Source: Leifsonia sp. Root1293 (GTDB lineage: Bacteria > Actinomycetota > Actinomycetes > Actinomycetales > Microbacteriaceae). From it: a stretch of DNA of 64,000 bases. The notes under the pieces were generated by a model that was not told the origin of the DNA, did no database searches, and worked only from the letters and a program-made list of their open reading frames with translations. This document shows positions 1-64,000 of the stretch, piece by piece; within the stretch, counting starts at the first letter, position 1, and each line of letters begins with the position of its first letter. The position numbers and the translations under genes were made by a program. The stretch is taken from assembly GCF_001425325.1 (NCBI RefSeq), contig NZ_LMEH01000001.1, positions 729,898 to 793,897 on the forward strand, written 5' to 3'.

Positions 1-32
1 ACATCGACCCCACCATCACCGTCGCGGTCTGA
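1..32 (+). CDS. 3' end of the gene upstream of sufC (partial)
   Basis: An open frame enters from the left edge and ends IDPTITVAV followed by TGA at 30-32, sixty bases before sufC. In related actinobacteria sufC is usually preceded by sufD or a Rieske-type ferredoxin gene, so this is probably the tail of one of them. Nine codons are too few to decide which, and the assignment rests only on context. Confidence 0.4.
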   Translation, partial: IDPTITVAV

Positions 33-92
33 ACCGCGTCAGCACTTCTGGCGCCGCGTGCGCCGACGAAACGAAAGAGACGAAGAAGAACC

Positions 93-854
93 ATGTCAGT
101 TCTTGAGATCAAGGACCTCCGCGTCAGCGTCGAGACCGATCAGGGCACCAAGCACATCCTCAACGGTGTCGACCTCACCATCAACGAGGGCGAGATCCAC
201 GCCGTCATGGGCCCCAACGGCTCGGGCAAGTCGACCCTCGCGTACACGATCGCCGGGCACCCCAAGTACCACGTCGAGGGCGGCTCGGTGCTGTTCGACG
301 GCGCAGAGGTGCTCGACATGACGGTCGACGAGCGCGCTCGCGCCGGGCTGTTCCTCGCGATGCAGTACCCGGTGGAGATTCCCGGTGTGACCAACACCAA
401 CTTCCTCCGCACCGCCAAGACCGCGATCGACGGCGAGGCGCCGGCCATCCGCACCTGGGTCAAGGACGTCCGCGAGGCCATGGGCAACCTGCGCATGGAC
501 AGCTCCTTCGCGGAGCGCAACGTCAACGAGGGCTTTTCCGGTGGAGAGAAGAAGCGCAACGAGATCCTCCAGCTCGAACTCCTGAAGCCCAAGTTCGCCG
601 TTCTCGACGAGACCGACTCCGGCCTCGACGTCGACGCACTGAAGATCGTCTCGGAGGGCGTCAACCGGGCCAAGGCCAACACCGGTCTCGGCATCCTGCT
701 GATCACGCACTACACCCGGATCCTCCGCTACATCGAGCCCGACTTCGTGCACGTGTTCGTCAACGGCCGCGTCGCAGAACAGGGTGGCCGAGAGCTCGCC
801 GACCGTCTCGAGGACGAGGGCTATGACCGCTTCCTCACCGGCGTGACGGCGTAG
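93..854 (+). CDS. sufC: Fe-S cluster assembly ATPase SufC
   Basis: Soluble ABC-type ATPase that powers the SufBCD scaffold for iron-sulfur cluster assembly in the cytoplasm. The 253-residue length is normal for SufC. Visible motifs are the Walker A GPNGSGKST at residues 40-48, the SufC-type signature FSGGEKKR near 148-155 and Walker B FAVLDE at 168-173. There is no membrane segment, which separates it from transporter ATPases. The ATG follows an A-rich GAAGAAGAA ribosome site. It is followed after 9 bases by a MIP18-family gene, as expected for the 3' end of a suf operon. Confidence 0.97.
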   Translation: MSVLEIKDLRVSVETDQGTKHILNGVDLTINEGEIHAVMGPNGSGKSTLAYTIAGHPKYHVEGGSVLFDGAEVLDMTVDERARAGLFLAMQYPVEIPGVTNTNFLRTAKTAIDGEAPAIRTWVKDVREAMGNLRMDSSFAERNVNEGFSGGEKKRNEILQLELLKPKFAVLDETDSGLDVDALKIVSEGVNRAKANTGLGILLITHYTRILRYIEPDFVHVFVNGRVAEQGGRELADRLEDEGYDRFLTGVTA

Positions 855-863
855 GCTGATCCC

Positions 864-1193
864 ATGGTCACGACACTCGAACCGGCACTCTTCGACCAGG
901 TCGAAGAGGCGCTGAAGGAGGTCATGGATCCCGAGCTCGGCATCAACGTCGTCGACCTCGGCCTGATCTACGACCTCGGCTGGGACGACGAGAACAACGC
1001 CCTGGTCATCCACATGACACTGACGAGCGCCGGATGCCCCCTCACCGACGTGCTCGAGGAGCAGACCGCGCAGTCACTCGACGGCATCGTCGAGGCCTTC
1101 CGCATCAACTGGGTCTGGATGCCGCCGTGGGGTCCGGAGCGGATCACCGACGACGGACGCGACATGATGCGCGCCCTGGGCTTCGCGATCTAG
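864..1193 (+). CDS. MIP18/DUF59-family Fe-S assembly factor (SufT-like)
   Basis: 109-residue protein of the MIP18 (DUF59) family, whose members help mature or deliver iron-sulfur clusters. The N-terminal half carries the family pattern VMDPELGINVVDLGLIYDL and the centre has the MTLTSAGCPLTD segment with the conserved cysteine. It lies nine bases downstream of sufC, so it is almost certainly co-transcribed as the last suf gene. A strong hairpin follows directly after its stop. The family call is firm; the exact client proteins are unknown. Confidence 0.92.
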   Translation: MVTTLEPALFDQVEEALKEVMDPELGINVVDLGLIYDLGWDDENNALVIHMTLTSAGCPLTDVLEEQTAQSLDGIVEAFRINWVWMPPWGPERITDDGRDMMRALGFAI

Positions 1194-1204
1194 AGTCCGC
1201 GTTC

Positions 1205-1250
1205 ACGCGCAACGGCCCGTCCTCCTCCAGGAGGGCGGGCCGTTGCGCGT
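1205..1250 (+). terminator. Hairpin terminator after the suf operon
   Basis: A 21-base arm (1205-1225) pairs with 1230-1250 with a single mismatch around a four-base loop. It lies 12 bases after the suf stop codon. There is no long T-run, which is common in high-GC actinobacterial terminators. Confidence 0.85.
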
Positions 1251-1290
1251 ACTGTGCGCCCGGCGCCCGAGCGCTCGGTAGGCTCGGCGT

Positions 1291-2130
1291 ATGAGCACGG
1301 ATCCGCAGGAGAAGGAGATCGCCCCGCGCGATCAGTACACCCACGGCCACCACGAGAGCGTGCTGCGCTCGCACACGTGGCGCACGGTCGAGAACTCGGC
1401 CGCCTACCTGGCGCCCCATCTCGTTCCGGGCCTCGCCGTGCTCGACCTCGGCTGCGGCCCCGGCACGATCACCGTCGACATCGCCCGTCGCGTCAGCCCG
1501 GGCCGGGTGATCGGCGTCGACGTGGCCCCCGACATCGTCGCGCAGGCGCGCGGTCTCGGCATCGACAACGGACTGGACAACGCCGACTTCCTCGTCGCCG
1601 ACGCCTATGCGCTGCCCTTCGACGACGACTCCTTCGATGTCGTGCACGCCCACCAGACCCTCCAGCACCTGGTGCGGCCCGTCGACGCGCTGCGCGAGGC
1701 ACTCCGCGTGCTGAAGCCCGGGGGACTGCTCGCCGTCCGTGACGTGGACTACGGCGGTGTCACCTGGTATCCCGCCCTGCCCGGTCTCTCGGAGTGGTTG
1801 AGCGTGTACCACGACGTGGCCCGCTACAACGGGGGAGAGCCCGACGCCGCTCGCATGCTCAAGGCGTGGGTGCGCGCCGCCGGATTCACGGACCTCGCGT
1901 GCACGGCATCGGTGTGGTGCTTCGCCTCGGATGCCGAACGCGAGTGGTGGGGTGAATCGTGGGCCGTGCGCGCCACCGAGTCCGCGTTCGCCGCGCACGC
2001 CATCGAGGCCGGCATGGCCGACCTCGATGAACTGCACGCCATCAGCTCAGCGTGGCGCGAGTGGAAGGTCGACCCCGATGGCTGGATGCAGATGCCGCAT
2101 GGAGAGGTGCTCGCCCGCAAGCCGGAGTGA
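1291..2130 (+). CDS. Class I SAM-dependent methyltransferase
   Basis: 279-residue UbiE/Methyltransf_11-type enzyme. The SAM-binding motif I reads VLDLGCGPGTITVDIA near residues 50-65, followed by the acidic motif VIGVDVAPDIV and the post-motif segment DDDSFDVVHAHQTLQHL. The substrate cannot be inferred from sequence. It stands alone after the suf terminator and converges on the small minus-strand gene at 2138. Folding class is certain, but the biological role is unknown. Confidence 0.9.
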   Translation: MSTDPQEKEIAPRDQYTHGHHESVLRSHTWRTVENSAAYLAPHLVPGLAVLDLGCGPGTITVDIARRVSPGRVIGVDVAPDIVAQARGLGIDNGLDNADFLVADAYALPFDDDSFDVVHAHQTLQHLVRPVDALREALRVLKPGGLLAVRDVDYGGVTWYPALPGLSEWLSVYHDVARYNGGEPDAARMLKAWVRAAGFTDLACTASVWCFASDAEREWWGESWAVRATESAFAAHAIEAGMADLDELHAISSAWREWKVDPDGWMQMPHGEVLARKPE

Positions 2131-2137
2131 GCGGCTG

Positions 2138-2404
2138 CTACCAGTCGTCCTCGTCATCGACCGCCTGGGCGGGCAGCACGATCTGTGCCGAGTCGTCCTC
2201 GGCGACGTAGCGGATGATCGTGCCGTCGTCGAGTTCGATCACCGGCTTCCCCTCGAGCCAGGTGAGGGTCCAGCGCCACTCGGCTCCGGCATCCGGGGTG
2301 ATCTCCTCGTCCGTCTCGACGGCGTCGAGGGCGAATCCGACGACCTCGGGCAGGTTGGCCGGGCGGTCGGTGCCGCGGAACGGCCACCGGGTGCCGAGTT
2401 GCAT
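2138..2404 (-). CDS. Conserved hypothetical protein, 88 aa
   Basis: The start chosen is the ATG at 2404, two bases after the stop of the GNAT gene. An upstream extension of the frame to 2500 lies inside that gene. The protein is acidic at its C-terminus (DDEDDW) and rich in beta-type sequence (WRWTLTWLEGKPVIELDDG), with no signal peptide or membrane segment. It is the last gene of the valS-GNAT transcription unit. No function recognised. Confidence 0.7.
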   Translation of the reverse strand: MQLGTRWPFRGTDRPANLPEVVGFALDAVETDEEITPDAGAEWRWTLTWLEGKPVIELDDGTIIRYVAEDDSAQIVLPAQAVDDEDDW

Positions 2405-2406
2405 GC

Positions 2407-2850
2407 TCAGACCTCGGTCTCGTAGGTGACCCAGGACGTCCGGGTTCCCGCGTTGTCGTAGAGCCGCTGAGCCGTCTCGTTGTCTGCGGCGGTGATCCAC
2501 GTCACGGCACCGGCTCTGCGCTCGCGTGCGATGCGCTTCGCCTCCTCGATGAGGGCGCCACCGACGCCGTGGGAGCGGGCGTCCTCGGCGACGAAGAGGT
2601 CGTCGAGGAACATGGCGCGATCGGCCTCGAGAGTGCGCGGATACTCGCGCACGTGGGCGAACCCGACCAGCTTCCCGTCGTCTTCGGCCACGTAGCCCGA
2701 GAGCTCGTGCGCCTTGTCAGTGAGCCACGACCAGACGATGAGGGCCTTGGTGTCCGTGACCTCGGAACCGTAGAAGGCGCTGTAGCCCTCCCACAGACCG
2801 AGCCAGTCGAAGAAGTCGCGATCCACGATGGGGCGAACCTGAACAGTCAT
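2407..2850 (-). CDS. GNAT-family N-acetyltransferase
   Basis: 147 residues from the ATG at 2850 (MTVQVRPI); the frame extends upstream into valS but that extension is not used. Gcn5-related acetyltransferase fold: LFVAEDARSHGVGGALIEEAKRIA is the acetyl-CoA binding motif A, followed by a C-terminal NETAQRLYDNAG segment typical of motif B. It starts ten bases after the valS stop and is probably co-expressed with it. The acceptor substrate is unknown. Confidence 0.88.
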   Translation of the reverse strand: MTVQVRPIVDRDFFDWLGLWEGYSAFYGSEVTDTKALIVWSWLTDKAHELSGYVAEDDGKLVGFAHVREYPRTLEADRAMFLDDLFVAEDARSHGVGGALIEEAKRIARERRAGAVTWITAADNETAQRLYDNAGTRTSWVTYETEV

Positions 2851-2860
2851 TCGTATGCTC

Positions 2861-5440
2861 CTAACTTTCCGGCACTGTCTCGAGGACGATGTCGGTGACG
2901 GCGAGATCATCGGCTTCAACGAAGTCGAGCACCGCAATGCGTCCAACTGCGGCGAGGTCCGAGGCCGCCTGCCGAAGCAGTGCGACCTGTTCTCCTGTTC
3001 CCGCAATTACAGCAGAAATCACTGGTGTGCGCTGCGAAACCTTCGCATCGGTCTTGGCCCGGCGGATGGCCGTGAGTGCACGGCTGGCGAGGTCGAGCAC
3101 GGCCGTCACGCCGTCCTCGGCTCCGGGGATCTCCACCTCGTTCGGCCAGGCGGCGACGTGGACCGAGCCGTCGTTCGACCAGGACCACGCCTCCTCGGTG
3201 GCGAACGGAACGAACGGGGCGAACAGCCGCAGGAACACCGAGAGCGCCGTGTGGAGGGCAGCGACGGCCGACTCCTTCTCGGCATCCGCCCCACCGTAGG
3301 CGCGTTCCTTGACCAGCTCGAGGTAGTCGTCGCAGAAGGTCCAGAAGAACGCCTCGGTCACTTCGAGCGCGCGAGCGTGGTCGTAGTTGTCGAGGGCGAT
3401 CGTCGCCTGGTGCACGACCTCCGAGAGGGAGGCGAGCATGCTCAGGTCGACGGCGTTGGTGACGGACGAGCCGCCGGCGGTTCCGGCGCCGTGGATGAAC
3501 TTGGCCGCGTTCAGCAGCTTGATCGCGAGCCGGCGGCCGATCTTGATCTGCGTGGGGTTCTGCGGATCGAAGGCGGCGTCGGTGCCGAGTCGCGATGATG
3601 CGGCCCAGTAGCGCACCGCGTCGGAGCCGTGGGTCTCCAGGATGTCGGCCGGGGTGACCACGTTGCCCTTGGACTTCGACATCTTCTTGCGGTCGGGGTC
3701 GACGATGAAGCCCGAGAGCGTGGTGTTGTCCCACGGGCGCTGCCCGTGCTCGAGCTCGGCCCGGAGCATCGTGGAGAACAGCCAGGTGCGGATGATGTCC
3801 TGGCCCTGCGGCCGCAGGGAGAACGGGAACACGAGGTCGAACAGCTCGGGGTCGCGCTCCCAGCCACCGGCGAGCTGAGGGGTGAGGGACGAGGTCGCCC
3901 AGGTGTCCATCACGTCGTGCTCGCCGACGAAGCCGCCGGCCTGGCCGCGCTGCGTCTCGTCGTAGCCGGGTGCTGCATCCGACGACGGGTCGACCGGAAG
4001 CAGATCCCGGGTGGCGACGATCGGCTGGTCGAAGACGGGGTTGCCGTCGGCGTCGAGCGGGTACCAGACGGGGATGGGGACGCCGAAGAAGCGCTGGCGG
4101 GAGATGAGCCAGTCGCCGGTGAGGCCGCCGACCCAGTTCTCGTAGCGCACGCGCATGAAGTCGGGGTGCCAGGCGAGCTCTCGGCCGCTCTCGAGCAGCT
4201 TGGCTCGGAGTGCCTCGTCGCGGGCGCCGTTCGAGATGTACCACTGGCGGGTCGAGACGACCTCGAGCGGCTTGTCGCCCTTCTCGAAGAACTTGACGGG
4301 GTGGGTGATCTTCTTGGGCTCTCCGATGAGCTCACCCGAGGCGCGCAGGAGGTCGACCATGGCCTGCTTGGCCGAGAACACGGTCTTCCCGGCGAGCTCC
4401 GCGTACGCGGCGAGGCCGGCCTCGCTGGTGATGGCCTCGGGGGCCTCGGCGATGATGCGACCGTCGAAGCCCATGATCGCGCGGTTCGGGAGGTCGAGTT
4501 CGCGCCACCAGACGACGTCGGTGACGTCGCCGAAGGTGCAGATCATGGCGATGCCGGACCCCTTGTCCTTCTGGGCGAGGTGGTGGGCGAGCACGGGGAC
4601 CTCGACGCCGAAGACGGGGGTCGTGACGGTCGTGCCGAAGAACGGCTTGTACCGCTCGTCGTCGGGGTGGGCGACCAGGGCGACGCACGCGGGCAGCAGC
4701 TCGGGCCGGGTGGTCTCGATCTCGATCGTGCCGCCGTCCGGCTTGTGGAAGGCGACCCGGTGGTACGCGGCCGGCTGCTCGCGGTCCTCGAGCTCGGCCT
4801 GGGCGACTGCGGTGCGGAAGGTGACATCCCACAGAGTCGGCGCCATCGCCTGGTACGCCTCGCCGCGCTCGACGTTGCGGATGAAGGCGAGCTGGGAGGT
4901 GAACAGCGCCTCCTCGCCGATGGTGCGGTAGGTCTGGGTCCAGTCGACGGACAGACCGAGATCGCGCCAGAGCTTCTCGAACTGCACCTCGTCCTCGTGG
5001 GTGAGCTGCTCGCACAGCTCGATGAAGTTGCGGCGGCTCACGGGCTTCTGGTCGGCGGCCTTGGTGCTCTTGCCGTCGCCACCCTCGAAGGGCGGCGTGA
5101 AGTCGCTCTCGTAGGGGAGGGAGGGGTCGCAGCGCACGCCGTAGTAGTTCTGCACCCGGCGCTCGGTCGGCAGCCCGTTGTCGTCCCAGCCCATCGGGTA
5201 GAACACGCTGCGTCCTCGCATGCGCTGGAAGCGGGCGATGACGTCAGTGTGGGTGTAGGAGAACACGTGGCCGATGTGCAGGGAGCCCGAGGCCGTCGGC
5301 GGCGGGGTGTCGATCGAGAAGATGCTCTCGCGCGTGGCGCGGTTCCGGTCGAAGCGATGGGTACCGTCGGCTTCCCACGCTGCTCCCCACTTGGACTCGA
5401 GCCCCTCGAGGGCCGGCTTGTCGGGAATGGCAGCGGACAT
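2861..5440 (-). CDS. valS: Valyl-tRNA synthetase
   Basis: Class I aminoacyl-tRNA synthetase that charges tRNA-Val. 859 residues, the usual size for actinobacterial ValS. The HIGH signature is at residues 55-58 within PTASGSLHIGHVFSYTHTD and the KMSKS loop is at 586-590. The central editing (CP1) domain and the C-terminal anticodon-binding region are present. No T-box-like leader is visible in the short upstream gap, unlike ileS in this window. It is followed closely by the GNAT and the 88-residue genes. Confidence 0.97.
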   Translation of the reverse strand: MSAAIPDKPALEGLESKWGAAWEADGTHRFDRNRATRESIFSIDTPPPTASGSLHIGHVFSYTHTDVIARFQRMRGRSVFYPMGWDDNGLPTERRVQNYYGVRCDPSLPYESDFTPPFEGGDGKSTKAADQKPVSRRNFIELCEQLTHEDEVQFEKLWRDLGLSVDWTQTYRTIGEEALFTSQLAFIRNVERGEAYQAMAPTLWDVTFRTAVAQAELEDREQPAAYHRVAFHKPDGGTIEIETTRPELLPACVALVAHPDDERYKPFFGTTVTTPVFGVEVPVLAHHLAQKDKGSGIAMICTFGDVTDVVWWRELDLPNRAIMGFDGRIIAEAPEAITSEAGLAAYAELAGKTVFSAKQAMVDLLRASGELIGEPKKITHPVKFFEKGDKPLEVVSTRQWYISNGARDEALRAKLLESGRELAWHPDFMRVRYENWVGGLTGDWLISRQRFFGVPIPVWYPLDADGNPVFDQPIVATRDLLPVDPSSDAAPGYDETQRGQAGGFVGEHDVMDTWATSSLTPQLAGGWERDPELFDLVFPFSLRPQGQDIIRTWLFSTMLRAELEHGQRPWDNTTLSGFIVDPDRKKMSKSKGNVVTPADILETHGSDAVRYWAASSRLGTDAAFDPQNPTQIKIGRRLAIKLLNAAKFIHGAGTAGGSSVTNAVDLSMLASLSEVVHQATIALDNYDHARALEVTEAFFWTFCDDYLELVKERAYGGADAEKESAVAALHTALSVFLRLFAPFVPFATEEAWSWSNDGSVHVAAWPNEVEIPGAEDGVTAVLDLASRALTAIRRAKTDAKVSQRTPVISAVIAGTGEQVALLRQAASDLAAVGRIAVLDFVEADDLAVTDIVLETVPES

Positions 5441-5526
5441 GATGATGCTCCGATCGGTATGGACGGCACCGTGTCAGTGGTGAAGTGCCTGATTAGTCTC
5501 GATCGAGCTTACCGGCACCTGATGCC

Positions 5527-7161
5527 TCAGCCCAGCGAGCGCAGGCGGGGTGCGTCGTGGATCAGCGACCGGGTGTACTCGTGCTGAGGGTCGGTGAACA
5601 CGGTCTCGGTCGCGCCGTGCTCCACGATGCGGCCGGAGCGCATGACGGCGACGGAGTCGCTCATGTGCCGGACGACGCCGAGATCGTGCGAGATGAACAG
5701 CAGCGACAGTCCGCGGTCCCGCTGCAGCTCGTCGAGGAGATCGAGCACCCGGGCCTGCACCGTCGTGTCCAGGGCCGACACCGGCTCGTCGCACACGAGG
5801 ATCTCCGGCGCCTCGGCGAGGGCACGCGCGATCGAGACACGTTGGCGCTGTCCGCCCGACAGGGTGAGCGGATGCCTCGGGGCGACATTTGGGGCCAGAC
5901 GCACCTGATCGAGGAGGTCGATGACGCTCGAGCGCGAGGAGGCCGGACCGAGGGCATCGCGCAGGATGCGCTCCACGCTCCAGCGCGGATCGAATGACCC
6001 GAGGGCGTCCTGGTAGATCGCTCCGATCCGCGGCCGCAGCGGACGACGTTCACGCTCGGTGAGGCTGGACCAGGCCGAGCCGTCGAGGAGCACCTCGCCA
6101 GTGTCCGGTGCCGCGATGGCGAGCATCATCCGGGCCACCGTCGTCTTGCCCGATCCGGATTCACCGACCAGCCCGAGGGTGCGTCCCCGATGCAGGCCGA
6201 TTGACACGTCGTCGACAGCGAGGGTGCTGCTGCCCCGGGTGGAGAACGATTTGCTCACCGAGCGGCCCTCGAGCACGAACTCCCGGTGCACCGCCGGCTC
6301 CGCCTCCGGGCGAGGGGGAACGAGGGGCCGATCGACGAGCGTGAGCGGGACACCCCGCGGCACCTCGGTCGGGACGGCGGCGACGAGGGCTCTGGTGGTC
6401 GGATGCCGGGGACTGGTGATGACCTGGGTCGTCGATCCCTCCTCGACCACCACGCCGTCGTCGAGAACGATGATCCTGTCGGCGAGGGCCGAGACGACCG
6501 CCAGATCGTGACTGATCAGCAGGATTCCCGTGCCGCGGTCGCGGGCTTCGGCGAGCAGCGCCAGCACCCGGGCCTGCACGCCGACATCGAGGGCCGTCGT
6601 CGGTTCGTCTGCGATGAGCAGCGGCGGATCGAGCGCGATCGCCGAGGCGATGAGGGCTCGCTGGCGCATTCCGCCGGACAGCTCACCGGACCGGCGGTCG
6701 ATCGCGGTCGCAGGGTCGGGCATGCCGACGAGCTCCAGGAGTTCCAGCACCCGAGCACGGGCTGCCGCCGGTGGCATCCGCCGGTGCAGGCGCAGCGTGT
6801 CGCCGATCTCGCGGCCGATCGTGCGCAGAGGGTCGAGGGAGACCAGCGCATCCTGCAGGACGAGCCCGACCCCGACGCCCCGCATCCGGCGCCACTCGCG
6901 CTCACCCGCGCCGAGCATCCCCGCTCCGCCCACCTCGAGCCGGTCGGCGTGCACGCTCGCATCGGAACCGGCCAGTCCGAGCAGGGTCCTGGCCGTGACC
7001 GACTTCCCGGAGCCCGACTCGCCCACGATCGCGACGCACTGTCCGGCCTCGATGCGCAGGTCGAGGTCGTGCACGACGGGCCGGGACGCTGCGCCGGTGC
7101 CGAAGGACACCCGGAGAGAGCGGACGTCGAGCACGGGACCGGCCGGAGTGGTGCCGGTCAT
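5527..7161 (-). CDS. Dipeptide/oligopeptide ABC transporter, fused DppD-DppF ATPase
   Basis: 544 residues containing two complete nucleotide-binding domains in tandem. The first has Walker A GESGSGKS and signature LSGGMRQR; the second has Walker A GESGSGKT and signature LSGGQRQR. These correspond to the usually separate DppD/OppD and DppF/OppF subunits, so one chain supplies both ATPases. The ATG at 7161 overlaps the stop of the upstream permease by four bases (ATGA). It is the last gene of an SBP-permease-permease-ATPase operon. Substrate is probably a peptide, nickel chelate or similar, but not determined. Confidence 0.94.
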   Translation of the reverse strand: MTGTTPAGPVLDVRSLRVSFGTGAASRPVVHDLDLRIEAGQCVAIVGESGSGKSVTARTLLGLAGSDASVHADRLEVGGAGMLGAGEREWRRMRGVGVGLVLQDALVSLDPLRTIGREIGDTLRLHRRMPPAAARARVLELLELVGMPDPATAIDRRSGELSGGMRQRALIASAIALDPPLLIADEPTTALDVGVQARVLALLAEARDRGTGILLISHDLAVVSALADRIIVLDDGVVVEEGSTTQVITSPRHPTTRALVAAVPTEVPRGVPLTLVDRPLVPPRPEAEPAVHREFVLEGRSVSKSFSTRGSSTLAVDDVSIGLHRGRTLGLVGESGSGKTTVARMMLAIAAPDTGEVLLDGSAWSSLTERERRPLRPRIGAIYQDALGSFDPRWSVERILRDALGPASSRSSVIDLLDQVRLAPNVAPRHPLTLSGGQRQRVSIARALAEAPEILVCDEPVSALDTTVQARVLDLLDELQRDRGLSLLFISHDLGVVRHMSDSVAVMRSGRIVEHGATETVFTDPQHEYTRSLIHDAPRLRSLG

Positions 7162-8012
7162 CGGGCGCCTCCTCTCCGGCTGGTGATGGCGCGTCCGAGC
7201 ACGGTGGTGGCGATCGTGGTGAGCACGATCATGAGCCCGGGGAACACCGTCATCCACCAGGCAGTCGTGATGTACGTGCGTCCCGCCGACAGCATGGCCC
7301 CCCACTCCGCTGCCGGAGGCTGCGCACCGAGGCCGAGGTAGCTGAGGGCCGACGCCCAGACGATGGCCTGCCCGACCCCTAGCGTGGCGAGCACGGCGAT
7401 GGGGGCAAGGGCGTTGGGCAGGATGTGCCGACGGATGATGCCGGCAGAGCTGTGGCCGAGCACCCTGGCGGCCTCGACGAAGCCCGACGAACGGATGCCC
7501 CGAAGCTCGCCCTGGATGATCCTGGCGTAGCCCGGTGCGGTCGACAGCCCGACGGCGATCGTGGCCGTCACGGGGCCCGGACCGTAGAGGACGATGACGA
7601 GCAGGGCGAGGAGCAGGCCGGGAAAGGCGAACAGCACCTCGTTCACGCGTCCGACCGCGAAGTCCAGTGCACGCCCGCCGAGGCCGCCGATGGCGCCGAG
7701 CACGAGCCCGAGGGAGAGCCCGATGGCCGTGGCTGTGATGCCGATGAGGAGGGACGTCGCCGTGCCCCAGATCACCCGACTGTAGATGTCGCGCCCTGAT
7801 TCGTCGGTGCCGAACCAGTGTTGGGTCGATGGCGGCTGGAAGGCGTCGCGCGGGGCGATGGCGTCGGGGCCGTAGGGGGCGATCAGTCCGGGCCACACCA
7901 CGGCGACGACCAGGAACGCGACGAACAGGCCGGCCAACACGGTTCCGACCCGGGGGAGCGGTCGGGTCGCCGCCTCGACGGTGACGGTGCTGCGCACCTC
8001 GAGGTCGCTCAC
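7158..8012 (-). CDS. ABC transporter permease, DppC type
   Basis: 284-residue inner-membrane permease of the BPD_transp_1 family. It begins at a GTG overlapping the upstream permease stop (GTGA). An N-terminal hydrophobic helix is followed by the OppC-type periplasmic motif HWFGTDESGRDIYSRVIWG, then several membrane helices and the EAA-like loop EAARVLGHSSAGIIRRHILPNA that docks on the ATPase. It pairs with the DppB-type permease just upstream. Confidence 0.93.
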   Translation of the reverse strand: MSDLEVRSTVTVEAATRPLPRVGTVLAGLFVAFLVVAVVWPGLIAPYGPDAIAPRDAFQPPSTQHWFGTDESGRDIYSRVIWGTATSLLIGITATAIGLSLGLVLGAIGGLGGRALDFAVGRVNEVLFAFPGLLLALLVIVLYGPGPVTATIAVGLSTAPGYARIIQGELRGIRSSGFVEAARVLGHSSAGIIRRHILPNALAPIAVLATLGVGQAIVWASALSYLGLGAQPPAAEWGAMLSAGRTYITTAWWMTVFPGLMIVLTTIATTVLGRAITSRRGGAR

Positions 8013-8953
8013 GATCGCACCTCCCGTCGCAGCCGCGGATCCGCGATCCGGGAGAGAGCATCCGTCGCGAAGGTCATCACGACGTAGACGAGGGCGACCA
8101 GGAGCACGACGCCGAGCACCACGGGGACGTCGCGCAGTTCGACAGCGCGCAGCAGCGTGCGGCCGAGGCCGGGACGGGCGAAGATCGTCTCGACCACGAC
8201 GGCCCCCGAGATGAGGTAGCCGACGGCCCACCCCGACAGGTTGATGCCCGGCAGTGCTGCATGGCGGAGCGCATGGCGCAGACGGATGCCGGTCGATGAC
8301 TCGCCCCTGGCTCGCGCCGACAGGGCGAACGGCTGCTCGAGCGCGATGAGCAGATGCTCTCTCATGAGTTGGGCGAGGAAACCGGCGAGCGGAACGGCCA
8401 GTGTGACGACCGGCAGCACCAGGCCGGTCGGCGTTCCGGTCGAGACCGCCGGCAGCCACCCGAGCGCCGTGCTGAAGACGGCGATGAGCACCGTGGCGAG
8501 CCAGAACTGCGGCAGGGATGCCGCCGTGAGCTCGACTCCCTGGGCCACGGCGCGGCTGGCCCGGCCCGGCCCGGTCGACCAGAGAGCGAGGCCGATCGCG
8601 AACAGCCAGGCGACCAGGAGAGCCAGGAGCGCCAGGACCACCGTTCCCAGCAGCTGGCTTCCGATCAGCTCCGCGACCGGCATCCGGAGGGCGTAGGACT
8701 CCCCGAGATCCCCTGTGGCGAGCCGTCCGAGCATCGCGAAGTACTGCACGATGAGCGGCTGGTCGAGCCCGTAGTCCTGGCGCACCCTGTCGAGTGCCTC
8801 CTGCGACGCCTGGGAGCCCGGCCCGCCGAGAATGGCCTGGGCCGGATCTCCGGGAACGAGATGGATCGCGAAGAACGTCAGGGTCGCGACCGCCCACAGC
8901 ACGAAGAGCGCGCCGGCGAGGCGCCCCAGCGTGCGGCGGACGGACATTCCCAT
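8009..8953 (-). CDS. ABC transporter permease, DppB type
   Basis: 314-residue permease with an N-terminal transmembrane helix followed by the DppB-specific sequence FFAIHLVPGDPAQAILGG. Further helices and the EAA-type loop LSARARGESSTGIRLRHALRHA follow. The start is either 8953 or the in-frame ATG two codons later; it lies three bases after the SBP gene. It forms the membrane pore together with the DppC-type subunit. Confidence 0.93.
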   Translation of the reverse strand: MGMSVRRTLGRLAGALFVLWAVATLTFFAIHLVPGDPAQAILGGPGSQASQEALDRVRQDYGLDQPLIVQYFAMLGRLATGDLGESYALRMPVAELIGSQLLGTVVLALLALLVAWLFAIGLALWSTGPGRASRAVAQGVELTAASLPQFWLATVLIAVFSTALGWLPAVSTGTPTGLVLPVVTLAVPLAGFLAQLMREHLLIALEQPFALSARARGESSTGIRLRHALRHAALPGINLSGWAVGYLISGAVVVETIFARPGLGRTLLRAVELRDVPVVLGVVLLVALVYVVMTFATDALSRIADPRLRREVRS

Positions 8954-8956
8954 CGA

Positions 8957-10618
8957 CTACTCGGAGAGCCAGGCGTCGGCGAAGGTCGGTGTCGACACCG
9001 TCGGCATCGCCCGGGCACCCTTCACGCTCGTGCTCAGGAGGAAGTGATTCTGCTGGTCGTAGAGCGGCAGGGCGTAGAAGCCACCGAGGATGATCTTCTG
9101 CGCCTGCTCATAGAGCGATGCCCGCTCGTCGGGGTCGCTCGTGCTCGCGGCGGAGCGCAGGAGCTCGTCGAGCTCGGGGTCGTTCAGCTGGGCGAGGTTG
9201 GCGAAGTAGCCGCTCGGCGCCGGGGTGATGCCGGCCGAGTCGTAGAGCGTGCGCAGGACGTCGGGCCCGATCTTCGTGTACGGCGCACTCACGAGCTCAT
9301 AGGAGTCGGAGAAGAGCGCCCCGTACCAGCCCGAGATGTCGAGCGGCGAGATGACGACCTCGAAGCCGGCCTCCTTGGCCGTGGCCTGGATCTGCTCGAA
9401 CAGCGACTGCTCGGCCGGAATGGACTGGTTCGTGGAGACCGGGAAGCGCAGGGTCAGGCGCTCGCCGTCCTTCGTGCGATAGCCCTCGGCGTCTCGGGTG
9501 GTCCAGCCGGCCTCGTCGAGCAGGGTGTTCGCGGCGTCGAGGTCGGTGGTGAAGAGCTTCTCGTCGGAGTAGCCGAGGGGCTCGACGCTCGACAGAACCG
9601 AGTAGGACCGCTTCGCCGTTCCGAAGAAGAGCGAGTCGATGCCGTCGTTCACGTCGGCGGCGCGGATGAATGCCTCACGCACGCGCACGTCGTCGAACGG
9701 CGGCCGGGAGGAGTTGAGCTCGATGCGGTTGGATGCGCCGGGCCTCGGGGCGTCGATCTCCACCAGGGAGCCGTTCTTCGTCGCCTGGGCGATGGTGTCG
9801 GGCTGAGCATTGTCGATCACGTCGACCTCACCCGACTGCAGGGCCGCATAGCGCGAAGCCGAGTCGGGGATGAAGCGCCACTCGATGCCCTCGAGGTAGG
9901 GCGCGCCGGTGTGGGCGGCGTCAGCGGGGGCGGAGTCGTAGTCGTCGTTGCGCACCAGGGTGAGGTGGTCCTGCTGCACCCACTCCTCGACCACGAACGG
10001 GCCGGTTCCGATGGGGGCGAGGCAGTTCTCGTCCATGCCCCGCGCGATGCCAGCCGGCGACTCGATGGCCACCCAGGGCTGGGCGAGCGACTCGAGCAGC
10101 GCGCTGTCCGGGGCACTGAGGTGGAAGCGGGCGGTGCTGTCGTCGACGACCTCGACCGAATCGACCTTGCCGAGGGCGAGGTATCCCGTCGATGACTGCG
10201 TGTCCGGGTCCTTCAGGTGCTCGACATTGACCTTGACCGCTTCGGCGTTCAGCGGGGTGCCATCGGTGAACGTGACGTCGTCGCGCAGCGTGAAGTCCCA
10301 GGTGAGCCCGTCGTCGGATGCCGTCCACTCCGTCGCGAGCCACGGGATGATGGTGCCGTCCTCGTCGAGCGAGACCAGCGACTCGAGGAACTGGCCGGCC
10401 ACGAGAGCTTGCGGGTAGTTGCCGCCGACGTGAGGATCGAGGCAGTCCGGCTCGGCATCGCCGCTCGCATACACGAGGGTGCCGCCCGGCGTCGGGGTGG
10501 AGGCGGCCTCAGGGGCAGCCGAGGTGCATCCGGCGAGCAGGAGCGTGGCTCCACCGGCGGCGGCCAACAGGGAGAGAAGACGCCGGTTCGTCCGAACCGG
10601 GGCTGAAGCGCTGGGCAT
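8957..10618 (-). CDS. ABC transporter substrate-binding lipoprotein (SBP_bac_5)
   Basis: 553-residue extracytoplasmic solute-binding protein of the peptide/nickel family. The lipoprotein signal has a basic N-terminus, a hydrophobic core and the lipobox LAGC with the lipidated cysteine at residue 31, followed by a flexible Ala/Pro/Thr linker. The body shows typical family 5 sequence (EPDCLDPHVGGNYPQ, FHLSAPDSALLESLAQP). It is the first gene of the operon and is divergent from a GntR regulator. Ligand unknown. Confidence 0.94.
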   Translation of the reverse strand: MPSASAPVRTNRRLLSLLAAAGGATLLLAGCTSAAPEAASTPTPGGTLVYASGDAEPDCLDPHVGGNYPQALVAGQFLESLVSLDEDGTIIPWLATEWTASDDGLTWDFTLRDDVTFTDGTPLNAEAVKVNVEHLKDPDTQSSTGYLALGKVDSVEVVDDSTARFHLSAPDSALLESLAQPWVAIESPAGIARGMDENCLAPIGTGPFVVEEWVQQDHLTLVRNDDYDSAPADAAHTGAPYLEGIEWRFIPDSASRYAALQSGEVDVIDNAQPDTIAQATKNGSLVEIDAPRPGASNRIELNSSRPPFDDVRVREAFIRAADVNDGIDSLFFGTAKRSYSVLSSVEPLGYSDEKLFTTDLDAANTLLDEAGWTTRDAEGYRTKDGERLTLRFPVSTNQSIPAEQSLFEQIQATAKEAGFEVVISPLDISGWYGALFSDSYELVSAPYTKIGPDVLRTLYDSAGITPAPSGYFANLAQLNDPELDELLRSAASTSDPDERASLYEQAQKIILGGFYALPLYDQQNHFLLSTSVKGARAMPTVSTPTFADAWLSE

Positions 10619-10714
10619 CGAGATCCTTGCACGTGGGGGAAGGGTGAAGCCCTCCGGCTCGCAGGCGGGAGGGCATGATTCATCCTGACAGCACTCCGAG
10701 CGACATCCGGCTTC

Positions 10715-10739
10715 ATTGAGCTATTTGGACTAACTCAAT
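10715..10739. promoter_or_regulatory. Candidate GntR operator between the ABC operon and its regulator
   Basis: Inverted repeat ATTGAG-N13-CTCAAT just upstream of the GTG of the GntR gene and in the divergent promoter region of the ABC operon. A further ACTCAA copy follows at 10743-10748. Position and symmetry suggest the autoregulatory site of the adjacent regulator. Inferred, not proven. Confidence 0.45.
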
Positions 10740-10750
10740 ACACTCAACTC

Positions 10751-11101
10751 GTGCTCCTTCGTGTCGATCCGTCCAGCCCGCGGCCCCTGTTCGAGCAGCT
10801 CGCGTCGGGAATCCGCGGCTCCATCGTCGATGGCCGGCTCGTCGACGGCGAGCGCCTGCCGTCTGCTCGTGCGCTCGCCGAACAGCTCGACATCAATGTG
10901 CAGACCGTGCTGCACGGCTACCGAGTGCTGCGCGACGAGGGTCTCGTCGAGTTGCACCGGGGCAGGGGAGCCGTCGTCACGGTGCGCGTCGGCGGGCACA
11001 TGGCGCTGGCCGGCCTCATCCACGATCTGGTCGCCGAAGCCCGGGAGCACAGGGTGGCGCCTGCGGCACTGCACGCGCTCATCGACGAGGCGTATCGCTG
11101 A
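10751..11101 (+). CDS. GntR-family (YtrA-like) transcriptional regulator
   Basis: 116-residue protein with an N-terminal winged helix-turn-helix: PLFEQLASGIRGSIVDG, then LPSARALAEQLDINVQTVLHGYRVL and the wing GLVELHRGRGAVV. Only about 40 residues follow, without a UTRA or FCD ligand domain, which is typical of the short YtrA subgroup that often controls ABC transporters. It starts with GTG and is transcribed away from the dipeptide-type ABC operon, its likely target. Confidence 0.9.
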   Translation: MLLRVDPSSPRPLFEQLASGIRGSIVDGRLVDGERLPSARALAEQLDINVQTVLHGYRVLRDEGLVELHRGRGAVVTVRVGGHMALAGLIHDLVAEAREHRVAPAALHALIDEAYR

Positions 11102-11139
11102 GTCGCCGTACGAGGCGGTCGAGCACGGTGTTCGCGTAG

Positions 11140-11357
11140 ACTGGGTGCAACGACATCGATCCGGCCATCACCGGGGAGTCTTCGGAAGAACGGCGTGAGC
11201 CCAGTAGAGCCGAACGGGTCTGGCCCGTCACAGCCAATGAACAAGCGGTGCAGTGGATCCGGGCAGGTTCCGGAGAATCTGCACAAGCGGGGTGGTACCG
11301 CGGTGGAGCTCGACGGGCTCGCCGTCCTCGTGGAGAAGTCACTCTCGCATCCAGGAG
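11140..11357 (+). promoter_or_regulatory. ileS T-box riboswitch (ultrashort stem I, translational type)
   Basis: Leader RNA that senses uncharged tRNA-Ile. The hairpin CCGGCCATCACCGG at 11161-11174 presents the isoleucine codon ATC (11167-11169) in its apical loop, as in actinobacterial ultrashort-stem-I T-boxes. The hallmark T-box sequence AAGCGGGGTGGTACCGCG is at 11285-11302; its TGGT bulge (11293-11296) complements the ACCA end of tRNA-Ile. No T-rich terminator precedes the gene and the CAGGAG ribosome site is only about 50 bases later, so control is probably by sequestering the ribosome site. The exact sequestrator pairing was not resolved. Confidence 0.93.
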
Positions 11358-11364
11358 CCACGCG

Positions 11365-14300
11365 TTGTACCCCAAGGGTCAGGATCCCCAGCACGCATCC
11401 GACGGCGTCGTGCCGTCGCCGAACTTCCCCTCCATCGAGCGGGAGGTGCTCGAGTTCTGGAAGAACGACGGGACCTTCCAGGCCTCCATCGACAATCGCG
11501 ACGGCGCCGAGGAGTGGGTGTTCTACGACGGCCCTCCGTTCGCCAACGGCCTCCCGCACTACGGACACCTGCTGACCGGCTACGCGAAGGACGTCTTCCC
11601 GCGGTTCCAGACCATGCGCGGCAAGCAGGTGCATCGACGCTTCGGCTGGGACACGCACGGTCTTCCCGCGGAGCTCGAGGCTGAGCGGCAGCTGGGCATC
11701 ACCGACAAGAGCCAGATCGAGGAGATGGGCATCGCCGCGTTCAATCGCGCTGCCCAGGACTCCGTGCTGCGCTACACGAAGGAGTGGCAGGGCTATGTCA
11801 CCCGCCAGGCCCGGTGGGTGGACTTCGAGAACGACTACAAGACCCTCGACGTGACCTTCATGGAGAGCGTCATCTGGGCGTTCAAGCGCCTGCACGACAA
11901 GGGCCTCGCCTATGAGGGCTACCGCGTGCTGCCCTACTGCTGGCGCGACCAGACTCCGCTGTCGAACCACGAGCTGCGCATGGACGACGACGTCTACAAG
12001 GATCGCCAGGACCAGACCGTCACGGTGACCTTCCCGCTGACCGGCGCCAAGGCGGAGTCGCTCGGACTCACTGCCGTGCGTGCTCTCGCGTGGACGACGA
12101 CTCCGTGGACGCTGCCGACCAACGCGGCGCTCGCCGTGGGCCCGGCCATCACCTACGCGGTGGTTCCCGCCGGACCGAATGGAACACCGGATGCCACAGT
12201 GCTCCGTGAGCGTTCCGGTGGCAATGACGGCACCGAGGTGCTCGGCGCCGAGTACCTCATCGCCATCGATCTCGTCGGCAACTACGCCAAGGACCTCGGC
12301 TACGAGTCGGCCGCCGACGCGCTGGCAGCGGTCTCCCGCACCGTGCTCGGGAGCGAGCTCGAGGGCGTGACGTACGACCGGCTGTTCGACTACTACGCAG
12401 ACGTCGACGCGTGGGGCATGCAGAACGGCTGGCGCATCCTCGTCGCCGACTACGTCACCACAGACGACGGAACCGGCATCGTGCACCTCGCGCCGGCCTA
12501 CGGCGAGGAGGACCAGAAGGTCTCGGAGGCCAACGGCATCCCCGTCATCATCTCGCTCGACGACGGCGGCAAGTTCCTCTCCGACGTGACGGATGTCGCC
12601 GGCCAGCTCTGGAGCGACGCCAACAAGCCGCTCACGCAGCTGCTCAAGGCGGAAGGTCGGCTGCTCCGACAGGCGAGCTACGTGCACTCGTACCCGCACT
12701 GCTGGCGCTGCCGGAACCCGCTCATCTACAAGGCCGTCTCGAGCTGGTTCGTGCGCGTCACCGACTTCCGCGACCGCATGGTCGACCTGAACCAGGACAT
12801 CACCTGGGTGCCCGAGAACGTCAAGGACGGCCAGTTCGGCAAGTGGATCGGCAATGCCAGGGACTGGTCGATCAGCCGCAACCGCTACTTCGGCTCGCCG
12901 ATCCCCGTGTGGAAGAGCGATGACCCCGAGTACCCGCGCACCGATGTGTACGGTTCGCTCGAGGAGCTCGAGCGGGACTTCGGAACGCAGCCGCGGAACG
13001 CCGCGGGCGAGCCGGACCTGCACCGTCCGTACATCGACGAGCTGACTCGCCCGAACCCCGACGACCCCACCGGCAGGTCGACGATGCGCCGCATCCCCGA
13101 CGTGCTGGACGTGTGGTTCGACTCCGGCTCGATGCCGTTCGCGCAGGTGCACTACCCGTTCGAGAACCAGGAGTGGTTCGACAGCCACAACCCGGCGGAC
13201 TTCATCGTGGAGTACATCGGCCAGACGCGTGGCTGGTTCTACATGCTGCACGTGCTCTCGACCGCTCTGTTCGATCGCCCGGCGTTCACCAACGTCGTCA
13301 GCCATGGCATCGTGCTCGGCAGTGACGGCCAGAAGATGAGCAAGTCGCTGCGCAACTACCCCGACGTCTCCGAGGTCTTCGACCGTGACGGCTCCGACGC
13401 CATGCGCTGGTTCCTCATGTCGAGTTCGGTGCTGCGCGGCGGAAACCTCGTCGTCACCGAGGAGGGCATCCGCGAGGGTGTGCGCCAGGTGATGCTCCCG
13501 CTGTGGAGCACCTGGTACTTCTTCTCGCTGTACGCGAACGCTTCACGGGCCTCCGGCTCGCTCAGTGGAACCGCGTCCTCGGAGGGCGGCTACGAGGCGC
13601 AGCGTCGCACGGACTCGACCGACGTGCTCGACAGATACCTCCTCGCGAAGCTCCGCAACCTCGTGAGTGCCGTCACCGTCGACTTCGAGCAGCTCGACTC
13701 GACTCTCGCGGCAGCCAAGCTCCGCGACTTCGCCGACGTGCTCACCAACTGGTACGTGCGTCGGTCGCGTGACAGGTTCTGGGCCGGAGTCGGGGAGGAC
13801 GGCTCGGGTGCCGAGGCGTTCGACACCCTCTTCACGGTGCTCGAGACGTACACCCGACTCACCGCTCCATTGCTGCCGCTCGTCTCGGAGCGCATCTGGC
13901 AGGGCCTCACCGGCGGTCGCAGCGTGCACCTGGCCGACTGGCCCGATGCGTCGGAGTTCCCGGCAGACGAGGCCCTCGTCGCCGTGATGGACCAGGTGCG
14001 CGCCATCAGCTCCACCGCGCTGTCGCTGCGCAAGCAGTCCGGTCTCCGCGTGCGCCTGCCCCTGGCGAAGCTCACCGTGGTGTCGGCATCCGCCACAGCC
14101 CTGGCACCGTTCGAGGCCATCCTGCGCGACGAGCTGAACGTGAAGTCCGTCGACGTGGTCGAGCTCGCCGAATCGAGCGCCGCCGACTACGGAGTCTCGA
14201 GCCGTCTCACCGTCAACGCGCGCGCCGCGGGTCCCCGCCTCGGCAAGGAAGTGCAGAAGGCCATCCAAGGTGCCCGCACCGGCGATTGGTCTGAGACCGA

Positions 14301-14718
14301 CGGCATCGTCACGGCCGGCGGCATCGTGCTCGTCGAAGGCGAGTACGAGCTCGTGCTCGAGGCGACGTCCGAGGCCGGTTCCGGCGTGGCGCTCGCCCTG
14401 CTTCCCGGCGGCGGCTTCGTGCTGCTCGACACCGTGATCACCCACGAGCTCGAGGCCGAGGGCCTGGCTCGCGACGTGATCCGAGCCGTGCAGGACGCCC
14501 GCAAGGCAGCAGGTCTCGAGGTCAGCGACCGCATCCGGTTGCGTCTCACCCTCAATGAGACCGCTGCGACAGCTGCACGGGTGCACGCCGAGCTCATCGG
14601 ATCAGAGACCCTGGCCGTCGATCTCGACATCGCCGCCTTCGGCGGCGCCGAGCTGCCAGCCGAGGCTCTCTCGGTGGGTCGCGACTCCACCCTCACCATC
14701 GCTCTGGAGAAGGCATGA
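11365..14718 (+). CDS. ileS: Isoleucyl-tRNA synthetase
   Basis: Class I synthetase charging tRNA-Ile, 1117 residues from the TTG at 11365 (MYPKGQDPQ). That start follows the CAGGAG site at 11352-11357. The frame is open upstream to 11248, but that part is the T-box leader and is not coding. Signature motifs are HYGH at residues 65-68 and KMSKS at 657-661; the WDTHGLP motif and a large editing domain lie between them. Its stop overlaps the folC start (ATGA), so the two are co-translated. Confidence 0.97.
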
Positions 14719-16076
14719 ACGACGAAGACATCTGGCGCCAGCCCGCCGACGCCGTCTATGAGGGTCTGCTCGCCCGCATCGGCGAGTCGAATCCCCAGCC
14801 CCGACTGACGGCCACCCGTCGCGCCGTCGAACTGCTGGGCGACCCCCAGCGCGCCTACCCGGTGATCCACATCACCGGCACGAACGGCAAGACCAGCACC
14901 AGTCGCATCATCGACAGCATCCTGCGGGCCTACGGATTGAAGACCGGCCTTCTCACCAGCCCGCACCTCACCCGGTTCACCGAGCGGATCCTCATCGACG
15001 GCGAGCCGATCACCGATGAGGCGCTGGTGCGCAACTGGGAGGACATCGAGCCGTACATCGCGATGACCGACGCCGAACTCGAGGCAGCGGGTGAGGCTCC
15101 GCTCAGCTTCTTCGAGGTGCTGACCGTGCTCGCGTTCGCCTGCTTCGCGGACGCGCCCGTCGACGTCGTGGTGCTCGAGGTCGGCATGGGCGGCGAGTGG
15201 GACTCCACGAACGTCGCCGATGGACAGGTCGCCGTGTTCACGCCGATCGCGCTCGACCACGTCGGCCGTCTCGGCGACACCGTCGCCGCCATCGCCCGCA
15301 CGAAGTCGGGCATCATCAAGCCGGCTGCGAGCGTCGTCTCCGCGGCGCAAGCGCCTGAGGCCCTGGCCGAACTCGAGCGTGCCGTCGAACTCACCGAGTC
15401 GACGTTCGCCGTCGAGGGGACGCAGTTCGCCATCACCGAGAACCGGGTCGCCGTCGGCGGCCAGCTGATCAGCGTCCGCGGGGCGGCGGGCAGCTACGAC
15501 GAGATGTTCCTGCCGCTCTACGGAGCGCACCAGGCGCAGAACGCAGCCGTGGCCATCGCCGCCGTCGAGGCGTTCATCGGCGGGGGAGCGCAGCCCCTCA
15601 CGACGGCACTCGTCGAAGAGGGCCTCGCCACGGCGACCTCGCCCGGCCGCCTGCAGCTCGTCGGCATCGAGCCGAGCGTGATCGTCGACGGAGCCCACAA
15701 CCCGCACGGTGCTGCTGCGCTCGTCTCCTCGCTCGAGTCGTTCTTCGACTTCGACGAGGTCGTGGCCGTGGTCGGCATCCTCTCCGACAAGGACGCCCGC
15801 GGGATCGTCGATGCCCTGAGCCCCGCTGTGCACCACTTCAACGTGACGGCGTCTGGGTCGGAGCGGGCCATCCCGGCCTCCGACCTCGCCGCCGACATGG
15901 CAGCCTGGGCCGGGCAGGAGAAGGTCTTCCCGTTCGACTCCGTCGCCGACGCCCTCGACGAGGCGCGCCAGTGGGCCGGCGCCGCGCCGCGCCGCGCCGT
16001 GATCGTCACGGGATCGATCACCCTCGTCGCCGAGGCCATGGAGTACGCGGCCGATCGAGACTGGATGGGTTCGTGA
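14715..16076 (+). CDS. folC: Bifunctional folylpolyglutamate synthase / dihydrofolate synthase
   Basis: 453-residue Mur-ligase-type enzyme that adds glutamate to dihydropteroate and to folates. The ATP P-loop GTNGKTSTS is near residue 55, with the [12 protein letters not shown] folate-binding loop after it and the [14 protein letters not shown] segment further on. The C-terminal domain carries [10 protein letters not shown]. Overlap with ileS upstream and a DUF4233 gene downstream (GTGA) shows a tightly packed operon. Confidence 0.95.
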
Positions 16077-16498
16077 CTGACGCGACGCCGGGGCTTCCCG
16101 ACCCTGAGGACGCTCCGGATGCTGCGCCGCCGCGGCGCTCCGCAGCACCGCGCTCGATCAAGCGCAGCCTGGCGTCGATCGTGCTCGGCTTCGAGCTCAT
16201 CGTCGTGTTCCTCGCCGCGCTCGTGAACTACGGACTCCCGACGGCCGGCCTGGTGAGCATCGGGCCCGTCGCCGCGCTCGTGAGCGGCGGCGTCGTCTGC
16301 CTGCTCATCATCATCACGCTCGGCCTGCTGCGGTATCCGTTCGCCTATGTCCTCGGATGGATCGTGCAGGCACTCATCCTTCTCGCAGGCTTCCTCAACC
16401 CCGGCATGTTCTTCGTAGGAGCCATCTTCGCCGCCATGTGGACCTACGCCATGATCAGCGGCGGACGTATCGACCGAAACAACAAGGAGTACGCATGA
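16073..16498 (+). CDS. DUF4233 membrane protein
   Basis: 141 residues starting at a GTG that overlaps the folC stop. A Pro/Ala/Asp-rich N-terminus precedes a basic RSIKRSLASIVLGFELIVVF segment and four hydrophobic helices separated by short turns. The family is actinobacterial and almost always sits between folC and ndk, as here. Function is unknown; the position suggests only co-expression. The stop overlaps the ndk start. Confidence 0.88.
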   Translation: MTDATPGLPDPEDAPDAAPPRRSAAPRSIKRSLASIVLGFELIVVFLAALVNYGLPTAGLVSIGPVAALVSGGVVCLLIIITLGLLRYPFAYVLGWIVQALILLAGFLNPGMFFVGAIFAAMWTYAMISGGRIDRNNKEYA

Positions 16499-16914
16499 CC
16501 ACGATCGAAGAGACCCTCGTCCTCGTCAAGCCCGACGGCGTCGCCCGCGGCCTGACCGGGGAGATCCTGCGTCGCATCGAGGCTAAGGGCTACTCGCTCG
16601 TCGACCTCCGCCTCGTCGAGGCCGACCGCGACCTTCTCGCGCAGCACTACGCCGAGCACGAGGGCAAGCCGTTCTACGAGCCGCTTCTCGAGTTCATGGA
16701 GTCGGGGCCGAGCGTCGCGATCCGCGTCGCGGGCAACCGGGTCATCGAGGGATTCCGATCGCTCGCCGGGACGACCGACCCCACGACGGCTGCTCCGGGC
16801 ACGATCCGCGGCGACCTGGGCCGCGACTGGGGCCTCAAGGTGCAGCAGAACCTCGTTCACGGCTCCGACTCGCCCGAGTCGGCTGCCCGTGAGCTCGCGC
16901 TCTGGTTCGCCTGA
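16495..16914 (+). CDS. ndk: Nucleoside diphosphate kinase
   Basis: 139-residue enzyme that equilibrates nucleoside triphosphate pools by phosphate transfer through an active-site histidine. The catalytic histidine is in NLVHGSDSPESA near residue 119, and the N-terminal ETLVLVKPDGVARG is the family start. The ATG overlaps the DUF4233 stop. A long repeat block follows, so this is the last gene of the ileS operon. Confidence 0.96.
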   Translation: MTTIEETLVLVKPDGVARGLTGEILRRIEAKGYSLVDLRLVEADRDLLAQHYAEHEGKPFYEPLLEFMESGPSVAIRVAGNRVIEGFRSLAGTTDPTTAAPGTIRGDLGRDWGLKVQQNLVHGSDSPESAARELALWFA

Positions 16915-16918
16915 GTTC

Positions 16919-17530
16919 TCTCCGTTGATCGAGTAGCGCCCGACCGCGCTCCGCTGATCGAGTAGCGCCCGAGCGCGCTCCGCTGATCGAGTAGCGACCG
17001 AGCGCAGCGAGGACGCGTATCGAGATCACGTTCAGCCCCGGCGCTGACTCGGGTTGCGCGCGGAGGTGGTCTCGATACGGCGGCTCGCTTCGCTCGCGGC
17101 CTACTCAACCGGCGGGGGTGTGGTCTCGCGGATCGGCACGCTCCGCTGATCGAGTAGCGACCGAGCGCTTTCCGCTGATCGAGTAGCGACCGAGCGCAGC
17201 GAGGACGCGTATCGAGATCACGTTCAGTCCCGGCGCCGACTCGGGTTTGGCGCAGGGGTGGTCTCGATACGGCGGCTCGCTTCGCTCGCGGCCTACTTGA
17301 CCGGCGGGGGTGTGGTCTCGCGGATCGGCACGCCCCGCTGATCGAGTAGCGACCGAGCGCGCTCCGCTGATCGAGTAGCGACCGAGCGCAGCGAGGACGC
17401 GTATCGAGATCATGTTCAGCCCCGGCGCCGACTCGGGTTGCGCGCAGGTGTGGTCTCGATACGGCGGCTCGCTTCGCTCGCGGCCTACTCGACCGGCGGG
17501 AGGTGATCGCGGCCTACTCGACCGGCGGGC
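16919..17530. repeat. Tandem palindromic repeat block (192-bp unit, 29-bp subrepeats)
   Basis: Non-coding block of about 610 bp between convergent ndk and the VKOR gene. The motif GATCGAGTAGCG occurs seven times (16927, 16956, 16985, 17148, 17177, 17340, 17369) with spacings 29, 29, 163, 29, 163, 29, so the higher-order unit is exactly 192 bp and is present almost three times. Each unit holds a left arm ending in AGCGAGGACGCGTATCGAGA and an inverted right arm TCTCGATACGG...CGGCCTACTCGA, so each can fold into a long hairpin. The right arm is also duplicated at 29 bp (17480 and 17509). No protein-coding potential is credible here. Confidence 0.9.
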
Positions 17531-17537
17531 GGTGCGG

Positions 17538-18152
17538 TCAGAACAGGTAGCCGAGCACGTCGAGGCGCAGTTGCGCGATGACCGCCACGATCAGGTAGCA
17601 GACCAAGGTGATCAGCGGAATCCAGCCGAACGCGGCTGACGCGAATCGCTGGAAGGGCTCGTTCGTGGGGATGCGACCCGTGCGCAGGTTGTCGAACGTC
17701 ACGACCCAGAAGAGCGGGATGACGACCGCCCAGGTGAGCATGCACCACGGGCAGAGCGTCGCGAGGATGTGGATGCTCTGGTACATCAACCAGATCACGA
17801 ACGCCAGGGCGCCGACGACTCCGACGTTCAGGCCGATCCAGAACCAGGCGGCGAACCGCGCTCGAGCCAGGATCGCCACGCCGATGGTGATCACAACGGG
17901 CCAGCAGATGAGGCCGATCACGGGGTTCGGGAAGCCCAGCACGGCGCCCTGCGACGAGGCGAGGTTCACCGAGCACTGCACGATGAGGCTGAAGTCGCAG
18001 GAGGCCCCGGTGCCCGGGAACTCGAGGGCGTGGAACTTCTCCAGAGTGAGTTCGAACGCGGCCAACAGGCCGAACGCACCAAGCACCGCCAACACGATTC
18101 CGACCGCATAGGCGGGCCTGGACACGGTGCCGGCTGGAGTGGTCTCGCTCAT
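17538..18152 (-). CDS. Vitamin K epoxide reductase family (VKOR) membrane protein
   Basis: 204-residue membrane protein with about five helices. The two loop cysteines are at C52 and C60 and the redox CPWC motif is at residues 134-137, as in bacterial VKOR homologues that reoxidise DsbA-like thiol oxidases using quinone. It is a stand-alone domain with no fused thioredoxin, and no DsbA partner gene lies next to it. It converges on ndk across the repeat block and diverges from rne. Confidence 0.93.
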   Translation of the reverse strand: MSETTPAGTVSRPAYAVGIVLAVLGAFGLLAAFELTLEKFHALEFPGTGASCDFSLIVQCSVNLASSQGAVLGFPNPVIGLICWPVVITIGVAILARARFAAWFWIGLNVGVVGALAFVIWLMYQSIHILATLCPWCMLTWAVVIPLFWVVTFDNLRTGRIPTNEPFQRFASAAFGWIPLITLVCYLIVAVIAQLRLDVLGYLF

Positions 18153-18201
18153 GATTGGCGATTATGGCATGGCTGATCACCGCCGATCTGTGAAGCCGTG
18201 C

Positions 18202-18207
18202 GATAAT
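18202..18207 (+). promoter_or_regulatory. Possible -10 element upstream of rne
   Basis: GATAAT in the 282-bp gap between the divergent VKOR and RNase E genes. No convincing -35 is seen. The rest of the gap, which would be a long rne 5' untranslated region, shows no other feature I can support. Confidence 0.25.
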
Positions 18208-18434
18208 CGGATGTGTCGACTGAGCCGCGCTCAGCCCGACGCCAGAGAAGGCTTGATGGGTGCAGTGCACCCGAACATTCGGTCCCAGACCGAGAGAAGT
18301 GGCAGCCAGAGCCAGTGTGCCGGCTGCAGACGACAGAGGATTAGCGAGATTCCGCACCGGCGGAGACTCGCGTGAGAGAGTACCCGGAACGCGGATGGCG
18401 CGGCCAGTCGCACCGGTCGAGGAGTGCCCCAGCA

Positions 18435-21338
18435 ATGGTGGAGAACAACGAGAACACTGACCCGACGAAGAATGTCGGGGAGACCGGTGGACGCAAGCGC
18501 ACGCGCATCTTCGGGGCTCGCAAGAGCCAGAAGAAGGCCGAGCAGGCTCCCGTCGAGGGCAAGGCCGAGGTGACGGATGCCGCCCCAACCGCGGCCCCCG
18601 TCGCCGAGACGCCTGCCGCGCCGGAGCCGACGGCCGAGACGGCAGGTCGACCCGCCGATCAGCCGACGGCAGAGGCGCCGGTCGCCGAGGAGACGGCGCC
18701 GGTCGCCGATGCTGCACCGGAAGACGAGGTGCAGGAAGAGGCCGGCGTCGAGGCCCAGCCGGAGCCTGCGGCATCCGTCGCCCCGACGCTCTTCCCCGCA
18801 GCGCTGACGACGACGTCGCTCATCTTCCACGCCCCCGAGATCGCCGCTCTGCCGCCGCGACCGAACCGCGGCGGACGCCCCGACCGTTCCGACCGCGACG
18901 ATCGCGACCAGGACGACGACTTCGAGGAGTCGGAGTCGACAGTGCGTCGCCGCGCCCGTCGCCGCAGTGGCGACGAGAGCCGCGGCGGGTCGGACGACCC
19001 CACGAACACCGTGGTGAAGGTGCGCACCCCGCGCCAGCCCGAACTCATCACCGAGCCGCAGCGCATCAAGGGCTCGACCCGCCTCGAGGCCAAGAAGCAG
19101 CGCCGCCGCGACGGCCGTGACGCCGGCCGCCGCCGCGCCGTCATCACCGAAGCCGAATTCCTCGCCCGCCGCGAGTCCGTCGACCGCACCATGGTCGTGC
19201 GCTCCAAGAGCGCCCGCATCCAGATCGGCGTGCTCGAGGACGGCGTGCTGGTCGAGCACTACGTCGCCCGCAACCAGGACGCATCCCTGATCGGCAACGT
19301 CTACCTCGGCCGCGTGCAGAACGTGCTGCCGAGCATGGAAGCCGCCTTCGTCGACATCGGACGTGGCCGCAACGCCGTGCTGTACTCCGGCGAGGTCGAC
19401 TGGGAGGCAGCCGCCGCTGAGAACCCCGGTGGCAACCAGCCCCGACGCATCGAGCTCGCGCTCAAGCCCGGCGACAAGGTGCTCGTGCAGGTCACGAAGG
19501 ACCCGGTCGGCCACAAGGGTGCCCGACTGACCAGCCAGATCTCGCTGCCCGGCCGCTACCTCGTCTACGTGCCGAACGGTTCGATGAACGGCATCAGCCG
19601 CAAGCTTCCCGACACCGAGCGCGCACGTCTGAAGAAGATCCTCAAGGAGGTCCTCCCCGACAACCAGGGCGTCATCGTGCGCACTGCTGCCGAGGGTGCG
19701 ACCGAGGAGCAGCTCACGCTCGACGTCAACCGACTCATCGAGCAGTGGGCGTCGATCTCCAAGCAGCTCGAGACCGTGCAGGCTCCCGCTCTGCTGCACT
19801 CCGAGCCCGACCTGCTCATCAAGATCGTGCGCGACGTCTTCAACGAGGACTTCCAGAAGATGGTCATCGCCGGCGACGAGGCCCAGGAGACCATCGAGGC
19901 CTACCTGCGCGCCGTCGCGCCCGACCTGGTCGAGCGCGTCGAGACCTACACCGGTGAGAAGGACGCCTTCGACGAGTTCCGCATCTCGGAGCAGATCGAG
20001 AAGGCCCTCGACCGCAAGGTCTGGCTGCCGTCCGGCGGATCGCTCGTGATCGACCGCACCGAGGCCATGACCGTCGTCGACGTCAACACCGGCAAGTTCG
20101 TCGGCTCGGGCGGAAACCTCGAGGAGACCGTCACCAAGAACAACCTCGAGGCAGCCGAGGAGATCGTGCGCCAGCTGCGCCTGCGCGACATCGGCGGCAT
20201 CATCGTCGTCGACTTCATCGACATGGTGCTCGAGTCGAACCGCGACCTCGTGCTGCGCCGTCTCGTCGAGTGCCTGAGCCGCGACCGCACCAAGCACCAG
20301 GTGGCCGAGGTCACCTCGCTCGGTCTGGTGCAGATGACCCGCAAGAAGCTGGGACTCGGCCTGCTCGAGTCGTTCAGCGAAAACTGCGAGGTCTGCGCCG
20401 GCCGCGGCATCATCGTGCACCACGACCCCGTCGTGCGGCACCGCCAGCAGCAGCAGACGCCGCAGCCCGCGATCGCGGGTTCCGGCAACCGTCGTCGCGG
20501 GGGCGGCCAGTCCGCGCCCAGCTCCCAGTCGGCTGCCCCGACGGATGCGGCCAAGACCGGCAACGGCACGCACGGCATCACCGAGGACGCCAAGCACGCC
20601 CTCGCCATGATCGCCGCCTCCACCCTGCACCCGCACGAGAAGGAGGCTGCAGCAGCGGCCGTCGTCTCGGAGCCCGTCGAGTCGTCGGAGAAGCCGGCTG
20701 CCGAAGCGGCGTCGACCGACGCGGGCGACCGCAAGTCCTCGCGTCGCGGCCGTCGCGGACGCCACGGCAAGGGTGAGCAGTCCACCGGCGAGCAGTCGGC
20801 CGCCGAGCAGAGGAACCCGGAGCGGACGAACCCGGAGCGGACGAACACCGCGCAGTCGGACTCCGAGCCGACTGAGGCAGCACGGTCCGACGTCGAGGCG
20901 ACGCCGCGGGAGTCCTCCGACGCGCCCCGGTCCGATCGGTCCGATCGTGCGGCTCGCTCCACGGATGCGGGCGTCGAGGCCGACCGGCCTGCCGCCCAGT
21001 CATCCGCCGCTGGCGTGACGGCGACCGTCCTGGCGGCATCCGAAGCTGGGAATCGTCCGGCAGAAAAGCGACAGGGCTCACGTCGAGCGCGTCAGGAGAA
21101 GCCGGTCACAGCCGAAGCTCCGGTGGCGATCCTCGACATCCCCGTCGTGGCCAAGGTCGTTCGGGAACCCAAGCGCGCCAACCCCGTCGAGACCGAGCAC
21201 CTGCTCGATTCCGTGCTCGACTCGCTGCCTCAGCCGAAGCAGGCGGGTCAGGGACGAGCGCGCAGTCGGCGAGTCTCCACGGCAGGCCTCTCGACCACCC
21301 CGGTCGAGCCCATCGTCACCACCGGCGCGGGCGAGTAG
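18435..21338 (+). CDS. rne: Ribonuclease E/G
   Basis: Endoribonuclease for mRNA decay and rRNA/tRNA processing, 967 residues from the ATG at 18435 (MVENNENTD), which follows GAGGAG by eight bases. An acidic, Pro/Ala-rich N-terminal extension of about 230 residues precedes the S1 domain (VEHYVARNQDASLIGNVYLG). The catalytic aspartates lie in VVDVNTGKF and VVDFIDM, and the zinc-link CEVCAGRG follows. The last third is a disordered Ser/Arg/Glu-rich tail, the usual actinobacterial layout. Its stop is four bases from the convergent DUF4031 gene. Confidence 0.95.
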   Translation: MVENNENTDPTKNVGETGGRKRTRIFGARKSQKKAEQAPVEGKAEVTDAAPTAAPVAETPAAPEPTAETAGRPADQPTAEAPVAEETAPVADAAPEDEVQEEAGVEAQPEPAASVAPTLFPAALTTTSLIFHAPEIAALPPRPNRGGRPDRSDRDDRDQDDDFEESESTVRRRARRRSGDESRGGSDDPTNTVVKVRTPRQPELITEPQRIKGSTRLEAKKQRRRDGRDAGRRRAVITEAEFLARRESVDRTMVVRSKSARIQIGVLEDGVLVEHYVARNQDASLIGNVYLGRVQNVLPSMEAAFVDIGRGRNAVLYSGEVDWEAAAAENPGGNQPRRIELALKPGDKVLVQVTKDPVGHKGARLTSQISLPGRYLVYVPNGSMNGISRKLPDTERARLKKILKEVLPDNQGVIVRTAAEGATEEQLTLDVNRLIEQWASISKQLETVQAPALLHSEPDLLIKIVRDVFNEDFQKMVIAGDEAQETIEAYLRAVAPDLVERVETYTGEKDAFDEFRISEQIEKALDRKVWLPSGGSLVIDRTEAMTVVDVNTGKFVGSGGNLEETVTKNNLEAAEEIVRQLRLRDIGGIIVVDFIDMVLESNRDLVLRRLVECLSRDRTKHQVAEVTSLGLVQMTRKKLGLGLLESFSENCEVCAGRGIIVHHDPVVRHRQQQQTPQPAIAGSGNRRRGGGQSAPSSQSAAPTDAAKTGNGTHGITEDAKHALAMIAASTLHPHEKEAAAAAVVSEPVESSEKPAAEAASTDAGDRKSSRRGRRGRHGKGEQSTGEQSAAEQRNPERTNPERTNTAQSDSEPTEAARSDVEATPRESSDAPRSDRSDRAARSTDAGVEADRPAAQSSAAGVTATVLAASEAGNRPAEKRQGSRRARQEKPVTAEAPVAILDIPVVAKVVREPKRANPVETEHLLDSVLDSLPQPKQAGQGRARSRRVSTAGLSTTPVEPIVTTGAGE

Positions 21339-21342
21339 ACCC

Positions 21343-21615
21343 CTACAAGCCCCGCCGTTCGCGGGCAGTCACCCGGAGTCCGCTCGCGCGGAGCCGGGTG
21401 ACCAGCTCGCGATTCGACACGAAGACCGCCCCGGCGGCCACGAGAGCCTCATGGCGCTCGAGTGGCACGTCGTAGTGGTCCCGGTCGAAGCCACGCCTGG
21501 GGATGCCGTTCGCGGCAGCGAAGGCGTGGAGCTCATCGAGTGAGGTGTCGCTCACGAGATGGGCCCAGATCGTGTCGTGGGCCGGCCACATCGGCTGGTC
21601 GATGAGCACGGTCAT
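21343..21615 (-). CDS. DUF4031 domain protein
   Basis: 90 residues from ATG 21615 (MTVLIDQPMWPAHDTIWAHL); an ATG four codons upstream at 21627 is possible. The opening motif and the GIPRRGFDRDHYDVP segment are diagnostic of DUF4031, a small widespread actinobacterial family of unknown function. No membrane segment or signal peptide. Convergent with rne and divergent from rplU. Confidence 0.85.
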   Translation of the reverse strand: MTVLIDQPMWPAHDTIWAHLVSDTSLDELHAFAAANGIPRRGFDRDHYDVPLERHEALVAAGAVFVSNRELVTRLRASGLRVTARERRGL

Positions 21616-21664
21616 GTACGTGATCATAAGGCGGACCGCCGGGCGACGCGCCGGGTGGCTCTGT

Positions 21665-21693
21665 TTGACCGAGGTAGATCCTTCGGCTAAACT
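21665..21693 (+). promoter_or_regulatory. rplU promoter
   Basis: TTGACC (21665-21670), a 17-base spacer and TAAACT (21688-21693) form a near-consensus housekeeping promoter about 150 bases upstream of rplU. The long leader it implies is typical of ribosomal protein operons. Confidence 0.75.
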
Positions 21694-21802
21694 CGACCGT
21701 TGGTGTGTGTTGGATTCTTAGTCCCACCGTCACCACGGTTTTCTGGTTGGCCAGGTCGGCTCGGATCGGTCAACCCAGCGGAATTTTCCCGTGAAACGAA
21801 TC

Positions 21803-21820
21803 GGGGCTTCTCGGAGCCCC
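21803..21820 (+). promoter_or_regulatory. Hairpin in the rplU leader
   Basis: GGGGCT and AGCCCC pair around a six-base loop 20 bases before the GTG of rplU. There is no T-run, so it is more likely a regulatory or stabilising leader hairpin than a terminator. Role not known. Confidence 0.4.
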
Positions 21821-21840
21821 CCAGAGAATAGGTACGTAAA

Positions 21841-22149
21841 GTGGTTTACGCAGTTGTGCGCGCCGGTGGCCGCCAGGAAAAGGTCGAGGTCGGGACCATC
21901 GTCACGATGGACCGCATCAAGGCTGACAAGAACGGCAACGTCGAGCTCGCTCCGGTGCTGCTTGTCGATGGCGACTCGATCACCTCGGACGCCAAGTCGC
22001 TCGAGAAGGTGACCGTCACGGCCGAGGTCCTCAACGACCTCCGCGGTCCGAAGATCGTCATCCAGAAGTTCAAGAACAAGACCGGATACAAGAAGCGTCA
22101 GGGCCACCGTCAGGAGCTCACGCGCGTCAAGATCACCGGCATCAAGTAA
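21841..22149 (+). CDS. rplU: 50S ribosomal protein L21
   Basis: 102-residue ribosomal protein that starts with GTG and begins [18 protein letters not shown], the L21 signature. The C-terminus [22 protein letters not shown] binds 23S rRNA. Followed 20 bases later by rpmA, the conserved L21-L27 pair. Confidence 0.98.
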
Positions 22150-22168
22150 GCCCTGAGGAGACTGACAG

Positions 22169-24851
<2,683 letters not shown>

Positions 24852-24880
24852 CGTTTCGGCGGCTGCCCTAGGCTTGATCC

Positions 24881-26149
24881 ATGCCTGAAACGGATGCCGC
24901 CCTCCCCGGATTCGAGGCGCGCCTCGACGACGCACGCACGGCGTCGTTCGCCCTCGCCGTCGCGACGACGGCGCAACGGAACGACGCACTGCACGCCGTC
25001 GCAGCCCACCTCCGCGGGGCCGCTCACGATGTCATCGCCGCCAACGCGCGCGACCTCGACGCCGGACGCGAGAACGGGCTCTCCGATGGGCTGCTCGACA
25101 GGCTCGCCCTGGACGGCAGGCGCGTCGAAGCGTTGGCCGCAGCCGTGGAGCAGATCGCCTCGCTCACCGATCCGGTCGGAGAGGTCGTGCGCGGCAGCAC
25201 CCTGCCCAACGGTGTTCGCATCTCCCAGGTCCGCGTGCCGTTCGGCGTCGTCGGGGTCATCTACGAGGCGCGACCGAACGTGACCGTCGACATCGCGGCT
25301 CTGGCGCTCAAGAGCGGCAACGCCGTGGTGCTTCGTGGCGGATCGGCCGCAGAGAACAGCAACCGGGCGCTCGTCGGCCTCATCCAGGACTCCCTCGAGT
25401 CCGTCGGCCTGCCGCGCACGGCCGTGCAGACCGTCGACGACTTCGGTCGTGCCGGCGCCACGGCGCTCATGCAGGCCCGCGGATACGTCGATGTGCTCAT
25501 CCCTCGCGGCAGCGCGGACCTCATCAACACCGTCGTCGCCGAGTCGAAGGTGCCCGTCATCGAGACCGGTGCCGGCGTCGTGCACATCTTCCTCGACGAG
25601 AGCGCGACGCAGGACTGGGCGGTGGAGATCGTGCACAACGCCAAGACCCAGCGCCCCAGCGTCTGCAACACCGTCGAGACGGTGCTCGTGCACGCCGACG
25701 CCGCCGAACGCCTGCTGCCGTCGGTGCTCGGCCGCCTGACGGCATCCGGTGTCACAGTGCATGCCGACGAGCGGACGCGAGCCATCTGGCCAGACGCCAC
25801 TCCGGCGACGGCCGAGGACTGGGGCACCGAGTACATGAGCCTCGACGTCACCGTCGGCGTCGTCGACTCGCTCGACGATGCCATCAGCCACATCCGCCGG
25901 TACTCCACGAAGCACACGGAGTCGATCATCACCAACGACCTCGGCAACGCCGAGCGCTTCCTCAACGAGGTCGACTCGGCCGCGGTCATGGTCAACGCGT
26001 CGACGCGATTCACCGACGGCGGAGAGTTCGGATTCGGCGCCGAAGTCGGCATCTCGACGCAGAAACTGCACGCTCGCGGGCCGATGGGACTGACCGAGCT
26101 GACGAGCACGAAGTGGATCGTGCGTGGCGATGGACAGGTGCGCAGCTAG
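24881..26149 (+). CDS. proA: Gamma-glutamyl phosphate reductase
   Basis: Second enzyme of proline synthesis, reducing gamma-glutamyl phosphate with NADPH. 422-residue aldehyde-dehydrogenase-fold protein with VPFGVVGVIYEARPNVT near residue 115 and the catalytic cysteine in RPSVCNTVET. The C-terminus ARGPMGLTELTSTKWIV is typical. It directly follows proB. Confidence 0.97.
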   Translation: MPETDAALPGFEARLDDARTASFALAVATTAQRNDALHAVAAHLRGAAHDVIAANARDLDAGRENGLSDGLLDRLALDGRRVEALAAAVEQIASLTDPVGEVVRGSTLPNGVRISQVRVPFGVVGVIYEARPNVTVDIAALALKSGNAVVLRGGSAAENSNRALVGLIQDSLESVGLPRTAVQTVDDFGRAGATALMQARGYVDVLIPRGSADLINTVVAESKVPVIETGAGVVHIFLDESATQDWAVEIVHNAKTQRPSVCNTVETVLVHADAAERLLPSVLGRLTASGVTVHADERTRAIWPDATPATAEDWGTEYMSLDVTVGVVDSLDDAISHIRRYSTKHTESIITNDLGNAERFLNEVDSAAVMVNASTRFTDGGEFGFGAEVGISTQKLHARGPMGLTELTSTKWIVRGDGQVRS

Positions 26150-26208
26150 CCGTACTAAGCTCTCGGACGGGGCGAAAAAGGCCGATTCGTCCGCAAAAGG
26201 AGAAACAC

Positions 26209-26421
26209 ATGACGTTCCTGACCACAATCCTGACCGAGACCGAAGCCGCGTCGACCGGCTTCCCGACGATCATCTTCGGCGTCATCGCGCTCGTGATCTT
26301 CGCCGCCCTCGGCTTCGTGGTGTGGAGCTTCCGCGACGTGGCCAACCGTCACGCGGTGAAGGCCGATGCATACGCTGCGGCGCATGGTGGCGGCCACGAT
26401 ACTCACGGCGGCGGACACTGA
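26209..26421 (+). CDS. Small single-span membrane protein, 70 aa
   Basis: Begins at ATG 26209 behind a perfect AAAGGAG ribosome site. One transmembrane helix (TIIFGVIALVIFAALGFVVW) is followed by a basic patch and a His/Gly-rich tail (HGGGHDTHGGGH) that could bind metal. Similar small proteins sit between proA and nadD in related actinobacteria. No function known. Confidence 0.75.
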   Translation: MTFLTTILTETEAASTGFPTIIFGVIALVIFAALGFVVWSFRDVANRHAVKADAYAAAHGGGHDTHGGGH

Positions 26422-26444
26422 CCGGAATCGGCTGAAGCCGACTC

Positions 26445-27044
26445 ATGGACGAGTCTTCGCGTCGGCGCCGAGTGGGCGTCATGGGTGGAACGTTCGACCC
26501 GATCCACCACGGTCACCTGGTGGCGGCCAGCGAGGTGGCGCAGTCCTTCGACCTCGATGAGGTCGTCTTCGTCCCGACGGGCCAGCCGTGGCAGAAGTCC
26601 GCGGTGTCGACGGGGGAGCACCGCTACCTGATGACGGTGATCGCAACAGCGTCCAACCCCCGCTTCACGGTGAGCCGGGTCGACATCGATCGCACGGGCC
26701 CGACCTACACGATCGACACCCTGCGCGACATCCGGGCGGCCCGCCCGGACGTCGAGTTGTTCTTCATCACGGGGGCAGACGCCATCGCGCAGATCCTCAC
26801 CTGGAAGAACGTGCACGAGCTCTGGGAGCTCGCCCATTTCGTCGCTGTGAGTCGCCCGGGACACGACCTGAGCATTTCTGGATTGCCACAGGCGGACGTA
26901 AGCTTGTTGGAGGTTCCCGCACTTGCGATCTCATCGACCGCCTGCAGGGAACGGGTCAACCGGGGCTACCCGGTCTGGTATCTGGTACCCGATGGCGTGG
27001 TCCAGTACATCTCGAAGCACCATCTGTATCGGAGTGCGGCATGA
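26445..27044 (+). CDS. nadD: Nicotinate-nucleotide adenylyltransferase
   Basis: 199-residue enzyme of NAD biosynthesis that adenylates nicotinate mononucleotide. The nucleotidyltransferase motif [12 protein letters not shown] is near the N-terminus and the C-terminal [10 protein letters not shown] is the ISSTxxR motif. The start overlaps nothing; its stop overlaps the start of the following membrane-protein gene (ATGA). Confidence 0.96.
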
Positions 27045-28450
27045 CGACGTGGCAGGATCAACCGCCACTGACGCGCAGACAGGCGCGTGAAGCGGAGCGT
27101 TCGCAGGAGAGCGCAGCTTCGCCGAGCCCTCTGACCCGCCGCGCCGTCACCACGGAACCGACCGCCGGTGGAGACGCCCCGCAGCTGGTCACTCCCTACT
27201 CGGGCCCCGGCGAGACCGATGGCAACGCCAACGAGGCCGACAGTGCCGACGCCGAGAAGAGCGCGTACGACGCCGTCCTCTCCGCTCGTCCCGCAGCGCC
27301 CAACTACTCCGGCTCGTCATTCGCTGCAGGAAGCCTGACCACAGCGCCCCCAGCACCGCCGCAGGCTCCTGCCGACGCCGCGCCGAGCGAGACGCCGTCC
27401 TTCACCACCGCGACATCTGCCGCGACGCCCGAGTTCCGTCAGCGTTCCTACGCCCCCGGCGGCTCGGCCGGCCTGCAGGCCGGAACGTCCACCCCGGTCT
27501 CAGGCACCGAATCGGTCGACGCCGAGACGGATGCCGCCGGCGAGGCCGAGGGCGTGCCGCTGCGCACCCTCACTCGACGTGAACTGCGCGCGATGCTCGC
27601 CGAGCAGGAGGCGGCATCCGCGGCGGAGTCGGCGACCGAGGTCGTCGTGTCGACGCCGACCGCCCAGCCCGACGCCGAGCCGACGGCATCCGACACCGGA
27701 CGACGCGTCACCTGGGCGCCTCCGCTGCCCGAGTCCGAAGCGGAGAATCGCCCGGTCTGGGAGACGGCGCAGACCGGCCTCTCGCTCCCGCCCACGGTCG
27801 CGGTACCGGTCATTCCCCCGGCGGCGCAGGTACGCCAGGCGGAAGCCCCTGTTGCCCCAGTCGCTCCGGCGCCTGTCACCACTCCTCCCGTCGCCTCACC
27901 GTTCGATTTCGGGCACACCGACGACGTTCTTCCTCCGAAGCCGATCGGACACTGGTCGATCGACGCCGACCACGAGGACGACCGCGACGTCACCGGTGCC
28001 CAGCCGTCGTTCGACCAGTTGCTGTCCCGAGGCATTGCCGCGGGCGGTGTGTCGGCCGGGGGAGTTCCCACGACGACGAGCGCCCTGATCCTGCCGTCCA
28101 TCCCGCAGAGCGGCGACGGCGCCGTCGCCCTCACCACCGGCGAGGTGCTGGTCACGGGCTCGTTCGACCTGCCCCGGAGCCTCGGTTCGACAGGTGCTCA
28201 CCCCGATCGCATCGACTCGTCGGAGATCGATCGTCTCTTCGAACTCGAGGATGCCGCCCCGGCGACGGGCGCCCAGCCCATCCGTGCCTCACGCGCCGTG
28301 AGCGGACACACCTCGACACGCGACGTCATCCAGCCTCCGCAGAAGCAGAGCCGCTGGACCGTCCCCTTCATCCTCTCCATCTCTGCGGGCGTCCTCGCCG
28401 TGGGCGTCGTGGCCCTCATCATCGCCGGACTCGTGTCCGGCATCTTCTGA
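27041..28450 (+). CDS. Low-complexity protein with C-terminal membrane anchor
   Basis: 469 residues from ATG 27041, which overlaps the nadD stop. The body is Pro/Ala/Ser/Thr-rich and probably disordered, with several RREARRAE-like or [13 protein letters not shown] motifs at both ends of the first half. A single transmembrane helix lies at the extreme C-terminus ([21 protein letters not shown]). It sits between nadD and rsfS, a conserved actinobacterial position. Function unknown, possibly envelope or division related. Confidence 0.75.
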
Positions 28451-28490
28451 TGCGCCGACAGCGCATCTCTTCTCATCAAGGAATCTCCTC

Positions 28491-28868
28491 ATGCCTGCCA
28501 CCGAACGCGCCATCGAACTCCTGAACATCGCCGCCCGTGCGGCCGACTCGAAGTCGGGTGAGGACCTCGTCGGTCTCGACACCTCCGGCCCGCTGCCCTT
28601 CGTCGACGCATTCCTCATCGTCACCGGAAATTCCGAGCGCAACGTCGTCGCCATCGCCGGTGCCGTCGAGGACGAGCTCCTCGCCGCCGGTGTGAAGAGC
28701 ATCCGCCGCGAGGGTCGATCGGACGGACGCTGGATCCTGCTGGACTTCGGCGACATCGTCGTGCATGTCTTCCACCAGGAGGATCGCCAGTACTACGCGC
28801 TCGAGCGCCTCTGGAAGGACTGCCCCGTGGTGCCCCTCGAGCTGCCCGTCCACGACACGCGCGACTGA
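28491..28868 (+). CDS. rsfS: Ribosomal silencing factor RsfS
   Basis: 125-residue RsfS/Iojap protein that binds L14 and blocks subunit joining. Family features visible: AFLIVTGNSERNVVAIAGAVEDEL, EGRSDGRWILLDFGDIVVHVF and the tail YYALERLWKDCP. It follows nadD and the membrane protein gene in the usual nadD-rsfS order and precedes a tRNA gene. Confidence 0.96.
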   Translation: MPATERAIELLNIAARAADSKSGEDLVGLDTSGPLPFVDAFLIVTGNSERNVVAIAGAVEDELLAAGVKSIRREGRSDGRWILLDFGDIVVHVFHQEDRQYYALERLWKDCPVVPLELPVHDTRD

Positions 28869-28943
28869 GTCGGCTCGATTTCACACCGCCTCGCGAGTGT
28901 AGTAATCTAATCAAGTTGCTTCCGGAGGAATCCGGAAGAGAAC

Positions 28944-29016
28944 GGGTCTGTGGCGCAGCTGGTAGCGCACCTGCATGGCATGCAGGGGGTCAGGGGTTCG
29001 AGTCCCCTCAGATCCA
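28944..29016 (+). tRNA. tRNA-Ala (anticodon GGC)
   Basis: 73-base cloverleaf. Acceptor arm GGGTCTG pairs with CAGATCC and includes the G3-U70 wobble that identifies tRNA-Ala. The anticodon stem CCTGC/GCAGG encloses loop ATGGCAT with anticodon GGC, and the T arm AGGGGTTCGAGTCCCCT is complete. The discriminator is A; the following CCG shows that CCA is not encoded. Confidence 0.97.
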
Positions 29017-29022
29017 CCGAAG

Positions 29023-29058
29023 CCCCTGATGAACATCACGTTCTCAGGGGTCTTTTCT
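29023..29058 (+). terminator. Rho-independent terminator after tRNA-Ala
   Basis: CCCCTGA (29023-29029) pairs with TCAGGGG (29044-29050), with GAAC/GTTC extending pairing inside the loop, followed by the T-rich tail TCTTTTCT. It lies directly after the tRNA. Confidence 0.9.
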
Positions 29059-29092
29059 GTCAGTGCCGGATTCCGAGTCCGTGCAGCGGACG

Positions 29093-29950
29093 CTACCTGC
29101 CGGTATGAGGCACGCCACTGGACCTGCGCCAGGCTCGGCCGGCGAGGGTCAGGCTCGCGGTGCGCCCCACGGTCACCGCGATCAGCAGGATGCAGGACAG
29201 CACCAGCAGCCACCCGATATAGGTGAAGGCCATGCCGAGCACGCCGAATCGCATGGCGGAGTCTGCGAGAATCGGCGGAAGGAACAGACGGCCGACAACT
29301 CCGGCTGCGGCGAAGCCGACTCCGGCGAGAAGGGACCCCGGCAGGAGGTCTCGCAGGCTGACGAGTCGATCGATCACGATCCACGACGTCACCCACCACA
29401 GGGTGCTCCAGATGGCCGCCTCGGTGATGAACTCGAGGAGCGGAATCACGCCGTCTCCTCGCAATATGGTTCGAGCGGCGACCACGAGGCCGATTCCGAC
29501 GACCACGATGACGATGCCCGCGACCCACCGCCACCCGAACCTGATCCCGGCGGGCGGGGTGTGCCAGATCGTGTGCAGGGTGCGCTCGAGGGCTCGCGAG
29601 AACGAGGTCGCCGCGATGACGAGGAGCACCACCCCGATCACTCCCGTCGCCCGCAACTCCTGAGCTCCACCGGGCAGTGACTTCTGAAGGATCTCCGCCG
29701 TGACGCTGTTGAGACCGAGATGTTCGGCGAAGATCGGCCCGCTCTCCGGGCTGAGGCTCGCCCGCACGGCGCCGGCGACGATGAGGATCGGCAGGATCGC
29801 GGTGAACGCGTGGGCAGCGAGGGTCATCCCCCGATCGACGAATTGCATGCGGCCGAGATCGCGAGCGACGCGCATGGCGAATCGCCCCGATGCTGACCTG
29901 GCGCCGCGCCGCGCCACCCGTTCGACAGTCCAGCGAGCCATAGTAGGCAC
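29093..29950 (-). CDS. YihY/BrkB-family membrane protein
   Basis: 285-residue integral membrane protein with about six helices. The MTLAAHAFTAILPILIVAGA segment near the N-terminus and the later LLPGSLLAGVGFAAAGVV match the YihY/BrkB family (once misnamed ribonuclease BN). The N-terminal 40 residues are basic and cytoplasmic. Function of the family is not established. It is divergent from the hydrolase at 30176. Confidence 0.88.
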   Translation of the reverse strand: MPTMARWTVERVARRGARSASGRFAMRVARDLGRMQFVDRGMTLAAHAFTAILPILIVAGAVRASLSPESGPIFAEHLGLNSVTAEILQKSLPGGAQELRATGVIGVVLLVIAATSFSRALERTLHTIWHTPPAGIRFGWRWVAGIVIVVVGIGLVVAARTILRGDGVIPLLEFITEAAIWSTLWWVTSWIVIDRLVSLRDLLPGSLLAGVGFAAAGVVGRLFLPPILADSAMRFGVLGMAFTYIGWLLVLSCILLIAVTVGRTASLTLAGRAWRRSSGVPHTGR

Positions 29951-30002
29951 CCTACGACGTGTGCGCTTGGTCCGGGCAGACGAGGTCGAGAGCTCGCGAA
30001 CC

Positions 30003-30036
30003 GTGGGGTTCTCCGGAAATCTTCTCCGGCTGCCCG
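30003..30036 (+). promoter_or_regulatory. Conserved upstream element shared with the 34.9-kb hydrolase locus
   Basis: This 34-base element contains CCGGAAATCTTCTC, identical to the element at 34991-35027 on the other strand, and most flanking bases also match. It lies about 140 bases upstream of the alpha/beta hydrolase at 30176, in the same orientation as the other copy has to its hydrolase. Likely a binding site for a common regulator. Confidence 0.6.
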
Positions 30037-30175
30037 GCGCGCGCTTCGTGGCATGGCCGAGGAGGCTCAGAGGACACTCGAGCGAGTCATCCCGAGAGCC
30101 TGTCGACGGCGCGACGGGAGCGGCACTCGTGCATCATGACGGCGGCCGCTGCGCTGCCTCGGAGGAGACGAAGAG

Positions 30176-30910
30176 ATGAGCATCACCGAACAGTCCGAAT
30201 CCAAGCCGACGGTCGTGCTGGTGCACGGCGCCTTCGCTGAGTCGTCGAGTTGGAGCGGGGTGATCACGAGGCTGCTGGATGACGGTTTCCCCGCCATCGC
30301 CGTGGCGAATCCGCTTCGCGGTGTCAGCTTCGACTCGGACTACCTGCGCGCCACGCTCGCCGACATCAGTGGCGACATCGTGCTCGTGGGTCATTCCTAC
30401 GGCGGCACCGTGATCAGCGGCGGCGGGACCGGCAACCAGCAGGTGAAGGCCCTCGTGTACATCGGAGCCTTCGCGCCCGACGCTGGTGAGACGCCGGGGG
30501 ATCTCGCCGGGAAGCTCCCCGGATCCACGCTGGCGGAGACTCTCACACAGGTCCCGTTGGCAGACGGAGGGGTGGACCTGTACATCAAGCAGGACGACTA
30601 TCGCGCGCAGTTCGCCGCGGATTCGTCGGCGGAGGTGGCGTCGGTGATGGCGGTGACGCAACGCCCGATCCTGGAGTCCGCGTTCGGAGAGGCGTCCGGC
30701 GAGCCCGCCTGGAAGTCGATTCCATCCTGGTTCCTCTTCGGCGAGCTCGACAAGAACATCCCTGCCGCCGTGCACCATTTCATGGCCGAACGTGCCGGTG
30801 CCCGGAAGACCATCGAGCTCGCCGGGGGATCGCACACTGTCGGCATCCCGGAAGCCGCCCAGGTGTTCGACCTCATCCGCGAGGCCGCGGAAGCGACCGC
30901 CCGCGATTGA
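30176..30910 (+). CDS. Alpha/beta hydrolase
   Basis: 244-residue esterase-like hydrolase. The opening VVLVHGAFAESSSW supplies the oxyanion HG motif, the nucleophile elbow is GHSYGG with serine near residue 76, and the catalytic histidine is in GGSHTVG near the C-terminus. Related proteins are often annotated as salicylate-esterase-like or signal-peptide-bearing hydrolases; no export signal is present here. The ATG follows GGAGGAGACGAAGAG. A cupin gene follows in the same direction. Confidence 0.87.
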   Translation: MSITEQSESKPTVVLVHGAFAESSSWSGVITRLLDDGFPAIAVANPLRGVSFDSDYLRATLADISGDIVLVGHSYGGTVISGGGTGNQQVKALVYIGAFAPDAGETPGDLAGKLPGSTLAETLTQVPLADGGVDLYIKQDDYRAQFAADSSAEVASVMAVTQRPILESAFGEASGEPAWKSIPSWFLFGELDKNIPAAVHHFMAERAGARKTIELAGGSHTVGIPEAAQVFDLIREAAEATARD

Positions 30911-30987
30911 ACGCGTTCCGGCCGGCCACAACGAACGCGACCAGGTCGGAGACGTCACCCCCGAGTCAGCGAGCAAAGGAAATCGCC

Positions 30988-31365
30988 ATGAACGAGTCAC
31001 AGTCTTCTCCCGATCGTCCCGACGTGGATGCCGACGAACTGAGGGGGAGGCTCAAGCGCACCGAGATCCAGCACAGCTCGTCCTCCATTCCCGGACGCGA
31101 CATCGTCCAGGTGCTCACCGAGATCCCGGTCGACGTCTCATCGGGCTGGCATCACCACCCCGGCGAGGAGGTGGGCTACATCGTCGCCGGCAAGGTGCGG
31201 ATGGAACGCGAAGACGGAGCCACGCAGATTCTCAGCGCAGGCGACGGGTTCCTCATCCCTCCGGGAGTCCCGCACAATGCGACGGACCTCGGCCCGGACA
31301 CGGGGCGGATGCTGTCGACCTACATCGTGGAGACGGGCAAGCCCATCGCCACCCTGGAGCAGTGA
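30988..31365 (+). CDS. Cupin-domain protein
   Basis: 125 residues from ATG 30988 behind AAAGGAAA. Single small beta-barrel cupin with the metal-binding motif 1 SGWHHHPGEEVGYIVAGKV and motif 2 GDGFLIPPGVPHNA. Conserved histidines and glutamate are present, so a metal site is likely. It follows the alpha/beta hydrolase and is probably co-transcribed. Substrate unknown. Confidence 0.88.
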   Translation: MNESQSSPDRPDVDADELRGRLKRTEIQHSSSSIPGRDIVQVLTEIPVDVSSGWHHHPGEEVGYIVAGKVRMEREDGATQILSAGDGFLIPPGVPHNATDLGPDTGRMLSTYIVETGKPIATLEQ

Positions 31366-31367
31366 TC

Positions 31368-31401
31368 CCGCCGGATGCGCGGCATCAAGAACATCCGGCG
31401 G
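31368..31401. terminator. Bidirectional terminator between convergent genes
   Basis: CCGCCGGATG (31368-31377) and CATCCGGCGG (31392-31401) form a perfect ten-base-pair stem between the cupin gene and the convergent glycosylase gene. Confidence 0.75.
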
Positions 31402-31437
31402 CTGTAGGGACGCACCATCCGTGCACCCCGCTTCGCG

Positions 31438-32070
31438 TCACTTCAGCGAGTGCCAGAGGAGGGTCGAGGCGAGGGTCCGGTATGGCGACCACTCCGCACC
31501 CCGCTGACGGACCTGCTCGATCAGGGGCACGTCGGGCAGGCCATAGGCGCGTTGCACTGCCATGCGGATGCCGAGGTCTCCCGCCGGCAGGACGTCGACG
31601 CGCCGCAACTGGTGGATGAGGAACATCTCCGCACTCCAGGGCCCGATGCCTTTCACGCCGGTGAGGGCCGCGGTGACGTCGCCATCGCTCACGGCATCGA
31701 GGTCGTCGATCGCGATGTCACCCGTCGCCACAGCGGTTGCGAGGTTGCGCAGGTAGGCCGCTTTGGAGTGGGACATCCCGAGCGCCCGCATCGCGTCGAC
31801 GTCGAGGGCGAGCACCCCGGCTGGGGTCGGCGCTCCGCCGAGTACGACGACGAGCCGGTCGTAGATGACCAGAGCCACCGTGATCGAGATCTGCTGGGCC
31901 ACGATGTGCAGTGCCATTCCCGCGAAGTTGTCGCCTGCTGTGCGACCTCCGTCGGGGAAGGCGAACGGGTCGGGAGTGCCGACCCTGGTGATCAATCCGC
32001 CCAGAATCGGGTCGCGGCCTCCCAGGACGGCATACCCCTCTGCGACTCGGTCCGTGGCTTCAGTGCTCAT
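31438..32070 (-). CDS. DNA-3-methyladenine glycosylase II (AlkA-like, HhH-GPD)
   Basis: 210-residue base-excision repair glycosylase that removes alkylated bases. The helix-hairpin-helix is TGVKGIGPWSAEMFLIHQL and the catalytic aspartate follows in PAGDLGIRMAV. It lacks the N-terminal domain of E. coli AlkA, as short family members do. The start overlaps the end of the TDT permease gene by eleven bases, making it the last gene of a minus-strand operon with a haloacetate dehalogenase. Confidence 0.9.
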   Translation of the reverse strand: MSTEATDRVAEGYAVLGGRDPILGGLITRVGTPDPFAFPDGGRTAGDNFAGMALHIVAQQISITVALVIYDRLVVVLGGAPTPAGVLALDVDAMRALGMSHSKAAYLRNLATAVATGDIAIDDLDAVSDGDVTAALTGVKGIGPWSAEMFLIHQLRRVDVLPAGDLGIRMAVQRAYGLPDVPLIEQVRQRGAEWSPYRTLASTLLWHSLK

Positions 32071-33136
32071 GGGTCACCTCCGATGTGGGAGCGCTGCGCT
32101 CGTCCTGTGATGGCGTGTCGGATGCTGTGCGCTCGACAGCCGCATCGGCCGCCGCCAGTCGAGCCACGTCGTCTCCGGTTCCTCGAGCGCGGCTGCGCCA
32201 CTCCGCAACGGATCTCACCGCGATCGAGAGGATGAGGATCGAGACGATGCCGAGCGCGATGACGACGACGACCTGCCAGCCCGCGAAGCGGGACAGGCCG
32301 GAGAGGATGATGATCTGGCTGGCGATGGCGGCAGTCGAGAAGGTGAACGACCAGAAGCCGAGCGAGAAGGTCAACCGACGGTAGGTCGGCAGCAGGGCGA
32401 GCTGGATGAGCACCATGAAGACCGTCGATCCGAACAGGACCACGGTGAGCACATCGATCACCCGCCCGTTCAGCGCGAGCCAGGCCATGCCGCCGACGGC
32501 AGGCGGAGCCGCGAGGATCGCCAGTGTCGGCATCAGGGGATCCGGCAGGGGATCGACCACGGCGAGGCGGGCGAGCACGATCGTGAAGACCACCACCCAG
32601 AACAGCGCCCCCATCCCGAATGCGGCCATCGCCAGGTCGGTGTTTCCGATCACCGCGGCGGCTTCCGCCCCGATGAACCCGGCGGCCACGGTGGGAAGGA
32701 GGAATCCGCCGTGGATGGACCGGGCCGGGACCGGCCTCCGGATCCACTGGGCGATCAGCCACGCGCCGAACAGCGCCGATCCCGCGGCTCCCGCGTACAC
32801 GAGGATCGTGCCGACTGTCGGCAGGGTCGGAACCAGGTGCGCTCCGAACAGCATGATGGTGATGGGAACGATGGCCGCAACCGGTCCTTGGGCCGGCTCG
32901 CGAAGCTGAACGAGTACCGTCTCGGCAGCGCGGTGCCCGCGGACAGCGTGTGCGATGAGCAGCCAGATCAGCGCGCATCCGGCCAGAATCCAGAACGGTT
33001 CAGCGCTCCAGCGCGGCCATCCGAACGCCGCTGCGGCAGAGGACCAGCAGCCGGCGAGACCCACGAGCCCGAATGGAATGGCCAGCGTGTTCAGGGGTAT
33101 CCGAGGAGGGATGCGCTGGCCGGCAACGGAGGTCAT
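32060..33136 (-). CDS. TDT/SLAC1-family permease (TehA-like)
   Basis: 358-residue membrane protein with ten predicted helices, starting PRIPLNTLAIPFGLVGLAGCW, the typical opening of tellurite-resistance/dicarboxylate (TDT) and SLAC1 channels. The mid-section SIHGGFLLPTVAAGFIGAEAA matches the family. Members conduct anions including halides, nitrate and organic acids. A charged C-terminal tail is cytoplasmic. The gene starts twelve bases after the dehalogenase, suggesting it moves the dehalogenase substrate or product. Confidence 0.85.
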   Translation of the reverse strand: MTSVAGQRIPPRIPLNTLAIPFGLVGLAGCWSSAAAAFGWPRWSAEPFWILAGCALIWLLIAHAVRGHRAAETVLVQLREPAQGPVAAIVPITIMLFGAHLVPTLPTVGTILVYAGAAGSALFGAWLIAQWIRRPVPARSIHGGFLLPTVAAGFIGAEAAAVIGNTDLAMAAFGMGALFWVVVFTIVLARLAVVDPLPDPLMPTLAILAAPPAVGGMAWLALNGRVIDVLTVVLFGSTVFMVLIQLALLPTYRRLTFSLGFWSFTFSTAAIASQIIILSGLSRFAGWQVVVVIALGIVSILILSIAVRSVAEWRSRARGTGDDVARLAAADAAVERTASDTPSQDERSAPTSEVTHEH

Positions 33137-33148
33137 CGCATCACCACG

Positions 33149-34063
33149 CTAGGCGGATGCGGATGTCGATGCGGGGATGCTCCGCAGGAGATCGAGGAGC
33201 TCCTGCGCCACCTGCTCCGGCTGATCCTCGACCAGGAAGTGTCCGGCGTCGAGGCCCCGGGCGCGGAGGTCGGTTGTCCAGGGTCGCCAGACGGCAGCGA
33301 CATCGCCGTAGAACCTGGGCAGCGCACCCGACGCGCTCCAGAGCACGAGCATGGGACAGCCGATCCGACGCCCGTGGGCCGAGTCGACATCGTCGTGTTC
33401 GCGGTCGATGCCTGCGCCGGCCCGGTAGTCCTCGCAGATCCCGTGCACGACTGTCGGATCGTCGAGTATCGCCCGATACTGCGCCATGTGTTCCGAGGGG
33501 TACCGGCCTTCCGCGCGACCGAGCCCCAGCATCCGGACGTGGTGCTCGAAGAAGGCGTCAGGGCGCGCGTTGATGAGATCCTCGGGGAGGGGCGCCGGCT
33601 GCGCCAGGAAGGCCCAATGCCAGTACGTCAACGCCATCTGCGCGTCTGCACGTGACCAGACCTCACCGGTCGGGACCACGTCGAACGCCCCGCCGGCCGA
33701 GATCACCTCAGGATGGTCCAGCGCCATCCGGTAGGCGATGCGGCCGCCGCGGTCGTGCCCGGCCACGGCGAACGAGGGGAAGCCGAGATCTCCCATCACC
33801 TCGACCAGGTCATCGCCGATGGCCCGCTTCGAGTAGGTGCTGTGATCGGTGACCGTCTCAGGACGGAAGGACCGCCCGTAGCCGGGGAGGTCGACCACGA
33901 CGACGGTGTGGTCGTCGGTCAGATGGTCGACGACCGCGTGCCACATCACGTGCGTCTGCGGATACCCGTGCAGAAGCAGGAGCGGAGGACCGTCCCCACC
34001 CGTCAGGGTGTTGATGCTGCCGCGCGGAACATCGACGAGACGGTTCGTGAACTTCTCGAACAT
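33149..34063 (-). CDS. Haloacetate (fluoroacetate-type) dehalogenase
   Basis: 304 residues from ATG 34063; the longer open frame upstream overlaps the next gene. Every position expected of fluoroacetate dehalogenases is present: oxyanion HGYPQTHVMW, nucleophile D104 in GHDRGG, carboxylate-binding R105 and R108, D128, halide-binding H149 and W150 in YWHW, a tyrosine at 213 and the base histidine H275 in AGHFLVED. It hydrolyses the carbon-halogen bond of haloacetates. It follows the chloroperoxidase-like hydrolase by 23 bases. Assignment within alpha/beta hydrolases is unusually strong. Confidence 0.92.
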   Translation of the reverse strand: MFEKFTNRLVDVPRGSINTLTGGDGPPLLLLHGYPQTHVMWHAVVDHLTDDHTVVVVDLPGYGRSFRPETVTDHSTYSKRAIGDDLVEVMGDLGFPSFAVAGHDRGGRIAYRMALDHPEVISAGGAFDVVPTGEVWSRADAQMALTYWHWAFLAQPAPLPEDLINARPDAFFEHHVRMLGLGRAEGRYPSEHMAQYRAILDDPTVVHGICEDYRAGAGIDREHDDVDSAHGRRIGCPMLVLWSASGALPRFYGDVAAVWRPWTTDLRARGLDAGHFLVEDQPEQVAQELLDLLRSIPASTSASA

Positions 34064-34086
34064 GGCTGCTGGTCCACCCGCGCCGG

Positions 34087-34926
34087 TCAGGACGGATCGG
34101 CGAGGAATCGCAGGAGCTCGCGGTTCACCTCGGCTGTGTGCGTGACGGGATTGATGTGCGGTCCGCCGTCGATCTCGACGTAGCGCGCCGCAGGCAGGGC
34201 TTCGTGGGCCCGTCGTCCCTGGCCGTCGATCGACAGGATGCGGTCCGCTGTCCCGTGCACGATGAGCGCGGGAACATCGAACTTCTCCAGGTCGGCGGAG
34301 AAGTCCTCCAGCCAGGTCTGCGGGCACGCCCAGGTCGCGTAGGGAGACGCATCCGCGCCGGCAGACCACATCGCTCGAACCGTGTCCTCGCTGACGAGGG
34401 TGCCCTGGTAGTCATCGAGATTGAGGAAATTGCCCATCATCCCGGTGAGCCAGGCGAATCGGTCGTCGAGGATGGCCTGCTGCACGCCGGCGACACCGGA
34501 GGCGTCCACGCCCTTCGGGTTCTCCGGGGTGAGGGCGAAGGTCGGAGTGAGGCTCTCGATCATCACGGCGCTGGTCAGTCGCTCCGTGCCGAACTTCCCG
34601 ATGTACCGTACCACCTCGCCGGTGCCCAGTGAGAAGCCGACGATGGTGGCGTCGCGGAGGTCCAGGGTTCGCATCACGACGTCCAGATCGGCACTCAGCG
34701 TGTCGAAGTCGTAGCCAGTGATGGGCGCGCTCGATCGCCCGAAGCCGCGGCGGTCGTAGGCGATCACCCTGTAGCCCGCGTCGAGCAGCGGATGGAGTTG
34801 CGGTTCCCACGAGCGGGCGTCGAACGGCCAGCCCGCGAGGAGCACGACCGGCCGGCCGGTGCCCTGATCCTCGTAGTACAACTCGATCGGGGCGGAGTTC
34901 TCCTCGCCGACGGTGACGGTGCTCAC
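34087..34926 (-). CDS. Alpha/beta hydrolase, non-heme chloroperoxidase-like
   Basis: 279 residues from the GTG at 34926, which follows CAGGAG. The family signature is VTVGEENSAPIELYYEDQGTG, then YDRRGFGRSS and the nucleophile elbow GFSLGTGEVVRYIGKFG. The oxyanion region reads LAGWPFDARSWE rather than the more usual HG-Y-P. Cofactor-free perhydrolases/haloperoxidases and esterases share this fold, so true activity is uncertain. It is the first gene of the minus-strand operon with the dehalogenase. Confidence 0.88.
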   Translation of the reverse strand: MSTVTVGEENSAPIELYYEDQGTGRPVVLLAGWPFDARSWEPQLHPLLDAGYRVIAYDRRGFGRSSAPITGYDFDTLSADLDVVMRTLDLRDATIVGFSLGTGEVVRYIGKFGTERLTSAVMIESLTPTFALTPENPKGVDASGVAGVQQAILDDRFAWLTGMMGNFLNLDDYQGTLVSEDTVRAMWSAGADASPYATWACPQTWLEDFSADLEKFDVPALIVHGTADRILSIDGQGRRAHEALPAARYVEIDGGPHINPVTHTAEVNRELLRFLADPS

Positions 34927-34990
34927 AATGATCTCCTGGGGCAGTGGATGGGTGACACAGTCAGCCTGTGCCGGTCTCGCAGGCACCACA

Positions 34991-35027
34991 TCACGGCAAA
35001 CCCGAGAAGATTTCCGGCAAACCCTAC
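34991..35027 (-). promoter_or_regulatory. Conserved upstream element with direct repeat GGGTTTGCCG
   Basis: Read on the minus strand the element holds two copies of GGGTTTGCCG spaced 21 bp (two helical turns) with GAAATCTTCTC between them. It matches the element at 30003-30036. It lies 65 bases upstream of the chloroperoxidase-like gene and 35 bases upstream of the divergent receiver gene, so it may serve both. Confidence 0.65.
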
Positions 35028-35061
35028 AGTCCGGGCGGTCGGCTGGTTGGACGATGGGAGC

Positions 35062-35430
35062 ATGGCCGTGACAGTTCTGATCGTCGATGACGATGCACGG
35101 TTCCGCGACTTGGCGAGGAGAATGCTCACTATCTGGGGATATCGACCCGAAAGTGAGGCAGGCAGTGTGATCGAGGCATTGCAGCGAGTGGCGGAATCAC
35201 CTTCCGACGTCGCGCTCGTCGACATCGGCCTTCCCGATGGCACGGGGCTGGAGCTGAGTGCGATCCTCACCGGTGCGCCCTGGTGGATGCGCGTCGTGCT
35301 CGTCTCCTCAGACAGCGACGCGACGACGACCCGGAACGCCACCGCGGCCGGAGCGCTCGCGTTCATCCCCAAGACCGAGCTGTCGAGCACGGCGCTCGAC
35401 GCTGTTCTCGGTGACGGGGCGAGATCGTGA
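35062..35430 (+). CDS. Single-domain response regulator (receiver only)
   Basis: 122-residue CheY-like receiver without an output domain. The acidic pocket is DDD at residues 7-9, the phosphoacceptor aspartate is in VALVDIGLPDGTG and the conserved lysine in FIPKTEL. It starts at ATG 35062 and its stop overlaps the next regulator gene (GTGA). With no DNA-binding part it may act as a phosphate relay or sink for the kinase downstream. Confidence 0.9.
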   Translation: MAVTVLIVDDDARFRDLARRMLTIWGYRPESEAGSVIEALQRVAESPSDVALVDIGLPDGTGLELSAILTGAPWWMRVVLVSSDSDATTTRNATAAGALAFIPKTELSSTALDAVLGDGARS

Positions 35431-36107
35431 CTGAGCACCGGCGGGGTGAACCCGTGCGGGTGTGCGTCGGTGAGGATGATCTCCTGTTCAGGCAGGGCGT
35501 GGTCAGGGTCCTCACCGACGGGGGACTGGTCGTCGTCGCCGAGGCAGACAACGCCGTCGACTTCCTCACGGAGACACTCGTCCACAGACCGGACGTGGCC
35601 GTTGTCGACATCCGGATGCCCCCGCACCGTGATGACGACGGACTGCGCGCAGCGATCGAGCTGCGCGAGCGCATCCCGGACATGGGGGTGGTGCTGCTCA
35701 CGCAGTACTGCGATCCCGAGTTCGCCGTCGAACTGATCGGAGACCGGCCGGAAGGTGTCGGTTACCTCTTGAAGGAACGCGTCGGGGACATCGACGAGTT
35801 CGTCTCAGCCGTGACCCGGGTGGCGCGGGGCGGCAGCGCGCTGGATTCCGAGGTGATCGCACGCATGCTGCGCCCACGGCCGATTCCCGAGGAGCTCGCG
35901 CCGCTGACCCCCCGGGAACGGGCCGTTCTGGCTGCGATGGCCGAGGGGCTGTCCAATCAGGGGATCGCACACGCGCTCCTGATCAGCAGTGCTGCGGTCG
36001 AGAAGCATGTCACCGCCGTCTTCCGCAAGCTGTCCATCACCTCCGACGGGGCCGAACACCGTCGCGTTCGGGCAGTGCTCCGGTACCTGACCGCTCAACG
36101 AACCTGA
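35427..36107 (+). CDS. LuxR/NarL-type response regulator
   Basis: 226 residues. The receiver has EDD near the N-terminus, the phosphoacceptor in VAVVDIRMPP and lysine in YLLKERV. The GerE helix-turn-helix follows: LTPRERAVLAAMAEGLSNQGIA, then SAAVEKHVTAVFRKL. It is co-translated with the receiver gene upstream and precedes the sensor kinase by eight bases, so it is the expected output of that kinase. Confidence 0.94.
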   Translation: MTEHRRGEPVRVCVGEDDLLFRQGVVRVLTDGGLVVVAEADNAVDFLTETLVHRPDVAVVDIRMPPHRDDDGLRAAIELRERIPDMGVVLLTQYCDPEFAVELIGDRPEGVGYLLKERVGDIDEFVSAVTRVARGGSALDSEVIARMLRPRPIPEELAPLTPRERAVLAAMAEGLSNQGIAHALLISSAAVEKHVTAVFRKLSITSDGAEHRRVRAVLRYLTAQRT

Positions 36108-36115
36108 AGCGACGC

Positions 36116-38605
36116 ATGTCCGACAGCACTGATCACGCATCGCGTCTCCGGGTCGAACTGCGTCCGGCGATCTTCGGGACCGACGTCGAACGCGAGGAGA
36201 TCAAGCGCCTCGTCGAGAAGGAGCGAGCGCTCCGCGATGTGGCCGACCTGATAGCCCACGCCGGTGCCGACGTCGACATCATCGCCATCATCGTTCGCGA
36301 GGCATCACGGCAGGTGCACGGCCTGCCTGTGACCCTCACCCGGTTCGTCGGACAGAGGGAGCTGCTGGTGCTGGCGTCTCCGGACGGACCGGCGACAGCC
36401 GGCATGCGCATAGTGTTCGAGACCGACACCCTGCCCGACCGGGTCCTCCGCACCGGGGTTCCGTTCCGGGTCGACGACTATCGGAGCCAGCCCGACGCCG
36501 AAATGGCGAAGCGGTTCGGCAATGTCGCCGGTGTCGCAGTCCCCATCGTCGTGGAAGGTCGGGTGTGGGGGATGTTCTTCATCAACTCGGCAGTCGGGCC
36601 GCTGCCGCCGGAGACGGAGAGCCGCATCTCCGCCTTCGCCCAACTCGTGACGGCTTCGTTCGACAGCATCGAAGCCCGCAACCAGCTGCGCGGAGTGGCC
36701 GAGCACGACGAGACGATGCGCTCCATCCAGCAGGATGCCGCGGCGTCGCTCGCCGAGCTCGCGGCGCGGATGGTCACCTACGCGGCGAGTCTGGACGGAG
36801 TCGAGCACGCAACCCTGACGCTCGTCGGAGGCGTGAGGGTCGCCGCGGGGAATCCCGTCGTCTCCATCGGCAATTCGCCCGTCCGGCCGACGGAGACAGT
36901 GACCTTCCCCGTGACCGCGCAGCACGACTCGGTCGGGGCCCTCGAGATCGAGACGACCCTTCCCGTGTTGCCCGGGCAGACCGATCGCTATCTGACCGAT
37001 CTGAGCGAAGTCACCGGGCGGATCGTGCTGTCGGTCACGAACCGGCAGCAGCTGAGCGAACTCATCGGCGAGCAGGCGTCGCTGCGACGCATCGCCGAGG
37101 TCGCGGCTCGGGGAGTGCCGCGAGCGGGCCCGATGGACGACATCCTCGCCGCGATCTGCAGGGCTGCATCCGATCAGCTCGGCGGGCAGGAGATCACGCT
37201 GCTCCAGTTCGAGGATGCCGACACGATCGTGGCGGTCGCGACCCACGGTGGCCCGGTCCCGCCGGGTGTCCGGGTGAGCCACCCCCGAGGATCCCTCTCC
37301 GATCTCGTCGCCCGCACGAAGTCCGCCGTGCGGGTCGACGATTTCGATGCGTTGCCGAGCGCGGAGATCGTGCGCCGGTACGGCATCCGTGCCGGTGTCG
37401 GGGTTCCGATCCTCATCGAGGATCGCCTGTGGGGCGCATTCGTGTCCACGTCGCCGACCGGGCCGCTGCCCCCGGACACCGAGCGCAGACTCGAGGGATT
37501 CGCCCAGCTCACCTGGTCGGCCATAGCGAACACGGAGGCCCGGGAGAGCCTGCGCCGTCTCGTCGATGAGCAGGCAGCACTGCGTCATGTCGCGGAGCTC
37601 GTCGCGCGGGAATCGCCCCTGCCGACGGTCTTCGATGCTGTGGTGGATGAAGCGGCTCGGGTGGTGGGTGCCTCGTCGGCTGCCATCGTGCAGGCAGCCG
37701 GCGGTGGCGACGATCGCGTGGTCGCCGAGATCACCCCGCTCCCGAAGGAAGGGGCCCATCGTGCCGAGTTGCCCATCCTGGTCAACGGTGAGCGGTGGGG
37801 GACTCTCGCCGTGACGTCGGATGCGCACAGCCGCGTCGATGGCCGGGACCGTCTCAAGCCGTTCGCCGACCTCCTGGCGGCGGCTGTGGCCAACGCCGAT
37901 CATCGGGACGGCCTCACGCTGTCCCGTGCCCGCGTGATCGCCGCGGCGGACGAGGCTCGCAGACGCCTCCAACGTGACGTTCACGATGGTGCCCAACAAC
38001 GTCTCGTTCACACGATTCTGATGCTCAAGCTGGCCCGTGACTCCGCGCGCGCCGGACAGGACATCACGGAACTGCTCGCCGACGCACTCTCGAATGCGGA
38101 AGACGCCAACCGTCAACTCCGCGACGTCGTGCGCGGCATCCTCCCCGCAGCACTCACGCGCAACGGCCTCGCCGCAGGCATCGAATCGCTCGTCGCCGAC
38201 GTGCCGACGCCCGTGCACCTCGAACTCGATGTTCCTCGGCTGCCTGCAGCCATCGAGACGACGGGCTACTTCGTCGTCGCTGAAGCGATCACGAATGCCG
38301 TCAAGCATGCGGGGGCCACGAGCGTTGGTGTGCGCTGCACGCTGTCGGAGGATGCCGAGATGTTGATCCTCGCGATCGAAGACGACGGGGTAGGCGGCGC
38401 AGATCCGTCGAACGGGACGGGCCTGACCGGATTGAAGGACCGCATCGAGGCGAGCAACGGGACGATCGGCATCGAGAGTCGACCGGGTCGGGGAACCCGC
38501 ATCGTCGCCCGCATCCCACTCGGGCCGACTGGAGCGAGGCAGTCGCCCACGGCACCGAGATCAGCGGACGACTCCAGGCGTGAGGAACAGGGGAGCAGTC
38601 GATGA
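36116..38605 (+). CDS. Multi-GAF sensor histidine kinase (NarX/DesK type)
   Basis: 829-residue soluble kinase. GAF-like domains lie at about residues 20-190 and 310-470, which are clear internal duplicates (VAVPIVVEGRVWGMFFINS against VGVPILIEDRLWGAFVSTS), with further GAF-like stretches at about 200-300 and 480-610. The dimerisation/phosphoacceptor segment RRRLQRDVHDGAQQRLVH contains the histidine, and the HATPase region has the N box EAITNAVKHAG and G boxes DDGVGG and GTGLTGLKDR. No membrane helix, so the signal is cytoplasmic. The final ATGA overlaps the next gene. Confidence 0.94.
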   Translation: MSDSTDHASRLRVELRPAIFGTDVEREEIKRLVEKERALRDVADLIAHAGADVDIIAIIVREASRQVHGLPVTLTRFVGQRELLVLASPDGPATAGMRIVFETDTLPDRVLRTGVPFRVDDYRSQPDAEMAKRFGNVAGVAVPIVVEGRVWGMFFINSAVGPLPPETESRISAFAQLVTASFDSIEARNQLRGVAEHDETMRSIQQDAAASLAELAARMVTYAASLDGVEHATLTLVGGVRVAAGNPVVSIGNSPVRPTETVTFPVTAQHDSVGALEIETTLPVLPGQTDRYLTDLSEVTGRIVLSVTNRQQLSELIGEQASLRRIAEVAARGVPRAGPMDDILAAICRAASDQLGGQEITLLQFEDADTIVAVATHGGPVPPGVRVSHPRGSLSDLVARTKSAVRVDDFDALPSAEIVRRYGIRAGVGVPILIEDRLWGAFVSTSPTGPLPPDTERRLEGFAQLTWSAIANTEARESLRRLVDEQAALRHVAELVARESPLPTVFDAVVDEAARVVGASSAAIVQAAGGGDDRVVAEITPLPKEGAHRAELPILVNGERWGTLAVTSDAHSRVDGRDRLKPFADLLAAAVANADHRDGLTLSRARVIAAADEARRRLQRDVHDGAQQRLVHTILMLKLARDSARAGQDITELLADALSNAEDANRQLRDVVRGILPAALTRNGLAAGIESLVADVPTPVHLELDVPRLPAAIETTGYFVVAEAITNAVKHAGATSVGVRCTLSEDAEMLILAIEDDGVGGADPSNGTGLTGLKDRIEASNGTIGIESRPGRGTRIVARIPLGPTGARQSPTAPRSADDSRREEQGSSR

Positions 38606-39219
38606 GCAGACAGTACGGATGCATCGCATTCACCGACGATGTGCGGGGCGTTCAGGCCGACTACGGCAGTTCCGGGTTCTACGACAGGATGAGCCGCCGG
38701 GCGGACGGCTCGGAACAGCTCGACCCGCTCGGTCCGCAGGAGAAGGCCTTCCTGACCGAGCGTGACGGCTTCTATCTCTCCACTGTCGGCGAGACCGGAT
38801 GGCCGTACGTGCAGTTCCGCGGAGGGCCGCCCGGCTTCCTGCAGGTGAGAGACGACAACACGATCGCCTGGGCCGATTTCAGGGGCAACCTGCAACACGT
38901 CTCGACGGGCAATCTCGTCGGTGACCGACGCGTCGCGATGATCGCAGTGGACTACCCGAGACGCCGACGGCTCAAGCTCTTCGGCATGGCGCGGGTGATC
39001 CGGGTGGAAGACGACCCCGCTCTCGTCTCCGCCGTCGCGGTTCCCGGCTACGACGCCGTCGTGGAGGCGGCCATCGTGGTGACGGTGACCGCCTTCGACT
39101 GGAACTGCCCGCAGCACATTCCCCGACGTTTCACGCTCGACGAGGTGGAGCAGCGGGTCGCCCCGTTGCGAGCTCGGATCAGGGAGCTCGAAGACCGTCT
39201 CGCCGCGGTGGGCGGATGA
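38602..39219 (+). CDS. Pyridoxamine 5'-phosphate oxidase-family protein
   Basis: 205-residue FMN-binding split-barrel protein. The core is FLTERDGFYLSTVGETGWPYVQFRGGPPGF followed by IAWADFRGNLQHVSTGNL, typical of the larger PNPOx-like group that carries the C-terminal PQHIPRRFTLDEV segment seen here. It overlaps the kinase stop and so belongs to the two-component operon. It may be a redox output or a sensor co-factor protein; activity unknown. Confidence 0.88.
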   Translation: MSRQYGCIAFTDDVRGVQADYGSSGFYDRMSRRADGSEQLDPLGPQEKAFLTERDGFYLSTVGETGWPYVQFRGGPPGFLQVRDDNTIAWADFRGNLQHVSTGNLVGDRRVAMIAVDYPRRRRLKLFGMARVIRVEDDPALVSAVAVPGYDAVVEAAIVVTVTAFDWNCPQHIPRRFTLDEVEQRVAPLRARIRELEDRLAAVGG

Positions 39220-39255
39220 CCGGAGTTTCCGTACGCCGCGGCCCTCCTCCGGCCG

Positions 39256-39768
39256 TCAGCGCCGGAAGCCCTCGGCCTGCTTGTCGTCCTCCGCTGCCAC
39301 GCGCACCCCGTAGCTGTAGGCGAGCTTTCCGCCAAGCCATCCCGACACTCCTACCGCGGCCAGGCCGACGACGGTGAGCACCAGGCCGACGACATTCGTC
39401 TCATCGTGGTCGGATGCCGCTCGCACCCAGTAGTTGACCGCGAACAGCACGACGGCGCCGAGATTCAGTGCCATGTGGATGAGGGCGGTCCGCTTGGCGC
39501 GAGTGCCGGCGGGAATGACGAGGTAATCCAGGAAGCCCAGCACCGCAGCGAGCAGCGCTCCGATGACACCGATGGCGATGAGCACCTGTGCTCCGAGGAC
39601 GAACGGTGCGGGATCCTCTGCCCCGAGGCCGATCAGGTCGAAGACGAGGCTCGCGATCCAGGTGCCGATCGGGATGGTGACGAGGATCGGATGGAACGGA
39701 TGACCATAGGGGCCGGCCAGGGGAGTGCGTGGTCGTTTGGCCTGGTTCATCGGAGTGGTGGTGTGCAC
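39256..39768 (-). CDS. DUF2231 membrane protein
   Basis: 170 residues starting at GTG 39768 behind AAGGGAG. Four hydrophobic helices follow the motif GHPFHPILVTIPIGTWIASLVFD, which defines DUF2231. Family members occur near redox and stress genes; function unknown. Convergent with the PNPOx-like gene. Confidence 0.88.
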   Translation of the reverse strand: MHTTTPMNQAKRPRTPLAGPYGHPFHPILVTIPIGTWIASLVFDLIGLGAEDPAPFVLGAQVLIAIGVIGALLAAVLGFLDYLVIPAGTRAKRTALIHMALNLGAVVLFAVNYWVRAASDHDETNVVGLVLTVVGLAAVGVSGWLGGKLAYSYGVRVAAEDDKQAEGFRR

Positions 39769-39856
39769 GGGTTCTCCCTTCGGGGGTGTGGTGGGGTGTC
39801 AGCGGCCGCCTCGACGGCGGCACGCGTGGTCGCGACTGGTGCGACTGGCGGCACCG

Positions 39857-40441
39857 TCAGCGGGACCGCCCTGCGATCCCGCGGACCATGCGGCGAGCCG
39901 TCACGGTGGTCGCGATGGCCGCGAGCAACCACGGTCCCGCGACGATGATCGGATCGAGCCACTGATGTGTGCGGTCGGCGCGGCGAGTGCCGAAGCGGGA
40001 GGAGAACCCGTGCCGACGCAACTCGCTCAGCACGCCGGTCTCGGTGATCGGGTTGTCCGGCCGCACGCTCGCGAAGGAGCGCAGGTGGCTCTCGACCGCA
40101 TCGACACGGTCTCCCAGGATGAGCAGGAGCCAGTGAGCGGCACGGCCTTCGCTGTATCGCGCGTAGCTGATGCGGCGGATCATCCCGGATGCCCCCTTCA
40201 ACGGTTGGGCGGTTCCGAAGACGGGCGGGAGCTGCGTATGCTCGATCGATCGTTCCCGGGGAGACGTCTCAGGCTGCCGAGGTGGGAAGTCCCCGTGCGC
40301 GCCGGTGCCTTCAGGTTGCCTCTGCTCCCTGGGGAAGGCCGGGCGGTTCATCGGGTCGAGGTCGACTCCCCAGCCCGGGATCGCGCGGCGGAGTTCGTCG
40401 ACGTCGACGTGGTGCTCGTGAGGTGCGGATGTGTACGGCAT
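39857..40441 (-). CDS. Conserved hypothetical protein with C-terminal hydrophobic segment
   Basis: 194 residues from ATG 40441, preceded by AAGGAG. The first 80 residues are His/Pro-rich and hydrophilic (MPYTSAPHEHHVDVDELRRAIPGWGVDLDP), the middle is mixed, and one hydrophobic segment (PIIVAGPWLLAAIATTV) is near the end. It follows the zinc alcohol dehydrogenase by ten bases. I do not recognise the family. Confidence 0.7.
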   Translation of the reverse strand: MPYTSAPHEHHVDVDELRRAIPGWGVDLDPMNRPAFPREQRQPEGTGAHGDFPPRQPETSPRERSIEHTQLPPVFGTAQPLKGASGMIRRISYARYSEGRAAHWLLLILGDRVDAVESHLRSFASVRPDNPITETGVLSELRRHGFSSRFGTRRADRTHQWLDPIIVAGPWLLAAIATTVTARRMVRGIAGRSR

Positions 40442-40451
40442 GTCGTGCTCC

Positions 40452-41600
40452 TTACGCTGCGTTCGGCGTGATGACGGGCTTGATGCAGCCATCGAGTTTC
40501 GCTGAGAACATGTGATACCCCTCGGCGATGTCTTCGAGAGGGATGCGGTGGGTGATGACGTCGCTCGGCTTGAGGTAGCCGTTCTGGATGTGCTCGAACA
40601 ATCGCGGCCACTGCCGCTTGACCGGGCACTGGTTGGTGCGCACCGTCAGCCCCTTGTTCATCGCGTCGCCGAACTTGACCGCACTGAACATGGGCCCGTA
40701 TGCGCCCATGACCGAGACTGTGCCGCCCTTCCTGACCGAGTCGATCGCCCAGTTGAGTGCGATCGGTGATCCGCCCTGAAGCTTGAGCTTCGCCGCCGTG
40801 ACGTGCTGGAGGAAGTTGCCGTCGGCCTCGGCGCCCACGGCATCGATGACGGCATCCGTGCCCAGTCCGTCCGTGGTGTGCTTCAGTTCGACGATGACAT
40901 CATCGACCTGGGCGAAGTTGACGGTCTCGGCATGGGCGAAGCTCTGCGCCTTCTCGAGACGGTAGTCGAGGTGATCGACCACGATGACGCGCCCGGCGCC
41001 CATGAGCCAGGCCGATTTCGCGGCGAAGAGTCCGACCGGTCCGGCGCCGAACACCGCGACGGTGTCGCCCTGGGCGATGTCCGCGAGTTGTGCGCCGAAG
41101 TAGCCCGTTGCGAGCGCATCGGTGCACAGCAGCGCGTCCTCGTCATCCATCCAGTCCGGAATGAGACCCGGCCCGACATCGGCGAACGGCACACGCACGT
41201 ACTCCGATTGCCCGCCGTCGTAGCCGCCGCAGGTGTGCGAGTATCCGTAGATCCCACCGACCGCGGTGGCATTCGGGTTGACGTTGTGGCAGTTCGAGAA
41301 GAGTCCCCGCTGGCAGAAGTAGCACGTCCCGCAGTAGATGTTGAATGGCACCATGACCCGGTCGCCCGGCTTCAGACGCTCGACCGACGAGCCCACCTCG
41401 GTGACTGTCCCGATGAACTCGTGCCCGAACGTGTGGCCGACCCGCGTATCGGGCATCATGCCGTGATACAGGTGCAGGTCGGAACCGCAGATCGCTGCCA
41501 GCTCCACCCTGACGATCGCATCGTTCGGATGCTCGATCCGCGGAATCTCCTTCTCCTCGACGCGGACCTTGTACGGCCCGCGGTACACCATCGCCCGCAT
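40452..41600 (-). CDS. Zinc-dependent alcohol/formaldehyde-type dehydrogenase
   Basis: 382-residue medium-chain dehydrogenase. The catalytic-zinc ligands are in ICGSDLH and GHEFIGTVTEVG, the structural zinc cysteines in YCGTCYFCQRGLFSNC, and the NAD-binding motif is VFGAGPVGLFAA. The insertion after the structural zinc (GGIYGYSHTCGGYDGGQSEYVRVPFAD) resembles glutathione-independent formaldehyde dehydrogenases. The ATG at 41600 follows AAGGAGG. It lies in a minus-strand run after an SDR and Mn-catalase. Confidence 0.92.
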   Translation of the reverse strand: MRAMVYRGPYKVRVEEKEIPRIEHPNDAIVRVELAAICGSDLHLYHGMMPDTRVGHTFGHEFIGTVTEVGSSVERLKPGDRVMVPFNIYCGTCYFCQRGLFSNCHNVNPNATAVGGIYGYSHTCGGYDGGQSEYVRVPFADVGPGLIPDWMDDEDALLCTDALATGYFGAQLADIAQGDTVAVFGAGPVGLFAAKSAWLMGAGRVIVVDHLDYRLEKAQSFAHAETVNFAQVDDVIVELKHTTDGLGTDAVIDAVGAEADGNFLQHVTAAKLKLQGGSPIALNWAIDSVRKGGTVSVMGAYGPMFSAVKFGDAMNKGLTVRTNQCPVKRQWPRLFEHIQNGYLKPSDVITHRIPLEDIAEGYHMFSAKLDGCIKPVITPNAA

Positions 41601-41671
41601 GGCGATCCTCCTTCACATCGGTTCCGGTTCCACCCGGAGTCCTGCTTCTCCACTCGTCTGGCGCGGTTCCA

Positions 41672-42625
41672 TCACGGGTGCGCCTCCTCGGACACCGGGA
41701 TCGGTTCTCCGGCGTCCTCGGCTCTCATGCGGTCCCTGGCGCCACCGTCGACCCGCGCCGTACCGGCCATCGGCTCGTAGATAGCGCCCGTGGTGGGAGG
41801 AACCGCGCTTCCCTTCTTCGACTCCCTGTCGACGAGGTTCGCCGACAGGCGTTCCGTCGTATCGGGAAACAGAGCGTGGGACCGGGTGGACGCCTGCGCC
41901 TTCCACCCCACCCGCTGCTCCTCCTGCGGATCCGTGCACGCAGCGACGATCGCCTCCACCACGATCTCGGGGTCGTCCAGTGCGGCCATCCGCGGGGTTC
42001 GCCCGCTGTAGTTGGCTGCATGAGACCACAACGGCGTGTCGACGGCCCAGGGCATGATCGTTCCCACCCTGATGGTGTCTCCGTATCCGGCCAGCCTCAG
42101 TTCCTCGTTCAGGGACCGGCTCAGGCTCAGAACGCCCGCCTTGGTCGCCGCATAGCTCGACTGGAACGCGAGCGGAACCTCGCTTTCGACCGAGCCCACG
42201 TTCACCAGCACGCCGTCGCCCTGAGCCGTGAAGCGACGAAGCGCCGCGTGAGCGCCGTGGATCAACCCCGTGAGGTTGACCTCGACGATCCTGGCGTGGT
42301 CCTGGATCGGGATGTCCCAGAACTGGCCGATCGCCACGATGCCGGCGTTGTTCACCCACACGTCGATCCGTCCGAACCGCTCGACCGCCGCAGCCGCAGC
42401 CGCTTCGACTGCGACCGGGTCGCTGACGTCGGCCCCTACGGCGAGGGCTTGCCCGCCCTGACCCTCGATCTCTCGCTGCAGGTCGAGCAGAGCCTCGAAG
42501 CGACGTGCGACGAGCACCACACTCGCTCCGAGCCCGGCCAATCGAAGCGCTGCCCCGCGACCGAACCCGCTCGACGCTCCGATCAGGACGACTGTCTTCC
42601 CACGCACCTCCGGGTCCCCGCTCAT
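41672..42625 (-). CDS. SDR-family oxidoreductase
   Basis: 317-residue short-chain dehydrogenase. The cofactor motif is GASSGFGRGAALRLA, NNAG is in INVWVNNAGIVA-type context, and the active-site pair is in SYAATKAG. The C-terminal 60 residues after the Rossmann core are extra and hydrophilic. It is 45 bases downstream of the Mn-catalase gene and upstream of the zinc dehydrogenase. Substrate unknown. Confidence 0.9.
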   Translation of the reverse strand: MSGDPEVRGKTVVLIGASSGFGRGAALRLAGLGASVVLVARRFEALLDLQREIEGQGGQALAVGADVSDPVAVEAAAAAAVERFGRIDVWVNNAGIVAIGQFWDIPIQDHARIVEVNLTGLIHGAHAALRRFTAQGDGVLVNVGSVESEVPLAFQSSYAATKAGVLSLSRSLNEELRLAGYGDTIRVGTIMPWAVDTPLWSHAANYSGRTPRMAALDDPEIVVEAIVAACTDPQEEQRVGWKAQASTRSHALFPDTTERLSANLVDRESKKGSAVPPTTGAIYEPMAGTARVDGGARDRMRAEDAGEPIPVSEEAHP

Positions 42626-42670
42626 CTCCTGAGTCCCTCCGTAGCGGCTGACGGCAGTGACGTCATCGGC

Positions 42671-43552
42671 TCATTCCTTGTGCAGGGCGTCCTGCACGCG
42701 GCCGGCCGCCTTCTCCACGATGTTCGGCAGCTCAGTGGTGCCGTACAGCCGCGAGTCCGGGTGAGTGGGCGGGGGCATCGGCACCGAGCTGGTCGGCCCG
42801 TCGTGGTAGCTGAACTCGCCCTTGCCGTCTGGAGTCGGTCCGCTCGCCCAGGTGCCGTCGGCAGCTGTCGCGCCGTCGCTGAAGTTCAGGTACTGGTACG
42901 CCACGTCCCGGTCCTCCTTGCCGAGCGGGAAGTTGCTGGGCACGGGGAGGTCCTCTGCCCCTTCTGCACGAAGCTCGGCGGCAGCGGCCATCCACTGGTT
43001 CTGATGCATCGTGTCGCGGGCGAGCAGGAACGAGAGCAGGTCACGCACCCCGTGATCGTCGGTCATGTGGTACAGCCGAGCGACCTGCACACGACCCTGC
43101 ATCTCGGCATTCGCGTTCGCCGTGAAGTCGGCGAGCAGGTTGCCGCTGCCGGTCAGGTAACTGCCACTCCACGGGTTGCCGTTGCTGTCCACGGCACGGG
43201 CACCGGCCCCGGCGACGATGGCGTGCTGCACGTCCATGCCGCCGACCACCGCTGCCACCGTCGGGTCATCCTGCACGGCGTCCTTCGTGACACCCAGAGG
43301 CGCCTTCTCCAGCAACTGAGCGATCATGATGGCCAGCATCTCGACGTGGCCCATCTCCTCTGCGCCGATGCCGAAGACGAGGTCCCGGTACTTGCCGGGG
43401 ATGTGCATGTTCCAGGCTTGGAACTGGTACTGGAGCGCCACCGTGATCTCGCCGTACTGCCCCCCGAGCACCTCCTGCAGCTTGCGGGCGTAGACGGCAT
43501 CCGGTGCGTCGGGCGTCGCCTTGTGCTGCAACTCTTGACGGTGGAAGAACAT
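42671..43552 (-). CDS. Manganese catalase
   Basis: 293 residues from ATG 43552, six bases after GAGGAGG. Dimanganese ligands are visible: E35 in GEITVALQYQ, E65/E66 and H69 in GAEEMGHVEM, later glutamate and histidine in NANAEMQGRVQVARLYHM and FLLARDTMHQNQW. It disproportionates hydrogen peroxide without heme. First gene of a probable operon with the SDR and zinc dehydrogenase. A weak copy of the regional bipartite promoter lies upstream. Confidence 0.95.
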   Translation of the reverse strand: MFFHRQELQHKATPDAPDAVYARKLQEVLGGQYGEITVALQYQFQAWNMHIPGKYRDLVFGIGAEEMGHVEMLAIMIAQLLEKAPLGVTKDAVQDDPTVAAVVGGMDVQHAIVAGAGARAVDSNGNPWSGSYLTGSGNLLADFTANANAEMQGRVQVARLYHMTDDHGVRDLLSFLLARDTMHQNQWMAAAAELRAEGAEDLPVPSNFPLGKEDRDVAYQYLNFSDGATAADGTWASGPTPDGKGEFSYHDGPTSSVPMPPPTHPDSRLYGTTELPNIVEKAAGRVQDALHKE

Positions 43553-43616
43553 GGACAACCTCCTCGTTCGCCGCCGGATCAGGTCAGCCACCGTGGCTTG
43601 TCGACGGGACGATTCC

Positions 43617-43655
43617 AGTCAAAGCCCGAGATTCGAAGGGACCTATGGGCTTACA
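43617..43655 (-). promoter_or_regulatory. Candidate bipartite promoter upstream of Mn-catalase (weak)
   Basis: TGTAAGCCC at 43655-43647 and TTGACT at 43622-43617 on the minus strand have the same 33-bp offset as the regional motif, but each box deviates from consensus. Confidence 0.35.
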
Positions 43656-43719
43656 CGATCCGTTGTCGAGTGCTATACGCGAGGCCGACTCCCGGCCCGC
43701 TCTCGGCGGACCGCTCGCT

Positions 43720-43772
43720 GCTCGCCGGTTGTGGCCGTTCGGGCGCGCCTCGAGCGGCCACAACCGGCGAGC
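43720..43772. terminator. Strong hairpin between the 43.8-kb gene and Mn-catalase
   Basis: Eighteen-base perfect inverted repeat (43720-43737 with 43755-43772) around a 17-base loop. It ends the minus-strand gene at 43825 and shields the catalase promoter from read-through. No T-run. Confidence 0.75.
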
Positions 43773-43824
43773 GGGATCGGGATCGGTGACCACGATGGCC
43801 CCGCGCCCGCTGGGCGCACTGCCG

Positions 43825-44160
43825 TCAGATGGCGTCGAAGTCGAAATTCTCGACGTCGGTCATCTCGTCGTCCCACTCCGGCACGCTGGTCTGCAACAGC
43901 CGCGTGCGCCTCTCGAGATCGGCGACGACCGTGGGATCATCCGGTTCCGCCGTGTTGTCGGCGACAGGCGTCGAGAAGAGTTGGCTTGCGGGACCGATCA
44001 GGAAGTGGGCGTAGCCCACACCGCCACCACTGACCAGGACGGGAATCGACACGACGTCGGACGTCGAGCTCTCTGCGAGTGCTCTGGCGTACCTCAGCAC
44101 GGCCTTGCAGGTGCGGTCGGCGGTCAGCACGTATCCGCTCGAGTAGAAGAGTCGTCTCAT
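43825..44160 (-). CDS. Uncharacterised small protein, paralogue A of a three-copy family
   Basis: 111 residues from ATG 44160 (MRRLFYSSGYVLTADRTCKA). Alignment by eye with the gene at 57506 shows shared TCKA-LRYARALA, SDVV-IPV and IGP-SQLF blocks, and more distant similarity to the gene at 59881. The layout is beta hairpin, helix, two or three strands and an acidic, probably flexible tail. No membrane helix. Its -10-like CACAGT ends six bases before the ATG, so the mRNA may be leaderless. Function unknown. Confidence 0.75.
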   Translation of the reverse strand: MRRLFYSSGYVLTADRTCKAVLRYARALAESSTSDVVSIPVLVSGGGVGYAHFLIGPASQLFSTPVADNTAEPDDPTVVADLERRTRLLQTSVPEWDDEMTDVENFDFDAI

Positions 44161-44166
44161 CCGGCC

Positions 44167-44206
44167 ACTGTGGGTCGCATTCGACGGATCTGCACAGGGG
44201 CTTGTT
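44167..44206 (-). promoter_or_regulatory. Bipartite promoter motif of the gene at 43825
   Basis: AACAAGCCC at 44206-44198 and CACAGT at 44172-44167 on the minus strand, offset 34 bp, six bases before the start codon. Both boxes deviate slightly from consensus. Confidence 0.55.
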
Positions 44207-44264
44207 TTCTCCATGGAGGTGCGCGCACACTTCGGCGGAACGGAAGAAAGGAAGTGAGGGCGGG

Positions 44265-44591
44265 ATGGGCAGATTCACCTACGACTCGACCCTGAAGGTG
44301 GAATTCGAGGACCGGGCCCTAGCCCACCTGCAGCTGGTCGTTGGAGCGAAGATGCGCCGAGGCGAGTCGTTCCATTTCTCGTGGCGAGACGACACCTCGG
44401 TGGGCGACGGACGCACGATCGTCTGGATCCACCCCGGGGCCAACGTCGTCTACAAATTCTTCGGCAGCCGCCCCCCGGCGATCAACCGCGCCTGGGTGGA
44501 GGCTCTGATGACGACCGCCAACTCGTCAGCGGGCCTGCACATGGTGCCCGAGCCGCCCGAAGACACCTCCAAGTCTGGATTGGACCAATGA
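44265..44591 (+). CDS. DUF7882-family protein, copy 1
   Basis: 108 residues from ATG 44265, downstream of GAAAGGAAG. It is a paralogue of the gene at 58778: both have the pattern LAHLQLV, RRGESF-FSW and IN--W---LM. The family is actinobacterial and is sometimes mislabelled an ATP-dependent DNA ligase in databases; no ligase motif is present. It is divergent from the gene at 43825 and overlaps a 70-residue gene. Function unknown. Confidence 0.8.
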   Translation: MGRFTYDSTLKVEFEDRALAHLQLVVGAKMRRGESFHFSWRDDTSVGDGRTIVWIHPGANVVYKFFGSRPPAINRAWVEALMTTANSSAGLHMVPEPPEDTSKSGLDQ

Positions 44592-44800
44592 AGCGCGTCG
44601 ACATCATCTATGAGGGCATCTGGTATTCGGTCTCGGGCCGAGACTATGACGACGTCAAGCAGGAGGTCATCGCCGGGATAGCCAATGGCGAGACCTGGAT
44701 GCGGGTCAATCACGGGGAGGGCGCCCCGACGCCGGCCGACATCCTCCTCGCGCCGGGAATCGGCATCACCCTGCTCCCCGTGGCGGGCGACGACGCCTAG
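44588..44800 (+). CDS. Small hypothetical protein, 70 aa
   Basis: ATG at 44588 overlaps the stop of the DUF7882 gene (ATGA), indicating translational coupling. Sequence begins MKRVDIIYEGIWYSVSGRDYDDV, acidic overall, with a likely beta-alpha-beta layout and no membrane helix. No family recognised; no equivalent follows the second DUF7882 copy. Confidence 0.6.
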   Translation: MKRVDIIYEGIWYSVSGRDYDDVKQEVIAGIANGETWMRVNHGEGAPTPADILLAPGIGITLLPVAGDDA

Positions 44801-44847
44801 TGAAGGGAGGCGACGGCTGATTCCCGGCGCCTACCACCGCAGGCCAT

Positions 44848-45315
44848 TCAGACCGTTCGCGTGCGATTCGAGCGGTCGCGACCCACGAACAGGCCGAGCA
44901 GGATCATTCCCAAGGCGAGGACGAGGTGGAGCCAGTTGTCAGCGCTGTTCAGCGGAACGAAGTTGGCGCTGCTGTCGCTGTCGCCGGTGAACAGGCCGTA
45001 CAGCCAGAGCACCGCGTAGATGACGCCACCCCAGATGAGGTACGCCCGCGATGCGCGGGAGTTCCCCGCGACGGCGATTCCGACCACTCCGAAGAGCAGG
45101 TGGACGACGTTGTGGAGGATCGACACCTGGAACACGCCGAGCAGAAGCGCCTCGGACTCGTGGCCCGCGAACTCCATGGATTCGGCATTGGTCGTCAGCC
45201 CGGGAATGAAACCGGCGATTCCCACCAGGAGGAATACGATCCCCACGATCAGCGCGGTCTTCTCGATCGCGGTCTTGGCGTAGCCGGTCCTTCGAACGTC
45301 TGCTGTTGTGCTCAT
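44848..45315 (-). CDS. DUF4383 membrane protein
   Basis: 155 residues from ATG 45315, eight bases after GAGAAG; another ATG two codons upstream is too close to that site. Four membrane helices with the motif FQVSILHNVVHLLFGVVGI that marks DUF4383. The family is common in actinobacterial stress loci. It has a clear bipartite promoter motif upstream. Confidence 0.87.
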   Translation of the reverse strand: MSTTADVRRTGYAKTAIEKTALIVGIVFLLVGIAGFIPGLTTNAESMEFAGHESEALLLGVFQVSILHNVVHLLFGVVGIAVAGNSRASRAYLIWGGVIYAVLWLYGLFTGDSDSSANFVPLNSADNWLHLVLALGMILLGLFVGRDRSNRTRTV

Positions 45316-45376
45316 CTTCATCACTTCTCTCGGGTTCACGGGCTCAGGCACCGGAGCCACCGCCCACGTGGCAGCA

Positions 45377-45415
45377 ACGGTAGTCAGGGGTCCTCGGGGG
45401 TCGAAGGGGCTTGAC
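45377..45415 (-). promoter_or_regulatory. Bipartite promoter motif of the DUF4383 gene
   Basis: GTCAAGCCC at 45415-45407 and TACCGT at 45382-45377 on the minus strand, offset 33 bp. Perfect copy of the regional motif; leader of about 55 bases. Confidence 0.65.
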
Positions 45416-45463
45416 AACCCGACCCCGAATGGGCTCAGCCCTCTACACACCGACCCGACCGAA

Positions 45464-45502
45464 ATCAAGCCCATGAGCCGGTGATCACCTGCGCGCGAGG
45501 AT
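45464..45502 (+). promoter_or_regulatory. Candidate bipartite promoter motif of the DUF2243 gene
   Basis: ATCAAGCCC at 45464-45472 and GAGGAT at 45497-45502, offset 33 bp, six bases before the GTG start. GAGG could alternatively be a ribosome site. Confidence 0.4.
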
Positions 45503-45508
45503 GCAGGT

Positions 45509-46039
45509 GTGTCAACTGAAACCCGTCGTCCTCTACCCGGGGCACCGTCGTCCGGTCGGAAGGCGCGCGCGGAGCGCTCCGCACAGAACGCCTGGTCCGG
45601 CATCCTCTTCGGAGTCGGCCTCGTCGCGTTCATCGACGAGACCGTGTTCCACCAGATACTTCACTGGCACCACTTCTACGACCTCGGCACCCCCGATCTC
45701 GGCCTGATCTCGGACGGCCTCTTCCACGCCGTGAGCTGGTTCGCGACGATCGGCGGCCTGTTCCTTCTTGCGGATCTGCGTCGGCGGGGAGCTCTTCACT
45801 GGGGACGATGGTGGGGCGGAGTCCTCCTCGGCGCCGGCGCTTTCCAGCTCTACGACGGCACCGTGCAGCACAAGCTGTTGGGCATCCATCAGATCCGCTA
45901 CGTGGAGGACACGCTGCCGTACGACCTGACCTGGAACGTCATCGCGGTTGCCATGGTGGTCGTGGGAATCGTCATGCTCGCCCGCACTCGGACGTCGGCA
46001 GTGCCCACACGCGGTGATCGTGTGGGTAGCGGCAGCTGA
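45509..46039 (+). CDS. DUF2243 membrane protein
   Basis: 176 residues starting at GTG 45509. Four membrane helices with several histidines at helix ends (IDETVFHQILHWHHFYDLGTPD and DGTVQHKLLGIHQIRYVED), the DUF2243 pattern, which suggests metal or heme coordination. It is followed by a CtaG-type assembly factor whose start lies just after its stop, and the two are likely co-expressed, as seen in other actinobacteria. Confidence 0.88.
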   Translation: MSTETRRPLPGAPSSGRKARAERSAQNAWSGILFGVGLVAFIDETVFHQILHWHHFYDLGTPDLGLISDGLFHAVSWFATIGGLFLLADLRRRGALHWGRWWGGVLLGAGAFQLYDGTVQHKLLGIHQIRYVEDTLPYDLTWNVIAVAMVVVGIVMLARTRTSAVPTRGDRVGSGS

Positions 46040-46046
46040 GGCTCGC

Positions 46047-46820
46047 GTGCACGAGCACGGCTCACCATTCGAGTTCGCCGTCCTGCTCATGGCGGGATGC
46101 GCCGTACTCGCCTATGTCTCCGGGGTTGTTGCATCGCGTCGTCGCGGTCGGGCGTGGCCTCTGTACCGGGTCGTGTTCTGGACGACCGGTATCGCCTCTG
46201 CGACAGCTTCGGTCATCGGCCCCCTCGCCGCGGCCGCGCACGAGAGTTTCGTCGCCCACATGTGGGCCCACCTCCTCGTGGGGATGCTCGCACCCCTTCT
46301 CCTCGTGTCAGCGGCTCCGACCACCCTGGCGCTGAGAACGCTCGACGTCACGCCCGCCCGACGTCTTTCCCGGCTCCTGCGCAGCACGCCAACACGCATA
46401 GTTGCGCACCCGGTCTCGGCCGCGGTGTTGAGCGTCGGCGGACTCTGGTTCATCTACCTGACACCGGTGGTCACCTGGTCGCGGAGCAATGTGCTGATCC
46501 ATCTGGTCATGCACGCCCATCTTCTCGCCGCCGGGTACCTGTTCACGGCTGCGCTCGTCGGTCTGGATCCGCGACCGCATCCGCCGAGGAGGTCGACGAT
46601 GCTCGTCGTCATGGTGTTCGCCTTCGCGTCGCACGGGATTCTCGCCAAGTACCTCTACGGTCATCCGCCGATCGGCATCGCAGCATCGGACGCGGAGGAC
46701 GGCGCCCAGGTCATGTACTACGTCGGCGCCTGGATCGAAGCGGCGGTCATCATCGTCTTCTTCGCGCACTGGTACCGGGAGGTCGGTCGACGGCTGGTGA
46801 TCCAGCCGTCAAGCCCCTGA
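46047..46820 (+). CDS. CtaG-family cytochrome c oxidase assembly protein
   Basis: 257 residues if the GTG at 46047 (MHEHGSPFEFAVLL) is used; in-frame GTGs at 46014 and 46020 are alternatives inside the previous gene. Seven membrane helices with conserved histidines in HMWAHLLVGMLAPLLLV and HLVMHAHLLAAGYLF, typical of caa3-oxidase CtaG. It probably aids copper insertion or assembly of an oxidase encoded elsewhere. No oxidase gene lies in this window. Confidence 0.86.
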   Translation: MHEHGSPFEFAVLLMAGCAVLAYVSGVVASRRRGRAWPLYRVVFWTTGIASATASVIGPLAAAAHESFVAHMWAHLLVGMLAPLLLVSAAPTTLALRTLDVTPARRLSRLLRSTPTRIVAHPVSAAVLSVGGLWFIYLTPVVTWSRSNVLIHLVMHAHLLAAGYLFTAALVGLDPRPHPPRRSTMLVVMVFAFASHGILAKYLYGHPPIGIAASDAEDGAQVMYYVGAWIEAAVIIVFFAHWYREVGRRLVIQPSSP

Positions 46821-46847
46821 CATCCGGCCGGGGGCATCCGTACGTTT
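46809..46847 (+). promoter_or_regulatory. Bipartite promoter motif of the gene at 46853
   Basis: GTCAAGCCC at 46809-46817 and TACGTT at 46842-46847, offset 33 bp. Box 1 overlaps the last codons of ctaG. The -10 ends five bases before the ATG, predicting a leaderless transcript. Confidence 0.65.
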
Positions 46848-46852
46848 CTCGT

Positions 46853-47197
46853 ATGAGCGTGAAACTCAACGACACAGGCCTCTCCCACGCGCGTTCCCTG
46901 GTGCGCGACGGCACGGCGACTCACGATGAACGCGACGACTGGAGCGAGCACGCGCCCAGCGCCGCCGATGAGAACGACTTCATCGAGAAGCACGGCTGGA
47001 GCGAATACGCGAAGTGGCACCTCGGCGTGGACACGAGCCAGAACGCTGAGACGAAGAAGCGCTACAGCTTTCCGTACGGTGACTTCCGCAAGGTCCATCG
47101 GTGCGCGGTGATCTCGCTCGAGTCCCGGGCAGCTCAGTACGACCATGACGACATCGCGACGGCGGCGAAGAACCTGCTCGGGCTCATCGACGGATGA
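46853..47197 (+). CDS. Conserved hypothetical protein, 114 aa
   Basis: 114 residues from ATG 46853. Soluble and charged; the blocks HGWSEYAKWHLGVD and KKRYSFPYGDFRKVHRCAVISLESRAAQY recur in uncharacterised actinobacterial and proteobacterial proteins I have seen, but no activity is known. Probably leaderless. Its stop codon lies within a 24-bp tandem repeat. Confidence 0.78.
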   Translation: MSVKLNDTGLSHARSLVRDGTATHDERDDWSEHAPSAADENDFIEKHGWSEYAKWHLGVDTSQNAETKKRYSFPYGDFRKVHRCAVISLESRAAQYDHDDIATAAKNLLGLIDG

Positions 47198-47263
47198 GGC
47201 CTGGTCGACTCGACGGATGAGGCCTGGTAGACCTCGACGGTTGAGGCCTAGTCGACCTCGATG
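47193..47263. repeat. Three tandem 23-24-bp repeats
   Basis: Units start at 47193, 47216 and 47240 with consensus GATGAGGCCTGGTCGACCTCGACG. They span the 3' ends of two convergent genes: the first holds the stop of the 114-residue gene and the third encodes the end of the 55-residue minus-strand protein. Confidence 0.85.
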
Positions 47264-47415
47264 ACCTCGAAGTCCTGCAGCACTCTCGCCGGACTCATCG
47301 GACACCGGTATCCGACGAGGAGAGGTGCGCCGGGTCGGGACTTGGCCACCTTCAGCGCCGGCGGAGTCTGCTCGATCCGTTGCACGGCGACACCGTGCTC
47401 TGCGCAGATCTTCAC
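47248..47415 (-). CDS. Small hypothetical protein, 55 aa
   Basis: GTG start at 47415 preceded by GAGGAGG at ideal spacing. Sequence begins MKICAEHGVAVQRIEQTPPA, contains YRCPMSPARV and ends FEVIEVD. Two cysteines and a histidine could bind metal or form a disulfide. It is shorter than common ORF cut-offs, but the strong ribosome site and lack of other features support it. Its C-terminal codons lie in a tandem repeat. Confidence 0.55.
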   Translation of the reverse strand: MKICAEHGVAVQRIEQTPPALKVAKSRPGAPLLVGYRCPMSPARVLQDFEVIEVD

Positions 47416-47445
47416 GGCAACCTCCTCGGTTCATGGGGAAGGGGC

Positions 47446-47473
47446 GGTGGCCCCCGCCACAGCGGGGACCACC
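47446..47473 (-). terminator. Terminator after the small acidic protein gene
   Basis: GGTGGCCCCCGC (47446-47457) pairs with GCGGGGACCACC (47462-47473) with a single mismatch and a four-base loop, just downstream of the minus-strand gene ending at 47507. Confidence 0.7.
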
Positions 47474-47506
47474 TGTGACACCGAATCGTTCGAAGGATCG
47501 GTGTGG

Positions 47507-47671
47507 CTATTCGACGGCGTCTACGCGGGTCTCGTCGTCGTCGTAGTCGACGTCGTCCAGATCAGGCGTGTTCAGTTCGTCCCCGGATGGCGCCTCCTGA
47601 GAGGCGATGAAGTCATCCGCGGGGGTGCCAACCGCAGCCTGATCGGGATCGTTCATCTGTGCGTCCGTCAT
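47507..47671 (-). CDS. Small acidic protein, 54 aa
   Basis: 54 residues from ATG 47671 behind GGGAGGGGAG. Strongly acidic, with LDDVDYDDDETRVD near the end and no hydrophobic core, so probably disordered. Similar in length, charge and promoter to the genes at 58388 and 63321. No function known. Confidence 0.65.
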   Translation of the reverse strand: MTDAQMNDPDQAAVGTPADDFIASQEAPSGDELNTPDLDDVDYDDDETRVDAVE

Positions 47672-47714
47672 GCGATCTCCCCTCCCTGTCGACATCCTCG
47701 CCGAGCAGACCATC

Positions 47715-47754
47715 ACGGTAGGGCTCCTGTGCGAGTGCAGGGGAGGGGCTTGAC
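47715..47754 (-). promoter_or_regulatory. Bipartite promoter motif of the acidic protein gene at 47507
   Basis: GTCAAGCCC at 47754-47746 and TACCGT at 47720-47715 on the minus strand, offset 34 bp. The sequence TACCGTGATGG is identical to that at the CinA promoter. Confidence 0.65.
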
Positions 47755-47806
47755 TTCCGCGCCGCCGCCGCGCTGTCGCCAGCCGCCGCACCGCTGCCGC
47801 CGCTCG

Positions 47807-48616
47807 TCAATCCTCTGCGCGTCGCCAGTCGTCGGCGGTCAGGTGAGAGCCGGCCTGCGGGCCCATCTGGAGCATTCCGCCGTCGACGACGAGCGATGCT
47901 CCGGTCACGTACGACGAGGCCGGCGAGGCCAGGAACGCGATGACCGACGCGACTTCCTCTGCGCCTCCCGGGCGTCCGAGCGGAATGCCGGGGCGCCGAA
48001 TGTCAGTCGGGTCCTCGTCCTCGTTCCCCGTCATCGCGGTGGCGATCTCGCCCGGGGCGACGCTGTTCGCGGTGATCCCGTACTCGCCCAACTCGAGGGC
48101 GAGCGTCTTGATGAGTCCTCCGAGACCGTGCTTCGCCGCGTCGTACGCCGACGACCCGACCCGCGGTTGATGCTCGTGCACGCTGGTGACGGCGATGATC
48201 CTGCCCCCGGCGCCGGCGTCGACCATACGCCGCGCTGCTCGCTGGATGCAGACGAACGGGCCGCTGAGGTCTGCGGTGATCGTCGCATTCCAGGTGTCCC
48301 ATGACGTCTCGAAGAAGGCCGGTCCGCCGTTGATGCCGGCGTTGTTCACGAAGACATCGATTCCCCCGAGTCGCTCGCACAGTTCGTCGATGACATCGCC
48401 GCAGGATGGTGCCTGCGTCGTGTCGAGACGGGCGATGACGGCGCGTCGGCCCGCGGCCTCGACCAGGCGTGCCGTCTCGCGAGCCCCGTCCTCGTCGGAA
48501 TGCCACGTGATGCCGATGTCCATGCCGTTTCGGGCCAGCGCAACGGCGGTGGCGCGCCCGATTCCGGAATCGGATCCCGTGACGATCGCAGTGGATGGTT
48601 CGAAGGTCGTGTGCAT
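47807..48616 (-). CDS. SDR-family oxidoreductase (general-stress type)
   Basis: 269 residues from ATG 48616, eight bases after AGGTGA. Classical SDR: cofactor motif VTGSDSGIGRATAVALA, VNNAGINGG, and the active-site YDAAKHG with serine in AVTSVHEH upstream. The C-terminal SSYVTGASLVVDGGMLQMGP is typical of FabG-like and GSP39-like dehydrogenases. It carries its own bipartite promoter motif. Substrate unknown. Confidence 0.92.
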   Translation of the reverse strand: MHTTFEPSTAIVTGSDSGIGRATAVALARNGMDIGITWHSDEDGARETARLVEAAGRRAVIARLDTTQAPSCGDVIDELCERLGGIDVFVNNAGINGGPAFFETSWDTWNATITADLSGPFVCIQRAARRMVDAGAGGRIIAVTSVHEHQPRVGSSAYDAAKHGLGGLIKTLALELGEYGITANSVAPGEIATAMTGNEDEDPTDIRRPGIPLGRPGGAEEVASVIAFLASPASSYVTGASLVVDGGMLQMGPQAGSHLTADDWRRAED

Positions 48617-48652
48617 CTGAGGAATCACCTGTCTGTGGGTCACTGGAAGTCC

Positions 48653-48690
48653 ACGCTAGAACCGTGACCGGCGTCGCGCGCGGGGTTGAC
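48653..48690 (-). promoter_or_regulatory. Bipartite promoter motif of the SDR at 47807
   Basis: GTCAACCCC at 48690-48682 and TAGCGT at 48658-48653 on the minus strand, offset 32 bp. It separates the SDR gene from the glycosyltransferase island. Confidence 0.55.
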
Positions 48691-48706
48691 AGTTCGGTGC
48701 CCGGTG

Positions 48707-49975
48707 TCACCAGCCGCCGAGATAGGCCTCCAGGTCGACCTCCTCCTTCAGAAGCTCGATTCCCTCCGTGGTCAGGTTCACCGTCGGCAGTTGCGAGTCG
48801 TCACCCCACCGCATCCGCCGTCGCAGATGCCTTGTCGAGACGACGCGAAGCACAACGGTGCGAGACAGGTCTCTCACCACCACCTCTGCGCAGTTCTCGT
48901 TCTCCAGGGCAGCCATCGCGGGCCGCAGTGAGCCCCGGAGCACCCGGACGGGCTGCTCGACGATGATGCGGATGCGCACCCTGTCCCAGAGCCCGGCTCC
49001 GAGCTCGACGCCGTCGGGCAGGGGAGCCGCTGAGGGGAGCTCCGCGAGCAGGGAGTCGATGCTCACGAAACGCTGGGCATCCGTGCATCCTCCCAACCCA
49101 GTGGTGACGATGGCGATGTCCGGCCGAGCAGTCGGTGCGCCGACGGGCCGCGAACCCGGCACGGGGATCAATTCCGCGAGAGTCAGGGTCTCGGCGTTCT
49201 TCTTCATCAGGTCGGAGTCATGCCGGCCGGCGTGGTCGGGGCCGTCGTGCCACGCGACGGCGGAGGGCACGTGTGCCAGCAGAGCTCCGTGCAGCCAGGC
49301 GCGGTAGGCCCACTCCCAGTCCTCCCCGCCGTAGCTCGTGAAGCTCTCGTCGAAGCCGCCTGTCTCATCGAAGAAGCGCCGGCTGCAGCCGATGACCGCC
49401 CCGATGACGTGACGATAGCTGCGGAAGTCAGCCGTCAGCAGGTTGCCGGATGCCGCATAGCCCTCCCTCAGCCAGACCGGCTCTGTCAGTTCATTCTTCG
49501 GGCCGACGGACTCAACGTCGTCGTCGGTGGAAGCATCTGCGAAGTCGGCATGACGTCTGCGACCCACGACGACCGCGTCCCACGCGAGGCTGGGGAGCCG
49601 GGTGATCTCCCGCAGGTAGTCGGGTTCGGGCGCAGTGTCGGCATCGAGGAACACGAGCAGGTCGTTCGTGGCGGATGCCGCGCCGAGATTGCGAGCAGCA
49701 GCGAGCCGAAACCCCTCATCGGCCTGCCGGAGGAGGCGCACGCCGAAGGGCACGTGCGGCTGGCTCGCGGACCCGTCGTCGACCACGATGACCTCGACCA
49801 GATCGGCCGGGTACCTCTGCCGTGCGACAGCCCGGAGCGTGCGGGCGAGCTGTGTCGGCTGCTCGTAGTGGGCGACGATCACGGAGACGGATGCCGGTGA
49901 GGCTGCGTGCTGACCGTCCAGCAGGTCCCATCGATTGCCCGGGACCGCGCCGAGACGTGTGCCAGGTGCGATCAT
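48707..49975 (-). CDS. Family 2 glycosyltransferase with C-terminal extension
   Basis: 422 residues from ATG 49975, overlapping the stop of the next gene upstream. GT-A fold: VSVIVAHYEQPTQLARTLRA opens the domain, the DxD motif is FLDADTAP, and the acceptor-side motif FDESFTSYGGEDWEWAYRA is that of the galactosyltransferase-like C-terminal part. About 130 further residues after residue 290 have no recognised domain. It transfers a sugar in the cytoplasm; donor and acceptor are unknown. Confidence 0.9.
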   Translation of the reverse strand: MIAPGTRLGAVPGNRWDLLDGQHAASPASVSVIVAHYEQPTQLARTLRAVARQRYPADLVEVIVVDDGSASQPHVPFGVRLLRQADEGFRLAAARNLGAASATNDLLVFLDADTAPEPDYLREITRLPSLAWDAVVVGRRRHADFADASTDDDVESVGPKNELTEPVWLREGYAASGNLLTADFRSYRHVIGAVIGCSRRFFDETGGFDESFTSYGGEDWEWAYRAWLHGALLAHVPSAVAWHDGPDHAGRHDSDLMKKNAETLTLAELIPVPGSRPVGAPTARPDIAIVTTGLGGCTDAQRFVSIDSLLAELPSAAPLPDGVELGAGLWDRVRIRIIVEQPVRVLRGSLRPAMAALENENCAEVVVRDLSRTVVLRVVSTRHLRRRMRWGDDSQLPTVNLTTEGIELLKEEVDLEAYLGGW

Positions 49976-51039
49976 CGTGCCGCCAGACCGGCCCACCACG
50001 ACCCGTAGGCCGACGCGACGTCATCCATCGTCGGCCCCAGGGCGGTGCCGACGGGCAACCGGGTCGAGCCCGGCTGTCGCCAGGCATCCATGAGGTGCGT
50101 GCTCAGGCGCGCCGGGTCGTACAGTGCCATGGTGCCGGGTCGGAGGGCAGCCATCTCGGCCGCGTATCGCGACATCGGCACAAGAGGACGCCGCCCCTGC
50201 TCGATCCAATCGAGCATCGATCGTGAAGCCGAGAGGTGTTGGTGCGCCGCGACCGGAATGCCGTCCGCGACAGTCGCGCTTCGATACGAGGGCCCATCGA
50301 GGTAGCCGGTGGCTTCGAAGTGCACCCCGAGCGCGTCGGCCCGGGCACGCAGCGCGTCGACATCCGCCTCGTGTCCGAGCGACGGCCCGCCGATCGCGAC
50401 GACGACGCCGGGTCCGGGATTCTCGCCTGCCACCTGGAGTCGATCGCGTGCGTCGGCAACAGCGTCGATCACCTCCCCATGGCCCTTGCCGGGGTAGATG
50501 TAGCCGGCGATCAGAGCCGTCAGAGGTCGCTGCGCTCCGAGGCCGGACGTTGCCGGCGGATCAGCGCGCTGGGGCGTCGCCATCCGGGCACCGAGCGGGA
50601 TGACGGCAACGCGATCGAACGACGGATCCACATGCTCGGCGAGCAATCGGGCCTCGTGCTCGCTGTTCACGGCGACAGCCTGTGCTGCTCCGACGAACCG
50701 CGCGTAGGCGGACGCCCGTCGGGAGTACCCAGCGCCATCGGACTCCTGGGGAAGGTCGTGCAGGGTGATGCTCAGACTCGTGGCCGAGGCGAGCCGTTCG
50801 AGATTGTCGGCGGCCTCCTCGGGCGTCGAGCCGAAGAGCCGGTCCGTGACATGCAGGTGGACTCGAGCGGCAGGGGGCAGGAATGCTGCGCTCTCGACGG
50901 TGCGTGAGGCGTGCACCGCGCCCGCCAGACCCTGTGCCTGCGCCGCGGCTGCCAGCTCGTGCGCGTACTGCACGACGCCGTGTTCCTGGGGGCCGATGAT
51001 CAGAAGGTCGGGGTGATCGGCGGCGCGCATCTGGCACAT
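49972..51039 (-). CDS. GT-B glycosyltransferase (family 4-like)
   Basis: 355 residues. The N-terminal half (LLIIGPQEHGVVQYAHELAAAAQAQG) matches acceptor-binding GT4 domains, and the C-terminal half has AGYIYPGKGHGEVIDAV typical of GT4 nucleotide-sugar binding. It starts near 51039; an in-frame ATG three codons later is possible. It is translationally coupled to the downstream family 2 enzyme and divergent from the glycosyltransferase run on the other strand. Confidence 0.85.
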   Translation of the reverse strand: MCQMRAADHPDLLIIGPQEHGVVQYAHELAAAAQAQGLAGAVHASRTVESAAFLPPAARVHLHVTDRLFGSTPEEAADNLERLASATSLSITLHDLPQESDGAGYSRRASAYARFVGAAQAVAVNSEHEARLLAEHVDPSFDRVAVIPLGARMATPQRADPPATSGLGAQRPLTALIAGYIYPGKGHGEVIDAVADARDRLQVAGENPGPGVVVAIGGPSLGHEADVDALRARADALGVHFEATGYLDGPSYRSATVADGIPVAAHQHLSASRSMLDWIEQGRRPLVPMSRYAAEMAALRPGTMALYDPARLSTHLMDAWRQPGSTRLPVGTALGPTMDDVASAYGSWWAGLAAR

Positions 51040-51061
51040 GCTTGCTCATCCGGACGACTCC

Positions 51062-51100
51062 GTCAAGGGTGGGCCCCGGACACCGTCTCCGGCGTACGGT
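51062..51100 (+). promoter_or_regulatory. Bipartite promoter motif upstream of the plus-strand glycosyltransferase operon
   Basis: GTCAAGGGT at 51062-51070 and TACGGT at 51095-51100, offset 33 bp. The second half of box 1 is GGT rather than CCC, as also at 58031. Confidence 0.45.
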
Positions 51101-51144
51101 GAGGCCTGACGCCGCTCCACGGCGCAGGATCGGAGTGAGCCCGT

Positions 51145-52284
51145 ATGCAGCAGACTGTCCGGTTGTCGGCGATCCGCGCCGATGGCGACCTCGTCCTCGG
51201 TGACCCGCACGTCACCGTCGTGGCGGTTCCGGCCGGGCACCCGTACGTACGATCCGTGACCTCGTCGCTCGATGTGAGGGTCCTTCCCGATTCCACTTCG
51301 GCATCCACTCCCTCCCAGTGGTGGCCGCCCGCGGCCCTCGACCCAGACTGGATCCGGGCGCACGCGAAGGACGCCGACCTGATGCACATCCATTTCGGCA
51401 CGGAATCGTTCACACCGGAGCACCTGACGGACTGCCTCAGTGCGGCTCGAGAGGTCGGCTGGCCGGTGGTCTTCACCGTTCACGACATCGAGCATCCGCA
51501 GCTCGACCACCAGGACGGCTATCTCGAGCAGCTCGACGTGCTCATCCCCGGATCGGACGCCGTGCTGACGTTGACGCACGGCGCGGCCGAGGAGATCCGC
51601 CGACGGTGGGGACGATCGGCGCTGATCGTGCGTCATCCGTCCGTCCTCCCACCCGACGAGGATCTGCCCGCCGTCGCGGAGTCCACGGAGCTGCGGATCG
51701 GTATGCACCTGAAGGACCTCCGCCCGAACATCGACGCGGTTGCGATGGTGCGTGCGCTGGCCGTGGCCCTGGAGATCATCGCGACCTCGGGACTCGAGGT
51801 CGTCGCCGAGGTGCGGATGCATCGCGAGGTCAGGGATGAAGAGTCGCGCGAGGCTGTTCGCGAGATCGCGGGCCAGTGCGATCGGATGCTGCTCATCGAG
51901 CATGGGCGTCTCGACGATCGTGAGCTCGAGAGCTGCCTGGCCGGCCTCGACGCCTACGTGCTCCCGTACGGGCACGGCACCCACTCGGGTTGGCTCGAGC
52001 TGTGCTGGGATCTCGCGTTGCCGGTGGTGACGCCGCAACGCGGCTTCTACGCTGAGCAGCACCGTGAGGACAGCCACGCCTCCTTCTCGCCGGATCCGAC
52101 GGGTGAATCGCTCGCGGAGGCGCTCGTCGCCGTTCTCGACGCCCCGGACGCGACCCGACCCGGATCCGAAGAACGGCGGGCGCTCTTCGAGGCTCGTCGC
52201 GCCCACCGACTGCGTGCTGACGCGACGGGAGCCGCCATTCATGCGGCACTGTATCGGCAACTCGTCGGCGAGCGCAGATCATGA
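51145..52284 (+). CDS. Glycosyltransferase (GT-B, family 4-like)
   Basis: 379 residues from ATG 51145. The N-terminal part contains DADLMHIHFGTESFTPEHL and FTVHDIEHPQLD, resembling acceptor domains of GT4 enzymes; the C-terminal part ends with SGWLELCWDLALPVVTPQRGFY, the region that binds the nucleotide sugar. The classical EGFG-like motif is replaced here by GTHSGWLE. First gene of a four-gene overlapping operon. Confidence 0.82.
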   Translation: MQQTVRLSAIRADGDLVLGDPHVTVVAVPAGHPYVRSVTSSLDVRVLPDSTSASTPSQWWPPAALDPDWIRAHAKDADLMHIHFGTESFTPEHLTDCLSAAREVGWPVVFTVHDIEHPQLDHQDGYLEQLDVLIPGSDAVLTLTHGAAEEIRRRWGRSALIVRHPSVLPPDEDLPAVAESTELRIGMHLKDLRPNIDAVAMVRALAVALEIIATSGLEVVAEVRMHREVRDEESREAVREIAGQCDRMLLIEHGRLDDRELESCLAGLDAYVLPYGHGTHSGWLELCWDLALPVVTPQRGFYAEQHREDSHASFSPDPTGESLAEALVAVLDAPDATRPGSEERRALFEARRAHRLRADATGAAIHAALYRQLVGERRS

Positions 52285-53408
52285 CGGCAACGGCACCGCT
52301 GCGCATAGTCGTCATCGCCCCGCTCCGCTTTCCCATCCGGCGCCCGCATGCAGGGGGCCTCGAGTCAGCCGTCTGGAACGAGGTCAGTCAGCTTCGACGT
52401 CGCGGGCACAGTGTCACCCTCATCGCGCCCGAGGGTTCTGACTTCCTCGGACCGGAGGATGCGTTCAGCATCCCGCCGCTGGCGTGGCCCGATCGCGCTC
52501 GTCCGACCGACGACACCTACCCCGACAGCTACTACTGTCGAACGATCCCGGCTCTGGGGCGGGCACTCGACAAGGTTTCCGCACAGAGTGGGAGCTACGA
52601 CCTGATCTCCAACCACTGCCTCCATGGCCTGCCCCTGTCGCGAGCTGGCGAACTCGGGGTGCCCATGGTCACGACCCTGCACACTCCCGTCGACCGGCAC
52701 CTCGTCGAATCGCACGCGCGGGCGACGGGTCGCCGGAGCGAGTTCATGGCGGTGAGCGAGCACACTCGAGTGCAGTGGGCAGCTGCCGGAGTCGACTCGC
52801 ACGTTCTGCCGAACGCGGTGGATCCCGATACCTGGCGGCTCGGCCGCGGTGGAGGGGATCTGGTGTGGTTCGGTCGCATCGTTCCAGAGAAGGCTCCTCA
52901 TCTGGCGATCGAGGTCGCGAAGCGACTGGGGCGCACGCTGGTCATAGCCGGGCGTATCGGCGATGACGACTACGCTGATCGGCACGTGGTCCCGGCGCTC
53001 GGCGACAGCATTCGCTACGCGGGTCAGCTCTCGCCGGTCCAGCTCGCCAGGCTCGTCGGCCGCAGCGCGTGCTCGATCTCGACACCCGCTTGGGAAGAGC
53101 CGTTCGGGCTCGTCGCACCTGAAGCGCTGATGTGCGGAACTCCGGTCGTCAGTTTCGCTGTCGGCGGGGTCACTGAGATCGCGGCTGCGAGCGTCGGTAT
53201 GGAGACGGCGCCCCGCAACGACATCTCGGAGCTGGCCGACAGGGCAGCCGGGTTGATCGACCGTACGGACAGGGATCCGGAATTCCGCCGCGCCATCCGT
53301 GGCGCTGCCCAGTCGCGATACTCGCTGCCGGTGCGAACAGCAGCGCTCGAGGAGCGTTTCCGTACTGTTCTCGCCGGGCCCGCAGAAGCAGAGGAGGTGG
53401 CAGCATGA
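52281..53408 (+). CDS. Family 4 glycosyltransferase
   Basis: 375 residues, ATG overlapping the previous stop. Classical GT4: PIRRPHAGGLESAVWNEVSQLRRRGHSVTL in the N-domain and, in the C-domain, FGRIVPEKAPHLAIEVAKRLGR and the catalytic EEPFGLVAPEALMCGTPVV with the EX7E motif. Retaining transferase of unknown specificity. Its stop overlaps the next gene. Confidence 0.93.
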   Translation: MTATAPLRIVVIAPLRFPIRRPHAGGLESAVWNEVSQLRRRGHSVTLIAPEGSDFLGPEDAFSIPPLAWPDRARPTDDTYPDSYYCRTIPALGRALDKVSAQSGSYDLISNHCLHGLPLSRAGELGVPMVTTLHTPVDRHLVESHARATGRRSEFMAVSEHTRVQWAAAGVDSHVLPNAVDPDTWRLGRGGGDLVWFGRIVPEKAPHLAIEVAKRLGRTLVIAGRIGDDDYADRHVVPALGDSIRYAGQLSPVQLARLVGRSACSISTPAWEEPFGLVAPEALMCGTPVVSFAVGGVTEIAAASVGMETAPRNDISELADRAAGLIDRTDRDPEFRRAIRGAAQSRYSLPVRTAALEERFRTVLAGPAEAEEVAA

Positions 53409-54430
53409 CTCGTCAACGGGTCGCCTGGTACGTGCACCACCATGGCCGCGGTCATCTCATGCGCATGCTGTCCATCGTGCCCCATCTCGACTACGACGTC
53501 CTGGTCTTCAGCTCCCTTCCGCGCCCCGATGAGCTCCCGGACCACTGCGACTGGATCCGGCTGCCGATGGACGACGCAGTGGAACCGAGCGGCTCCCCGG
53601 CGGACAACGATCCGGAGGCAGGAGGGCTCCTGCACTGGGCGCCTCTTCTCCATACGGGTCATCGCCGACGATTGACGCTGATGGCAGAGGCCGTCGATCA
53701 GCAGCCGGTTCTAGCCTTCGTCGTCGACGTGTCCGTCGAGGTGGCCCTGTTCGCCCGGCTGCTCGGCATTCCGCCGGTACTCATCACTCAGCCGGGAATC
53801 CGAGATGATCCGCCGCACCTCCTCGCATTTCGGGCGGCAGCCGCCGTGATCGCGCCGTGGTCCGACGAGGTCCTCCGTCCGCGCCACCTCGCAGCGCTGG
53901 ACACCGTGTCCTATGTCGGCGGGATCAGTCGTTTCGACGGGCGTGCCAACAGTGGTCCCGAGCGTTCAGGAGTACTCGTCCTCGCCGGATCGGGGGGAAG
54001 CGCCGTCGATGCCGCCGCGGTGCGGGCGGCAGCAGCATCGACGAGCGCCCACCCGTGGACGAGTCTCGGCCTCTCCGGACAGGACGACGACGATTCCTGG
54101 ATGGACGATCCGTGGGAGGCGATCACGGGCGCGGCGGTCGTCGTCGCCTGGGCCGGCCAGAATTCGGTCGCCGACCTCGCTGCGGCGGGTTCGCGCGCCA
54201 TCGTCATTCCTCAGTCACGGCCATTCGAGGAGCAGGCGGGTACCGCTCGGGCTCTGGCCCGCACAGGGCTCGCGGTCGTGGAGTGGAATTGGCCGGAGCC
54301 CGGACAGTGGGATGGCCTGGTGGATCGCGCTCTGGCGCTTCAACCCGACTGGTCGCTGTGGCGCACGGCGGGTGCGGCCGGACGTGCTGCGGCTGTCATC
54401 GCGGCCGTGGTCGAGGGGCGGCAGCGGTGA
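53405..54430 (+). CDS. MurG-like (GT28-type) glycosyltransferase
   Basis: 341 residues, ATG overlapping the previous stop. The start VAWYVHHHGRGHLMRMLSI carries a GHGxR-like donor loop and the C-domain AWAGQNSVADLAAAGSRAIVIPQ with EEQAGTARAL closely resembles the UDP-GlcNAc site of MurG. It is not MurG itself, as it lacks the lipid I-binding motifs and lies outside a murein cluster. Probably adds a HexNAc-type residue. Confidence 0.85.
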   Translation: MTRQRVAWYVHHHGRGHLMRMLSIVPHLDYDVLVFSSLPRPDELPDHCDWIRLPMDDAVEPSGSPADNDPEAGGLLHWAPLLHTGHRRRLTLMAEAVDQQPVLAFVVDVSVEVALFARLLGIPPVLITQPGIRDDPPHLLAFRAAAAVIAPWSDEVLRPRHLAALDTVSYVGGISRFDGRANSGPERSGVLVLAGSGGSAVDAAAVRAAAASTSAHPWTSLGLSGQDDDDSWMDDPWEAITGAAVVVAWAGQNSVADLAAAGSRAIVIPQSRPFEEQAGTARALARTGLAVVEWNWPEPGQWDGLVDRALALQPDWSLWRTAGAAGRAAAVIAAVVEGRQR

Positions 54431-55254
54431 TGACAGGGACCCGCCCCACCAGGGCCGTCATCACGTTGTGCTCGACCCCCAGGGTCGATCACCTCCGCCG
54501 GCAGCTCGCCGCACTCGAGGAACGCAGCGACGTGCTCACAGTTCTCGTCTGGCTCGGCGACGACGAGCCGCCGTCGTTGGCCGTCGACGAGCTCGTCATG
54601 GTTCCGCCGGGCACCGATGGACTGCGTCTGGCCGCAGCGCGGAACGCCGGCGCAGACCGGGCGGTGCTGCGCGGTGCCGATCTGCTGATCTTCCTCGACG
54701 CCGACTGCGTCCCCGGTCTCGAACTCGTCGGCAGGTACGCCGCCGCGGCGATGGCGCGTCCGGATGCGGTGCTCTGCGGGCCGGTCACCTATCTCGCCGA
54801 GGGCATCGAGGTGTCCGACGTGGCCTCCCTTGGCGCGTTCACCCGCCCGCATCCTGCTCGCCCCGCACCGCCGGATGGCGAGTTGCTTGTGGCAGTACCG
54901 GGCGAGTACGAGTTGTTCTGGTCGCTCTCGTTCGCGCTGACGGCTGAGCTCTGGGCGTCATCTCCCCGGTTCGACGAGCGGTACGAGGGCTACGGCGGCG
55001 AAGACACCGACTTCGCCTTCGCGTTGAGGTCGTCGGGCATTCCCCTGGTCTGGATCGGGGGAGCCCACGCCTATCACCAGTACCATCCGACGTCCTCGCC
55101 TCCCTGGCGCCACCTCGACGACATCATCCGCAACGGTGGCGTCTTCGCCGAGCGGTGGAAGTCCTGGCCGATGGCGGGCTGGCTGAAGGAGTTCGCGGCG
55201 GCTGGCGCCATCGAGCGAGTCGGCTCCGGATGGCAGCGCACGAGCCGCGACTGA
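54430..55254 (+). CDS. Family 2 glycosyltransferase (galactosyltransferase-like)
   Basis: 274 residues from ATG 54430, whose first base is the last base of the preceding stop; a GTG one codon earlier is possible. GT-A motifs: DxD in FLDADCVPG and YEGYGGEDTDFAFALRSSG, the same acceptor motif as the enzyme at 48707. Final gene of the plus-strand run, convergent with the GT4 gene at 55289. Confidence 0.9.
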   Translation: MTGTRPTRAVITLCSTPRVDHLRRQLAALEERSDVLTVLVWLGDDEPPSLAVDELVMVPPGTDGLRLAAARNAGADRAVLRGADLLIFLDADCVPGLELVGRYAAAAMARPDAVLCGPVTYLAEGIEVSDVASLGAFTRPHPARPAPPDGELLVAVPGEYELFWSLSFALTAELWASSPRFDERYEGYGGEDTDFAFALRSSGIPLVWIGGAHAYHQYHPTSSPPWRHLDDIIRNGGVFAERWKSWPMAGWLKEFAAAGAIERVGSGWQRTSRD

Positions 55255-55288
55255 TCCGTCGGCGTCGTGAGCCTTCGCACTCGCCCTC

Positions 55289-56515
55289 CTAGCGGGTCGC
55301 GGGGACGGCGCCGAGGATCGAGTCGGCTGCGGCGGCCAGGTCTGCCGCGACGGGATCTGGTGCGAACCTGTCGACGCCGAGCGCACCCCGTCGAGCGAGG
55401 TTCTCGGCCAGAGCTGGTTGCGTCATCATCCGGGCGATCGCAGCGGCCAGGGCCGTCGGGTCCGCCGGAGGAACCATCAGGCAGTCATCGCCGTCGGTGC
55501 AGAAGTCGTCGAACCCGCTGCCCGTCGTGCACACCAGCGGTGTGCCGATGGCCTTCGCCTCCAGCGCCACGTTCCCGAATCCCTCCCACCGCGACGGGCA
55601 GATCGTCACAGCGGCCTCTCGGATGCCGCGATAGAGCTCGTCGCCGTCGACGTGCCCCAGCCAGGTGATCCGTGAGCGGGCGGCGTCCGGCACGAGGGCG
55701 AGCAGCTCCTGCCTGTCCGGTTCGAAGCGGCTGTCGCCACTGGCGCCTGCGAGCACGAGTCGGGCCTCCGGCATCCGCTGCCACAGATCGCCGAACGCAC
55801 TGAGGGCGTCCGTCACTCCCTTGCGCCGTTCGAGCCGGCCGAGGAAGAGGATCGTGGGAGCCGTGCCCTTCGGCCAGGCCGTCGGCAGCGGCGCCAGCCT
55901 CGACGCCGCCGCGGCATGATGCACGTCGACGCAGTTGCGCACCACGCGCACGGGCGGCAGCGACGGGAACGCGGCCTCGGTCCACGACGCCATCGCGTGG
56001 GAGATGGCGATGAGTCCGGCGGAGCGCCGAATCTGACGATCCTCCAGGCGGTTCTGCACGAATGCCGTGATGCGCGTGTCCCGAGGGAGGTCGCGCGAGT
56101 CGAACCCGGCGATCTCCGTGGCCAGCCGCAGGCTCGTCGCCAGGTTGGTCAGCAGCGGCGCCCCTCGAGGGAGCATGGCCCCGAGCCCACTCCACTCGGG
56201 TGCGAACACCCGGTCGTACGGAGTTCTACGGTACTGGCGCCTGACCAGGAGCGGTCGATGTACCAGGGTGAGATTCCGTGACCGGTGGCCGATGACGTGG
56301 AAACCCGCCAGGTTCACACCGGCCAGATCGGCGTCGGGCAGGGCGCTCGAATCAGAGAAGACCAGGAGGTCGATGCGGATCCCGGACCGTGCCAGTGCCG
56401 GGAGCAGAGCGGCGTAGTGACGCCCGATCCCTCCCGTGTAGCGGGTGAGGCCCGCGTACTCGGTCACTGCGACGAGCCAGCGCTCTCCTCGCCGCGGGGG
56501 CGCCTGCTCACTCAC
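55289..56515 (-). CDS. Family 4 glycosyltransferase
   Basis: 408 residues starting at GTG 56515, which overlaps the ATP-grasp stop (GTGA). The N-domain has YTGGIGRHYAALLPALARSGI, and the C-domain has FLGRLERRKGVTDALSAF and CPSRWEGFGNVALEAKAIGTPLV with the two catalytic glutamates. A second ATG at 56539 exists upstream but would overlap the previous gene. Cytoplasmic glycan-building enzyme of unknown specificity. Confidence 0.92.
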   Translation of the reverse strand: MSEQAPPRRGERWLVAVTEYAGLTRYTGGIGRHYAALLPALARSGIRIDLLVFSDSSALPDADLAGVNLAGFHVIGHRSRNLTLVHRPLLVRRQYRRTPYDRVFAPEWSGLGAMLPRGAPLLTNLATSLRLATEIAGFDSRDLPRDTRITAFVQNRLEDRQIRRSAGLIAISHAMASWTEAAFPSLPPVRVVRNCVDVHHAAAASRLAPLPTAWPKGTAPTILFLGRLERRKGVTDALSAFGDLWQRMPEARLVLAGASGDSRFEPDRQELLALVPDAARSRITWLGHVDGDELYRGIREAAVTICPSRWEGFGNVALEAKAIGTPLVCTTGSGFDDFCTDGDDCLMVPPADPTALAAAIARMMTQPALAENLARRGALGVDRFAPDPVAADLAAAADSILGAVPATR

Positions 56516-57408
56516 CGGTACCGTCGCGGCACGTGCCATGGCCGGCCGAAGTCGGCATTGAACGTCTCGGGGTCGAACGGGCTGTCGCCGCCTGCCGGGT
56601 AGCTCGTCAGCTCTCCGAACACGATCCGGTCGCCGGTCACGTACAGATCGACTCTGACGAAGTCGGTGTCGGCACCCAGTCGCTCGGCGATGTCGATGAG
56701 TTCCCCCAACCGCGCCGGGCGGCGATGGGGAGGATCGGCCCACGGCGGGCCTCCGCTGAGTGCCAGGTGCGTCCAGTCCCGGTCGTAGAAGTCCTGGGTG
56801 CGACGGGAGAACCGGCCGGAGTCGACCTGGATGAACCAGCACCGGCCATGGAAGACGAAGAGCTTGACGTCGTCGGGGATGGCCCCATCGGGCCCAGTGA
56901 GCAGTTCCTCGACGATGAGCCGCGGTCGCACCTGACCGTACGCCCATTCACGATTCGGTCCCTGCCCGTAGACCTGCGAGAGCCAGTGTTCTCCGATCCG
57001 CACGAGATGCTCTCGGTCGGCAGCCGGCCGCGGCACATGAGAGTAGACCCAGCTGTACTCTGCGACCGGCAGCCGCGCGTCGCTCGGCGCCTGCGCCGAC
57101 ACGACGACGACGGCACCACTGCCGTGCGTGGGCTTGATGACGAAGGCAGGTGGCAGCGTCACGGCCGCGAGGTCCTTCGGATCGTCGAGGATCGCGTGGG
57201 CGCGCGGGAGGTAGGCCGCGCCGACGATCGATGCGACATGATCGCGCACCGCGGCCTTGTCGGCGAAGGTGACGAGCAGCGGCCGGCGATCGCGCAGCAT
57301 CTTGTAGCGCACCTTGTCGGTGAAGGTTCGGGGAGACCTGGTGCCGAGCAGGCGAGACAATCGCACCAGCCGGCTCCGTTCCCGGAGCGGGATCTCGTCA
57401 GGCCTCAC
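56512..57408 (-). CDS. TupA-like ATP-grasp protein
   Basis: 298 residues of the ATP-grasp type related to TupA of teichuronopeptide synthesis. Motifs seen: KVRYKMLRDRRPLLVTFADK at the start, PPAFVIKPTHGSGAVVVVS as the ATP lysine loop, RLIVEELL and DDVKLFVFHGRCWFIQVD, and the metal-binding VRVDLYVTGDRIVFGELT. It probably forms an amide between a carboxylate and an amine on the glycan. Coupled to the GT4 gene downstream. Confidence 0.88.
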   Translation of the reverse strand: MRPDEIPLRERSRLVRLSRLLGTRSPRTFTDKVRYKMLRDRRPLLVTFADKAAVRDHVASIVGAAYLPRAHAILDDPKDLAAVTLPPAFVIKPTHGSGAVVVVSAQAPSDARLPVAEYSWVYSHVPRPAADREHLVRIGEHWLSQVYGQGPNREWAYGQVRPRLIVEELLTGPDGAIPDDVKLFVFHGRCWFIQVDSGRFSRRTQDFYDRDWTHLALSGGPPWADPPHRRPARLGELIDIAERLGADTDFVRVDLYVTGDRIVFGELTSYPAGGDSPFDPETFNADFGRPWHVPRRYR

Positions 57409-57505
57409 GCCGTGCTCGTCGCATCGTCCACGGTGGCACTGTACCGACCAGACCCGAACGCGATTGCGTGGGCCCCCTGCGGAAATTGTTGCCGGCGCCC
57501 GGAAT

Positions 57506-57859
57506 TCAGTCGTCTGCTCGATCCAGGAAGTCGAAGTCCTGCACCGAAGCGAGCCCCGGGAGCTCGTCGGACCACTGCGGCCGGGAGGGCTGCAGACGCG
57601 CGGTCAGGCGTTCCAGTTCGGCGATGACCTCGTCCTCGACGATGCTCTCAGCAGCGTTGTCGACTGTCGTGGCGAAGAGCTGGCTCGATGGCCCGATCAG
57701 CATGTGAGCGTGAGCCTGGCTTCCCGTATCGGTGATGACGGGAATCTCCACGATGTCTGATTCTCCGGTCTGGGCCAGCGCCCGCGCATAGCGAAGCAGC
57801 GCCTTGCAGGTGAGATCGTCGACCATGACCGTTCCGCCGGCGTAGTGCACACGTCGCAT
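57506..57859 (-). CDS. Uncharacterised small protein, paralogue B
   Basis: 117 residues from ATG 57859, a few bases after GAGGGAG. Closest relative in the window is the gene at 43825: shared TCKA-LRYARALA, SDIVEIPV and LIGPSSQLF blocks and the same length. It ends with an acidic FDFLDRADD tail like its paralogue. Soluble, function unknown. It also has the bipartite promoter motif, here with a leader of about 40 bases. Confidence 0.75.
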   Translation of the reverse strand: MRRVHYAGGTVMVDDLTCKALLRYARALAQTGESDIVEIPVITDTGSQAHAHMLIGPSSQLFATTVDNAAESIVEDEVIAELERLTARLQPSRPQWSDELPGLASVQDFDFLDRADD

Positions 57860-57903
57860 GCGACTCCCTCTTCCACTCCTCAATGACGTCCATGTCCCTG
57901 CCG

Positions 57904-57942
57904 ACGATAGATCCTCGCCAGCCACGAGGTTGAGGGCTTGAC
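57904..57942 (-). promoter_or_regulatory. Bipartite promoter motif of paralogue B
   Basis: GTCAAGCCC at 57942-57934 and TATCGT at 57909-57904 on the minus strand, offset 33 bp. Confidence 0.65.
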
Positions 57943-58030
57943 ATGAGCACGTCTCCCGATAGAACGGCCGAGCCCTCGGCGAGAGCTCCTGTCGATTCAC
58001 GAGACGCCATAACGTCGCCGTGACTGCGAT

Positions 58031-58069
58031 GTCAAGGGTCAGTCGATATTCGGCGCTCGAATCGAGAAT
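58031..58069 (+). promoter_or_regulatory. Bipartite promoter motif of the DUF2795 gene
   Basis: GTCAAGGGT at 58031-58039 and GAGAAT at 58064-58069, offset 33 bp, six bases before ATG 58076. Box 1 carries GGT in place of CCC. Confidence 0.5.
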
Positions 58070-58075
58070 GTGAGC

Positions 58076-58315
58076 ATGGACAGTTCATCGGGGAACACGA
58101 CACAACCTCTTTCCACAGACGAACGCGAGTCGATAGCCGGATGCCTGCGCACCGTCGACTACCCGGCGCATCGAGACGACATCCTGCGGGCGGCCACGTC
58201 TGACGGACTGAGCGCGAACGCCGTGGAGGCACTCCGGGCGCTTCCGGACGGCACGGACCAGAGCACCTTCTACGTGCTGCGGATGCTCGACCATGTCGAG
58301 GCCTCGCTCACCTGA
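58076..58315 (+). CDS. DUF2795 protein
   Basis: 79 residues from ATG 58076; a GTG two codons upstream is possible but leaves no room for a ribosome site. The core VDYPAHRDDILRAATSDGLSANAVEALRALPDGT matches DUF2795, a small helical family of actinobacteria. Function unknown. The -10-like GAGAAT six bases upstream suggests a leaderless transcript. Confidence 0.8.
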   Translation: MDSSSGNTTQPLSTDERESIAGCLRTVDYPAHRDDILRAATSDGLSANAVEALRALPDGTDQSTFYVLRMLDHVEASLT

Positions 58316-58335
58316 GCGGATCGTGCCTGCACGGC

Positions 58336-58363
58336 GATGGCCCTCGGCTCGACGAGGGCCATC
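58336..58363. terminator. Bidirectional terminator
   Basis: GATGGCCCTCG (58336-58346) and CGAGGGCCATC (58353-58363) form a perfect eleven-base-pair stem with a six-base loop, between the convergent DUF2795 and acidic-protein genes. Confidence 0.8.
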
Positions 58364-58387
58364 ACTGCGACCACACGGGCGGCCTCC

Positions 58388-58576
58388 TCAATCGATGCCG
58401 GTGACGATGTTCTCGTCCTCATAGTCGACGTCGTCCTCGTAGTCCATGTCGTCCGCAAGGTCGAAGGCAGGCGCGTCCTGCAGGTCGTCGATCGGAGGCT
58501 CCTCCACGTAGGCGAAGTCTCCTCCAGCGATGTCGGTCTCGAACTCATCGGAGTCCGGCATCCGCTCGTCCATCAT
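58388..58576 (-). CDS. Small acidic protein, 62 aa
   Basis: 62 residues from ATG 58576 (MMDERMPDSDEF) behind AGAAGGGAG. Very acidic, with DDMDYEDDVDYEDENIVTGID at the end in a DY-rich style close to the protein at 47507. Almost certainly disordered. Carries a bipartite promoter motif. Function unknown. Confidence 0.68.
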   Translation of the reverse strand: MMDERMPDSDEFETDIAGGDFAYVEEPPIDDLQDAPAFDLADDMDYEDDVDYEDENIVTGID

Positions 58577-58616
58577 GTTCGTTCTCCCTTCTGCCGGCGG
58601 CGATGCCGACACCTGA

Positions 58617-58656
58617 ACGCTAGGTCGATGCCGGCGCTGGCGCGGAGGGGCTTGAC
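58617..58656 (-). promoter_or_regulatory. Bipartite promoter motif of the acidic protein at 58388
   Basis: GTCAAGCCC at 58656-58648 and TAGCGT at 58622-58617 on the minus strand, offset 34 bp. Confidence 0.65.
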
Positions 58657-58777
58657 ATCACCCGGACCAGGACTCGAATGATTCTGATTCCGCGCCGAGA
58701 CGCCTCGGCGTAACCTTGACGTGTCGTTCGACACGCGTTCCCAGACCCCGAACGGAGATGAAAATGACGGTGACGAC

Positions 58778-59128
58778 ATGGGCACCCTGACATACGACGT
58801 GGTGAAGCAGATCCACTTCGATGATCGGCTGCTCGCGCACCTGCAGCTGGTCATCGCGACGAAGCTGCGCCGGGGTGAATCCTTCAACTTCTCGTGGAAG
58901 ACCGATCCGTCGGAAGGCAGCGGTCGTACGACCATCTGGCTGCATCCGGCCATCCCACTGCTGTACGAGTTCCAGGGCAGCCGACAGCCATCCATCAACA
59001 GGGTCTGGCTGGATGAACTGATGGCCTCCGCCGACTCGGTCACGGGGCTCCAGGTGATTCCGGAACCGCGGGAAGACCGCCCCCGTCGTCAGGACGATGA
59101 ACCGCTGCGGGCTAGTTCGCTTCAGTAG
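58778..59128 (+). CDS. DUF7882-family protein, copy 2
   Basis: 116 residues from ATG 58778; GGTGA lies four bases upstream. Paralogue of the gene at 44265 with shared LAHLQLVI, LRRGESFNFSW and IN--WLDELM blocks and a divergent charged C-terminal tail. A ten-codon frame (58758-58790) overlaps the start and could affect translation. No catalytic motif is seen. Convergent with the CinA gene fourteen bases away. Confidence 0.78.
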   Translation: MGTLTYDVVKQIHFDDRLLAHLQLVIATKLRRGESFNFSWKTDPSEGSGRTTIWLHPAIPLLYEFQGSRQPSINRVWLDELMASADSVTGLQVIPEPREDRPRRQDDEPLRASSLQ

Positions 59129-59142
59129 TGGACTCGGCCGAC

Positions 59143-59715
59143 TCAGCCGACCGGCTGACCGCGGCTGAGCATGGGAGCGGGAACGGGTGCTTCATCCTGA
59201 GGGCGGCTGGCCGTCTCGTCATGGTGCAGGTCTGCAGCGGCTTCGGCACCACCGAGCCGCGCCAGAAGCAGGCGCAGGGCGATGAACGTCGTCGTCGCCA
59301 CGACGTCCTCCGGGTCACCGCCGACCTGGATCTCGATCGCACTGGATCGGGCGCAGGTGGCGAGGCCGACGTAGACGGTGCCCGCCGGCTTCCCCTCGGC
59401 GGGACCCGGGCCTCCGACCCCGGTGACGGCGATGGCGTGGTGGACTCGCAGCAGCGCGGCTGCTCCCGCCGCCATCTCAGCAGCGGTCCTGGCCGTCACC
59501 ACGGGCCCCGGCTGCACCTTGAGCACTCTGAACTTGACGTCGTCGGCATAGGCGATGATGCCGCCCGCGAACCAGTCGGCAGCGCCGGGTGCGGCACCGA
59601 GGTACTGCGCTATCGAGCCCGATGTCAGCGATTCCGCACACCCGATGCGGATCCCGAGACGTGTCGCACGTTCGGCGATCAACGCTGCGACGTCAGTGCA
59701 TCGTGTGGAATTCAT
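59143..59715 (-). CDS. CinA-family nicotinamide-nucleotide amidohydrolase
   Basis: 190 residues of the CinA C-terminal (PncC) type, which deamidates nicotinamide mononucleotide in pyridine-nucleotide recycling. Motifs: GIRIGCAESLTSGSIAQYLG, DWFAGGIIAYADDVK and AVTGVGGPGPAEGKPAGTVYVGLA. The N-terminal MoaB-like domain of full CinA is absent. The C-terminus has a 35-residue extra tail. It is not next to recA or pgsA, the usual cinA neighbourhood, but in the stress-like region with its own bipartite promoter. Confidence 0.92.
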   Translation of the reverse strand: MNSTRCTDVAALIAERATRLGIRIGCAESLTSGSIAQYLGAAPGAADWFAGGIIAYADDVKFRVLKVQPGPVVTARTAAEMAAGAAALLRVHHAIAVTGVGGPGPAEGKPAGTVYVGLATCARSSAIEIQVGGDPEDVVATTTFIALRLLLARLGGAEAAADLHHDETASRPQDEAPVPAPMLSRGQPVG

Positions 59716-59766
59716 GGTTCCTCCAGTGCCTGCAGGAACACTGCGATGGATTCATGCGGCCCCATC

Positions 59767-59806
59767 ACGGTACGACGGCCACCGAGCGCAGGGCGAGGGG
59801 CTTGAC
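59767..59806 (-). promoter_or_regulatory. Bipartite promoter motif of the CinA gene
   Basis: GTCAAGCCC at 59806-59798 and TACCGT at 59772-59767 on the minus strand, offset 34 bp. Confidence 0.65.
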
Positions 59807-59834
59807 TGCACCATGCACAAGTGGTTCTACGGTT

Positions 59835-59873
59835 GTCAAGCCGCTTCGGTCGACGGCTTTCGGTGCCTACCCT
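59835..59873 (+). promoter_or_regulatory. Bipartite promoter motif of paralogue C
   Basis: GTCAAGCCG at 59835-59843 and TACCCT at 59868-59873, offset 33 bp, seven bases before ATG 59881, so a leaderless mRNA is predicted. Confidence 0.65.
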
Positions 59874-59880
59874 TAATTCC

Positions 59881-60219
59881 ATGAAGCACCTCACATTTGC
59901 AGAGAAGTCCCTGCTCATCGGTGATGATGCCGCCGATGCCCTCCTCGAGTACCTGCGGGTCCTGTCCACGGCCGGCGAAGCGGACACCGTGGAGCTGGCG
60001 GCGGTGGGGGCCGACGGCGACGACGTCGTCGTCAGCATGGTTCTGAGCTCCGGTGCGCCGATGATCGTCGAGACCACACGGAGCTCGGTGCCGGAACCCG
60101 ACAACACCGCCGCGGTGAAGCGCATGCGCGACCTGACGCGCCGAAGGGTGTCTCCTGCCACCGTGCAGCCCGATGAGGAGGCGACTTCATGGGGTCCCGA
60201 AGACTACGAGCTCGCCTGA
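59881..60219 (+). CDS. Uncharacterised small protein, paralogue C (divergent)
   Basis: 112 residues from ATG 59881. Distant relative of the proteins at 43825 and 57506: the same order of N-terminal hairpin, ALLEYLRVLSTAGEADTVEL helix-strand block and an acidic tail (WGPEDYELA), but IGP-SQLF is replaced by LSSGAPMIVE. No ribosome site is evident, consistent with leaderless translation. It ends ten bases before the CYTH-CHAD gene, so the pair is likely one operon. Confidence 0.72.
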   Translation: MKHLTFAEKSLLIGDDAADALLEYLRVLSTAGEADTVELAAVGADGDDVVVSMVLSSGAPMIVETTRSSVPEPDNTAAVKRMRDLTRRRVSPATVQPDEEATSWGPEDYELA

Positions 60220-60229
60220 TTCGCGAGTG

Positions 60230-61726
60230 ATGATGACGACGACGGACCTGTCCTCCGCTCCGGAGCTCGAGCGCAAGTACGACGTGTCCGACGAGACCCA
60301 GGAACCGGGGTTCGAGGGATTCCAGTCGGAACGCCTCGAGACGCTGTCGCTCCGGGCGTCCTACTTCGACACGGGGGAGCGCGCGCTGCTGCGACACCGG
60401 ATCACCCTGCGACGTCGTGCCGGCGGACACGACGACGGGTGGCACATCAAGACTCCGCTCAGGAGCGGCCGGCTGGAGACGCGTGCAGCGCTGAGCAATC
60501 ATCCGCCCGCATCCCTGCTCGACCGGGTGCGCGCCATCATCCGGGATGCCGAGCTCGTGCAGATCGCCACCGTCTCCACCGAGAGATCCGAGATCCGCCT
60601 GTTCCTCGACGGAACGGCTGTTGCGGAGTTCTCGGATGACAGGGTCACCGCCTCCGATGCGGCGTCCGGCACCCTCACGATGTGGCGCGAGTGGGAGGTC
60701 GAACTGCTGCCCGACGCGGCTGCCCGTGCTGACGCCGAAGACCTCCTCGATCGCATCGAGGCCTCCGTCATCTCAGCGGGAGCGGTGAACTCGTCGTCAC
60801 GGTCGAAGCTGGCCCGCGTCGTAGGCGAGGCAGCAGCCGTGGCCGCGACGAAGCCGCGGACCGCGCTCGAAGTCGCCGTCGGGATCGTGCATGAGCTGAC
60901 CGCCGCCCTGATCGATGCCGACATGGCGCTTCGCGCGGGGGATCGGTCAGCGGTCCACGAGATGAGGAAGACCCTCCGGCGCCTGCGGGCGGTCCTGGCC
61001 ACCACGCGACCGGTTCTCGCGTCGGCCGTGACGGACGACATCCGGGAGCGACTCTCCGACCTGGCACATGTGCTCGCTCCCGTCCGCGAGGCTCAGGTTC
61101 GTCGCGAGCAGGCGGCCCGTCTTCTCGCCGACGAGCGCCGCGCCGACTTCCCGGCGCAGGTGCGCGAGCGTCTCGAGGCCGACGCGAACGGACGGGCAGC
61201 GGACGGAGAGGACGCGATCAACGCGCGTCTCGACTCGACGGCTTACTTCCGGCTGCTCGACGACCTCGAGCTGCTCGCCTCTCGGCCTCCCATCGCACGC
61301 GACTTCGCGAGAAAGCCGCGAGCACGCTTCGAGAAGTCGGCCCGCAAGCAGCTGCTGAGGGTGTCGAGGCGACTGGCCGCTCTCGATCCAGACGACCTGG
61401 CCAGCATGCATCGAGCGCGCAAGGCTGCTCGTCGGTTCCGCTACGCGGTCGAGGCGCTCTCATCACCTCCGGCATCGGTCCTGAGCAAACGGTGGCGCGC
61501 CGTCGGCAAGGCGGCGAAGGCGATCCAGGATGCGGCTGGAGAACACCGCGATACCCTCCTGCTCGTCGACGACCTCACCCGCATGGCGCGCGACGCCGCG
61601 ACCGCGGGCGAGAACTCCGCTTTCTACGGCATGCTTGCTGAAGCGCAGAGCCGCCGCGCGGAGTCCCTGGTCGACGACGTGATGAGAGCCGCTGAGAGTT
61701 TCCGTTCGGCCGCGGCGTCGCTTTAG
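60230..61726 (+). CDS. CYTH and CHAD domain protein
   Basis: 498 residues from ATG 60230 (a GTG precedes it). The CYTH part (about 1-200) has the ELERKY signature (ExExK), SYFDTGERALLRHRITLRRR and a metal-binding acidic strand EWEVELLP. The CHAD part (about 220-495) is helical and histidine-containing (DRSAVHEMRKTLRRLRAVL and DLASMHRARKAARRFRYAVEAL). Such proteins bind or act on polyphosphate and triphosphates. Likely role is polyphosphate metabolism or granule binding. Confidence 0.92.
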   Translation: MMTTTDLSSAPELERKYDVSDETQEPGFEGFQSERLETLSLRASYFDTGERALLRHRITLRRRAGGHDDGWHIKTPLRSGRLETRAALSNHPPASLLDRVRAIIRDAELVQIATVSTERSEIRLFLDGTAVAEFSDDRVTASDAASGTLTMWREWEVELLPDAAARADAEDLLDRIEASVISAGAVNSSSRSKLARVVGEAAAVAATKPRTALEVAVGIVHELTAALIDADMALRAGDRSAVHEMRKTLRRLRAVLATTRPVLASAVTDDIRERLSDLAHVLAPVREAQVRREQAARLLADERRADFPAQVRERLEADANGRAADGEDAINARLDSTAYFRLLDDLELLASRPPIARDFARKPRARFEKSARKQLLRVSRRLAALDPDDLASMHRARKAARRFRYAVEALSSPPASVLSKRWRAVGKAAKAIQDAAGEHRDTLLLVDDLTRMARDAATAGENSAFYGMLAEAQSRRAESLVDDVMRAAESFRSAAASL

Positions 61727-61761
61727 AACCATCTCCCGGGCGGGCTGTCCAGGCGGGGCGC

Positions 61762-62475
61762 TCAGAAGCGAAGTCGGCGCTCCACCACGTCGGCGGAGAC
61801 CTCGGCGATCGGGCGCCGTTCCGACCGAGCGCGGTCGCGCAGCAGCGCGAACGCCTGATCCATGTCGACGGAGCGCGAGTACGCGATCACGCCTTTGGCC
61901 TGCTCGATCACCACGCGGCTGTCGAGCGCACGCTGCAGCTGTTGCCTGGCGACATCCCGCTCCCGGATGGCGCGCTCTTGGAGGATCCCGATGGTCGCGA
62001 CGTCGGCCAGGGCCTGGGCGATGTCGGCATCGGCGGCCTCGACGGTCGTCGGCTCGTTCCAGAACAGGTTCAGCGAGCCGATGGTCGTCTCCCGGAGGCG
62101 CAGGGGGACAGCCAGGAGAGCGGAGAAGCCCTGTGACATCGCGCTCTCCGCGAACTCCGGCCAGTGAGCGGCCTGAACGGCGACATCTGCAACGTGCACT
62201 CTGCTTCCGGTGTCGGCGCTCTCCATGCACGGGCCACTGCCGACGTTCAATTGCATGAGCTCGACGAGCCTGCTCCCCTCGCTGGTCGATGCCACGACCT
62301 CGAGCGTTCCTCCGGAGTCGGTCAGCAGGATTCCCGCCGCCGAGGCCTCGAGGAGTGTGGAGCACCGGTCGACGAGGGTATGGAGCAGCTCGAAGATGTC
62401 GAAGTCGTCCACCAGAGTGTCTGCGAGAGCAACGAAGGTCTCCAGCAGTTCGGCTTCGCGGGAGTGAGCAGCCAT
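61762..62475 (-). CDS. GAF-ANTAR RNA-binding antiterminator, 1
   Basis: 237 residues. GAF domain at about 10-160 (LVDRCSTLLEASAAGILLTDSGG, GFSALLAVPLRLRETTIGSLNLFW), then the ANTAR domain at 175-235 with RVVIEQAKGVIAYSRSVDMDQAFALLRDRA. ANTAR proteins prevent termination by binding paired hexaloop hairpins in RNA. It starts nine bases after the stop of the second GAF-ANTAR gene and is co-transcribed with it. Confidence 0.93.
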   Translation of the reverse strand: MAAHSREAELLETFVALADTLVDDFDIFELLHTLVDRCSTLLEASAAGILLTDSGGTLEVVASTSEGSRLVELMQLNVGSGPCMESADTGSRVHVADVAVQAAHWPEFAESAMSQGFSALLAVPLRLRETTIGSLNLFWNEPTTVEAADADIAQALADVATIGILQERAIRERDVARQQLQRALDSRVVIEQAKGVIAYSRSVDMDQAFALLRDRARSERRPIAEVSADVVERRLRF

Positions 62476-62484
62476 TTTTCGATC

Positions 62485-63189
62485 CTAGATCTCGTCTGCG
62501 CCGGACGACAGGTCGAGCCGTCGGTCGACGATGTCGTCAGCGACCTCGCGAACGCTCCGACCATCGGCATACGCCCGCGCCCGGAGCACGAGCAATGCGT
62601 CGGTGGCTGAGATCCCGAGCTGGGCGATGACCATTCCGGTCGCCTGGTGCACCAGCCGGCGGGAGTGCGTGCCGGGTTCGGTGTCGTAGGTGGCCCCGGG
62701 CTGAGCGGCGTCGAGTGCGCGCAGGAGCACCTGTCGTGCTGCGGCTGTCGAGAGGGCGACAGCATCCTTCGCCTCCGACTCGGTCAGGGTTCCGGGTTCC
62801 TCCGTGTAGAGGTCCACCGCACCGATGTCGAGGGAGCCGATGTACAGGGGGAGCGCGAAGAGGGCGCCGATCCGCTCGTCTCCGATCGCATCGGCGAGGA
62901 CAGGCCAGCGGTGGTCCACCCGTCGGATATCGGACGTGAACACGGGAGTCCGGGTGCTCAGGGCGTCCCAGCACGGCCCGAGACCCAGATCGATCTGCAG
63001 CTCGTCGAGCCGTGCCGCCAGACGATCGCTGGCGCAGATGGTCTCCTTGCCGAACGGGTCCGCGAGGACCGCGATCGACGCTCCACGGACGGGGAGGGCG
63101 TTCAGGAACGGGCGGCACAGGTCGGTCATCGTCGCGGATGCAGCCGACAACTCATCCAGTGCCCGATCGAAAGCATCGGTCGACGACAT
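62485..63189 (-). CDS. GAF-ANTAR RNA-binding antiterminator, 2
   Basis: 234 residues from ATG 63189, six bases after GAGG; a longer start at 63219 has no ribosome site. GAF domain at about 20-160 (LDELQIDLGLGPCWDALSTRTPVF, GALFALPLYIGSLDIGAVDLYTEE) and ANTAR at 170-230 (RLVHQATGMVIAQLGISATDALLVLRARAYADGRSV). GAF sequences of the two neighbours differ, so they probably sense different signals and may heterodimerise. Confidence 0.93.
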   Translation of the reverse strand: MSSTDAFDRALDELSAASATMTDLCRPFLNALPVRGASIAVLADPFGKETICASDRLAARLDELQIDLGLGPCWDALSTRTPVFTSDIRRVDHRWPVLADAIGDERIGALFALPLYIGSLDIGAVDLYTEEPGTLTESEAKDAVALSTAAARQVLLRALDAAQPGATYDTEPGTHSRRLVHQATGMVIAQLGISATDALLVLRARAYADGRSVREVADDIVDRRLDLSSGADEI

Positions 63190-63320
63190 GGCTGGCCTCG
63201 GTATCTCGGAGGTGATCATCACGGTGAAAGGTCCGTTCGGTCTCAGACTACAAGCGACGGTATCCGCAGGTCGCTGCACGTCGGGGGCTTCGTCGCCCAG
63301 GACGGCGTGCCCGAACTGAC

Positions 63321-63605
63321 TCAGTCCTCCCCGTTGCGGTCGGCCAGAGAGTCGCCCGCAACGTCATTGGTCACGTGGGGCTGGTCATCCGTGATCATCT
63401 GCGTCTCGACACCGCCGGGATCGGCACCGGAACCACCGGGACCCGCGTCCACGGTGCCCGGCGCGGTCGCATCGTCCGCAGCCGGCTCAGCCATCCGCCG
63501 TCCCAGGGCCAGTGCCTCTTCCGGCTCGTGCCCCGCGAGAAGAGGCTGCTCGCTGTGCGCGCCGGTGTCGGGCTGCGCACCATCTGTCGTCGTTGAATCG
63601 GTCAT
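63321..63605 (-). CDS. Small acidic, low-complexity protein, 94 aa
   Basis: 94 residues from ATG 63605 (MTDSTTTDGAQPD). Rich in Ala, Asp, Gly, Pro and Thr without a hydrophobic core, so probably disordered. One more ordered segment, AGHEPEEALALGRRMAEP, is near the middle. A bipartite promoter motif ends six bases before the ATG. No function known. Confidence 0.62.
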   Translation of the reverse strand: MTDSTTTDGAQPDTGAHSEQPLLAGHEPEEALALGRRMAEPAADDATAPGTVDAGPGGSGADPGGVETQMITDDQPHVTNDVAGDSLADRNGED

Positions 63606-63611
63606 GCCCCC

Positions 63612-63650
63612 AGTGAACTCGGGGCCTTCGGCGGTCGGCAGGGGCTTGAC
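63612..63650 (-). promoter_or_regulatory. Bipartite promoter motif of the gene at 63321
   Basis: GTCAAGCCC at 63650-63642 and TTCACT at 63617-63612 on the minus strand, offset 33 bp, six bases before the ATG. The -10 is a weak TTCACT. Confidence 0.5.
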
Positions 63651-63706
63651 AGCCCGTCGGGCCGCGCCCTCGGTCGTCTTCGACGGATGGCGAAGGCTTT
63701 GTCAGG

Positions 63707-64000
63707 TCACTCGTGTTCCGGCAGGAGCGGCGTCGACCAGCCCGGATCCCGGCCGAGGTGCGTTGCCCTGGCGACGGATGCCGCTCCGAAGCGATCGCGC
63801 ACGGCGTCGAGCACGGTGTCGAGTCGTGCACCGTCGTTCCAGTCGATCGGCAGCTCTGGTTGGAGGGTGTCGGCCCGGGCCAGTTGCCCCAGCGAGACGC
63901 CGATGAGCGTGATTCCCCGCGCCGCGATCTCGGCTTGCGCCCCGGTGAACAACTCCCGCGCGACGTCCAGGATCACCGCCGTGCGGTCGGTTGGAGAGCC
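63707..64000 (-). CDS. DNA polymerase IV (DinB-type), C-terminal part
   Basis: Partial Y-family polymerase running off the right edge; the visible 97 residues are the little-finger domain. ITLIGVSLGQL and LQPELPIDW, then LDAVRDRFGAASVARATHLGRDPGWSTPLLPEHE, are typical of actinobacterial DinB proteins, which perform error-prone translesion synthesis. The start and palm/thumb domains lie outside the window. Confidence 0.88.
   Translation of the reverse strand, partial: GSPTDRTAVILDVARELFTGAQAEIAARGITLIGVSLGQLARADTLQPELPIDWNDGARLDTVLDAVRDRFGAASVARATHLGRDPGWSTPLLPEHE

What the first reader, a model, noticed from the sequence alone, without database searches (positions are those of the whole stretch)
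48707..57408. Eight-gene glycosyltransferase island without flippase, polymerase or sugar-nucleotide genes
Two family 2, three clear or probable GT-B family 4, one MurG-like and one further GT-B enzyme plus a TupA-like ATP-grasp are arranged in three coupled groups. Known surface polysaccharide clusters carry Wzx/Wzy or ABC exporters and sugar-nucleotide enzymes; none is here. An ATP-grasp that can form amides suggests a glycan decorated with an amino acid or peptide, built on a carrier or protein in the cytoplasm. The island sits inside the stress region and its plus-strand operon carries a variant of the regulon promoter.
Basis: partly seen in the sequence, partly recalled or inferred. Interest (0 to 1): 0.62.

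Follow-up and report, generated by a model that had tools for sequence, protein, structure and literature searches.

The report
Conserved actinobacterial glycosyltransferase island without exporter
Eight neighbouring genes in this actinobacterium form a sugar-assembly kit whose core recurs, usually in the same gene order and with no consistent export or sugar-supply genes, in scattered actinobacteria, and probably makes a short modified sugar molecule that stays inside the cell or on its membrane and may help in stress.

Summary
In detail: eight genes at 48707-57408 (two GT2, five GT-B, one TupA-like ATP-grasp) in three overlapping groups, with no flippase, polymerase, initiating-transferase or sugar-nucleotide match in the window. 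It is not a private oddity. A g5 relative occurs in 21 of 119 family, 60 of 297 order, 54 of 394 class and 12 of 296 phylum genomes sampled (own genome included) and on seven Rhodococcus plasmids; the core g3-g6, often with divergent g1-g2, is usually syntenic. Partner genes are no commoner beside it than in control stretches. g4 is nearest, among solved structures, to soluble small-molecule glucosyltransferases. Stress linkage is mixed: a matched test was null (5/40 v 5/40); a second found GAF-ANTAR genes in 5 of 20 loci, 0.3 expected. Best reading: a carrier-free or inner-leaflet, decorated hetero-oligosaccharide; the product is not shown. The regulon promoter was not found.

The parts
48707..49975 (-). 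g1: GT2 glycosyltransferase, catalytic half plus a C-terminal part of about 130 aa without a Pfam match
   Evidence: profile best solved relatives are chondroitin synthase 2z86/2z87, E 2.4e-39
49972..51039 (-). g2: divergent GT-B (GT4-like) glycosyltransferase
   Evidence: weak MshA-type similarity
51040..51144 (.). divergent spacer between the two operons; TTGACG at 51061-51066 on - and TACGGT at 51095-51100 on +, shared with close relatives
   Evidence: by eye; function inferred
51145..52284 (+). g3: GT-B (GT4-like) glycosyltransferase
52281..53408 (+). g4: GT4 glycosyltransferase of the glucosylsucrose-synthase / tetrahydrobiopterin-glucosyltransferase-like group
53405..54430 (+). g5: GT28/GT1-type GT-B glycosyltransferase (MurG-like), used here as marker of the cluster
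   Evidence: AlphaFold model pLDDT 85.6, fold matches CalG4, UGTs, MurG
54430..55254 (+). g6: GT2 glycosyltransferase, galactosyltransferase-like
55289..56515 (-). g7: GT4 glycosyltransferase, marker of the window's sub-clade of the cluster
56512..57408 (-). g8: TupA-like ATP-grasp, putative amidoligase, accessory
   Evidence: fold matches ATP-grasp ligases

Best explanation
The island is one copy of a conserved actinobacterial glycan-assembly locus that spreads horizontally. Four enzymes (g3-g6) add sugars one after another to an acceptor that the cell already has, drawing on the cell's general nucleotide-sugar pool; in many lineages g1 and g2 extend the product. A variable slot then decorates it: a WcbI-type acyl group in most g1-g2 loci, or in the window's clade another sugar added by g7, which g8 may turn into an amide if that sugar is a uronate. 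Because no initiating transferase, flippase or polymerase was detected beside the locus in any set sampled, the product is most likely a short hetero-oligosaccharide that stays in the cytoplasm (or on an inner-leaflet lipid), comparable in logic to cyanobacterial glucosylsucrose, and possibly used under stress. Shown: gene set, synteny, distribution, the slot, no excess of partner genes. Inferred: order of action, donors, acceptor, cytoplasmic fate, stress role.
For: Conservation: g5 relative in 21 of 119 family genomes (single sequence, E 1e-10), 60 of 297 order (profile, 1e-10), 54 of 394 class (1e-20) and 12 of 296 phylum genomes (1e-20), own genome counted in each. g4-g5-g6 in one order and strand in 75 of 77 named, 31 of 40 order, 18 of 18 class, 16 of 19 family loci (the named, order and family sets share some loci). 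Partner genes: as above. g4: profile finds glucosylsucrose synthase 7fg9 (1.4e-56) and tetrahydrobiopterin glucosyltransferase 5zer (1.6e-53) far above PimA (4n9w, 1.3e-21); the UDP-contacting Arg179 and Lys184 of TeGSS (PMC9909042, section 13) align with invariant R199 and K204 of g4. Slot: WcbI only in loci with g1 or g2 (65 of 99; 0 of 61 without), with GNCQ invariant in 15 rows, profile match to solved WcbI 4bqn (6.2e-11). No clear membrane segment: hydropathy peaks of the eight are 0.89 to 2.06 against 2.63 and 2.31 in two neighbouring membrane-type proteins. Stress: ANTAR in 5 of 20 class-level loci, 0.30 expected, P 1.6e-5; SigB/F-type sigma in 3, 0.46 expected, P 0.011; Rhodococcus plasmid copies near a CinA-family gene (3 of 3 read), DUF4383 (1 of 3), SigB/F/G (1 of 3).
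Against: The matched stress test was null: 5 of 40 order-level loci against 5 of 40 control stretches with any of 11 chosen stress queries. The acceptor-contacting Trp10 and Tyr18 of glucosylsucrose synthase are not kept in g4 (R16 and A24), so sucrose is not supported as acceptor. g5 and g1 fit lipid- or polymer-acting enzymes (MurG, chondroitin synthase) as well. The hydropathy peaks of g5 (2.06 at residue 102) and g3 (1.80 at 196) exceed 1.6, a customary mark for membrane segments (recalled); for g5 the stretch falls in a strand and helix of the model, for g3 it was not checked. Absence of partner genes beside the locus does not exclude partners elsewhere; this genome has three initiating transferases and two clear flippase-type genes. 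An acyl-CoA dehydrogenase family lies near the cluster in four Rhodococcus loci. No donor or product is known for any of the eight.
Confidence: 0.42

Rival explanations
1. The enzymes build the headgroup of a membrane glycolipid on the cytoplasmic leaflet, with acyl or amide decoration, and it is not or is passively flipped.
For: No flippase needed; g5 is GT28/GT1-like as are MurG and glycolipid synthases; PimA is among the weaker solved relatives of g4; an acyl-CoA dehydrogenase family recurs near four Rhodococcus copies.
Against: PimA scores far below the small-molecule enzymes for g4 (1.3e-21 against 1e-53 to 1e-56). No lipid-making gene was seen among the few recurring neighbour families that I identified; most neighbour families were not identified.
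Confidence: 0.25
2. A surface or secreted glycan assembled on polyprenyl phosphate, with initiation, flipping and polymerisation supplied by genes elsewhere in the genome.
For: WcbI and TupA-like enzymes are known from capsule loci (PMC4104973 passages; PMC11800379 passages); three PF02397 transferases and two clear PF01943 genes exist in the genome; g1 resembles chondroitin synthase.
Against: No initiating transferase, flippase or polymerase match in 161 loci and no excess of sugar-nucleotide or ABC-type genes; the genome's PF02397 and PF01943 genes sit near each other and near other GT4 genes, far from the island.
Confidence: 0.18
3. Glycosylation of a small metabolite (pterin, carotenoid, siderophore or another natural product) made elsewhere.
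For: g4 near tetrahydrobiopterin glucosyltransferase; g5 model nearest to calicheamicin CalG4 and other natural-product glycosyltransferases.
Against: Many transferases for one small scaffold; no scaffold-making gene among the few recurring neighbour families identified; fold matches at 10-19% identity are not diagnostic.
Confidence: 0.1

Closest known systems
Glucosylsucrose synthase TeGSS / Alr1000 of cyanobacteria (PMC9909042; outline with abstract, sections 13 and 15 read)
   Same: GT4 group of g4; acts without lipid carrier; UDP-contacting Arg and Lys kept; product rises in salt or heat stress
   Different: One enzyme, sucrose acceptor; acceptor residues Trp10 and Tyr18 not kept in g4; no multi-enzyme cluster, no acyl or amide decoration described in the parts read
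Burkholderia WcbI (PMC4104973; passages read)
   Same: Family PF18588 with GNCQ, in the slot between g2 and g3 of most g1-g2 loci
   Different: Works in a capsule cluster, which has export genes (recalled); WcbI is absent from the window's genome; its acetyltransferase activity was not detected in that paper's assays
TupA-like amidoligase domain Cj1438C of the Campylobacter jejuni capsule (PMC11800379; passages read)
   Same: TupA-like ATP-grasp that works together with glycosyltransferases
   Different: There a domain fused to a GT2 in a capsule locus, acting on glucuronate; here a separate, accessory gene overlapping a GT4, substrate unknown
Mycobacterial methylated and acylated cytosolic polysaccharide loci (recalled, not searched)
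   Same: Cytosolic glycan with acyl decoration made without exporter
   Different: Methyltransferases and glycogen-type enzymes there (recalled); not compared by any search

Membership tests
Wzx/Wzy- or ABC-dependent surface polysaccharide cluster | Initiating transferase, flippase/exporter, polymerase and sugar-nucleotide genes in the locus | tested here: not met
   18 E. coli queries: none in the window; 0/80, 2/40, 1/20, 0/21 loci against 3/40 controls. Own-genome queries: flippase-type 0/160 v 0/40 (one query surely the flippase, L248), ABC-type 21/160 v 8/40. Positive control only for the initiating transferase, 3 of 3
Glucosylsucrose synthase (g4) | UDP-contacting Arg179 and Lys184 | tested here: met
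   align with R199 and K204, invariant in 14 of 14 rows
Glucosylsucrose synthase (g4) | Acceptor-side Trp10 and Tyr18 | tested here: not met
   R16 and A24 in g4
TupA-like ATP-grasp (PF14305) | Family profile over the curated cut-off and ATP-grasp fold | tested here: met
   112.1 bits against cut-off 25; Foldseek best 3wvr, Ddl, PsnB, with query TM-scores of at most 0.48
TupA-like ATP-grasp (PF14305) | Amide bond formation on a uronate | not testable with these tools
   needs enzyme assay
SigF/SigB-type general stress regulon | GTTT-N-GGGTA promoter upstream of the operons | tested here: not met
   0 matches in the window; the consensus is the mycobacterial/streptomycete one, recalled, and may not fit this family
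SigF/SigB-type general stress regulon | Genomic association with stress genes | tested here: inconclusive
   5/40 v 5/40; ANTAR in 5 of 20 loci v 0.30 expected; wider scan of 79 queries: ANTAR 13/160 v 0/40 (P 0.050), Mn-catalase 9/160 v 0/40 (P 0.13), Zn-ADH 21/160 v 1/40 (P 0.040) or, with the window's own gene, v 2/40 (P 0.12)

The most novel reading that the evidence does not exclude
Actinobacteria share an undescribed, horizontally spreading pathway for a cytosolic, carrier-free hetero-oligosaccharide of about four to seven sugars with an exchangeable terminal decoration (acyl by WcbI, or an amidated uronate by g7-g8), serving as a stress protectant: a multi-enzyme counterpart of cyanobacterial glucosylsucrose.
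Probability: 0.28. Interest if true: 0.75.

Novelty: new variant of a known kind. Interest (0 to 1): 0.52.

Why it matters
A gene set this widely kept, in Microbacterium, Rhodococcus, Mycolicibacterium, Streptomyces, Actinoplanes and other genera, should make a defined molecule, yet no title or abstract in the listings seen describes it. The cluster gives one clear experiment (compare soluble sugars with and without it) and a natural comparison of two decoration forms. It would also give the orphan enzyme WcbI a tractable, non-pathogen setting in which to find its substrate.

Tried and rejected
Regulon promoter: GTTT-N-GGGTA gave 0 matches; a generic sigma-70 scan of 48000-58000 found 0; two-block motif counts in upstream or intergenic DNA gave nothing convincing. 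Rejected as unsupported.

Stress linkage as a general rule: the first test, with 11 queries picked after looking at the window and the named loci, was null in matched order-level controls (single queries: ANTAR 2 v 0, Mn-catalase 2 v 0, sigma 1 v 1, KdpB 1 v 1, DUF7882 0 v 1, TreX 0 v 2; outside the eleven, ADH 7 v 2, SDR 4 v 6, EAL 1 v 4). I kept both this and the later density test on 20 class-level loci. The wider scan has 79 queries and only order-level controls; its best single P values are 0.040 and 0.050 before any correction. It is a lead.

WcbI and g7 as strict alternatives: 0 of 63 named g1/g2 loci have both (Fisher 6.7e-10), 0 of 20 order, 0 of 5 class, 1 of 11 family (L034). The g1 tree puts nearly all g7 rows in one starred set (27 rows: 20 g7, 6 neither, 1 both); g7 needs at least 4 changes and WcbI 7. 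The Fisher value therefore counts few independent events. I do not claim functional exclusion.

Sensitivity: E. coli queries are blunt for Wzx and Wzy. The own-genome exporter queries were the longest open frame of each locus; for the flippase only L248 agrees in length with the frame. Profile searches of solved structures for g2 and g3 were weak. Alignment A4 (g2) holds one wrong row (L064:5223-6482, in truth a g1), which lowers its invariants and weakens. The home-made gene caller fuses or misses some genes, so final presence counts use tblastn. PADLOC: one weak Cas8g match of g5 (0.0092), discarded. Viral contigs: no relative of g5.

Set overlap: the named, family and order sets share loci; the g1 tree had 97 rows, 90 different. 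The family set has 20 loci: L038 and the g8-centred L022-L026 were left out.
Full report
What was claimed and what is there. The frames, strands and overlaps are right, and Pfam supports g1, g4, g7 and g8 strongly and the rest weakly. I name them in map order: g1 GT2 and g2 GT-B on the minus strand; g3 GT-B, g4 GT4, g5 MurG-like GT-B and g6 GT2 on the plus strand; g7 GT4 and g8 TupA-like ATP-grasp on the minus strand. The window lies at G000:C1:729898-793897 of a genome of 3.61 Mb in two contigs, completeness 100.

It is a conserved locus. With g5 as marker, 21 of 119 family genomes (single sequence, E 1e-10), 60 of 297 order genomes (profile, 1e-10), 54 of 394 class genomes (1e-20) and 12 of 296 phylum genomes (1e-20) have a relative. 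The own genome is counted each time, and nearer genomes reappear in wider draws. The named scan kept 80 loci, nearly all with actinobacterial names: Microbacterium 19, Frigoribacterium 11, Rhodococcus 6, down to one Solirubrobacter; one bears the name Planococcus and is probably misnamed. g4-g5-g6 stand in one order and strand in 75 of 77 named, 31 of 40 order, 18 of 18 class and 16 of 19 family loci; g3-g4-g5-g6 in 71 of 73, 18 of 30, 17 of 18 and 16 of 16; g1-g2 point away from g3 in 60 of 62, 13 of 20, 3 of 5 and 9 of 9. In some order-level families the plus-strand genes are rearranged. Flanking genes mostly differ between genera.

Presence counts (tblastn), for 80 named / 40 order / 20 class / 20 family loci: g1 62/20/5/9; g2 63/20/5/11; WcbI 40/13/4/8; g3 74/30/19/16; g4 77/40/18/19; g5 80/40/20/20; g6 80/40/19/20; g7 17/3/0/2; g8 5/0/0/1. 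So the core is g3-g6, g1-g2 are a second module, and g7 and g8 are accessories. g8 also moves on its own: of 8 of 119 family genomes with a g8 relative, several carry it away from the g5 locus.

The slot. Seven family-level loci showed an extra gene beside g2 or g7; the four scanned are WcbI by Pfam, E 1.5e-60 to 4.7e-67. WcbI never occurs in a locus without g1 or g2 (65 of 99 with, 0 of 61 without), keeps GNCQ in 15 of 15 aligned rows, and its profile finds the solved Burkholderia protein, for which CoA binding is reported but no acetyl transfer was detected (PMC4104973, passages). It is absent from the window's genome. On the tree of g1 the window sits in a starred set of 27 rows with 20 g7, 6 neither and 1 both. 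That set mixes Microbacteriaceae with Cellulomonas, while Microbacterium, Frigoribacterium and Frondihabitans also appear outside it among WcbI rows. Together with patchy presence and copies on 7 Rhodococcus plasmid records of 72,556 (5 predicted mobilizable), this points to horizontal spread. In the window the eight genes have lower third-position G+C (0.811 against 0.855) and less typical codons than 52 other genes (P 0.0075 and 0.0044).

Partner genes are not hidden nearby. Eighteen E. coli proteins for flipping, polymerisation, initiation and sugar-nucleotide synthesis found nothing in the window and gave hits in 0 of 80, 2 of 40, 1 of 20 and 0 of 21 loci, all of ugd or manB type, against 3 of 40 control stretches. 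With own-genome queries, flippase-type hits were 0 of 160 against 0 of 40 and ABC-type 21 of 160 against 8 of 40; the window itself has ABC-type matches only at 96-713 and 5590-7134. The genome's three PF02397 transferases and two clear PF01943 genes lie at C1:2.13-2.15 Mb and C2:0.99-1.03 Mb, beside other GT4 genes and at least 1.33 Mb from the island.

What the enzymes resemble. g4's profile hits glucosylsucrose synthase and tetrahydrobiopterin glucosyltransferase at 1e-53 to 1e-56 (a third such entry, 9v0l, 2.1e-49), PimA and 2iuy only at 1e-21. TeGSS makes glucosylsucrose that accumulates in salt stress (PMC9909042, section 15). Its donor-side Arg179 and Lys184 are kept in g4, its acceptor-side Trp10 and Tyr18 are not, so the donor class may be shared and the acceptor not. 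g5's model (pLDDT 85.6) is a GT-B nearest to CalG4, plant and bacterial UGTs and MurG at 10-19% identity. g1 resembles chondroitin synthase. g8's model (pLDDT 72.9, its ends poorly predicted) matches ATP-grasp ligases with query TM-scores of at most 0.48; a TupA-like domain of C. jejuni amidates glucuronate with serinol phosphate or ethanolamine phosphate (PMC11800379, passages). Hydropathy gives no clear membrane segment, though the peaks of g5 (2.06) and g3 (1.80) are high.

Stress. The window is rich in stress-type genes: Mn-catalase at 42671, GAF histidine kinase at 36116, GAF-ANTAR at 61762 and 62485, CHAD at 60173, CinA at 59143. In the named set, ANTAR, SigB/F-type sigma, KatG and Kdp genes appeared beside the cluster in different genera. 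The first formal test, on 40 order-level loci against 40 stretches of the same contigs, was null: 5 against 5. The second, on 20 class-level loci that had not been used to choose the queries, found ANTAR in 5 loci where genome-wide density predicts 0.30 (P 1.6e-5) and the sigma type in 3 where 0.46 is predicted (P 0.011); matched control stretches could not be had. Three of the seven plasmid copies were read: each has a CinA-family gene within about 8 kb; DUF4383, zinc alcohol dehydrogenase and SigB/F/G are near one each. A wider scan of 79 queries gave ANTAR 13 of 160 against 0 of 40, Mn-catalase 9 against 0, Zn-alcohol dehydrogenase 21 against 1, while an SDR ran at 16 against 5 (single P values 0.050, 0.13, 0.040 and 0.78, uncorrected). 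I conclude that stress linkage is likely in some orders and unproven as a rule.

Reading. The most economical account is a stepwise, carrier-free (or inner-leaflet) assembly of a short hetero-oligosaccharide with a variable decoration. Gene set, synteny, slot and lack of adjacent partners are shown; donor sugars, acceptor, order, place and use are inferred. Rivals are an inner-leaflet glycolipid, a carrier-linked surface glycan with scattered partners, and a glycosylated small metabolite. Searches of the paper library for WcbI, TupA-like, SigF with glycosyltransferase, and Microbacteriaceae glycosyltransferase clusters returned no description of this locus in the listings seen; most listed papers were not opened, several searches had far more hits than listed, and the library lacks most subscription papers. 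Passages of PMC5550956 do not describe it.

Noticed in passing
window 48707-49120 (C-terminal part of g1): About 130 aa after the GT2 domain, present in the aligned g1 relatives, often ending in a YLGGW-type tail, without a Pfam match.
   Followed up: partly
window 36116-43552 and 57506-63129: A dense set of stress-type genes: GAF histidine kinase, PNPOx-like, Zn-ADH, SDR, Mn-catalase, CinA, CHAD/CYTH, two GAF-ANTAR proteins.
   Followed up: partly
L234, L235, L237: Rhodococcus megaplasmids carry the g3-g6 core in gene islands with CinA-family genes (all three) and, in one or two each, HemK2-like methyltransferase, DUF4383, YihY/BrkB, DUF3618 and SigB/F/G genes; CinA and DUF4383 also occur around the window's island.
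   Followed up: partly
L132, L136, L147, L137, L158, L138, L160, L169: Rearranged forms of the core in other families of the order (for example g5-g3 opposite to g4).
   Followed up: no
L236 (MT835530.1:2853-3785): A g5 relative (44%) on an unverified faecal scaffold labelled bacteriophage; may be bacterial DNA.
   Followed up: no
window 44265-44591 and 58721-59128: Both hit the same set of loci; 58721 is DUF7882, so these may be two copies of one small family near the island.
   Followed up: no
L053: Record named Planococcus sp. APC 4015 carries a g7-type cluster of the Microbacteriaceae kind and is probably misnamed.
   Followed up: no
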